Assembly: GCA_937922015.1 (NCBI GenBank)
Contig: CAKZVB010000054.1
Coordinates: 1 to 35,422 of the forward strand
DNA: 35,422 nucleotides
DNA from: an uncultured Granulosicoccaceae bacterium
GTDB lineage: Bacteria > Pseudomonadota > Gammaproteobacteria > Granulosicoccales > Granulosicoccaceae
Direction of reading: 5' to 3'
Below, in pieces: positions 1-35,422 of this stretch. Below the pieces are notes generated by a model. That model worked only from the letters and a program-made list of their open reading frames with translations, was not told the origin of the DNA and ran no database searches. Each line of letters starts with the position of its first letter. The stretch's first letter is position 1. The position numbers and the translations under genes are program-made.

Positions 1-14
1 ATGGTCTGTGCCAT
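1..14 (-). CDS. fliC: Flagellin, third copy, 5' end only (runs off left edge)
   Basis: Only the start codon and the next codons are inside the window. On the minus strand they read ATG GCA CAG ACC AT, encoding M-A-Q-T, identical to the first codons of the complete flagellin gene whose start is at 952. A Shine-Dalgarno-like GGAGAA lies just upstream (minus strand, about 23-28), as it does before the 952 start. The 17 bases at 1-17 are identical to those around that start. I infer a tandem third flagellin gene continuing leftwards. It could instead be a short duplicated remnant; the sequence outside the window decides. Confidence 0.6.
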
Positions 15-84
15 TTTGAGTGTTCTCCGTTTGTTGATTTGTACTTTATGAATTCTGCAGGGTCCAGACTGTTAGCAGAACACA

Positions 85-101
85 GGGGGGTGATCCCCCC
101 C
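85..101 (-). terminator. GC-rich hairpin downstream of flagellin gene
   Basis: Six G (85-90), a four-base TGAT loop (91-94) and six C (95-100) form a compact perfect hairpin about 55 bases past the stop of the flagellin gene on the minus strand. There is no clear U-tract after it in that direction, so it may act as a 3' stabilising stem or an imperfect terminator. It separates the complete flagellin from the partial third copy. Confidence 0.4.
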
Positions 102-154
102 GGTTGTAGCTGTTAACTATCTGATAGCAAATCCCTGTTTAATAGTTTTACTAA

Positions 155-952
155 TTACCCTAAAAGGCTCAATACACTCTGTGGTACGTTGTTAGCCTGA
201 GATACCATGGCAGTGCCCGCCTGCTGCAGTATCTGCGACCGCGTCAGGTTTGAGGTTTCTACGGCAAAATCAGCGTCTACGATGCGTCCGCGTGCGGCAG
301 TCTGGTTTTCCACACCTACTTGCAGGTTGTTGATTGCACTGCTGAAACGGCTTTGTGATGCACCTAGAGCACTACGCTGGGTGGTGACGGCGTCAATAGC
401 GGTGTCAAGTCCTGTGATTGCTGCGGTAGCGTCACCGGTGCTGCCGATATCAAGAGCGGTTGCTGTCGTTGCTGTGGTCGTTATATTCATGGTTTCGCCG
501 GCATTCGCGCCTACCTGAAAGTCAAAAGACCCTACCTGTAAAACCTGCACACCATTGAACTTGGTGACGTCAGCGATTCTAGTGATTTCCGCATCAAGTG
601 CGGCGAATTCAGCCTGAAGGTTGTCTTTGTCACTGGCGCTGTTGGTGCCGTTGGCAGATTGAACAGCGAGTTCTCTCATACGCTGTAACATGTTACCGAC
701 TTCATTGAGGCCGCCTTCAGCTACCTGTGACAATGAAATTCCGTCATTAGCGTTTCGAATTGCTACGTTCATACCGCGAGACTGTGCATCCATTCTTTCC
801 GCGATTGCAAGGCCGGCCGCGTCGTCGCGAGCGCTGTTTACACGAAGTCCAGAAGAAAGACGCTGCAACGCTGTATTCATGTTGTTCTGCGTGGCAGTAA
901 GGTTACGTTGTGCAGTAAGGGATGGGACGTTAGTGTTTATGGTCTGTGCCAT
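155..952 (-). CDS. fliC: Flagellin (short, D0-D1 type)
   Basis: Filament subunit exported by the flagellar type III apparatus and polymerised outside the cell. The 265-residue protein has the typical N-terminal coiled-coil region with the motifs [19 protein letters not shown] and LAIAERM (about residues 30-55). The C-terminal region (about 215-265) has [15 protein letters not shown] and ends VLSLLG. The middle is very short and rich in Ala and Thr, so the variable D2/D3 domains of enterobacterial flagellins (about 490 residues) are missing and the filament surface should be mainly D1. The start is set by GGAGAA seven to eight bases before ATG. A paralogue lies at 1664-2467 and a third begins at 14. 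The two full proteins are alike at both ends and differ most in the centre. It follows flgKL, the usual place in polar-flagellum clusters. Confidence 0.95.
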
Positions 953-1273
953 TTTGTATATTCTCCACGAATAAAATATATTGGTTTTTGTATCAGGGAG
1001 TTACCCTGTTTATTTTTTTATAGTTGCACCAGCATTCAGTACATGATCGCCGTTGCAAGGTCAGTAACGACAGTCAATTTTCCTTCTTAAACATCCCTGT
1101 TAACAAACCACATGAGGTTATATTCGCGGGTCTTTCTATCGTAAGAAATATAACAATTAAAAAAAAAAGAAAAAAATTTCCGATCCCCCGGATTAACAGA
1201 GTCCTATAGGAAAGGTTTTTTTAACAGATAGAATTGTGATTCTTGATAGGAATATTTTAGGGCGCTGATAAAA

Positions 1274-1300
1274 CGATCGGCGTTAGTACTTAAAGGTTAA
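1274..1300 (-). promoter_or_regulatory. Weak candidate sigma-28 promoter for the 155-952 flagellin
   Basis: On the minus strand TTAACCTT, an 11-base spacer and GCCGATCG resemble the sigma-28 consensus TAAAGTTT-N11-GCCGATAA (5/8 and 6/8 matches). It lies about 320 bases before the flagellin start, which would imply a long leader, so this may be a chance match. I found no better sigma-28 or sigma-54 element nearer the gene. Confidence 0.25.
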
Positions 1301-1570
1301 TCGTTGTGCACAACTAACAGCAGAAGGGAAATATAAAATGAACGATAAACAGCGGAAGTAACAGGTGTTCGGGGAGATAGTTTAATTCTATGGCTGGAGT
1401 AGCAGGCATGAAAATGCAAAGTTAAAGTGCTGCTATAGAGTATTAGTGTTGACTGTTTAAGAAGGGGCTAAATCTGCAGCAGAGCAGGTGAGTCAGGCTG
1501 TTGTCAGGCGTGCAAGTTGAAAGTAGCGGTAGCCTGGTTCCAGTCACGCCGGGGGCAGGGCACTGGTTTT

Positions 1571-1598
1571 AGAAAAGGCCCCCCGGATATTTCCGGGG
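1571..1598 (-). terminator. Rho-independent terminator after flagellin 1664-2467
   Basis: A perfect seven-base stem, CCCCGGA (1581-1587) with TCCGGGG (1592-1598), has a four-base loop. On the minus strand it is followed by GGCCTTTTCTAAAA, a T-rich tract. It stands about 65 bases beyond the stop codon of the flagellin gene, the expected position and orientation for an intrinsic terminator. Confidence 0.7.
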
Positions 1599-1663
1599 AG
1601 AAATCGCGTTGCGTTGATTCTTACGGCTTTATACTTCTAAAAAATAAATCAGTTAGTTATGTA

Positions 1664-2467
1664 TTAACCCAGGAGTGAAAGGACCTGTTCTGGTGCAGAG
1701 TTGGCTTGTGAGATCATCGCTGTACCGGCCTGGCTCAGGATCTGCGCTCGAGTCATATTAGTGGTCTCAAGAGCAAAGTCGGCATCCATGATTCGACTGC
1801 GTGCGGCTGCCTGGTTTTCAGAGGCTATTTGCAGATTGTTTATGGAGCTTGAGAAACGGCTCTGTGCGGCACCATATGTAGCACGATCTGTTGTGATGCC
1901 GTCAATAGCGGTATCTATCCCGGTGATTGCCGCAGCGGCCGCGATATCAGTGTCTATGGTGAGTCCGGTAGCAGCGACAGCAACCGTGGTGAGATCCAGT
2001 GTATCAAGTTCATTTGCTCCAACCTGGAAGGTAAATGTACCGGCATCGCCGCCCAGTATAGCTAGTCCGTTAAACTTGGTTACTGTGGCAATTCTGCCTA
2101 CTTCTGCATCAAGTGCAATAAATTCTGCGTTAAGGTTTGCTCGATCATTGACACCGTTTGTTCCGTTGGCAGATTGCACAGCCAATTCACGCATACGTTG
2201 CAGCATCGAACCTACTTCCTGCAGGCCGCCCTCAGCCACCTGAGACAGCGAGATGGCATCATTGGAATTACGAATGGCTACGTTCATTCCTCGAACCTGT
2301 GCGTTCATGCGTTCCGCAATTGCAAGACCTGCGGCATCATCCTTGGCACTGTTGACTCGAAGTCCGGAAGACAATCTCTGGATAGAGGTTTCGAGTTGGC
2401 TTTGGGTTTGATAGAGATGCCGTTGAGCACCAAGTGACATAATGTTGGTATTAACTGATAGTGCCAT
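1664..2467 (-). CDS. fliC: Flagellin paralogue (short, D0-D1 type)
   Basis: Second complete flagellin, 267 residues. The N-terminal motif [20 protein letters not shown] and the C-terminal NMTRAQILSQAGTAM, ending VLSLLG, are the conserved D0/D1 signatures. The middle (about 130-200) is short and Ala/Thr rich, so no outer D2/D3 domains are expected. It is clearly related to the 155-952 protein but diverged along its length, arguing for an old duplication. Its transcription unit is well defined: a sigma-28-type promoter 53-79 bases before the start, an AAGGAA ribosome site nine bases before ATG, and an intrinsic terminator downstream. It follows flgL after a 358-base gap. Which copy is the major filament protein cannot be told from sequence alone. 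Confidence 0.95.
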   Translation of the reverse strand: MALSVNTNIMSLGAQRHLYQTQSQLETSIQRLSSGLRVNSAKDDAAGLAIAERMNAQVRGMNVAIRNSNDAISLSQVAEGGLQEVGSMLQRMRELAVQSANGTNGVNDRANLNAEFIALDAEVGRIATVTKFNGLAILGGDAGTFTFQVGANELDTLDLTTVAVAATGLTIDTDIAAAAAITGIDTAIDGITTDRATYGAAQSRFSSSINNLQIASENQAAARSRIMDADFALETTNMTRAQILSQAGTAMISQANSAPEQVLSLLG

Positions 2468-2825
2468 TATTGCAATTCCTTAGGTGATAATAGTGTTGTA
2501 ATTTCTAGGCTCAAAATATCTATCGGCGCACAAATAAATATCTATATATAATAAGGTACTAATTTTGATTCTTAATAAACTACTTTATCTGTAGATATAG
2601 AATGGCTGTGTGCCTGGAAATAAATTGACGTTAAAACAGTTGATAAAAAATTCAGTAGAGTGCTCTGCATGTACACATTCTATGAATTGCGAAAAATCGG
2701 GCCGCCTGAATCAGAGGGCTGGCGTTGAATTTCTGATCGATAGATATAGTCGCGTGTTAAGGGTTTAATCCATGTACCACAGGATGATCTAAATCTTGAT
2801 TTGAAATTCGTAAATGAATGTTGAT
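2468..2825. other. Intergenic region between flgL and flagellin
   Basis: These 358 bases contain no gene. The left part has the flagellin ribosome site and its sigma-28-type promoter (2520-2546). The rest is AT-rich, especially 2530-2600. I saw no convincing terminator for flgL here. Confidence 0.5.
2520..2546 (-). promoter_or_regulatory. Sigma-28 (FliA) type promoter of flagellin 1664-2467
   Basis: On the minus strand TATAGATA, an 11-base spacer and GCCGATAG match the sigma-28 consensus TAAAGTTT-N11-GCCGATAA at 5/8 and 7/8 positions. The predicted transcript would start near 2512, leaving a leader of about 45 bases before the ATG at 2467. This is the classic arrangement for a late (class III/IV) flagellin gene. 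Confidence 0.65.
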
Positions 2826-3746
2826 TTACAAATAATTAAACAATGAGAGGTCTTTCAGTCTGGCATAAGTTGTTTGAATAGCCTCAAGTGATTGTATTTC
2901 ACTCTCCATTTTTGATATTGCTTCTGCGTAGTCAAGTCCAACCGCGTTCTCGAGTTCAGTGCTTAACAATAATTTTACGCCGGCGTTATTCTCCTTTGCT
3001 GAATCGATTCTGGATAACTGGCTGCCTGCGTCGGAACGCTTGGTAGTAATGTGCGTATGAGCCGCGTCGAGCTGGGCGATAACGTCTGCCATTTTAGCGT
3101 GGTATTCCGCTCTCGCGGCGACTGAAACAGTTGATTCCACAGTGTCCTGAAAATCGCTCATTGTCGTAAAAAGCATTTTGGATTGACCGTCGACACTGAA
3201 GTTAAATAGATCACGACCCGACGTCCCCACCGAAATTCGATTGCTTAGACCGATGTTTACTATTTGACTACTGTCATTGCCCTGATACTGGATGTCATCA
3301 GGGTCGGGGTAGGGGCGAGTTGTTCTGGCTGTACCTGAGAAAAGATACTCTCCATTAGGGCCCTTGGTGTTGGCAAGACTAAGTAACTGTTCCTGCCTGC
3401 TATTAATCTCCTGCAACAGAATTTGTCGATCATCTTGTCCAAGGGTGTCATTGTTTGCCTGTAATGCAAGCTCCCTTAGTGAAAGAAGTGTGTCAGCAAT
3501 AGAGGACAGGGTGTTTTCCTCGGTGTTTAGTCGACTCTCCGCGTAGGTGGTGTTGCGCTCATACTGTTCCATTTGGCCCAGGGATTGACCCAGCAGGATC
3601 GACTTACCGGCCGCTGCGGGATTGTCAGCCGGTTTGAGCACGCTCAGGCCGCTGGCGATTTGAGCCTGCAGTTGGGCAATATTTCCCTGTGCTTTTTCGC
3701 TATTGTGCGTCAGCGTTCGTGACTGGTAGTTGTTGGTGACTCTCAT
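2826..3746 (-). CDS. flgL: Flagellar hook-filament junction protein FlgL (HAP3)
   Basis: Second junction protein, between FlgK and the filament. The 306-residue protein starts MRVTNNYQSRTLTHNSEKAQ and has the flagellin-like N-terminal helix region with the family motif ASGLSVLKPADNPAAAGK (about 32-49). The tail includes LDYAEAISKMESEIQSLEA and ends with a family-typical LSLFNYL. The length is close to E. coli FlgL (317). It lies five bases after flgK, so the two are almost certainly cotranscribed from the sigma-28-like site before flgK. A flagellin assignment is less likely because the GLRVNSA and VLSLLG signatures are absent. Confidence 0.93.
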   Translation of the reverse strand: MRVTNNYQSRTLTHNSEKAQGNIAQLQAQIASGLSVLKPADNPAAAGKSILLGQSLGQMEQYERNTTYAESRLNTEENTLSSIADTLLSLRELALQANNDTLGQDDRQILLQEINSRQEQLLSLANTKGPNGEYLFSGTARTTRPYPDPDDIQYQGNDSSQIVNIGLSNRISVGTSGRDLFNFSVDGQSKMLFTTMSDFQDTVESTVSVAARAEYHAKMADVIAQLDAAHTHITTKRSDAGSQLSRIDSAKENNAGVKLLLSTELENAVGLDYAEAISKMESEIQSLEAIQTTYARLKDLSLFNYL

Positions 3747-3751
3747 TAATA

Positions 3752-5380
3752 TTAGATCCTGTTCAGAGTGCCCATTAGTGTGTCGAAGAGAGTGCCCGCT
3801 ACAGCGATTACCCGCGCGGAAGCCTCGTAGGCTTGTTGATATTTAATAAGATTGGCTGCTTCTTCATCGAGGCTGACTGCCGATACTTCGTCGTGACGTA
3901 CCTGTGTTTCCTCAACGATGCTCTGCATGGATTGAAGCTGAATTTCAGCGGTTCTGGTGGCTGACCCGACTTGCGTAACAATGGTTGCGTATTGCTCGGT
4001 AAGTGTGGCTGAACCGTTTTCAAATATCCGTTGTTGCCGTAGATCCGCAATGGTTTGTGCCACTGGAATCGATAGCTCTGTGGCGGTGCCCAGTGTGGTG
4101 CCAAGGCTTAACGGGTCAATCGGCATCATTGAAATTGCGGCAGCGGCTTTTGCTACCGGTTTTATTAGAAAAGAGTCACCTGCAACGGCAGCACCAGTTG
4201 CGGTAAACTTAAGCCCATCCATAAGCAGATTACCCGTACCGGAGATCTGAGTATTGTCAGACAAACGAGTCAGTGTGTACTCGGTTCCATCAAAAGTCAT
4301 TTGGTAATTTGATGCGGTAATTGCTTGTGAATCAACCAGATTTACACTAAGTGTGGCTGTGCCCTGGTTAGTGGAGTTAGCTAGTGGAGTGATAGCTCCG
4401 GTACTGAAAAATTGAGGAGTCCCTGTATTGGCGGGGTCAATTTGTTCATACACTGCGTTAACATTGGAGGATAGTACGGCAGCCATGCGCCCGATTTCAT
4501 TTCGAACCGGGTCAAGCATTTCGTTGTTAAATTCCATTAGTCCCCCTAAAATTCCGCCACCCGGTGGATCTGCGATGGGCCGCATAATAGAACCGGTTTG
4601 TAATGCCAGGGAAAGTTTCTCCGGATCGTCTGTGTTTATCACAGTAGAAAGTTCGGTGGCTCCAGCGAGTGTCACTAGCGGTAGTCCGTTTTCCATGGCT
4701 ACGTCGATGCCGAAATTATCGCGGGATAGTTTGTTAATGCTGACGTGCTGAGACAGTTGTTGTAGTAGTAAATCTCTCTGATCCAGCAAGTCGTTAGGCG
4801 GGCCGCTGGCATTTGTCGATGCCTTGGCTGAGATTTCCTGATTGATGTTAAAGATGCGTTTTGTCAGGTTGTTTATCTCTGTGATTGTCTCTTTAAAGTT
4901 TGAGTTGATTTCTTTTTGCATGGAATCCAGCTGACTATCGAGAAAGTTAAATCGACTGGTCATTGTATTGCCCGCGGCGATAACACGTTCAGCAGGTGCG
5001 GTATTGTGAGGGTTGTTCGCCGCATCTTCCAACGCATTAAAGAAATCAATCTGTGCTGTGTTCAGACCAGATATTTCTTCAGAAAACAGAGTATTTACAC
5101 GGTCTGCCATCTGACTCAATGAACCGATTCGATTGAGTTCAGTGGTTGCTGACATTAACCGTGTTTCCACTATTTGATCGTGGATTCTTTGTATTGACGT
5201 AGTGCGAACACCTGTGCCCATATATCCCGGTCCGAATCGCTGCGCTGCGGTGCTGGCATTTACAGTGCGCTGACGAGCGTAACCTTCGGTATTGGCGTTC
5301 GAGATATTATGGCTTGTTGTAGCAATTGACCGTTCTGCGGCTTTTAAGCCTAAGAGGCTGGTGTTAAGTGCATTCGCCAT
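3752..5380 (-). CDS. flgK: Flagellar hook-associated protein FlgK (HAP1)
   Basis: First hook-filament junction protein, capping the finished hook. It is 542 residues from the preferred start, near the family norm (about 547). The N terminus has the rod/hook/HAP signature LLGLKAAERSIATTSHNISN followed by NTEGYARQ. The C terminus has DEEAANLIKYQQAYEASAR, the helix shared by axial proteins, and ends DTLMGTLNRI. Two in-frame ATGs exist, at 5386 and 5380. An AGGA motif sits eight bases before the second but only two before the first, so I chose 5380. A sigma-28-like promoter precedes it, matching its late class in many gammaproteobacteria. It is separated from flgJ by 301 bases, so a new transcription unit begins here. 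Confidence 0.94.
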   Translation of the reverse strand: MANALNTSLLGLKAAERSIATTSHNISNANTEGYARQRTVNASTAAQRFGPGYMGTGVRTTSIQRIHDQIVETRLMSATTELNRIGSLSQMADRVNTLFSEEISGLNTAQIDFFNALEDAANNPHNTAPAERVIAAGNTMTSRFNFLDSQLDSMQKEINSNFKETITEINNLTKRIFNINQEISAKASTNASGPPNDLLDQRDLLLQQLSQHVSINKLSRDNFGIDVAMENGLPLVTLAGATELSTVINTDDPEKLSLALQTGSIMRPIADPPGGGILGGLMEFNNEMLDPVRNEIGRMAAVLSSNVNAVYEQIDPANTGTPQFFSTGAITPLANSTNQGTATLSVNLVDSQAITASNYQMTFDGTEYTLTRLSDNTQISGTGNLLMDGLKFTATGAAVAGDSFLIKPVAKAAAAISMMPIDPLSLGTTLGTATELSIPVAQTIADLRQQRIFENGSATLTEQYATIVTQVGSATRTAEIQLQSMQSIVEETQVRHDEVSAVSLDEEAANLIKYQQAYEASARVIAVAGTLFDTLMGTLNRI

Positions 5381-5408
5381 GTTCATTATCCTGTTAGTTA
5401 CAAGTGAT

Positions 5409-5435
5409 CTATCGACTTATAAATCACACGCTTGA
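5409..5435 (-). promoter_or_regulatory. Candidate sigma-28 promoter of flgKL
   Basis: On the minus strand TCAAGCGT, 11 bases, then GTCGATAG gives 5/8 and 6/8 matches to TAAAGTTT-N11-GCCGATAA. The start site would be about 5401, roughly 20 bases before the flgK start. The 301-base gap between flgJ and flgK (5387-5687) holds this element and a possible terminator and no gene. Confidence 0.45.
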
Positions 5436-5625
5436 AGGATATATTTAAAAGATTACATGAAGGAATCAGCGCAATAACGTTGCCTGTCCTTCGCGACTTC
5501 TTTTCAGTAGAGTGAGCAGTTGGTTTTTACACGGGAGGAAACACATGCAGGTTATGTCTGCAATGCTATAGGGCTGCGTAACCGGCAACTACAGATAGTT
5601 CGGTAACAATGCTTTTATAAAGCGA

Positions 5626-5670
5626 GCGCGATTGAAGGTCGTTACATATTGTAAGAGCGGTAAATCGCGC
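5626..5670 (-). terminator. Inverted repeat after flgJ, possible terminator
   Basis: GCGCGATT (5626-5633) and AATCGCGC (5663-5670) are a perfect eight-base inverted repeat about 18 bases past the flgJ stop on the minus strand. The loop is long (29 bases) and the following bases (CGCTTTATAAAAG) are only moderately T-rich, so termination is plausible rather than certain. It would separate the rod/hook operon from flgKL. Confidence 0.32.
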
Positions 5671-5687
5671 AGTGTAATGCCTGCGCC

Positions 5688-6560
5688 TTAGTTTGATTCC
5701 ATGCCGGTAATGCTGTTCATGACAGATATGGCTTTATCTGCGTAATCCGGATCGGTGGCATATCCGGCACGTTGTAGTTCGCGTATAAATTGTTCCGGAT
5801 CAGCTGCAGATTCCAGCGCTTTTCCATAACGCGGGTTTTCCTGTAAGAAGTCACCGAAATCCCTTATGGATTGCTGTTCACTCTGGTACACCCGGAAAGC
5901 CGCTTTCTCTGGCCGCGACTCGCCGTTGGTAAATTCATGGGTGCGCACAACACTTGAAGGACCTTGCCATTGCGAGTCAGCCTTGATACCAAATAGATTA
6001 TGCGTGCTTGAGCCATCCTGGTTCATGGCGACATTTTTCCCCCAGCCCGTTTCCAGAGCCGCGATTGCAACAACAGCGGCAGTGCTGGTGCCCAGTTCGT
6101 CGGCTGTCTGCTGTGCGGTAGTGTGGATCCGGTTAACGAATCCCATCGGGGAATTGTATTTCTGTGGTTGATAATTGGTGTTAACCAGAGCGTTATCAGA
6201 GGTGACGGATGCCATCTGAATTGGCATTGTTGAACCTTTGGCGTTGCTGCTTGGAGTTGCTGATTGACCAACTAACTGCCGGTAAATACTATCTGCCAGG
6301 CCCAGTGAATTAGATTCTGAAATCTCCGTTGCTATATGCTGATCCATCATCTCCAGATATAAACCAGCCTGCTCTCCGTTCAGCAGATCGTCACCGGGAG
6401 TAGCTGCACGCATATTCTTTAGCATTGTTTGAAGCAGTAATGCCTCGAATTTTTTTGCCGTGTCGCGCGCTTCATCATTTTCCATTGAGGTGGAATGATG
6501 TAAACCGGTATTGCTGATTGCCCGGCTGGCAACTGAAGTGTCGAGAGGTGTATCTAGCAT
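5688..6560 (-). CDS. flgJ: Flagellar rod assembly protein / muramidase FlgJ
   Basis: Bifunctional periplasmic protein: the N-terminal half caps the growing rod and the C-terminal half cuts peptidoglycan so the rod can pass. The 290 residues show the rod-binding domain at about 33-95 (AKKFEALLLQTMLKNMR) and a glucosaminidase domain at about 140-285. The catalytic Glu is expected at 170 in AIAALETGWGKN, and NLFGIK and the family YATDPDYADK follow. Both domains are present, unlike the single-domain FlgJ of some alphaproteobacteria. It follows flgI by 11 bases and is the last gene of the flgB-J run. No signal peptide is seen, as expected for export through the flagellar apparatus. Confidence 0.94.
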   Translation of the reverse strand: MLDTPLDTSVASRAISNTGLHHSTSMENDEARDTAKKFEALLLQTMLKNMRAATPGDDLLNGEQAGLYLEMMDQHIATEISESNSLGLADSIYRQLVGQSATPSSNAKGSTMPIQMASVTSDNALVNTNYQPQKYNSPMGFVNRIHTTAQQTADELGTSTAAVVAIAALETGWGKNVAMNQDGSSTHNLFGIKADSQWQGPSSVVRTHEFTNGESRPEKAAFRVYQSEQQSIRDFGDFLQENPRYGKALESAADPEQFIRELQRAGYATDPDYADKAISVMNSITGMESN

Positions 6561-6571
6561 AGTTGTCTATT

Positions 6572-7693
6572 TCAGATAATGATGAGCTGACCGCGCAATG
6601 CGCCGAGTTGTTTAAGCGCTTCAAGAATGGCAATGAGATCAGAGGTCGAGGTTCCCACTTCATTCAGGCTTTTTACGACTTCATTAAGGGTTACCCCTTT
6701 TGGAATTGCCCGTATAGAGCCGGATTGTTCTGATATGTCAATAGTGGTGTCTGCGGTCACAGCAGTTTCACCACCAGCCAGAGCGCCTGGCTGATTGACA
6801 TTGACATCTTCATTGATGGTAACTGTAATATTGCCATGCGAAACAGCGGCCGGCATGACCATGACATTCTCACCGATTACAACGGTGCCCGTGCGCGAGT
6901 TAACTATGATCCGTGCGACGGCGTCCGGTGTAACTTCTACATTTTCAAGTACCGAAATAAAGCCAACCCGATTCGCAATATCCAGTGGACCACGCACGAC
7001 AATAGAAACCGCATCGATGGCAAAGGCCTGATTGCCACCCAGCGTACTGTTTATGGCTTCTACTACCCGTTCGGCAGTTGTGAAGTCGGGGGAGTGAAGG
7101 TTCAAAGTGATGTCCGGATTGTTTTCGAATGAACTGCCTACAGCCCGCTCAAGCGTAGCGCCATTTGGAATTCTACCGGCGCTGGAGATATTTTTTTGCA
7201 CCTCTGTACCATCTGCACCCGATGCGCTGATACCACCGACCAGTATTTCCCCCTGTGCTATTGCATACACAGCGCCATCTGCGCCACGCAGTGGTGTCAT
7301 TAACAGTGCGCCGCCGCGCAGGGAAGTCGAGTCACCCAGGGAAGAGACTGTAACATCGATTCTCTGGCCGGGTTTTGTAAAGGGTGGAATAGTCGCATGT
7401 ACCGACACAGCGGCAACATTTTTAGGGCTTATCTGTATATCTGCAGGCAGGCTAACACCGTATTGTGACAGCATGCTTCTCAGGCTTTGTTCGGTGTAGC
7501 GAACCTTGCCGGTGCTGTCCCCGGTTCCATCCAGACCGACTATGAGTCCATAACCTAGTATCTGATTGTCTCTGACACCAGCGATTGAGGCAATATCTTT
7601 GACTCTTTCAGCATATACCACCGGGACAACCGCGAGCACGGCGAGTAGTACCGTTAGGATGGCTTTGGGGCTGGTAAATATTCGTTGTATCAT
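6572..7693 (-). CDS. flgI: Flagellar P-ring protein FlgI
   Basis: Forms the periplasmic P-ring around the rod in the peptidoglycan layer. The 373-residue precursor begins with a Sec signal peptide: charged MIQRIFTSPK, a hydrophobic core, and probable cleavage after VVYA (residue 28). The mature protein starts with the family motif ERVKDIASIAGVRDNQILGY and GLIVGLDGTGD, and carries PPFTKPGQRIDVTVSSLGD and SLRGGALLMTPLRG (about 100-140). The C terminus LIAILEALKQLGALRGQLII is typical. The length matches the family (about 365). FlgA, encoded at 13235, is the P-ring assembly chaperone. It lies 146 bases after flgH, the widest gap within the flgB-J run. Confidence 0.96.
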   Translation of the reverse strand: MIQRIFTSPKAILTVLLAVLAVVPVVYAERVKDIASIAGVRDNQILGYGLIVGLDGTGDSTGKVRYTEQSLRSMLSQYGVSLPADIQISPKNVAAVSVHATIPPFTKPGQRIDVTVSSLGDSTSLRGGALLMTPLRGADGAVYAIAQGEILVGGISASGADGTEVQKNISSAGRIPNGATLERAVGSSFENNPDITLNLHSPDFTTAERVVEAINSTLGGNQAFAIDAVSIVVRGPLDIANRVGFISVLENVEVTPDAVARIIVNSRTGTVVIGENVMVMPAAVSHGNITVTINEDVNVNQPGALAGGETAVTADTTIDISEQSGSIRAIPKGVTLNEVVKSLNEVGTSTSDLIAILEALKQLGALRGQLIII

Positions 7694-7839
7694 TGATGTC
7701 GACCCTTGTTCAACGCAAGCCTCGCTGTTACTAATGAGTATGGTTTAATTGTATTGGTGTAGTGGCGGCGTATAGTCACGTAGTGTTGAAAGTTCGGTTT
7801 ATTCAAAATAATATTTAATATTCCTTTGATCGCTGTTTT

Positions 7840-8511
7840 CTAGAACGGCCAGAATCGACTGGTTAGGACACGGGTAAGCCAGCCGCCACGATTGGTGTCT
7901 GCAATCATTCCTTTGCCGCTGTAGACAATATTTGCGTCGGCAATAAGATTCGACATAATGGTATTTTGCGGAGACAGATCTGTGGGCCGCACCAAACCGG
8001 AAATACTGATAATTTCCAACCCTGAATTTAGCGTGAGTTGTTTTTCGCCACTGATCACAAGGATTCCGTTTGGCCTGACATCGGTAACTGTGACTGTAAT
8101 GTTGCCTAGTAAGCTATTGCTTTGGCTGCTGTCACCGGTGCCATTGAAATCAGTGCCGGACTGCAGGCTGGTGGAAGCAGAATTGCCGTTTAAGGTTGGT
8201 ACTTTTCCCAGTAGAGTAGGGGCCGGTATATCAACTGCTGTGGTTCGACTGGCGGTGGTGCTGGCATTTTTCTCGGCAATGGTTCTTTCATCCAGAATGA
8301 CAGTAATTAAATCACCACGCCGCCGGGCCTTGCGGTCTTCAAACAGAAATCGACTGTTGTTATGCTGATAGATGGAGCCATTGGGTGCAGGAGCCGCTGG
8401 TTTCTCCTTGACCACTACCGGTAGCGGATCACGATTCACAATCGCGGGTGCACATGCGCTACAGGCAGCGATCAAAGTCATCACGCTGAGGAATCTAGGT
8501 AGAAGTTGCAT
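7840..8511 (-). CDS. flgH: Flagellar L-ring lipoprotein FlgH
   Basis: Outer-membrane lipoprotein that forms the L-ring bushing. In the 223 residues the signal region MQLLPRFLSVMTLIAAC gives a lipobox I-A-A-C with the acylated Cys at 17. Family motifs include GSIYQHNNSRFLFEDRKARR (about 45-64), GDLITVILDE (about 66-75), and late IVYSGKGMIADTNRGGWL followed by the terminal F-W-P-F. The length is close to E. coli FlgH (232). It lies 29 bases after flgG, consistent with one operon. The presence of an L-ring gene shows the host has an outer membrane. Confidence 0.95.
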   Translation of the reverse strand: MQLLPRFLSVMTLIAACSACAPAIVNRDPLPVVVKEKPAAPAPNGSIYQHNNSRFLFEDRKARRRGDLITVILDERTIAEKNASTTASRTTAVDIPAPTLLGKVPTLNGNSASTSLQSGTDFNGTGDSSQSNSLLGNITVTVTDVRPNGILVISGEKQLTLNSGLEIISISGLVRPTDLSPQNTIMSNLIADANIVYSGKGMIADTNRGGWLTRVLTSRFWPF

Positions 8512-8540
8512 ACGTCGGGCTCCTGTAGCGCTGATCCGGG

Positions 8541-9326
8541 TTAAAGATTGTTATTGGCAAACTGCAACATGCCGTCTGTTGTTGATATAGCCTTTGAATT
8601 TATCTCGTAGGCGCGCTGTGTTTCGATCATACTGACCAGTTCTTCAACGATATTGACGTTTGATGTTTCGATTGATCCTTGTATTAGCCGCCCGATGCCA
8701 TCAAGGCCGGCAGTGCCCTGCCGTGGTGTACCACTCGACGCCGTTTCGGTGTATAGATTTCCACCGATGGCATTCAGACCTGATGGATTGGCGAAGTCTG
8801 TAAGTGTAATAGTGCCTAGTTGTACCGGCGCGGTGGAGCCGGGCACGGTGGCTGAAACTGTACCGTCACGGCCGATACTAATAACACCTGTATCAGGCGG
8901 AACAGTAACGCCGGGCAGTAGCTGATAGCCGGTAGAAGTTACCAGGTTACCATCGACGCTCAATTGAAACGATCCATCACGTGTGTAGGCCGGTGTGCCG
9001 TCCGGCATTTGTACCTCAAAGAAACCACGACCTTCAATAGCCATGTCAAACTGGTTGTCGGTAATTGCAAGGCTTCCCTGATTATGCAATTTTTGCGTTG
9101 CCACCAGGCGTACACCTGTGCCGATGGAGGTTCCTGTTGGTGCGATATTGTTTTCAGCGGTATTCGCACCCGGCTGGCGAATCTGCTGGTACATAAGATC
9201 TTCGAACATTGCCCGGTCGCGTTTAAACCCGGTGGTATTTACATTCGCAAGATTGTTAGAAATAACCGCCATGCGACTTTGTTGGGCATCAAGACCTGTT
9301 TTTGCAGCCCAGAGAGCACTGTTCAT
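8541..9326 (-). CDS. flgG: Flagellar distal rod protein FlgG
   Basis: Main distal rod component. At 261 residues it matches E. coli FlgG (260). The N terminus reads [20 protein letters not shown] followed by [19 protein letters not shown], the axial-protein signature. The FlgG-specific stretch [19 protein letters not shown] follows at about 38-54. The C terminus, [19 protein letters not shown] and [13 protein letters not shown], is the paired D0 helix. It lies 60 bases after flgF. FlgE is longer and FlgF lacks the FEDLMYQQ element, so the paralogue assignment is secure. Confidence 0.96.
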
Positions 9327-9386
9327 AGTAGGGAATCCGTGTAGTTGGTTTTAATTTGAAAATCTAATCTGATGGTGTCTAAATTG

Positions 9387-10151
9387 TTAACTCATATTCA
9401 ACATTTTAGTCGCGGTGACTTCGTTTTCTTCTGAAGACTTCATGAGCTTTATCTGTATTTCGTACTGTCTTGCTAAAGTGATCATATTGGATAACGCCTC
9501 AATAGAACTGACGTTACTCGATTCCAGCGCACCGGCGGTTACAGTCACTGATGCGTCTGCTTCTGCGGGTGCCTGTGCAGCGTTGTCACCGTCGCCAAAA
9601 ACCGGTGTATCAACTTCTTTTAACAATCCATTTACACCCTTTACCAGATAATCATTATCGATTTTGACAAGCTTAATACGATCGATCTCAAGCATTGCAC
9701 CACCCGGTGCTTTGATCGATATGCTGCCATCTCCTGCTATTTGAATTGACTCGTGAGGTGGTATAGCAATGGGCCCGCCGTCACCCATCACGGTGTAGCC
9801 GCTGTTGGTTTGTAGTAGCCCGCCGGGACCGATGTTAAACTGGCCGCCGCGAGTGTACCCCTCGGAGCCATCGGTATCCTGGACTGCTATATACCCCTCA
9901 CGATCGATAGCAATATCCAGTGCCCGGCCGGTTGTGAAGATGTCTCCCTGCTTGTTGCTCACCGCTCCGCCTTTCCTGACAGCGTATACGCGGGTTTCTT
10001 GTTCCGTGGCCCCTGTTTCACTGGAAACAAAAGTATCCAGATCGGCACGAAAGCCGACCGTATTAAGGTTTGCCAGGTTGTGGTTGTTGGTCGCCTGACG
10101 CAACATAACCTGATTGGCTCCGTTCATGGCAACGTAGAGCATTCGATCCAT
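9387..10151 (-). CDS. flgF: Flagellar proximal rod protein FlgF
   Basis: Proximal rod component, 254 residues (E. coli FlgF is 251). It begins MDRMLYVAMNGANQVMLRQA, with NHNLANLNTVGFRADLDTF following. The residues MDRMLYVAM are typical of FlgF rather than FlgG. The central part has IDREGYIAVQDTDGSEGYTRGG-like sequence (about 84-103). The C-terminal axial helix is SNVSSIEALSNMITLARQYE. An acidic, alanine-rich insertion near residues 190-205 (DGDNAAQAPAEADASVTV) is a local oddity. It sits between flgE (54-base gap) and flgG (60-base gap). Confidence 0.95.
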   Translation of the reverse strand: MDRMLYVAMNGANQVMLRQATNNHNLANLNTVGFRADLDTFVSSETGATEQETRVYAVRKGGAVSNKQGDIFTTGRALDIAIDREGYIAVQDTDGSEGYTRGGQFNIGPGGLLQTNSGYTVMGDGGPIAIPPHESIQIAGDGSISIKAPGGAMLEIDRIKLVKIDNDYLVKGVNGLLKEVDTPVFGDGDNAAQAPAEADASVTVTAGALESSNVSSIEALSNMITLARQYEIQIKLMKSSEENEVTATKMLNMS

Positions 10152-10205
10152 AGGATATCGATCTCCTGTTATATATCGGTTATCTGGACTGGGGAATTAT
10201 TGTGA

Positions 10206-11426
10206 CTATCGACGGATATTCATCACGGTCTGCGTCATTTGATCACTGACGCTTATCACCTGAGCATTAGCCTGGTAGTTTCTTTGTGTGCCGATGATCT
10301 TCACCAGCTCCTCTGTGATATCAACGTTTGAGTCTTCCAGAGAGCCGGATTCAATGAGTCCCAGTGAGCCACTGCCGGGCTTGCCGCTTACCGCTTCACC
10401 TGAAGCAAATGTTTTTGTCCAGCTGGTTTCATCTGCAGGGGCAAGTCCCTGTGGATTGCGAAACTTGGTCAGTGCGATCTGTCCATGCACCGATAGTTGT
10501 TCATTGGTGTAGCGTCCGTAAATATAACCGTCATCGTCAATTTCAATTCCACTAAGTCTTCCCGCTGGAAAGCCATCCTGAGAAAGTTGATTAACACCTG
10601 TCTGGCCCTCGTACTGAGTGGTTTGGTCGAGCTTTATATCGATTTGCATCTCGGAAGTACCATTGGCCGGTGTAAATACGCTAGTGGATAGCTTTAGACT
10701 GGGGTCATTGTTAACACTGAGCAGGGTTCCCTCGGTGGTAAATTCCAGAACATCACCGTCTACCGGACTTACTTGCTGACCGTCTACAAACGTATGTACC
10801 GCCCAGACATTTGGCTGGAGCTTTTGGAAATACATTGTCGACAGGTGAGAGCTACCCAGTGAGTCAAATATTGCTGTGGAGCTTGCATGGTTGTAGGACT
10901 GCGGGTCGTCGACATCAAATACCGGAACGACTGGTAACTCCGCTGCGGAGTCGACGTTCATATTAAGTTCTATCGTCTTGGTTGCCAGTGGGGGAGAATC
11001 CGTTGCATCAATCTGCAGATCACCCAGTTCTGACTGCAGCAGTCCACCGGCGTTTGCCGGATAGCCCGTTAGTATATGCCCAGACCCATTGACCACAAAG
11101 CCGTCGTTGTTAATGCCAAAGCTGCCAGCTCTTGTGTAGGTGGTACCACCGTGAACGTTCATACGGAAGAAGCCGTCTCCTATGATCGAGAGATCCATCT
11201 GATTGTCGGTGGCAGTTACATTGCCCTGAGCAAACTGCTGGGCAACGTCGATGATTTTTACCCCCATTCCCAGCCTGTTCCCGGAACTGCCGGCGGAGTA
11301 TACATCGCCAAAATTTACAGACGAGCGTTTAAACCCTACTGTTGAAGCGTTTGCGATATTATTCGAGGTGGCAGCAAGATCAGCGCTTGCTGCTCTCAGT
11401 CCGGTCATTGCAATTTTTAATGTCAT
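10206..11426 (-). CDS. flgE: Flagellar hook protein FlgE
   Basis: Hook structural subunit, 406 residues (E. coli FlgE is 402). The N terminus LKIAMTGLRAASADLAATSN with NIANASTVGFKRSSVNFGDV is the hook variant of the axial motif. Residues about 75-100 (ATDNQMDLSIIGDGFFRM) are a family block, and the C terminus has EDSNVDITEELVKIIGTQRN followed by YQANAQVISVSDQMTQTVMN. The central D1/D2 region (about 145-290) is the variable part. It is 22 bases after flgD, which encodes the hook cap required for its polymerisation. Confidence 0.96.
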   Translation of the reverse strand: MTLKIAMTGLRAASADLAATSNNIANASTVGFKRSSVNFGDVYSAGSSGNRLGMGVKIIDVAQQFAQGNVTATDNQMDLSIIGDGFFRMNVHGGTTYTRAGSFGINNDGFVVNGSGHILTGYPANAGGLLQSELGDLQIDATDSPPLATKTIELNMNVDSAAELPVVPVFDVDDPQSYNHASSTAIFDSLGSSHLSTMYFQKLQPNVWAVHTFVDGQQVSPVDGDVLEFTTEGTLLSVNNDPSLKLSTSVFTPANGTSEMQIDIKLDQTTQYEGQTGVNQLSQDGFPAGRLSGIEIDDDGYIYGRYTNEQLSVHGQIALTKFRNPQGLAPADETSWTKTFASGEAVSGKPGSGSLGLIESGSLEDSNVDITEELVKIIGTQRNYQANAQVISVSDQMTQTVMNIRR

Positions 11427-11448
11427 TTCGTTTTCACCCTTTTAAAGT

Positions 11449-12138
11449 CTATAGAAACTTTCTAACGTCATTTATATTTACATCGTTCCCTTCACTGGTG
11501 GTGATTGTTAATTCTGTTCCACCAGCTCCCAAATTGACACTTCTGACAGTGGTTGCCACATGAATGGTCGCAGCCGTAGAATTGCCTTCGTCATCAACCG
11601 GGTATTCCACCCGAACATTGTAGGTTCCAGGGGCCGCCGTCTTGTTGTCGGACGTCTTGCCGTCCCACATCAGCGAATGCGATCCTGCGGCCTGGGATCC
11701 AAGGTCTATTCGATGCACCAGTTCACCTGCAGCGTCAGTAAATGAGGCTGTTGCCGTTTGTGTCGCACGAGGCAGAGAGTATTCGAGTGCAATGGGTTTA
11801 TCGGTTGCCAGTTCAGCCACGCTGCTTTCAATCATGGCGGATTTTCCTACAAGATTTGCGGCATTGAGCATTTTTGATGATGCCTGATCTGAAACAAAGT
11901 TATCCAGTGACACTCGCATGGCTTCGATACCCTGCACAGAACTGAATTGCGCCATTTGCGCAATGAACTCTGTATTACCCGTCGGTTTGAATGGATCCTG
12001 GTGCTGCATTTGAGTGAGCATTAACTTCATAAACTCATCCTGTCCAAGCCCGGAGTCGGTTTTTTTAGTAGCTGTGTCGACAGTCTGGATGCTGCTGGAG
12101 GCGATATCGCTAATAGCGTCCATAAGATTATTCTCCAA
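11449..12138 (-). CDS. flgD: Flagellar hook cap / assembly protein FlgD
   Basis: Scaffold that caps the growing hook and is discarded on completion. The 229-residue protein has the diagnostic N-terminal block GLGQDEFMKLMLTQMQHQDP followed by FKPTGNTEFIAQMAQFSSVQ (about 30-70). The C-terminal half holds a FlgD Ig-like/tudor region, with GTYNVRVEYPVDDEGN near 168-183. The start overlaps the last 11 bases of flgC, suggesting translational coupling. The alternative start at residue 6 (MDAISDIAS) is possible and would shorten it by five residues. The length is near the family norm (about 231). Confidence 0.94.
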   Translation of the reverse strand: MENNLMDAISDIASSSIQTVDTATKKTDSGLGQDEFMKLMLTQMQHQDPFKPTGNTEFIAQMAQFSSVQGIEAMRVSLDNFVSDQASSKMLNAANLVGKSAMIESSVAELATDKPIALEYSLPRATQTATASFTDAAGELVHRIDLGSQAAGSHSLMWDGKTSDNKTAAPGTYNVRVEYPVDDEGNSTAATIHVATTVRSVNLGAGGTELTITTSEGNDVNINDVRKFL

Positions 12139-12538
12139 GCCTGATAGTTCGCATCATTAACGATTTCGAGGTGTTTAATACTTCCACGTTTGTTTGATAA
12201 CTACGAGAAGCAGAGATCATGTTTGCCATCTCCTCGATAGGGTTGACATTCGACTGGTAGATATAGCCTTTTTCATCTGCTAATGGATGATCAGGCTGAT
12301 ACATAGCTGCATTCTCGCGCTGACTTTTTTGTATGTCGGTTACAGCCACGCCGGAATACTGGCTGTTGTTTACGCCATTGAGCGTCTGACTAAATACTGG
12401 ATTTAATGCTTTAAAGGCTTTTTCTTCGCTGCCGGCTACGCTGTTAGCGTTTGCAATATTACTTGCCACCAGGTTTAACCGTATGTTCTGCGCATTCATT
12501 GCACTGGCAGTGGTGCTAAATACATTAAATAATGACAA
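12128..12538 (-). CDS. flgC: Flagellar proximal rod protein FlgC
   Basis: Proximal rod subunit, 136 residues (E. coli FlgC is 134). The N terminus SLFNVFSTTASAMNAQNIRL and LVASNIANANSV is the rod signature. YQPDHPLADEKGYIYQSNVN (about 81-100) is the conserved FlgC block, and the C terminus MISASRSYQTNVEVLNTSKS is the second rod helix. The start codon is TTG, not ATG: on the minus strand GGGAGAA lies six bases before TTG-TCA-TTA. That Shine-Dalgarno overlaps the flgB stop, two bases upstream. The gene overlaps flgD by 11 bases. Confidence 0.94.
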   Translation of the reverse strand: MSLFNVFSTTASAMNAQNIRLNLVASNIANANSVAGSEEKAFKALNPVFSQTLNGVNNSQYSGVAVTDIQKSQRENAAMYQPDHPLADEKGYIYQSNVNPIEEMANMISASRSYQTNVEVLNTSKSLMMRTIRLGE

Positions 12539-12540
12539 TG

Positions 12541-12948
12541 TTATTCTCCCTTGATGGCTTTTAGCAGCCCGGTTATTTTTCCGTTCAGGAACCGCAAACT
12601 GGTTTCATATCGAACAGAGTTCTCTGCAAAAACGCTGTTTTCTACATCGGTTTGCACCGTGTTTCCATCAAGTGAATCTTGTGTAGGAACACGGTAGAGA
12701 AGATCGTTACTTGTTGGATTAGCAACTGAGAGATGTGATGCGTGACTGCTTGAAATTGGCACGGATAAGGAGTTGGATCCGTTTGATTTGGTCGCTGAAA
12801 TCAATGATTCCTTGAAAGATATGTCACGTGCTTTGAAATTCGGCGTGTCACTGTTAGCCAGATTATTGGCGAGAACAGACGCTCGTTGTGCTCTAAGATT
12901 TACAGAAGTGCTATGCACACTTAGATAATTGTCAAGGTTTAAAAGCAT
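12541..12948 (-). CDS. flgB: Flagellar proximal rod protein FlgB
   Basis: Proximal rod subunit, 135 residues from the chosen start (E. coli FlgB is 138). Residues about 1-45 contain LDNYLSVHSTSVNLRAQRAS and VLANNLANSDTPNFKARDIS, the FlgB form of the rod motif. ENSVRYETSLRFLNGKITGL is the C-terminal helix. An in-frame ATG exists upstream at 13014, but it would add 22 non-family residues and lies upstream of a good sigma-54 promoter core (12996-13009). I therefore place the start at the ATG at 12948. It is first in the flgB-J operon and divergent from flgA. Confidence 0.93.
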   Translation of the reverse strand: MLLNLDNYLSVHSTSVNLRAQRASVLANNLANSDTPNFKARDISFKESLISATKSNGSNSLSVPISSSHASHLSVANPTSNDLLYRVPTQDSLDGNTVQTDVENSVFAENSVRYETSLRFLNGKITGLLKAIKGE

Positions 12949-12994
12949 GACTATGTTCGCATCCCGTTGGATATTTGTGATGTGCGTATACCAC

Positions 12995-13010
12995 AGCACA
13001 CAGTTTGCCA
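12995..13010 (-). promoter_or_regulatory. Sigma-54 (RpoN) type promoter for the flgB operon
   Basis: On the minus strand TGGCAA-ACTGT-GTGCT matches the sigma-54 consensus TGGCAC-N5-TTGCW, with the invariant GG (13009-13008) and GC (12997-12996) separated by exactly 10 bases. The expected start site near 12984 gives a leader of about 36 bases to the flgB ATG at 12948. RpoN control of rod/hook operons is established in Pseudomonas and Vibrio polar flagella. I did not identify an activator binding site. Confidence 0.62.
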
Positions 13011-13207
13011 ACATTTATTTGTGACGCAGTTCATAACAATATAAAAGTACATGTTGAATTACATGATAAAAGACACTCAGGCAGACAAAGAAATAGCGCG
13101 TCTGTCGAATTTTTGTCTGACCTATCGCCAGAAAATATGACGTTAGGCAAATTTATATTCAGTCTGTCTTTTCTATAACACTGACCGCAGCCTTATATGT
13201 TGCATAA

Positions 13208-13223
13208 AGGCACCCCAATTGCT
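13208..13223 (+). promoter_or_regulatory. Sigma-54 type promoter for flgA(N)
   Basis: AGGCAC-CCCAA-TTGCT matches TGGCAC-N5-TTGCW at all but the first base, with GG (13209-13210) and GC (13221-13222) spaced by 10. It points at flgA. The expected start site, about 12 bases beyond GC, falls at 13233-13235, on top of the first flgA ATG, so either that start is leaderless or translation begins further in. Confidence 0.55.
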
Positions 13224-13234
13224 GGTGTTTTATT

Positions 13235-13984
13235 ATGGATAAAATATCGTATAGAAACAGCATTCCCACAAAACGAATGGTTATTGTTATATGTCTTCTA
13301 CATAGTATTTTTCATACTAGTGCGTATGCAACAGACAAGCGGCAGCCTCAACAGGAACTCCTTGACGTAGCTACTCGTTTCCTCGAGCGGCACTATGCGT
13401 CAGAGATAAAAAACAAGGCAAGCGGAAACTTACAACTTTCTGTCAACCCTCTGGACCCTCGAATAAAAGTAAAGGCGTGCGATGAAAGAGTGCAGGCATT
13501 CTGGCCATACAAACCAGGTGATCAACGGCGTATAACGGTTGGTGTTCGCTGCGATGGGGTGGTGCGCTGGAAGCTGTATTTTCAGGCCACTATGAAAAAT
13601 ATCAAGACAGTGGCTGTGCTGAATACTCACGTCAGTAGTGGTGATATTCTTGATGCCGGTATGATAAGTATGCGTGATATTGACACGCTTACCCTGCGTA
13701 ATAAGTCTATTCAGGATGCATCTGGTGTTCTGGGAATGAAATTTAAAAGAAGCTTGAGGTCGGGTACGGTAATTTCAACCAAGCATTTATTGATTCCTGC
13801 AACAATCAAGCGTGGGGATCTGGTAGAGATAATTTCCGGGGATGGCCCGGTTCAGGTGCGGGCGCAGGGGTATGCCATGGACGACGGTCAGGTTAATGAA
13901 TTAATAAAAATAAAGAATAGTAGTTCCAATAGGATACTACAGGCTTATGTGATTAAAACCGGATATGTCCAAACGGTACGATAG
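13235..13984 (+). CDS. flgA: Flagellar P-ring assembly chaperone FlgA
   Basis: Periplasmic chaperone for FlgI in P-ring assembly. The 249-residue precursor has a signal sequence: a basic segment, then MVIVICLLHSIFHTSAYA with likely cleavage after AYA (residue 32). The mature part has the FlgA N-terminal motif and a SAF domain from about 125, containing VAVLNTHVSSGDILDAGMIS, the block GVLGMKFKRSLRSGTVIST and a C-terminal IKNSSSNRILQAYV. The length fits the family (219-250). The first ATG coincides with the start site predicted from the sigma-54 element, so the ATG at residue 15 (13277), which still leaves a full signal peptide, is a real alternative. flgN follows after 36 bases; flgM is not between them. 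Confidence 0.9.
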   Translation: MDKISYRNSIPTKRMVIVICLLHSIFHTSAYATDKRQPQQELLDVATRFLERHYASEIKNKASGNLQLSVNPLDPRIKVKACDERVQAFWPYKPGDQRRITVGVRCDGVVRWKLYFQATMKNIKTVAVLNTHVSSGDILDAGMISMRDIDTLTLRNKSIQDASGVLGMKFKRSLRSGTVISTKHLLIPATIKRGDLVEIISGDGPVQVRAQGYAMDDGQVNELIKIKNSSSNRILQAYVIKTGYVQTVR

Positions 13985-14020
13985 AGTAGCGTGCTCAATT
14001 ATTAGCGGGAAGAACAGGTA

Positions 14021-14413
14021 ATGAATGATTCCATCACTGAACGGCAGGATGTCATAGACGACATAGAAAATCTGGAAAATCTACTGGCGCGTGAAAACAG
14101 GGCGCTGGCGGGTACATTTACAATTCACCTGTCCGAGATAGTAGTGCAGAAACAAGCTGTTATCGAAAAAATCGCCGCGCATGTGCTGACACCAGATGCG
14201 CTTTCTGCGCTAGGTGAAGAAACGTTGGCGGCACTGGGGCGATGTAAGAAGTTAAACGAAGAAAACAACCTGCTGGTCAATCAGCGGTTAAAGGTTGTGA
14301 GGCAGGCAAATTCTATCGTTGGAAGTCATACTAATCAGGGGTCGGTTGAATTGTATGATCAAATGGGTAAGATAGTCATGGGGTCCAAAAATACAACGAT
14401 GATAGAAGTTTAG
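14021..14413 (+). CDS. flgN: FlgN-like export chaperone for FlgK/FlgL
   Basis: Cytoplasmic chaperone that keeps the hook-associated proteins FlgK and FlgL competent for export. The 130-residue protein is almost entirely helical with heptad-like leucines. ENLENLLARENRALAGT (about 15-31), VVQKQAVIEKIAAHV (about 47-61) and a C-terminal RCKKLNEENNLLVNQRLKV (about 85-103) fit the FlgN pattern. FlgN proteins diverge strongly, so the call rests on length, pattern and position after flgA. An AGG-containing ribosome site precedes the ATG. Its likely clients are encoded at 2826-5380. Confidence 0.8.
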   Translation: MNDSITERQDVIDDIENLENLLARENRALAGTFTIHLSEIVVQKQAVIEKIAAHVLTPDALSALGEETLAALGRCKKLNEENNLLVNQRLKVVRQANSIVGSHTNQGSVELYDQMGKIVMGSKNTTMIEV

Positions 14414-14418
14414 GTCGA

Positions 14419-14452
14419 TATACCCCTTTGTAAATATAATTTAGCGGGTATA
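14419..14452. terminator. Inverted repeat between convergent flgN and GGDEF genes
   Basis: TATACCC (14419-14425) and GGGTATA (14446-14452) are a perfect seven-base inverted repeat, with a nested TAAAT/ATTTA pair in the loop. It fills almost exactly the 40-base gap between two convergent stop codons, the expected place for a bidirectional terminator. There is no strong T-run on either side. Confidence 0.4.
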
Positions 14453-14453
14453 G

Positions 14454-15434
14454 TCAGGCATTCTTTGCATCAAGAGACTCTACTCGATTTCGACCGTTGC
14501 TTTTAGCGACGTAAAGTGCTTCATCTGCCTCTGTAATTGTTTTTTTCTGATCCGGTTCAGTAATATTAATGCTAGCCACGCCAAAACTTGCTGTCACTAT
14601 ATCAAAGGGTGACTTTTCGTGGGGAATACCAATAGATTCAACGGCTTCACGCATGTGTTCGCCTGCAATCATAGCGCCGGCTAAACCTGTCTCAGGTAAC
14701 AGTACAAGAAATTCTTCTCCACCGTAGCGGTAGATTGAATCAGTATTGCGAATTATCGCTTTTAATTCGGTTGCAACCTTTATTAAAGCCTGGTCGCCCA
14801 GTTGATGCCCGTAGAAGTCGTTGTAACATTTGAAACGATCGATATCCAGCAGTACGATTGAATAAGGGCGAGCGTAACGTTTTGTATAATTAAAGACGTC
14901 TTTCAGTGCCTTGTCCATGGCCCTCCGGTTACCAACGTTTAACATCGGGTCGGTTACAGACAGTTCCTCAAGTATTTTATTTGTTTCTTCTAATTCCTGA
15001 GTTCGTTGTAAGACTTCGTTTTCAAGGATTCTTTTCTGTGCGTTTAACAAATCTGCACGTGTTATCAGGCCACAGACCCGCCCGGTGTCACAGACAACAA
15101 TGATTCTTCTTATCGAGTTTTCTTTTAGTACCCGGATCGCTTCACTGTAGTCTGTATCGTCACGAATCGTAATCAATGATGTGGTCATTACATCCCGGAG
15201 GCCTTCCGTATTCCTGCCTTCGAGCACAAGACTAAGAGTCCGTGTTAAATCTCTTTCTGTAACGATACCAACCGTCTTGCAATCTTCCGTTTTAGTATCG
15301 TCATCAACCAGAAGGCATGATAGCCGTTGCTCGTACATGAGTCGCGCTACATCGTGTATCGACGCGTCAACCTGGATTCTGGTTATTTCCGTCGTCATTA
15401 AGTCGCGAACAGGTGTTGTAGCTAATGGTTTCAT
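14454..15434 (-). CDS. CBS-pair diguanylate cyclase (GGDEF)
   Basis: Predicted cytoplasmic enzyme making cyclic di-GMP from two GTP. The 326 residues contain two CBS motifs (about 8-68 and 76-135; VRDLMTTEITRIQVDASIHD starts the first), a linking helix (about 135-158) and a GGDEF domain (about 160-322). The active-site loop is GGEEF at 238-242, in YRYGGEEFLVLLP. An intact inhibitory site R229-N-T-D232 lies five residues before it, so product feedback inhibition is expected. LDIDRFKCYNDFYGHQLGDQ (about 196-215) holds the metal-binding Asp residues. CBS pairs commonly bind adenine nucleotides, so activity may follow energy state (inference). It lies beside the flagellar cluster and convergent with flgN; c-di-GMP often governs motility, but the link here is positional only. 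Confidence 0.93.
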   Translation of the reverse strand: MKPLATTPVRDLMTTEITRIQVDASIHDVARLMYEQRLSCLLVDDDTKTEDCKTVGIVTERDLTRTLSLVLEGRNTEGLRDVMTTSLITIRDDTDYSEAIRVLKENSIRRIIVVCDTGRVCGLITRADLLNAQKRILENEVLQRTQELEETNKILEELSVTDPMLNVGNRRAMDKALKDVFNYTKRYARPYSIVLLDIDRFKCYNDFYGHQLGDQALIKVATELKAIIRNTDSIYRYGGEEFLVLLPETGLAGAMIAGEHMREAVESIGIPHEKSPFDIVTASFGVASINITEPDQKKTITEADEALYVAKSNGRNRVESLDAKNA

Positions 15435-16108
15435 CCGTCACCGATAAGTCAGCTGTCGATTTGACATATGACATTGTGTCTATAATTATCAATGATTTAT
15501 TCAAAAGATATTTGATGCAATGTGCAACTAGCTATTGGATAAAATCCAGATAATTCATTGTGTACCTAATGGCTGTTTCGACCACAGTGTTATTACCTAA
15601 AGGTGTAAGTCAGTCTGACTCTACGTTCGATGTAAGTAGTCGTTGTTCATAATTGCAGCCAACGAAGAGGGTTTTTGGTGCCGGAATGCGAAGAAATGCA
15701 TTGAATACAGTTGATTAAGCTTGTCACTTGCCACGCTACATCGTGGAAGGTGGCCTGGCGGTTTATCGGTTGGATCGAGACGACCCGTGGAAGACTGTAA
15801 TTGTTGTACGTTAACGGAGAAATGTACTGCGTCGTTTGCGCATGCAATGCCCGATTTACTGATTCTAAAAGCGTAGAATATGGGAAACAAATTTCTCGCA
15901 AACACGCGAATAGTTATTTTCTGGTCCGCCTCGGGCCGGCTTCCCGCAGGTTGTATGGAGGGCTTCCGTTAAGCTTTCGTTTCCCGGTGTTTGTAGGCAT
16001 TGGGGTCTGTACAACCCCCGATGCGATATTCCTGACTGGGACGATGTTGCTTGACATCCTGCCAGACAAACTCAATCATATTCGTTTGGAAAATGTAGGG
16101 GAGCTAAT
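15435..16108. other. Intergenic region upstream of the AroQ-like gene
   Basis: These 674 bases between divergent genes hold no gene I can support; the open frames here lack family resemblance and one overlaps the next gene. Small hairpins occur (CCACG/CGTGG at 15731-15746 and GGGGT/ACCCC at 16002-16018). A sigma-70-type promoter for the downstream gene lies at 16051-16079. A small RNA or a decayed gene cannot be excluded. Confidence 0.4.
16051..16079 (+). promoter_or_regulatory. Sigma-70 type promoter for the AroQ-like gene
   Basis: A perfect -35 TTGACA (16051-16056), a 17-base spacer and AATCAT (16074-16079, 4/6 to TATAAT) precede the ATG at 16109 by 30 bases. A GGGGAG ribosome site follows just before the start. 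Confidence 0.5.
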
Positions 16109-16534
16109 ATGCCCAAATCAATTCTCGTAATGCATGGTGCGGGCATGAATATGCGTGGGTTAGCGCAGGTAGATGTATTCGGACCAATGACATTGCCTGA
16201 GTACGATACTGCGATTACCGGGTTTGCGTCGCAGGCCGGCGTTGAGGTGGAAATATATCACTCGAATATAGAAGGGGAAATAATCAATAAGCTGTACGAT
16301 GCAAATACGGCAGGTATTGATGGTGCCATTTTTAATCCAGCGGGCTTTACCACCGGATACCCGGCGCTATGTGCCGCCATTGTGCAGGTGAGTTTTCCTG
16401 TGTATGAACTGCACATGACTAACCCGGCGGTCCGGGGTCGTATTTCGGATATCGGCCGGGTAAGCAAAGGCGTTGTGTCTGGTTTCGGAATTGATGGGTA
16501 TCGTCTGGCGCTGGACGGTTTGTTGCGTCAGTAG
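16109..16534 (+). CDS. AroQ-fold protein (type II dehydroquinase homologue) lacking catalytic Tyr and Arg
   Basis: The 141-residue protein follows the type II 3-dehydroquinate dehydratase fold along its length: VMHGAGMNMRGL at the place of the usual NGPNLNLLG, HSNIEGEIINKLYDA (51-65), FNPAGFTT (75-82), YELHMTN (99-105) and GVVSGFGIDGYRLAL (121-135). By ungapped alignment of the N-terminal block with the family, the general-base Tyr is Phe24, the Arg that activates it is Ala19 and the loop Asn is Gly12. The His of NPxxxTH is Thr82. Asn76, Glu100 and His102 remain. Ordinary dehydroquinase chemistry is therefore unlikely. No shikimate gene is adjacent. It is a single gene with its own promoter and a hairpin after the stop. 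A binding role or another reaction is inference. Confidence 0.8.
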   Translation: MPKSILVMHGAGMNMRGLAQVDVFGPMTLPEYDTAITGFASQAGVEVEIYHSNIEGEIINKLYDANTAGIDGAIFNPAGFTTGYPALCAAIVQVSFPVYELHMTNPAVRGRISDIGRVSKGVVSGFGIDGYRLALDGLLRQ

Positions 16535-16557
16535 AATGTAACGGATCTATTGAGTGT

Positions 16558-16585
16558 TAATTATCGCTTCAACACACGATAATTA
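16558..16585. terminator. Perfect inverted repeat between convergent genes
   Basis: TAATTATCG (16558-16566) and CGATAATTA (16577-16585) are a perfect nine-base repeat with a 10-base loop. It begins 23 bases after the AroQ-like stop and covers the last codons and stop of the convergent methyltransferase gene. It is a plausible bidirectional terminator, though AT-rich. Confidence 0.45.
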
Positions 16586-17106
16586 CGGCCTCCATGATAG
16601 CAAACCAGGATAGCGCCGCTGGCAGCCACCTGCTCAAACAATTCTATCATCCGCACTATTTGATTCGGCCAGGGGTAGGCAAAATACAGATTTACGTCTT
16701 TATAATTGATTGGCGAGACCTGGTTGTCTTTGGGGTAAATACTGGCGTTGATAAAGGTGGCAGGGATAGAGAATTCCTGTGACAGATCTTGTGCCTGATC
16801 AAATAGTTCTTCCTCTATTTCTATACCGGTGGCTGTCATCCCGGCTAGTGAGGCGAGCAGGGTGACAAGGCCGAGTCCGGAACCCCATTCACAGAAAACG
16901 GCAGGACGATCTGGCTGGGTATGTCTTACTACCGAGTTTAACAAGTGCCAGCTAATGTGGCCATCGGACGGTTCAAACTGAGCGATGTGGCCCTGATCCT
17001 CCGGGCGGGAGCAAATCTCGTCTGCCAACTCTTTACAGCGATTTATAACCAGGTTTGCTTTGTCGGGTAGTTTGGAATGTTCAAAGACCAGATCGATTTT
17101 TTCCAT
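16561..17106 (-). CDS. Class I SAM-dependent methyltransferase-like protein
   Basis: A 181-residue protein with a Rossmann methyltransferase core. The SAM-binding motif I is CEWGSGLGLVTLLASLAG (about 72-89), followed by an acidic end of strand 2 in GIEIEEEL (about 94-101), the usual ribose-binding position. A later segment VNLYFAYPWPNQ (about 138-149) occupies the motif IV region. No substrate-binding domain is recognisable and the substrate is unknown. It resembles small uncharacterised methyltransferases. It is convergent with the AroQ-like gene and shares its terminator hairpin. It could in principle be a non-enzymatic relative, since motif IV lacks an obvious catalytic pair. Confidence 0.65.
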   Translation of the reverse strand: MEKIDLVFEHSKLPDKANLVINRCKELADEICSRPEDQGHIAQFEPSDGHISWHLLNSVVRHTQPDRPAVFCEWGSGLGLVTLLASLAGMTATGIEIEEELFDQAQDLSQEFSIPATFINASIYPKDNQVSPINYKDVNLYFAYPWPNQIVRMIELFEQVAASGAILVCYHGGRNYRVLKR

Positions 17107-17427
17107 AGCTTCTATTTTTTCCGGCCTTAAATATAAGTGATCATTGTTGTATGGCGATAGATGCGCCGGATAACCATTCAGTTGAAATCCGCGTGTTGTA
17201 AGAAAATGGCGATAGTCGAAGACACCTGAAGCCAGCTACACGGAAAAACCAAGCAGGTGGGAAAACCGGGTTGTAGGTTGTCTGCGGCTGGCAGGCCCGC
17301 TATCAAAAGCATGGCTTAAACTATTGGCTAAGTTACCATTTTAACCTTAGCGAAAAATACCACTGTCAAGGGTCTGTGGCAGTTATAATTGGAATTCCTT
17401 CGGAAGTCTTGTTCATAAAGGTACAGT
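17107..17427. other. Intergenic region between divergent genes
   Basis: These 321 bases separate the methyltransferase gene (minus) from the Mrr-like gene (plus). No gene is visible. An AAAGGT ribosome site lies just before the ATG at 17428. I saw no clear promoter or repeat. Confidence 0.4.
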
Positions 17428-18009
17428 ATGGCATTGAAAATGGCCCACGGATCGCTGTTTGCGGTATTACTGCGATCCCCCTGGTGGTACAGCGTGTTGA
17501 TTGCACTGTTGGTGATTTTCATCAGCGTTCTATTGGTTGGCGGGAAATACCTCTTTCTCGGAATCACGGCATCATTGCCGTTCTTCGGAATCGCCGGCTA
17601 TGCTGCCTATCGTGAGGCTCAGCGCCCTGGCAAAAAACGAATATTGGAAGTAGTACAGGAGGCCCGCAAAATGCCTGCGCGCGCACTGGCTAATAAGATC
17701 GCCGGTAATTATGAGAAGATTAACTTCGATATCACGCCGTTCAAGGGCGATGCCGCGGAGCTTGAACTCGAAAGAGGCAGGCACAAGTTTTTGTTGTGCT
17801 GTAAACGTTTCAAAGCTGCCAAGACTGGAATTGAACCATTGAAACAGTTGGTGGCCGCCGGTGAAAAACAAGAGGCAACCGGCTACCTCTATGTGGCGTT
17901 GGGTGAAATCACTGAAAACGCCCGCGACTTTGCTAAGAATAATGATATAGATTTGATTCAGGCTGAGGCGCTGACCGAGTATTTCGATGGCAAGAGGAAG
18001 CTGCTGTAA
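17428..18009 (+). CDS. Membrane-anchored Mrr-like (restriction endonuclease fold) protein, motif eroded
   Basis: The 193-residue protein has two hydrophobic segments (about 18-38 and 42-60) and a soluble C-terminal domain (about 85-185). That domain has the layout of the Mrr_cat family: a strand pair ending in FLLCCKRFKA (121-130), where Mrr proteins usually have a Q-C-K motif, then a helix GIEPLKQLVAAGEK and a strand YLYVALGEITENARDFAK. Lys126 is kept, but the usual Gln is Cys124 and the conserved Asp of the preceding strand seems replaced by Glu (111 or 113). Nuclease activity is therefore doubtful. Membrane-anchored Mrr-like proteins are found in several proteobacteria without a settled role. 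No methylase or other restriction gene is nearby. Confidence 0.6.
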   Translation: MALKMAHGSLFAVLLRSPWWYSVLIALLVIFISVLLVGGKYLFLGITASLPFFGIAGYAAYREAQRPGKKRILEVVQEARKMPARALANKIAGNYEKINFDITPFKGDAAELELERGRHKFLLCCKRFKAAKTGIEPLKQLVAAGEKQEATGYLYVALGEITENARDFAKNNDIDLIQAEALTEYFDGKRKLL

Positions 18010-18062
18010 GCCTTATGGAACACGTAGATAAACGCGGCTTCAGATGACAGGACGCTGTTTGT

Positions 18063-18857
18063 TTATTCTTCGTGTATAGTCTCTGCGGTAAACATACCTC
18101 CCTGGAAAAGCACATCCGGGGCATCCATGGCGGGGCGTTTTTCCTTTTCATCTATCTGTGCGCGAAACACTTCTGCGTTGTCTGCCGGTTGCCAGCCCAG
18201 ATAACTGACCGCTGAATTGTCCCACCAGCTGGCGGTATTGGCAGAGGCGCCGTAAATAATCGGGCAACCGAGGTGGGGTACCATAAAGATGCGTTCAATC
18301 AACAAAACGAAATCGTCGTAGCTTATCCATGTAGACAGCATTCGATGATTTACCGGCTCTGGAAAGCAGGAGCCAATGCGAACCCTGGCTGTCTCCTGTC
18401 CGAATTTGTCGTGGTACATGGTGGCCATGGCTTCACCAAATACCTTCGACACTCCGTACAGGCTGTCCGGTCTGAAAGCAGAGTCTGCATCCAGTTGATC
18501 GGTTTGCCGGTGATACCCTATAACGTGATTTGAGCTTGCAAATATAATTCGAGGCTGGCCGTGCTTGCGGGCCGCCTCGTACAAATTGAACACGCCGTCT
18601 ATATTGACCGCCTGAATGTTCGACCATTTGTCTTCGAGAGAAATGCCACCCAGATGCACAATGCCATCACAGCCTGCCACCAGATTTTCGACAGCAAGCT
18701 TATCCCCCAGGTCACAGTTGATCAGCTCTTCGTTGACTGCGGCATCGCCAAGCGGTGAAATGTCTGACAATCGAAGTGTGTCGGCAAGATGCGTGAGACG
18801 CTGCCGCATTACAGTGCCCAGGCCTCCGGCGGCTCCCGTGATTAGTAATCGTTTCAT
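18063..18857 (-). CDS. udh: Uronate dehydrogenase (NAD-dependent)
   Basis: Oxidises D-galacturonate or D-glucuronate to the aldarolactone with NAD. The 264-residue length matches the Agrobacterium and Pseudomonas enzymes (about 265-275). It is an extended SDR: TGAAGGLGTVMRQRL (7-21) binds NAD, with Asp32 in LRLSDIS fitting NAD preference. IIFASSNHVIGY (104-115) holds the catalytic Ser region and Y134-GVS-K138 the catalytic pair. VRIGSCFPEP, HRMLSTW and GASANTASWWDNS are blocks I recognise from uronate dehydrogenases rather than generic epimerases. It is last in the minus-strand run; the lactonase gene just upstream encodes the logical next enzyme. Substrate preference (glucuronate versus galacturonate) cannot be read from sequence. 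Confidence 0.9.
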   Translation of the reverse strand: MKRLLITGAAGGLGTVMRQRLTHLADTLRLSDISPLGDAAVNEELINCDLGDKLAVENLVAGCDGIVHLGGISLEDKWSNIQAVNIDGVFNLYEAARKHGQPRIIFASSNHVIGYHRQTDQLDADSAFRPDSLYGVSKVFGEAMATMYHDKFGQETARVRIGSCFPEPVNHRMLSTWISYDDFVLLIERIFMVPHLGCPIIYGASANTASWWDNSAVSYLGWQPADNAEVFRAQIDEKEKRPAMDAPDVLFQGGMFTAETIHEE

Positions 18858-18872
18858 GGTTTTTCTTTCATA

Positions 18873-18896
18873 ACTTCTATTAGCACTTCTATTAGC
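18873..18896. repeat. Tandem 12-base direct repeat
   Basis: ACTTCTATTAGC occurs twice in perfect tandem (18873-18884 and 18885-18896) in the 54-base gap between the lactonase and uronate dehydrogenase genes, just upstream of the latter's ribosome site. It is probably replication slippage; a regulatory effect is possible but unsupported. Confidence 0.6.
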
Positions 18897-18911
18897 GATA
18901 TTTTTGTTTAA

Positions 18912-19793
18912 TTAGCCTGCGTACATAGGTTGTGGAATCCCTTTAATAGCAAGATCCGTTATTGCAAACAATCCGCCGGCATGGGGCTGGCGGTCTTCGC
19001 TGCCGGTTGTCAGGCCCGCTCCGATCGAAGTGACAAACAGTATATCCAGATTCCGTCCTCCGAACATCGGCTTGGTTGGTTTCTCCACCGGCATGTCTAT
19101 TGTCATCAATAGCTCACCCTGCGGATTGATACGATACAGTTGCCATCCGCTAACCCCTGCCATCCAATAACAACCATCGGCATCTACGGTGCCTCCGTCC
19201 GGCCTGCCGGCGACGCTTCTGGTATCAAAAAATACCGATGATTCACCGGGCGTCCCGGTCGTGGTGTCGTAGTCGCAGGACCAGATAGTGCGTACAGCCG
19301 GGTTACTGTCGGAGTAATAGAGGGTGCGTCCGTCGGGTGATAAAGTCAGTCCGTTGGTGGTGTAAATTTTATCGACCCATGGAGTAACGGTATGGTCCGG
19401 ATCTAGTCGATAGAATCGACCCAGGGCTTCTGCATCCCCACCATCTTTCATGGTGCCGGCCCAGAATCGGCCCTGTAGATCAGTGGTGCCATCGTTAAAC
19501 CGGTTGTTCGGCAGATCGGCTTCGGGGTCGTGTATGTGTTTACGGGTATTGGTGGCGGGATCGAAAAGCCAGAAACCTGATTTGGCCGCCAGCACCAGGC
19601 CGCCTTGTTTGCGTACTGCCAGACATCCCACCGGTTCACCAAAATCAATAGTGGTGTTGCTGTTAGTGTCCGGGTTGAATCGGTGGATTAAACCCGCCGG
19701 TATATCTACCCACCATAAAACGTTTTCGCGAGTATCCCAAACGGCTCCTTCACCTACTTTACTTTTACTGTGTACTACACATTCTATCTTCAT
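18912..19793 (-). CDS. SMP-30/gluconolactonase family lactonase
   Basis: Six-bladed beta-propeller lactonase, 293 residues from the chosen start. Family metal-ligand regions are present: Glu in VGEGAVWDTREN (about 13-24), Asn in NRFNDGTTDLQGRFWAGTM (about 98-116) and Asn/Asp in TNGLTLSPDGRTLYYSDS (about 149-166). The open frame extends upstream to 19922, but that would overlap the cupin gene by about 110 bases and add a non-family segment. The ATG at 19793 begins directly with the propeller and leaves a 19-base gap. The ribosome site is weak, so translational coupling is likely. Next to uronate dehydrogenase its probable substrate is an aldarolactone, opened to glucarate or galactarate (inference from context). 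Confidence 0.88.
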   Translation of the reverse strand: MKIECVVHSKSKVGEGAVWDTRENVLWWVDIPAGLIHRFNPDTNSNTTIDFGEPVGCLAVRKQGGLVLAAKSGFWLFDPATNTRKHIHDPEADLPNNRFNDGTTDLQGRFWAGTMKDGGDAEALGRFYRLDPDHTVTPWVDKIYTTNGLTLSPDGRTLYYSDSNPAVRTIWSCDYDTTTGTPGESSVFFDTRSVAGRPDGGTVDADGCYWMAGVSGWQLYRINPQGELLMTIDMPVEKPTKPMFGGRNLDILFVTSIGAGLTTGSEDRQPHAGGLFAITDLAIKGIPQPMYAG

Positions 19794-19812
19794 GTTGTTG
19801 GCAAGCGGTTTT

Positions 19813-20343
19813 CTAGCGGATGAAGCGATCAACATAATCAGCGCCGAGCCCTGCCTTTTCAAAGTGTGCGCGGCACATATCAATCTTGGTGAAAACGTCT
19901 TCGTACCCCATGTGTTCGCCATAGGGGTCGACGTAGTACATTACCCCGTTTACCTGAAAGTAGGTGATCATTTCATCAACGTCGTCCGGTACTACAAGGG
20001 TATGTGTCTCACCGGGAGGCTCGTAGACATAACTGCCTGTGTGGGCCACCCAGTCATGTTCGAGATAGTGCCAGTGTCCCTTTAAAACAAAGCCGTGGAC
20101 TGCGTTGGGATGCCGGTGCCGTGACAGCACTCCGGACTTCGTGACCTTGAGCAGATTCATCCAGTAGCCCTGCGAGCGGTTCAGGCACAGTGGACGAAAG
20201 AACACATGCTCTGTTTGTTGAACCCACATACGATCATCATTCTCGGCCAATGCATCCGGTACTACTATCTCTGGCAATGCGTCAGGCGGCATAGGCAGCT
20301 GATAGGGCATGCGTGCGTCTTTTTCATCTTGTGGAGCGGACAT
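19813..20343 (-). CDS. Cupin-domain protein, 2,4'-dihydroxyacetophenone dioxygenase-like
   Basis: A 176-residue single-cupin protein. Motif 1 reads SRHRHPNAVHGFVLKGHWHY (75-94), giving His76, His78 and a third His83 in place of the usual Glu. Motif 2 is GSYVYEPPGETHTL (103-116), with His114. This three-His iron pattern and the sequence resemble the 2,4'-dihydroxyacetophenone and acetylacetone dioxygenase group. An aromatic substrate is not suggested by the neighbours, which handle sugar acids. It may act as a dioxygenase or isomerase on a keto-sugar acid (inference). A good AGGAAATA ribosome site precedes ATG. It lies 17 bases after the SDR gene. Confidence 0.8.
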   Translation of the reverse strand: MSAPQDEKDARMPYQLPMPPDALPEIVVPDALAENDDRMWVQQTEHVFFRPLCLNRSQGYWMNLLKVTKSGVLSRHRHPNAVHGFVLKGHWHYLEHDWVAHTGSYVYEPPGETHTLVVPDDVDEMITYFQVNGVMYYVDPYGEHMGYEDVFTKIDMCRAHFEKAGLGADYVDRFIR

Positions 20344-20360
20344 ATTATTTCCTGTTGGTG

Positions 20361-21065
20361 TTACATTGCGGCATAGCCGCCATCGACGTTGAGGATGGTA
20401 CCTGTAACGAAACCGGCTGCAGCACTGGCCAGAAATAAAGTCGGTCCGACGAGGTCTTCAGGCGTGCCCCAGCGTTTCATTGGAGTGCGCTCCAGAATGA
20501 CATTTGAACGGCCCGGGTCATCACGCAGACCCTGCGTCAGCGCAGTTGCAATCCAGCCTGGTGCTATTGCGTTCACCCGGATACCATCAGATGCATACGT
20601 GATGGCGAGTGATTTGGTCAGTTGCGCAATGCCGCCTTTTGATGCGGCGTAAGCCGGAACCAGTCCACCACCAAAATAACTCAGCATTGAGGCGGTATTA
20701 ATAATTGCGCCCTTGTTGGCGGCAAGTGCTGATCGCGCAGCGGTGCAGACTCGCATTGTGCCGGTCAGGTTGATATCGATAACCTGCTGAAAGACTTCCG
20801 GATCGTGTTCAGCCTCGCGGCGAATAATTCCGGCGGCATTCACTACCACTCGCAGTTTCTCGAGTGGACGGATTAGATCGATAACTGCCTCACCGTCATG
20901 TACGTCCAGCGTTTTATAGTCGAGATTAGGTTCTGCAGGAGGGAGTGTGCCCAGGCCTACCGCCAGAACCTGTTCATTAGTTTCTGCAAACCCGCGCGCG
21001 ATAGCCTGACCTATGCCACTGGTGGCACCGGTTACCAGCACTGTCGGTGTAGGTGAAGATGTCAT
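20361..21065 (-). CDS. Short-chain dehydrogenase/reductase (SDR)
   Basis: Classical SDR, 234 residues. It shows TGATSGIGQAIARGF (12-26) for cofactor binding, NAAG (76-79), the structural Asn99, catalytic Ser126 in NTASMLSYFGGG, Tyr139 and Lys143 in YAASKGG, and the C-terminal TGTILNVDGGYAAM. The segment after strand 2 (VGLGTLPPAEP) lacks the usual Asp or basic residue, so cofactor preference is unclear. It is first in the four-gene minus-strand run with the cupin, lactonase and uronate dehydrogenase genes, so a sugar-acid or keto-acid alcohol is a reasonable substrate. A dyad repeat lies in the upstream region. The specific substrate is not recognisable. Confidence 0.88.
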   Translation of the reverse strand: MTSSPTPTVLVTGATSGIGQAIARGFAETNEQVLAVGLGTLPPAEPNLDYKTLDVHDGEAVIDLIRPLEKLRVVVNAAGIIRREAEHDPEVFQQVIDINLTGTMRVCTAARSALAANKGAIINTASMLSYFGGGLVPAYAASKGGIAQLTKSLAITYASDGIRVNAIAPGWIATALTQGLRDDPGRSNVILERTPMKRWGTPEDLVGPTLFLASAAAGFVTGTILNVDGGYAAM

Positions 21066-21186
21066 CTAACAGCGCTCTGGAATAACGTTAGCAGGGAGGT
21101 GAATTTGTTGTTCAGCAATTGAGAGCATTCTATTGTGCAGTGAAATCGATTATTGCAGGGCTGTGTTCCCAATACGATTCATGGTT

Positions 21187-21236
21187 GCATGCCACTCAAA
21201 CTGGTGTCAACTGTGCGACCGGTTAAAGTGGAATGC
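21187..21236. promoter_or_regulatory. Imperfect dyad between SDR operon and M50 gene, possible operator
   Basis: The arms 21187-21206 and 21217-21236 are inverted copies matching at about 16 of 20 positions around a 10-base loop. The inner part AACTGGT / GACCGGTT resembles the TGGT-N-ACC half-sites used by some GntR-type regulators. It lies in the 297-base gap between two divergent genes (21066-21362), which otherwise shows nothing I can name. It could be an operator or an RNA hairpin; no regulator gene sits next to it. Confidence 0.35.
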
Positions 21237-21362
21237 CACAACTCAACTAAAAGCTGTCATGACGCACTATCACTATTCCCTGATTGCACAAGCGTGTCAG
21301 GGAGGTGATGGGCTCTGGTACAATCTGCACACATCTACAAACGGGTATTACTTCCACAGCGT

Positions 21363-22445
21363 ATGGAACTGATCAACGAAAAATTTTTAAACGAAGACTT
21401 GCGGCTCGAGGCCAACATGGCAGGCTGGCAGCAGTTGTACTGGAACAATCAACTGGTGTCGGTGCGCAATGCAAGCGCAGAGACCCCTGAAAACATCGTT
21501 CACGAATTTGAACTGCAAAGCCCGCAAGGCAGCGTTCGCTGTAAGCTGAATTTACAACTCAGATGGAATCCGTTCCAGCTGGATTATTACATCACGGCCA
21601 ATGACCAGGATGTTCAGGCTGGCAGTCGTGCGCCGCAAGACCTCGCCAGCAGCACCCCGCAACAGGAGATGCCTGTACGCCGTCAGTTCAGTGTGATGGG
21701 GCTGGCATCCCTCGGGCTTAAGTTGTTGAAAAGCGCCAAGGCGGTCAAGGTGCTGCTGGCGGGGGCAAGTCTGGCCGCTTATTCGTGGTTGTTTTCGATT
21801 CAATTCGCGCTATTGATAATTTTATGTCTGGTGGTACATGAGTACGGGCACATCAGGGCGATGAAATACTTCGGCATGAAAACCAAAGGAATCTACCTGA
21901 TCCCGTTTGTAGGTGGTGCTGCCATCGGTGAGAATAATCTCAATACCCGCTGGCAGAATGTTGTCATATCGATAATGGGGCCGGTGTTCGGAACGGCTCT
22001 TTCTGTGATTGCGCTGCTGTTGTACGGCATCACGGGTATGCCTATATTTGCTGGAGTGGCAGGGGTCAACGCACTGCTCAACCTGTTTAATCTATTGCCA
22101 ATTCTGCCACTGGACGGTGGGCATATTCTCAAGGCGATCACGTTTTCCATGCATAGTCTGGCCGGTCTGACTCTCTGCATTGGCGGTATTCTGCTGGGCG
22201 TTGTCATCAGCTATTCGTTCGGGCTGGCTCTGTTGTGGTTTCTGTTGTTGATTGGCAGTATTGAAATACTGCTGGAGTGGCGTCAGCGGCAAAACAGTTC
22301 ATTGTTGCCACTGGATCTGTACGGGCAGGTGTTTTCGGCCGTTTGGTACTTGATCACTATAGCGATACTTGTGGGTATTATATTTTATCTGGCATCCAGC
22401 GGTGACCCGGCTTTATCGCTGCCGCTTGAAGTATTAAAAAGTTAG
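21363..22445 (+). CDS. Site-2 protease-like membrane metalloprotease (M50)
   Basis: A 360-residue integral membrane protein. Residues 1-110 form a soluble, probably beta-rich N-terminal domain (LYWNNQLVSVRNASAE; YYITANDQDVQAG) that I do not recognise. Then come about six membrane segments. The zinc site is H159-E-Y-G-H163 in a membrane helix, with the third ligand expected at Asp251 in ILPLDGGH, the usual M50 LDG motif. Intramembrane cleavage of a transmembrane substrate is the family role. No PDZ domain is seen, unlike RseP. It is monocistronic, divergent from the sugar-acid genes and convergent with the LysR gene (26-base gap). No anti-sigma factor gene or other evident substrate is nearby. 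The ribosome site is weak, so the exact start is uncertain. Confidence 0.85.
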   Translation: MELINEKFLNEDLRLEANMAGWQQLYWNNQLVSVRNASAETPENIVHEFELQSPQGSVRCKLNLQLRWNPFQLDYYITANDQDVQAGSRAPQDLASSTPQQEMPVRRQFSVMGLASLGLKLLKSAKAVKVLLAGASLAAYSWLFSIQFALLIILCLVVHEYGHIRAMKYFGMKTKGIYLIPFVGGAAIGENNLNTRWQNVVISIMGPVFGTALSVIALLLYGITGMPIFAGVAGVNALLNLFNLLPILPLDGGHILKAITFSMHSLAGLTLCIGGILLGVVISYSFGLALLWFLLLIGSIEILLEWRQRQNSSLLPLDLYGQVFSAVWYLITIAILVGIIFYLASSGDPALSLPLEVLKS

Positions 22446-22471
22446 AAGTCTTTAAACGTAGATCCAGCGCT

Positions 22472-23347
22472 TTAGGCTGTTGTTTCAAGATCCGCTTTCA
22501 GAAACTCGACAAAGGTTCGTATAAGGCGCAGCTCGCTTCTCTGCGCCACGTAGAATAACGTTTCTTCCATTTGCAACTGCGCGTCACTAATTGGAATACG
22601 CGCCAGTCTGTCGTCATAGCCAAACTCAGCGTCCGAGACAAAGCCGATACCGGATCCGGAACCGACGATATCTCGCATGGCTTCGCGGCCTTCTACCTCC
22701 ATTACCGGGGTAAGTACAATCTTCCTTCGAGCTGCCTCCTGTTCAAGTATCTGTCTGGTTTTCGAGCCCTGTTCGCGCAATACAATAGGGAATCGGGAAA
22801 GCTCGGCGAAGGTCAGGCTCGTGGTCTTTTTAGGTAGAAAGTCTTTAGCTGCAATGACGATTATCGGCGTGGAACCAAGATGCACCTGTTTGAGATCACT
22901 GCCTGGAGTAATACCACCGCCGATAGCGATTTCTGCATTATAGGCTCGCAGTTGCGTGATCATGTCCTGAGTGTTTGACGTGCGCATTGTTACAAAAACA
23001 TCCGGGTATTCAGCCTGGAAGCGTCGTAGCGGACCTGAAATGTGGCTGGCCGAGTCGACTATTATCCGCAGCACCCCTTCAACAGAGGATCGCTTTTCCG
23101 ACAGAAAATCATTGATCTGGTGTTCTGCTTCAAACAAGCGCTTGGTCAGGTGAAACAGTTGCGAGCCTTCTTCGGTCAGGTGAACGCGTTTTTTTTCTCG
23201 CCGAAACAGCAAAATATCATGATCCTGTTCCAGCCGCCGTACGTGCTCAGACAGCGCGGGTTGCGTTAAAAAGATCTTTTCCGACGCGCGGGAGAATCCG
23301 CCGTGTAGAGCAACACTGTGAAATGCTTTCAGCTGGCTGTAGCTCAC
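22472..23347 (-). CDS. LysR-type regulator, probable regulator of the phosphonate cluster
   Basis: LysR-family transcription factor, 291 residues. The N-terminal winged helix-turn-helix (about 1-60) includes FHSVALHGGFSRASEKIFLT and QPALSEHVRRLEQD. The C-terminal effector domain (about 88-290) has FPIVLREQGSKTRQILE and GSGIGFVSDAEFG. An ATG-started frame reaches 23440, but the added 31 residues are not family-like. I prefer the GTG at 23347, which has GGAGAAA about eight bases upstream and begins right at the DNA-binding domain. It is divergent from phnA with a 135-base intergenic gap containing a dyad, the usual LysR arrangement. Such regulators of AEP genes respond to the substrate in several bacteria; the ligand here is inferred. 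Confidence 0.88.
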   Translation of the reverse strand: MSYSQLKAFHSVALHGGFSRASEKIFLTQPALSEHVRRLEQDHDILLFRREKKRVHLTEEGSQLFHLTKRLFEAEHQINDFLSEKRSSVEGVLRIIVDSASHISGPLRRFQAEYPDVFVTMRTSNTQDMITQLRAYNAEIAIGGGITPGSDLKQVHLGSTPIIVIAAKDFLPKKTTSLTFAELSRFPIVLREQGSKTRQILEQEAARRKIVLTPVMEVEGREAMRDIVGSGSGIGFVSDAEFGYDDRLARIPISDAQLQMEETLFYVAQRSELRLIRTFVEFLKADLETTA

Positions 23348-23388
23348 TTGACTGTTTCTCCGTTTTTCGTCGCAGGTAGATTCATAGG

Positions 23389-23415
23389 TTGAGCTTATAG
23401 AATAATCTATATAAT
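23389..23415 (+). promoter_or_regulatory. phnA promoter region with overlapping dyad (candidate LysR operator)
   Basis: TATAGA (23396-23401) and TCTATA (23406-23411) form a perfect 6-4-6 inverted repeat. It overlaps a perfect -10 TATAAT (23410-23415) with a possible -35 TTGAGC (23389-23394, spacer 15, shorter than ideal). The site lies between the divergent LysR gene and phnA. The spacing is not the classic T-N11-A, so operator function is an inference from location and symmetry. Confidence 0.42.
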
Positions 23416-23482
23416 CAACTTTACATATACATTTATCCAAACGAAAATAGTCTGAAGCGACTACAAATTACGGAATCCAAAT

Positions 23483-24730
23483 ATGTCCATAGAATCACCG
23501 ATAGAAGCGAATAATCGCTCTTATCAGGCCCCGCGTGCGCCCTCGGTAGTCATCTGCCTTGACGGATGTGAGCCAGCTTATCTGGATGCCGCAATTGCCG
23601 CAGGCCTGATGCCGCATCTGAAACGAATTCGTGAGACCGGCACTGACCGCCTGGCACACAGTGTTATACCGTCATTTACTAACCCCAATAACCTGTCCAT
23701 TGCTACCGGCCAGCCTCCGCGGGTGCATGGCATTTGCGGAAATTATCTGTTGGACCCTGAAACCCATGAGGAAGTCATGATGAATGACGTGCGCTTCCTG
23801 TGGGTGCCGACCGTGTTCCGGCGGTTTCAGCAGGCCGGAGCCAAGGTTGCTATTGTCACAGCCAAAGACAAGCTGCGTGCCTTGCTTGGTGCAGAGCTGG
23901 AGTTTAAAGAAAACGGCGCATGCTGTTTTTCGGCAGAGAAATCTGACAGCTCAACTCAAAGTGAACACGGCATGGACCGGGCCTCGCAGTGGCTGGGTAT
24001 GAAACAACCGGAGGTGTACTCCGCCGATCTGTCCGAGTTTGTATTTGCGGCAGGTGTAAAGTTGCTGGAGGAGCGTCGCCCCGACCTCATGTATCTGACC
24101 ACAACCGACTATGTGCAACACAAGCACGCCCCCGGAGCCCCCGATGCCAACAGCTTCTATGAGATGTTTGATAAATACCTCGGTCAGCTCGATGACATGG
24201 GCGCGGTGATTGTCACCACTGCAGATCATGGTATGAAACCCAAACACAAGGCCGATGGTGCGCCTGATGTGATCTATGCACAGGAAGTGTTGGACGAAAT
24301 GTGCGGAGCGGGTAATTCCCGGGTGATACTGCCCATAACTGACCCTTACGTGGTGCATCACGGTGCACTGGGTGGCTTTGCTACCGCCTATCTGCCTGCA
24401 GAGGCAGATACCGCGGCAATCATTGACAAACTGCAGTCGATCAAAGGCATGTTACTGGTGATTGATAAAGCAGAGGCGGTGAAACGCTTTGATCTGCCGC
24501 CAGACAGAATTGGCGATATCGTGATGATTTCAGATGAAAATCAGGTGATCGGCACCAGTGAAGACAGGCACGATCTGGCCGCCCTCACAGAGCCGCTGCG
24601 TTCACATGGTGGTCTCACCGAACAAGAGGTGCCTTTTATTGTCAATCGCAGGATCGATATACCCGATGCTCCGCAACTTCGAAACTACGATGCAATTTTC
24701 TACTCCACCACAGCAGCTGCGAGTCAATAA
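23483..24730 (+). CDS. phnA: Phosphonoacetate hydrolase
   Basis: Zinc-dependent alkaline-phosphatase-superfamily enzyme that cleaves the C-P bond of phosphonoacetate to acetate and phosphate. The 415-residue protein shows every metal and nucleophile position I expect from the Sinorhizobium meliloti enzyme, shifted by two: Asp27 in CLDGCEP, nucleophile Thr66 in PSFTNPNN, Asp209 and His213 in TDYVQHKH, Asp248-His249 in [12 protein letters not shown], and His375 in LRSHGG. This makes an active enzyme likely. It is the first gene after the LysR/phnA promoter region, and phnY follows after only two bases. There is no signal peptide, so it is cytoplasmic. It should not be confused with the unrelated E. 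coli protein also once named PhnA. Confidence 0.95.
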
Positions 24731-24732
24731 AT

Positions 24733-26202
24733 ATGAACGGTTCGGTTTTGAATGATGGCAGGTTTAAAGTGCGCCATGAGGGTATGCGCATTGGTGGTGA
24801 GAAGGTTTTCACTGAAAAAGTCATCGACGTTGTTTATCCCTACACTGAAGAAACTATTGGCACGGTGCCAGCCGGTGATGCCACACACGCGGCACGTGCT
24901 TTCGAGATTGCCGCCAACTATAAGTCGACACTAACTCGCTACGAACGCCAGAAAATTCTGTTAAGAACGGCAGAGCTCATTGGTGAACGCCGTGACGAGC
25001 TCGCGTATTGGCTTACCCTTGAACTGGGCATCAGTCAGCAACACGCATTGTATGAAGCGGGCAGAGCATGCGACGTTTTTACTTTTGCAGGCCAGATGGC
25101 GATTGTCGATGACGGGCAGATTTTTTCCTGCGACCTGACACCGCATGGCAAGGCGCGCAAGATCTATACGAAACGCGAGCCGGTACGCACCATCTCTGCG
25201 ATTACTCCGTTTAATCACCCGCTGAACATGGTCAGCCATAAAATTGCACCGTCAATTGCCACTAATAATTGCCTGGTGTGTAAGCCCACAGAACTGACAC
25301 CACTAACCGCCATAGCGCTTGCAGATATTCTATATGAAGCCGGTTTACCACCGGAGATGTTTCAGGTAGTGACTGGCTTGCCACAGGATATTGGCGATGA
25401 AATGGTTACCAATGAAAATATAGATATCATTACGTTTACCGGTGGTGTGCCTGTAGGCAAGTTAATCGCCGCTAAAGCGGGCTACAGAAGAACCGCTCTG
25501 GAACTTGGCGGTAACGATCCGCTCATTGTACTCAATGACCTGAACGATGAAGACCTTGAAAAAGCAGCTACCATTGCCGTCGCTGGTGCGACTGGTAACT
25601 CCGGTCAACGTTGTACAGCGGTTAAACGCATTCTGGTGCAGGAGTCGGTGGCCGATAAATTTGTACCAATGGTACTTGCAAAGGCAAAGGCATTAAAATT
25701 CGGTGATCCGATGGACCCGGAGACGCAGCTGGGCTGTGTTATCAGCGCCAAAGCCGCTGAGCTCTTCGAGCAGCGTGTCTTTGATGCTGAAAAGCAGGGG
25801 GCAAAAATCTTGTACCACCCCGAGCGCAAAGGAGCATTGTTACCGCCTATTGTCGTTGATCATGTGCCACATGACACCGAGCTGGTGATGGAGGAAACCT
25901 TTGGTCCCATCGTGCCGATTGTGCGTGTCCCTGATGATGATGAGCAAGTGATGGCCATTTCAAACAGTACCCAGTTCGGGCTGTCATCCGGTGTCTGTAC
26001 CAATAACCTGCATCGCGCCATGGCTTTTATCGAAGGCCTCGATGTCGGCACTTGTAACATCTGGGAGCAACCGGGCTATCGCATCGAGATGTCCCCTTTT
26101 GGTGGTGTCAAAGACAGCGGTAATGCAGTTAAGGAGGGCGTGCTTGAAGCCATGAAATTCTTCACGGTGGTAAAAACCTATTCCCTGCCGTGGCCTTCGT
26201 AA
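24733..26202 (+). CDS. phnY: Phosphonoacetaldehyde dehydrogenase
   Basis: Aldehyde dehydrogenase oxidising phosphonoacetaldehyde to phosphonoacetate with NAD, the step between PhnW and PhnA. The 489 residues carry ALDH essentials: Asn161 in TPFNHP, Glu257 in ALELGGNDP and catalytic Cys294 in [10 protein letters not shown]. Arg111 and His162 sit where Arg108 and His159, the phosphonate-binding residues as I recall them, lie in the S. meliloti enzyme; Cys294 versus Cys291 shows the same shift of three. This supports PhnY over a generic succinate-semialdehyde-type enzyme. The ATG is two bases after the phnA stop, and the next gene begins 19 bases on, so one operon is expected. Confidence 0.93.
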
Positions 26203-26221
26203 GGTCGCAGGGGCTTAGTCA

Positions 26222-27595
26222 GTGACGCTCACACACACCGAGGGGGAATCGAATACATCTTCGGTGCGTGCGCAGTGGCTGCAAAAATCAAACAGTCCGA
26301 AATCGGCACCGCTGTTGTCACGGGATGCAGATGTGTTTCTGCATCAAAGCCTGTCAAGTCCCTGTGTGTCGAGTATTGCCAAAGCACAGGGTAGCTGGAT
26401 AGAAGATCATGACGGCAAGCGATACCTTGATTTTCACGGTAACTCCGTTCACCACATCGGCTATGGTCACCCGCGACTGGTCTCGGCAATAAAGGCCCAG
26501 CTGGACGACTTATCCTTTGCACCGCGTCGTTTTACCTGCGATCCGGCAGTTGAACTGGCAGAAAAGTTAACATCGATATCGCCGGGAGATTTAGACAAGG
26601 TACTCTTCACTACCGGAGGCTCGGATGCCAATGAGGTAGCCCTTAAAATAGCGCGTGCAGCCACCGGCAGATTTAAAACGGTTTCTTTTTGGGATGCCTT
26701 TCATGGCGCCGGGTTTGGTGCCGCCAGTGTCGGTGGAGAAGCCACTTTCCGTTCACATATCGCCGGACCACTGCTGCCCGGTGCCGAGCACGTAGCGCCA
26801 TTCAACTGTTATCGTTGCGCTTATAACCACGTCAGCCCGGACACCTGTGGACTGGCCTGTGCAAAGATGGTCGAGTATGTTCTTGACCGTGAAGGTGATG
26901 TAGCGGCCGTAATCGCCGAGCCTATGCGTGCGGTACCGGTGGTGCCGCCGGTCGGTTTTTGGCAGGCGGTGCGCAGTGCCTGCGATAAACATGGTGCGTT
27001 GTTGATTATGGATGAAATCCCCACCGGTCTTGGCAAGACCGGTCGCATGTTCGCCTTTGAGCACGATGAAATCGTGCCGGATATCGTCACTATCGGCAAG
27101 TCACTGGGCGGTGGCATTCTGCCAATAGCTGCTGTTGTCGCCCGGCGTGATCTCGATGTATGCGGTGACTTTGCTATTGGTCACTATACACACGAAAAAA
27201 ATCCCGTAACCAGCAGAGCTGCATTAACCACAATTCAGATAATAGAGGATGAAGAGCTGGTGACACGCGCAGCGCGTCTGGGTAAATACGCGATGGACAG
27301 GTTGCGCGAATCACTTAAACATTGTGCCATCGTCGGTGATATCCGCGGGCGTGGAGTGCTGTTCGGTATTGAAATAGTAAAAGATCGCGAACAAAAAACC
27401 GCGGCTAATGATCTGGCGGAAAATATTTACTATCGGTGCCTGGATGACGGTCTGAGTTTTAAAATTTCACAAGGCTGTGTATTGACGCTGTCACCACCGA
27501 TGACAATTTCAGAACAAGACCTCGACACGGCACTGAACATAGTTGAAGCCGCAGTACTCAACGCAGAGAAACTGTATAGCGGCAACGATTCATGA
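26222..27595 (+). CDS. pbfA: Class III PLP enzyme, probable (R)-1-hydroxy-2-aminoethylphosphonate ammonia-lyase (PbfA)
   Basis: A 457-residue class III aminotransferase-fold protein. PLP-binding residues are seen: Asp264 in IMDEIPTG and the Schiff-base Lys293 in TIGKSLGGG, plus TTGGSDANEVALK (130-142). Class III members in phnWAY clusters have been shown to be PbfA, which eliminates ammonia from (R)-1-hydroxy-AEP to give phosphonoacetaldehyde, the substrate of PhnY next door. A plain transaminase for AEP is less likely because phnW is also present. The start is GTG with AGGGG about 10 bases upstream, and the stop overlaps the next start as ATGA. The assignment rests on context and family; the residues that set substrate choice were not checked. 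Confidence 0.78.
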   Translation: MTLTHTEGESNTSSVRAQWLQKSNSPKSAPLLSRDADVFLHQSLSSPCVSSIAKAQGSWIEDHDGKRYLDFHGNSVHHIGYGHPRLVSAIKAQLDDLSFAPRRFTCDPAVELAEKLTSISPGDLDKVLFTTGGSDANEVALKIARAATGRFKTVSFWDAFHGAGFGAASVGGEATFRSHIAGPLLPGAEHVAPFNCYRCAYNHVSPDTCGLACAKMVEYVLDREGDVAAVIAEPMRAVPVVPPVGFWQAVRSACDKHGALLIMDEIPTGLGKTGRMFAFEHDEIVPDIVTIGKSLGGGILPIAAVVARRDLDVCGDFAIGHYTHEKNPVTSRAALTTIQIIEDEELVTRAARLGKYAMDRLRESLKHCAIVGDIRGRGVLFGIEIVKDREQKTAANDLAENIYYRCLDDGLSFKISQGCVLTLSPPMTISEQDLDTALNIVEAAVLNAEKLYSGNDS

Positions 27596-28602
27596 AGATA
27601 GTCAGAACAGACGCCGAACTGCAGACTCCCGGTATTGATCAGGCCTTGCTCGCCATGGGTCATGATCTGGTTTTGCTGCCTGATGGCGTTGACAGTAACA
27701 CTTTGATCGATGCTGTGGCTGAGGCCGATCTGTTATTGATGTGTTATACCCCTGTCACTCGGGGTGTGATTGAAAGCGCCAGAAAATTAAAAGGTATCGT
27801 CAAGTACGGCGTGGGCATTGATGCGATCGACATTGAGGCTGCAAAGGAACACGGAATCGTGGTGGTCAATGTCCCCGGGTATGCAGAAGAGACCGTCGCT
27901 GAAGGGGCATTCACTATGCTGATCGCTCTGGCAAAAAAACTGATCCCGCTCGATCAGCACATGAAAGCGCACGGATGGGCCTGGCCTGAACATCAATGGA
28001 TGGCCTCTGATATCGCAGGCAGGACGGTTGGGCTTATCGGTTTTGGCAAAATAGGCAAGAGCATGGCACGCATGGCAGGTTACGGTTTCCGTGCCAGAGT
28101 GATCGCCTATAGCCCGGACAACAGCGCTGATGAAATGGCGGCTCTGGGTGTAGAGAAGGTTGACGATCTGTCAGACCTGATGAGTGCCAGTGATTTTGTC
28201 TCGGTGCATTGCGTGCTCAATCCACAAACCCACCACCTGATCGGCGAGCGTGAGCTTCGCCAAATGAAGCCCGGCGCGTTTTTAATTAATGTATCGCGTG
28301 GTGCTATCGTCGATGAGGCGGCGTTGGTTGATGTGTTGAATCAGGGATTGATAGCCGGTGCCGGGTTAGATGTGTTTAGCAATGAACCACTGAATCTACA
28401 CGATCACCCGATGAAGAACCTGTACAGTCACCCCAACGTTATCCTGTCACCGCATCTGACTTTCTATACAAAGGAAGCGATGCAGCGGCTTGAAGCGGAA
28501 ACCCTCGAAAGATGTAATGAAGTACTGGAGGGAAAACCGGTCACGATTAAATCCACTGATGCCCGGCTGGCGGGGCAAAACCCATTGGCGCAGTACTTGT
28601 GA
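27592..28602 (+). CDS. D-2-hydroxyacid dehydrogenase family protein
   Basis: NAD(P)-dependent 2-hydroxyacid dehydrogenase, 336 residues. The Rossmann motif is GLIGFGKIGKS (147-157). The catalytic triad is Arg236 in NVSRGAIVDEAAL, Glu265 in FSNEPL and His288 in LSPHLTFYT. Substrate-binding YGVGIDAIDI (72-81) is typical. After strand 2 the sequence is AYSPDNS, lacking the Asp expected of strictly NAD-dependent members, so NADP use is possible. The start overlaps the stop of the PbfA-like gene (ATGA), so the two are translationally coupled. No step of the known AEP route needs it. It might act on a phosphono-2-ketoacid or another 2-keto acid, which is speculation. It is not close to phosphite dehydrogenase PtxD by my reading, although the length is the same. 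Confidence 0.85.
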   Translation: MKIVRTDAELQTPGIDQALLAMGHDLVLLPDGVDSNTLIDAVAEADLLLMCYTPVTRGVIESARKLKGIVKYGVGIDAIDIEAAKEHGIVVVNVPGYAEETVAEGAFTMLIALAKKLIPLDQHMKAHGWAWPEHQWMASDIAGRTVGLIGFGKIGKSMARMAGYGFRARVIAYSPDNSADEMAALGVEKVDDLSDLMSASDFVSVHCVLNPQTHHLIGERELRQMKPGAFLINVSRGAIVDEAALVDVLNQGLIAGAGLDVFSNEPLNLHDHPMKNLYSHPNVILSPHLTFYTKEAMQRLEAETLERCNEVLEGKPVTIKSTDARLAGQNPLAQYL

Positions 28603-28672
28603 CCGGCAACGTGTCCGGAAATGATTTATCTACGGTGGTACTACTGGCGATATTGCCTGTTGCGAACAGCCG

Positions 28673-30352
28673 GTGCAAGGCATGACACTGCTCACTTTTT
28701 TTGTGCAGTTGGCAGGTGCAACAATGTTGTTGCTTTTTGCGGTGCGGATGGTGCGCACGGGTATAGAGCGGGTGTTCGGTGCGTCGTTCCGACGCTATGT
28801 GACTAATACAGGCAATACAGTCACGGCCGCAACTACAGGGTTATTTCTTGCGATTGTGCTGCAAAGCTCTGCAGCGGTAGCGTTACTGGTGGCAGGGTTT
28901 GCGGGGGCAGGGTCGCTTGAGTTTGTGACCGGGGTTGCCATTATTCTGGGTGCTGATCTGGGATCGGCGTTGCTTATTCAGGTGCTGTCCTTTGATCTTG
29001 AGTGGCTGACACCGGCGCTGCTTGCCATCGGGGGAGGCCTCTATATTAAATCCGATCAACAGAAACTCCGGCAGACCGGAAGAATAATTCTTGGCATCGC
29101 CTTTATATTAGTGTCACTGCGATTTCTGCGCGAGACCATGATCCCGATTCGAGAGAGTGATTTTCTGCCCTCAGTGGCGGCTTATCTTTCAAATGACCAC
29201 CTGACTGCCTTTATCGCCGGTGCAATTCTGACGTTTATTATGCATTCATCAGTTGCTGCCATATTGATGTGCGTTACTTTTGTGTCCGTAGGTGCATTGC
29301 CATTAAGTGCGACGATTGCACTGGTTCTCGGTGCAAATCTGGGTTCAGCATTGATCCCGGTCTGGCTTAGCAGGGGCATGAAAAACGAGGCGCGTCGTCT
29401 GCCACTGGCCAATCTGCTGATACGCGGTGCAGCAGCTATTGTGGCGTTGTTTGTTGTTACCCGGCTGCCAATGCCGCAATGGGTGCTTTCCTGGGGGGAT
29501 GCTCAGGCCTTGATTATTGTGCATATATTATTTAACTGCACACTGATGTTAGCGTTGCCGGTATGTGGCTTGTTAAACAAGCCACTGTCATCAATGTTAC
29601 CGGAGGTGGTAAATATAGAACAGGATAACCCGGTGCTGCGAACGGCCCTGGATGCCAGTGTAACAGGCAAACCGCAACAGGCGATCGCCTGCCTGCGGCG
29701 TGAAGTGCTGAGAATGGCGCAGCTGGTCGAGAATATGGTTACACCGGTCATGCAGCTCTATGACGAATTCGATTTATCCCGCATGCGCGCCCTGCGAGAT
29801 CAGGACGCCAAAGTTAACCTGGCTCTTAACGATATAAAACGCTATGTAGCCTCCATACCCGATAACTCGATGTCAGATGAACAGCGCAACCAGACACGGG
29901 AGCTCACCGAATACGCTATCGCACTTGAGACAGCCGGGGATATTGTCGGTAAGCAACTACTCACTCTGGCGCAGGAGAAATCCGAAGACGGGGTGCGTCT
30001 GTCCAGAGAGGGCAGCGAAGAGCTTGCCGTCATGCACGACAGCCTGTTGTCGAATCTGACTTTGGCAATGAATCTATTGGTGTCAGATGATCTTGATAGC
30101 GCACGGTTATTATTAGAACAAAAGGCAGAGATGGTACGACTTGAACGCACGAGTCGTAAAAAGCATTTGAAGCGCCTGAGTGACGGATCGGCGGTTAGCT
30201 TTGACTCCAGCAACATACATCTCGAAACACTGCGATCACTGAATGAATTCAACAGCCGTGTAGCGACATTGGCCTATCCGATACTTTACCGGGGTGGACA
30301 GTTGCTGGAAACACGCTTGATTGAGAATCTTGATGACGCAAACACCAGCTAA
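28673..30352 (+). CDS. Na/Pi cotransporter family protein with PhoU-like tail
   Basis: A 559-residue inner-membrane protein of the NptA/YjbB type. Residues 1-310 hold about eight hydrophobic segments with two inverted Na_Pi_cotrans repeats, each bearing a Q/H-S-S motif: LQSSAAVALLVAGFAGAGSL (near 63-82) and MHSSVAAILMCVTFVSVGAL (near 189-208). Residues about 340-550 are a helical PhoU-like cytoplasmic domain. The start may be GTG at 28673 or ATG at 28682. E. coli YjbB of this family exports phosphate. In a cluster that frees Pi from phosphonates an exporter or Pi-balancing role is attractive, but direction cannot be read from sequence. It lies 70 bases after the dehydrogenase gene and 107 before phnW. 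Confidence 0.87.
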   Translation: MQGMTLLTFFVQLAGATMLLLFAVRMVRTGIERVFGASFRRYVTNTGNTVTAATTGLFLAIVLQSSAAVALLVAGFAGAGSLEFVTGVAIILGADLGSALLIQVLSFDLEWLTPALLAIGGGLYIKSDQQKLRQTGRIILGIAFILVSLRFLRETMIPIRESDFLPSVAAYLSNDHLTAFIAGAILTFIMHSSVAAILMCVTFVSVGALPLSATIALVLGANLGSALIPVWLSRGMKNEARRLPLANLLIRGAAAIVALFVVTRLPMPQWVLSWGDAQALIIVHILFNCTLMLALPVCGLLNKPLSSMLPEVVNIEQDNPVLRTALDASVTGKPQQAIACLRREVLRMAQLVENMVTPVMQLYDEFDLSRMRALRDQDAKVNLALNDIKRYVASIPDNSMSDEQRNQTRELTEYAIALETAGDIVGKQLLTLAQEKSEDGVRLSREGSEELAVMHDSLLSNLTLAMNLLVSDDLDSARLLLEQKAEMVRLERTSRKKHLKRLSDGSAVSFDSSNIHLETLRSLNEFNSRVATLAYPILYRGGQLLETRLIENLDDANTS

Positions 30353-30459
30353 CAAACAGCACCGATTAATCTGCAGCATCTTGAAAACTGTACGTATTTG
30401 GTGACGATTTGCAAAGTAGATGATGAATCAAAGTTAGAGTTGAACACGAGGCCGGGTTA

Positions 30460-31656
30460 ATGACCAACGAAAACGATACAAGTAGCCAGATACAGGCGCC
30501 GATTCCCGGTGAACCCTGGTTGCTCACTCCAGGTCCTCTGACTACCGCAGCAAGTGTTAAGCAGGCCATGCTAAGGGACTGGGGTTCCTGGGACGAAGAG
30601 TTCCGGTCCATGACTAAACAGTTGCGTCGCGAGTTGCTGGCGATGATGCAAGACACGCGCAATGAATATGAGTGCGTGCCGATTCAGGGCAGTGGCACCT
30701 TTGTTGTCGAGGCGATGCTTGGCACGCTGTTACCCCGCAACAGTAGAACACTGGTGTTGGTCAATGGAGCCTATGGGCAGCGTATGGCCGGCACACTCAA
30801 ACGAATTGGCAGGGACCATGTGGTGATAGATAAAGGAGATTATCTGCCGCCGCGTGGCGCTGATGTGCAAGCTGCCCTGAGTGCCGATGCGAATATCAGC
30901 CATGTAGTGGTGGTGCACTGTGAAACCAGCTCCGGAATTCTCAATCCCATAGAAGAAATTTCCGAAGTGGTCTACGCCGCAGGTCGCAAGCTGCTAATTG
31001 ACTCCATGAGTGGTTTCGGTGCGTTGCCACTGACAGCAGACAGTCTTCAGTTTGAAGCCATTGTCTCTTCCGCTAACAAGTGCATTGAAGGTGTTCCGGG
31101 TTTTGGTTTCGTTCTGGTGCGTCGCAGCGAATTGGAGCAGGCAGAGGGCTGCTGTCACTCTTTGAGTCTCGATATCTATGAGCAGTGGGTGCAAATGGAA
31201 AAAACCGGACAATGGCGCTATACCCCTCCGACTCACGTGGTGGCGGCATTTATTGAAGCGTTGAGGCTGCATCGCCAGGCCGGTGGAGTCAGCGCCCGGT
31301 TGCAGCGCTATACAAACAATCGAGATGTCCTGGTTGCCGGTATGCAGTCACTCGGTTTTGAAACATTACTTAGTGATCGCTGGTTATCACCGATTATCGT
31401 GACTTTCTTTAATCCGGCTGACAAGGAATTTGAGTTTGAGCGTTTTTATGCGCTCATGAAAGCGAAGGGTTTTATTATTTATCCGGGTAAGCTGACTGTG
31501 GTAGACAGTTTTCGAATTGGTTGTATCGGACAACTGGATGCCGGAGTGATGCAGAGTGTGGTGAAGGCTGCAGGGCTATGCTTAGCTGAAATGGGGGTGA
31601 CTAGTGCACAGCCACCCAGTGCAGCCCATGAAGAGCGTTTGAAAATTGCCGGCTGA
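30460..31656 (+). CDS. phnW: 2-aminoethylphosphonate:pyruvate aminotransferase
   Basis: PLP enzyme moving the amino group of 2-aminoethylphosphonate (AEP) to pyruvate, giving phosphonoacetaldehyde and L-alanine; first step of AEP use. The 398-residue length includes a short N-terminal extension and a polar C-terminal tail beyond the family norm (about 365). Hallmarks are [20 protein letters not shown] (21-40), [18 protein letters not shown] (76-85), [11 protein letters not shown] (153-163), Asp181 in [11 protein letters not shown] and the PLP Lys207 in [25 protein letters not shown] near the C terminus has the Arg expected to bind the phosphonate. Ribosome site GAGGCCGGG precedes ATG. The presence of PhnY and PhnA, with no PhnX in view, sends the product to phosphonoacetate. 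Confidence 0.95.
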
Positions 31657-31677
31657 TATAGATCTTTATACTACTGA

Positions 31678-33282
31678 ATGACCAACGTGACTCAAAATAA
31701 CTCTACGCAAAAAAAGAACATACTGTTGATCACGGCTGATCAATGGCGTGGTGATTGTCTGTCGGCGGCGTCGCACCCTTTAGTGGCAACGCCGAATCTG
31801 GATAAGCTAGCCAGACGTGGTGTGCGCTTTGAACGCCACTATGCCGGCGCCGCTCCGTGTTCACCGGCACGTGCCTGTCTCTATACGGGTTTGTATCAGA
31901 TGAATAACCGTGTCTGCATGAACGGATCACCGCTGGATGCCAGACATGACACACTGGCCCTGGCGTTTCGCAGGTACGGCTATGATCCGACGTTATTCGG
32001 TTATACCGATCAGGCAGCAGACCCCAGAGGCCTGCCACCACAAGACCCGCGACTGACCACCTACGAAGGATTGTTACCGGGTTTCAACTGGCGGGTTGGC
32101 TTGTCCGATGAGCAGCTGACCTGGTTATCCTGGTTGCAGAGGCAAGGCTATCAGAACGCGATGGACATCGCATCGCCCGGCATTCACATGCCCGATGGCA
32201 AACCCGATGATCCACCTGGCGGCAACGCCCCTCTGTATAGTGCAGAGCATACGGAAACGGCGTTTCTCGTTGATGAGTTTGAGCGCTGGCTGGCTGAACA
32301 AAAGACAGCGAAAAGAAAAGCGCAACACAATATGGCCGGTGGAGGACTCGCGCATGCCTGGTTTGCACACCTGAGTTTTTTGCGACCGCATCCGCCTTTT
32401 ACCGTGCCAGCGCCATACAACTCGATGTTCAATGCCGGCGACGTCGGTGCGTTTGCCGGTAGCAATGATGTAGAAAAAGAAGCAGCCGTGCATCCGTTAA
32501 TGGAATACCTTTTCTCCAAAGTAGCGAAGTCAGGATTCATACCGGGAGCCAGCGGTCTGGTGCGGGACTGGCAGCAATCAGACTTGAAAACCATAGCGGC
32601 TATCTACTACGGAATGGTGGCAGAGGTTGATGCGCAGATAGGTGTGGTGCTTAATGCGCTTGAGTCTTATGGCTATCTGGATGACACCATTGTTGTTTTT
32701 ACGTCTGACCACGGCGAGCAACTCGGTGATCATTGTCTGTTGGGAAAATATGGTTTTTATGATCAAAGTTTTCACGTGCCATTGATCATTGCCGACCCCT
32801 CACGATCAGCAGGCCATGGACAGAGTATTGCCAATTTCACCGAAGCAGTTGATGTAATGCCGACGATGATCGATCTGGCCGGTGGCATTGTACCCGACCA
32901 TCTGGACGGGCGTTCACTGCTTGGTGCTGTGGAGGCAGGAAAGCTGGAAAACTGGCGTCAATCGGCTCATTGGGAATATGACTTCCGGGATGTCTCTTCA
33001 AATGACGCAGAGCAGTATTTCGGATTACCCAGCCAGTTGTGCAATCTAAGTGTGTTGCGTGGTGAACGTTACAAATATGTGCACTGTGCGGGTTTGCCGC
33101 CGTTGTTGTTTGATCTGCAGGAAGCTCCGGATGAGAGTATAAATGTGGTGGATGACCCTGCTTACGCTGCGGTCAGAATCGCCTGTAGTGAAGAACTGCT
33201 GTGCTGGCGTGCCGAACATCTGGATCAGTCGCTGGCGCTGTCGAAACTCAGTCCTGTTGGTGAGAAGCGAAAACCGCCTTAG
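31678..33282 (+). CDS. Phosphonate monoester hydrolase / phosphodiesterase (formylglycine type)
   Basis: A 534-residue sulfatase-fold enzyme closely resembling the phosphonate monoester hydrolases of Rhizobium and Burkholderia. It has NILLITADQWRGDCL (14-28) with metal ligand Asp21 and the sulfatase motif C61-S-P-A-R65, whose Cys is normally converted to formylglycine. LRPHPPF, Asp344-His345 in TSDHGEQLGDH and Lys357 follow; the Asp-His to Lys spacing equals that I recall for the Rhizobium enzyme. HWEYDFRDV and ERYKYVHCAGLPPLLFDL are also family blocks. No signal peptide is seen, so it should act in the cytoplasm. It begins 21 bases after phnW. In this context it may split alkyl or glyceryl esters of AEP to free AEP for PhnW (inference). 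A formylglycine-generating enzyme gene is not in the window. Confidence 0.88.
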   Translation: MTNVTQNNSTQKKNILLITADQWRGDCLSAASHPLVATPNLDKLARRGVRFERHYAGAAPCSPARACLYTGLYQMNNRVCMNGSPLDARHDTLALAFRRYGYDPTLFGYTDQAADPRGLPPQDPRLTTYEGLLPGFNWRVGLSDEQLTWLSWLQRQGYQNAMDIASPGIHMPDGKPDDPPGGNAPLYSAEHTETAFLVDEFERWLAEQKTAKRKAQHNMAGGGLAHAWFAHLSFLRPHPPFTVPAPYNSMFNAGDVGAFAGSNDVEKEAAVHPLMEYLFSKVAKSGFIPGASGLVRDWQQSDLKTIAAIYYGMVAEVDAQIGVVLNALESYGYLDDTIVVFTSDHGEQLGDHCLLGKYGFYDQSFHVPLIIADPSRSAGHGQSIANFTEAVDVMPTMIDLAGGIVPDHLDGRSLLGAVEAGKLENWRQSAHWEYDFRDVSSNDAEQYFGLPSQLCNLSVLRGERYKYVHCAGLPPLLFDLQEAPDESINVVDDPAYAAVRIACSEELLCWRAEHLDQSLALSKLSPVGEKRKPP

Positions 33283-33344
33283 GCGCATTGCTGGTATCCA
33301 ATTTAAATTAAATATATAAGCGCACTATTAAAGAGAACAACTCG

Positions 33345-34397
33345 ATGCCACTACTGACCACTTGTATAGGTGCCTACCCCAAACCTGATTTTGTAAAACT
33401 GCCCGACTGGTTCAACATACCCGCCGGTCCGGATACCGCTGACCCGACCCTGCAATGGGCTGATGCCATGGCAGCGATGGGTGATGAAGCCGGTGATATT
33501 ATCGATCGAGGTATTCGCGAGGTGATCAGCGATCAGGTAGAAGCAGGTATCGATATTCCCACCGATGGTGAAGTGATCAGGGAAAACTACATCCACTATC
33601 ATTGCCGGCATCTGGATGGATTCGATTTTAACAATCTCACCAATAAAGAACTAAGAGGCGGTAACTATTCAGCTAACCTGCCCACTATTGTGTCAAAAAT
33701 TTCCTTGCGTCAACCGTTCCTGGCAGCCGAGTGGAAGAAGGCCCAGGCCCACACCGATCGCGAAGTGAAAATGACAATACCCGGCCCGATGACCGTTAGC
33801 GATACCAACGTCGACGCGTTTTATCATGATGCCAGAAAACTCGGTGCCGACATTGCAGACGCGCTTAATAAGGATGTGCTTGCATTAGCCGCCGCCGGGT
33901 GCAGACACATTCAAATAGATGAGCCCCTTTTTGCACGCAAACCGGAAGCCGCACTCGACTATGGATTTGAAAATTTGGAACGAGCGTTTCACGGTTGTCC
34001 TGATCATGTCATTCGAACCGTGCATATGTGCTGCGGTTATCCGGATCGACTCGATCATCCAGACTATCCAAAGGCCGATCCGGGTGCCTATCTGCAGATT
34101 GCTGATGCAGTAGAACAATCAACTATAAATCGTGTATCAGTCGAAGATGCACACCGCCACAACGATCTCTCTTTGCTCGAACACTTTAAAACCACGTCGG
34201 TAATTTTTGGCACGGTTGCGATTGCCAGAAGCCCGATAGAATCGGTCGAGGAAATTCGCCAAAGACTGACACAGGCATTGCAGCATATTGATAGTGATCG
34301 GCTGTTGGCCGCACCGGATTGTGGTCTGGGTCTTTTGTCCAGAGAGCAGGCGAGGGCCAAGCTTACTAACATGGTGTTAGCCGCAAAATCAATCTGA
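33345..34397 (+). CDS. Core MetE-like (cobalamin-independent methionine synthase C-terminal family) zinc protein
   Basis: A 350-residue protein equal to the catalytic C-terminal half of MetE, without the N-terminal half. All four zinc ligands seem kept: His and Cys in VHMCCGYP (about 227-234), Glu in RVSVEDAH (about 264-271) and Cys in AAPDCGLGLL (about 325-334). PTDGEVIRENYIHYH (about 67-81) and KMTIPGPMTVSDTNV (about 143-157) are further family blocks. Relatives include core methionine synthases and epoxyalkane:CoM transferase, all activating a thiol on zinc. The acceptor and donor here are unknown. It follows the phosphonate monoester hydrolase by 62 bases in the same direction, so it may be a peripheral part of the cluster. 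Ribosome site AAAGAGAA precedes ATG. Confidence 0.85.
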   Translation: MPLLTTCIGAYPKPDFVKLPDWFNIPAGPDTADPTLQWADAMAAMGDEAGDIIDRGIREVISDQVEAGIDIPTDGEVIRENYIHYHCRHLDGFDFNNLTNKELRGGNYSANLPTIVSKISLRQPFLAAEWKKAQAHTDREVKMTIPGPMTVSDTNVDAFYHDARKLGADIADALNKDVLALAAAGCRHIQIDEPLFARKPEAALDYGFENLERAFHGCPDHVIRTVHMCCGYPDRLDHPDYPKADPGAYLQIADAVEQSTINRVSVEDAHRHNDLSLLEHFKTTSVIFGTVAIARSPIESVEEIRQRLTQALQHIDSDRLLAAPDCGLGLLSREQARAKLTNMVLAAKSI

Positions 34398-34739
34398 ACG
34401 ACCTCCGTTATCAACAATGGTTAACCAATACGCTTGTAAAAAGCCGGAGTGGACGGCCTGGTCTGGCGGGTACAAGCTACACAAAAACCATGATGGGCAC
34501 CATTCAGGCAGATTAGGTGGTTGTGTGAAATCTCTTCAGCCGGGTTGTTAGTCACCGCCAGTCAATGGATCTTTTGACCAACTGGAATGAAGCTGAATTT
34601 AAATTGCAATTAATCGGAATTTGCATCTCGCCACGGAGTGTTGAACCGCCAATGGCCGAGGCTCTGGATATGACCGGGGCTTTGTCGCTATAAGTGCAAT
34701 CGCAACGATGTTTTTAAGGTCTACCGGATACTGCCAAAC
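34398..34739. other. Intergenic region before the M81 gene
   Basis: These 342 bases hold no gene I can support. An inverted pair GCTTGTA (34432-34438) and TACAAGC (34471-34477) encloses a GC-rich, partly self-complementary stretch shortly after the MetE-like stop. It could be a terminator-like structure, though without a T-run. The gap suggests the M81 gene may have its own promoter, which I could not assign. Confidence 0.35.
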
Positions 34740-35422
34740 ATGAAAGTACTTACCGCTGAAATCCAGCACGAGACCAACACCTTTAGTTGCCATAAAACTG
34801 ACTTACAGGCATTTTATAATCGTTTCTTGTTGTTTGGAGACGATGCAATTGCAGAGCGTGGCAAAGCGAATACAGAGCTTGCTGGATTTCTGGATGCCGG
34901 TCAAAGTCATAATTGGAAAATTAATCATGTGCTCAGTGCAGCGGCAGGCCCCAGCGGTAAAGTAAGCCGTGAGGCGTTTGAGTATCTATGTGACCCGGTG
35001 GTACAAGCGCTTAGTCAAGGTCAATACAATGGAATTCTGCTCGCCTTGCATGGCGCTATGGTGACTGATTTCTGTGAGGACGGTGAGGGTGAATTATTAC
35101 AGCGCCTGCGCCAGGTAGCGGGGCCCGATTTACCCATTGCGGTGACTCTTGATCTACACGCAAATGTTAGTGCACAGATGTGCTCACTCGCCGACATTAT
35201 AGTTTCCTACAAGACCTACCCCCATGTTGATATGCTTGAAACAGGTCGCCATGCAGGCGATATTCTGCATCGTGCGATGAGCGGAGAAATCAAACCATAT
35301 ACCATCCGGGTTAACCGACCGATGCTGGAAGAGGTTAATGGAGGACGCACTGATATCGGACCAATGACAGATCGCATCTCATCAGCACGCGACTATGAAC
35401 GGCAGGAAGACGTGTTTGCTGT
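34740..35422 (+). CDS. M81 family metallopeptidase (MlrC-like), 5' part, cut by window end
   Basis: The frame opens with ATG at 34740 and is still open at the last base (227 codons visible of an expected 480-500). Family motifs are clear: MKVLTAEIQHETNTFSCHKT at the N terminus, LLALHGAMVTDFCEDGEGEL (about 101-120), TLDLHANVSAQMCSLADI (about 137-154), SYKTYPHVDMLETGRHA (about 156-172) and LEEVNGGRTDIGPM (about 195-208). These include the His/Asp/Glu residues of the M81 metal centre. The best-known member, MlrC, degrades the linear microcystin peptide, but most relatives are uncharacterised hydrolases often next to peptide transporters. It follows the MetE-like gene in the same direction after 342 bases. 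The ribosome site is weak. Confidence 0.88.
   Translation, partial: MKVLTAEIQHETNTFSCHKTDLQAFYNRFLLFGDDAIAERGKANTELAGFLDAGQSHNWKINHVLSAAAGPSGKVSREAFEYLCDPVVQALSQGQYNGILLALHGAMVTDFCEDGEGELLQRLRQVAGPDLPIAVTLDLHANVSAQMCSLADIIVSYKTYPHVDMLETGRHAGDILHRAMSGEIKPYTIRVNRPMLEEVNGGRTDIGPMTDRISSARDYERQEDVFA

Follow-up and report, generated by a model that had tools for sequence, protein, structure and literature searches.

Natural phosphonate is in part ester-bound, in lipids and polysaccharides, and to our knowledge the hydrolytic pathways described so far begin at free 2-aminoethylphosphonate (AEP) or small derivatives of it. Two described gene clusters stand closest to the locus considered here. The aepXVW-phnWAY operons with the regulator AepR are treated by Murphy et al. 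(2021, PMC8316502), where substrate induction and phosphate (Pi) export are proposed. Ruffolo et al. (2025, PMC12366243) list a core of phnWYA, pbfA and pbfF in their Table 1. PbfF was published there as an NAD-dependent hydroxy-AEP racemase, in Alphaproteobacteria only, and the assayed enzyme came from Mesorhizobium plurifarium.

In this report, we describe a related cluster from an uncultured Granulosicoccaceae bacterium (Gammaproteobacteria, contig CAKZVB010000054.1), within a stretch of 35,422 nucleotides that was analysed as a whole and is referred to as the window. An earlier note on this DNA had described eight same-strand genes behind a divergent LysR gene, and all predicted ORFs were found at their positions (Table 1). 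The order on the + strand is phnA, phnY, pbfA, pbfF-like, Na/Pi transporter gene, phnW, phosphonate monoester hydrolase (PMH) gene and MetE-like gene; the last had been left unnamed in the earlier list. The seven intergenic gaps, from phnA through the MetE-like gene, measure 2, 19, -4, 70, 107, 21 and 62 bp. Scans for promoters (8 sites versus 14.0 in shuffles) and terminators (14 versus 12.4) gave no excess over shuffled sequence. Within the genus, the order lysR-phnA-phnY-pbfA-pbfF-nptA-phnW-pmh recurs in two further genomes, G014 and G006, with protein identities of 60-94%; in a third, G007, nptA is missing between pbfF and phnW, and the contig stops shortly after phnW. Established here are the assignment of the genes by curated models, the conservation of their order and of active-site residues, and the recurrence of the parts. 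The cluster as a whole probably serves the LysR-controlled catabolism of AEP and its derivatives, with PbfF, an ester entry through PMH, and the Na/Pi transporter as Pi exporter; substrate induction and co-transcription would be part of this scheme.

Table 1. Features of the cluster, with positions in the window
Feature	Position	Strand	Evidence
LysR-type regulator, AepR/PhnR-like	22472..23440	-	best NCBIfam model TIGR03339 phn_lysR, 274 bits
Candidate LysR binding site, perfect dyad TATAGA-N4-TCTATA	23396..23411	.	motif scan
phnA, phosphonoacetate hydrolase	23483..24730	+	TIGR02335 521 bits, cut-off 408
phnY, phosphonoacetaldehyde dehydrogenase	24733..26202	+	TIGR03250 751 bits, cut-off 636
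pbfA, (R)-1-hydroxy-AEP ammonia-lyase	26222..27595	+	NF049939 685 bits, cut-off 525
pbfF-like, probable HAEP racemase (pfam02826)	27592..28602	+	2-Hacid_dh_C, 4-bp overlap, tree position
nptA/yjbB-type Na/Pi transporter, C-terminal PhoU domain	28673..30352	+	NF037997 128 bits, cut-off 50; PF02690, PF01895
phnW, AEP:pyruvate aminotransferase	30460..31656	+	TIGR02326 467 bits, cut-off 401
Phosphonate monoester hydrolase (PMH)	31678..33282	+	4uph 617 bits; active-site residues
MetE-like protein (cobalamin-independent methionine synthase C-terminal domain)	33345..34397	+	PF01717

PhnW, PhnY and PhnA, the enzymes of the hydrolytic AEP pathway, are encoded in one cluster and each score above a curated NCBIfam cut-off, as the earlier note had anticipated in calling these genes well supported; PhnW exceeds the cut-offs of two further PhnW models (three in total). 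PbfA likewise exceeds the cut-off of its model. Matches to family models, residues of the active sites and the conservation of the neighbourhood uphold both the proposed route from AEP via phosphonoacetaldehyde and phosphonoacetate to acetate and Pi, and the second entry from hydroxy-AEP. In the host, phosphonoacetaldehyde would be formed from AEP by PhnW and from R-hydroxy-AEP by PbfA; PhnY would then oxidise it, and PhnA would free acetate and phosphate.

The gene downstream of pbfA had been labelled a 2-hydroxyacid dehydrogenase. Most likely it encodes PbfF, an NAD-dependent racemase of hydroxy-AEP, an assignment drawn from pfam02826, neighbourhood and tree; the models applied include no dedicated PbfF model. 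As expected of PbfF, a pfam02826 protein is encoded together with pbfA in an AEP cluster, and the two genes overlap by 4 bp. Of 48 family genomes searched, 10 have a PbfF-like protein, and in 9 of these, including all four such genomes of the genus, its gene adjoins pbfA; pbfA is also present in every pbfF-bearing locus (9/9) of a phnA-based sample. In the tree, the protein falls in a group of 31 rows (27 pbfA-linked, support 87/87) that also holds five organisms from Table 1 of PMC12366243. That the gene instead encodes an ordinary dehydrogenase of 2-hydroxyacids (or of S-HAEP), without racemase activity, is quite improbable, although its solved-structure relatives, all those listed, are dehydrogenases or CtBP-type proteins, and although, in the midpoint-rooted tree, the assayed M. 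plurifarium enzyme is outside the set and a congener (L102) in the other half; against this reading stand the overlap and adjacency with pbfA, the shared group with the five organisms, and the phnA sample. The pbfA-linked rows do not form one clade, this label requiring 11 changes on the tree, and pbfA was absent from the fetched stretch in 44 of 90 PbfF relatives; for three relatives without pbfA (Arenibacter L068, Defluviimonas L038 and Amylibacter L059), the scan of neighbouring genes turned up no phosphonate family. Identity by itself was rejected as proof of PbfF, because relatives without nearby pbfA reach 60-68%, figures that also speak for a dehydrogenase, while the protein of Shinella, a Table 1 species, stands at 57%. 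The dehydrogenase label gives way to that of a PbfF-like protein, probably a racemase. A racemase instead of a dehydrogenase would add S-hydroxy-AEP as a substrate, which PbfF would convert to the R form used by PbfA.

The phosphate transporter proposed earlier fits its family models and domains (Na_Pi_cotrans and PhoU); it belongs to the Na/Pi symporter family by NF037997 and scores 151 bits against TIGR00704, short of the cut-off of 210. To this we add that transport may be outward. Among sampled loci, 39 of the 82 with phnA and phnY have nptA no more than 10 kb from phnA, versus 2 of the 28 with phnA only. We read the transporter as a phosphate exporter, which would probably remove surplus phosphate while the cell draws nitrogen or carbon from phosphonates. 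Import, the activity given for the PhoU-domain NptA of Staphylococcus aureus (PMC13170248), is the less likely direction here: the cluster itself yields phosphate and stands under a LysR gene, Stappia exports Pi during growth on AEP (PMC8316502), and Salmonella YjbB has been used as a Pi exporter (PMC10055408). These points come from other organisms or from gene context, not from the window transporter.

For the LysR-type protein, TIGR03339 is the top-scoring model, though the score falls below its cut-off of 341 bits. Its start is probably the GTG at 23347, favoured over the TTG at 23440 by shorter relatives. The dyad is the single match in the window (0 in 100 shuffles) and lies within a block conserved across four genomes, in the other three of which it is imperfect. 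The suggestion that LysR control means substrate induction irrespective of Pi is already in print and not new, having been proposed by Murphy et al. (2021, PMC8316502) and in a 2023 review (PMC10574752).

A third entry, from phosphonate monoesters, had been called probable, and remains so on the same three kinds of evidence as the AEP and hydroxy-AEP routes. The structure closest to the PMH is 4uph, followed by 2vqr (408 bits) and 2w8s (388). The protein scores 509 bits against the PehA model NF045661, under the equivalog cut-off of 900, and is hence not filed as PehA itself. It belongs to the PMH group of the alkaline phosphatase superfamily by its formylglycine motif, its metal ligands and its active site: of ten residues taken as the active site of Rhizobium leguminosarum PehA, 9 are identical. 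At the position of Thr107 it has Asp, the residue that 30 of the 33 rows in the alignment show there, and the host genome encodes two FGE-like proteins, in which a C-x4-C motif is present. We infer that this cytosolic PMH is an entry for AEP esters: from small esters brought into the cell it would probably release AEP or hydroxy-AEP, with deacylated phosphonolipid head groups and AEP-bearing glycan pieces as candidate substrates.

It is unlikely that the PMH is instead a general scavenger of phosphodiesters or sulfate esters, placed in the cluster by chance and not feeding AEP to PhnW. In 80 genomes, 8 of 30 strong PMH places lie about 11 kb or less from phnA (about 0.16 expected), in eight genomes spanning at least five lineages, and three further named loci (L037, L039, L107) show the same proximity; elsewhere, PMH genes stand in runs with phnW-phnX, with phnX, or between two importers, one of them an AEP importer. 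The scavenger reading draws on the activity of PMH-family enzymes on phosphodiesters (Sosa et al. 2017, PMC5649143), on the 22 of 30 strong places in phnA-bearing genomes that are away from phnA, and on named plasmid homologues with mixed neighbours such as sugar importers, galE, a molybdate importer and Mla genes. The linkage is also rare, with PMH within 12.5 kb of phnA in 5 of 110 sampled loci. A single clade of phn-adjacent PMHs was rejected (7 changes on the tree versus 9.3 by shuffling).

How such esters might enter is suggested by the neighbours of related genes. In several genomes with PMH near phnA, an Opp-type importer accompanies a PMH; one plasmid carries this importer, phnW, phnX and a PMH in a single run, and Rhodobacteraceae bacterium SC52 has the Opp-phnW-phnX-PMH run. 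The 39 oppA relatives in 397 genomes show a weak tie to phnA (14 versus 8.4 expected, p 0.02), and those of at least 65% identity a stronger one (11 of 14 versus 3.0 expected, p 5e-6); the 65% line was set after viewing the table, and the p values ignore kinship among genomes. The MetE-like gene occurs at 25 places in 80 genomes, three by phnA (G000, G029, G1106) and three adjoining the same Opp importer (G014, G006, G807), and owing to this recurrence it is no longer called a chance neighbour. Across the host genome (80.6% complete), no AEP importer scored above the cut-off of 393 bits; the best match, at 227 bits, is a phnS2 relative on another contig. It is possible, with somewhat less than an even chance, that an ABC importer of the Opp type, akin to transporters that bind oligopeptides and oligosaccharides, is dedicated to the uptake of AEP-bearing esters or glycan pieces, that the cytosolic formylglycine PMH cuts them, that the MetE-like enzyme acts on a further, perhaps methylated, part, that PhnW, PbfA and PbfF follow, and that NptA/YjbB exports Pi, the whole forming an apparently undescribed module recurrent in Alpha- and Gammaproteobacteria.

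The earlier note had not seen the full combination described. With the supposed dehydrogenase most likely PbfF, its core of phnWYA, pbfA and pbfF is already known; for PMH, Na/Pi transporter and MetE-like add-ons at AEP clusters, no description was found in the literature searched. PMH and Na/Pi transporter genes also flank such clusters in other bacteria. An AEP-cluster-linked PMH would be a missing first step for ester-bound phosphonate, and the linked transporter is a concrete candidate for phosphate export during AEP mineralisation at high Pi, a release for which relevance to marine phosphate regeneration has been proposed (PMC8316502). Like the aepXVW-phnWAY operons with AepR, the cluster combines a LysR gene with PhnW, PhnA and PhnY; it differs in lacking a phnS2/T2/U2-type importer. 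In G014 and G006, the close relatives of the cluster do follow such genes, those of the AEP importer phnS2-T2-U2. Its PMH shares the formylglycine motif and metal ligands with 4uph, 2vqr, 2w8s and 4upk, and is set apart by the Asp and by its location in an AEP catabolic cluster. Compared with the clusters of PMC12366243, the enzymes are the same, pbfA and pbfF are adjacent and a LysR-type regulator is typical; pbfC and pbfD were not named by NCBIfam-model and Pfam-domain scans of the cluster, the gene order and the PMH, Na/Pi transporter and MetE-like genes are distinct, and the host belongs to the Gammaproteobacteria, so that a PbfF-like protein is found beyond the published Alphaproteobacteria.

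The eight same-strand genes that the earlier note had placed behind a divergent LysR gene were confirmed, with intergenic gaps of -4 to 107 bp, on contig C54 of a 5.0 Mb assembly that is 80.6% complete. The identities proposed for PhnW, PhnY and PhnA likewise held, since all three exceed the curated NCBIfam cut-offs, as does PbfA. Of the remaining four products, one is a pfam02826 protein ('2-hydroxyacid dehydrogenase'), one a Na/Pi transporter carrying a PhoU domain, one a hydrolase of the alkaline-phosphatase superfamily and one MetE-like. A perfect dyad between lysR and phnA is the sole match in the window and lies inside a block conserved in four genomes, being imperfect in the three besides the window's. 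Within the genus, the order lysR-phnA-phnY-pbfA-pbfF-nptA-phnW-pmh is unbroken in genomes G014 and G006, where the 2-aminoethylphosphonate (AEP) importer genes phnS2-T2-U2 stand directly upstream of lysR. A third relative, G007, is without nptA at that position, and its contig stops just beyond phnW. In G014, pmh is followed directly by genes of a trimethyl-AEP route, one for TmpB (341 bits against an NF049941 cut-off of 300) and one for a TmpA-like oxygenase of TauD type, which widens the range of phosphonates served by this island.

Features and their coordinates
Sequence	Positions	Strand	Feature
Window	2826-12138	-	flagellar genes lying upstream of the cluster: flgL, K, J, I, H, G, F, E, D
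Window	23396-23411		perfect dyad
Window	23483-34397	+	eight-gene cluster
Window	34740-35420	+	M81 family metallopeptidase (microcystinase-like), 342 bp past the MetE-like gene, truncated by the window end
L020 (G014)	15086-16880	-	TmpB and TmpA-like genes
L302 (G821)	163-5055	-	Opp importer, hydrolase and 1069-aa protein
L068	10001-11005		PbfF relative, pbfA absent from the fetched stretch
L059 (Amylibacter assembly)	5990-7528	+	trimethylamine methyltransferase-like gene (TIGR02369, below cut-off)

Genome samples were searched for phnA (TIGR02335) at three levels, with matches in 5 of 369 genomes of the class, 20 of 398 of the phylum and 85 of 397 of one further order, that of genome G493. Up to ~10 kb per side was fetched for 108 phnA places, and the window and locus L024 were added to give 110 loci, many of them truncated by contig ends; the bit-score thresholds were set by us. 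The phnY gene is present in 82 loci, 39 of which, counting the window and uncorrected for relatedness, carry nptA within 10 kb of phnA, in 36 cases on the same strand. At this distance the same 82 loci contain phnW (64), lysR (59), pbfA (23) and pbfF (9), all nine pbfF-bearing loci also having pbfA; nptA occurs in two of the 28 phnA loci without phnY. Published work describes Pi export during growth on AEP (Murphy et al., 2021; PMC8316502), the use of the Na/Pi transporter YjbB as a Pi exporter in Salmonella (PMC10055408), and NptA of S. aureus as a Pi importer (PMC13170248). Export of phosphate by the cluster's transporter is our preferred, though unproven, reading.

The pfam02826 protein, called a 2-hydroxyacid dehydrogenase in the earlier note, is probably PbfF. 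Ruffolo et al. (2025; PMC12366243) describe PbfF, a member of pfam02826, as a racemase that depends on NAD and acts on 2-amino-1-hydroxyethylphosphonate; in the AEP clusters of that study its gene invariably accompanies pbfA, and it is apparently limited to some Alphaproteobacteria. Shinella zoogloeoides is among the species in their Table 1. The window gene overlaps pbfA by 4 bp, and among the best 40 of 913 plasmid records its product is closest to proteins of Sinorhizobium sp. RAC02 (58.5% identity) and S. zoogloeoides (57.3%), the remaining 38 ranging from 34.7 to 40.8%. On a 90-row tree the window groups with its own genus (4 rows, support 100/99), nested in a 31-row group (87/87) of which 27 rows are pbfA-linked and which includes five Table 1 organisms. 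PbfF-like proteins of at least 53% identity occur in 10 of 48 genomes of the family Granulosicoccaceae, the window's own counted, and the gene lies beside pbfA in nine (the tenth contig is just 3.8 kb); since the family belongs to the Gammaproteobacteria, PbfF with pbfA extends to that class also. Against this assignment, pbfA is absent from what was fetched for 44 of the 90 rows (in some cases a short stretch), and some of these 44 share 60-68% identity with the window protein. Moreover, the pbfA-linked label requires 11 changes on the tree, and the Mesorhizobium protein L102, a congener of the assayed PbfF enzyme, falls in the opposite half when midpoint-rooted. Relatives at 60-68% identity whose fetched stretch lacks pbfA come from Arenibacter (L068, where genes for a glycine C-acetyltransferase and an epimerase-like protein adjoin), Defluviimonas, Amylibacter (with the methyltransferase-like gene a few genes away), Desulfobacteraceae and Pedosphaera; such proteins thus occur in Bacteroidota and other phyla as well.

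The hydrolase is closest in the PDB to 4uph and, judged by what we take to be the active-site residues of the R. leguminosarum phosphonate monoester hydrolase (PMH), shares nine of ten. Four PF03781 proteins are encoded in the same genome, two with a C-x4-C motif, presumably that of formylglycine-generating enzymes. Among 80 phnA-bearing genomes (77 sampled, the window's included, plus the added relatives G006, G014 and G029), 30 PMH places reach at least 290 bits, and eight lie within ~11 kb of phnA against ~0.16 expected. These belong to G000 (the window's genome), G006, G014, G020, G029, G340, G1037 and G1124, representing at least five lineages; loci L037, L039 and L107 also have PMH near phnA. 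Across the unselected phnA loci such proximity is uncommon: 5 of the 110 have a PMH within 12.5 kb.

A second PMH clade, separate from the window's and closest to 4upk, is associated with an Opp-type importer of five genes: Opp linkage, found in 12 of 32 PMH rows, requires 3 changes on the tree versus 10.0 by shuffling. Locus L024 reads phnW-phnA-phnY-pbfA-pbfF-oppABCDF-pmh-phnS2-T2-U2. Opp and PMH genes also stand beside phn genes in L023, L202, L192, L039 and L107, and neighbour one another outside phn loci in L293, L294 and L297. On a plasmid of Rhodobacteraceae bacterium SC52 (sea cucumber gut), a single run joins oppABCDF to phnW, phnX and the gene for a hydrolase that shares 46-48% identity with members of this PMH clade, and a Pararhizobium plasmid has an FAD oxidoreductase, phnX, an ABC importer and PMH in one run. 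The importer has a binding protein similar to those that bind oligopeptides and oligosaccharides. With identity set at 65% or above, 14 of 397 genomes have it, and 11 of the 14 are phnA-positive, counting one whose phnA falls below cut-off (p 5e-6, with a post hoc threshold and relatedness uncorrected); without an identity limit, the phnA-positive genomes number 14 out of 39 (p 0.02). In the window's genome the importer lies on two contig pieces outside the window. Behind the importer in G821 come genes for a hydrolase of the alkaline-phosphatase superfamily (32% identical to the window PMH) and for a 1069-aa protein whose iron-sulfur and DmmA-like domains hint at an oxidative demethylation step.

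The MetE-like gene seems to travel with this phosphonate/Opp system. Its orthologue (75-78%) adjoins oppF in G014 and G006, a relative in G807 (53%) adjoins oppA, and others stand next to the AEP-cluster lysR in G029 and phnW in G1106; overall, 6 of 25 places in the 80 genomes, the window's counted, are by phn or Opp genes. Residues presumed to be zinc ligands are invariant across six aligned relatives.

Among the papers that our literature searches listed, none places a PMH or NptA/YjbB gene in AEP clusters, and such a placement may be new; terms for both are absent from the searched portions of the main texts of two papers by the PbfF authors' group. The nearest published idea (Sosa et al., 2017; PMC5649143) is that a PMH, along with other alkaline phosphatases, might act on marine polysaccharide esters to set phosphonates free.
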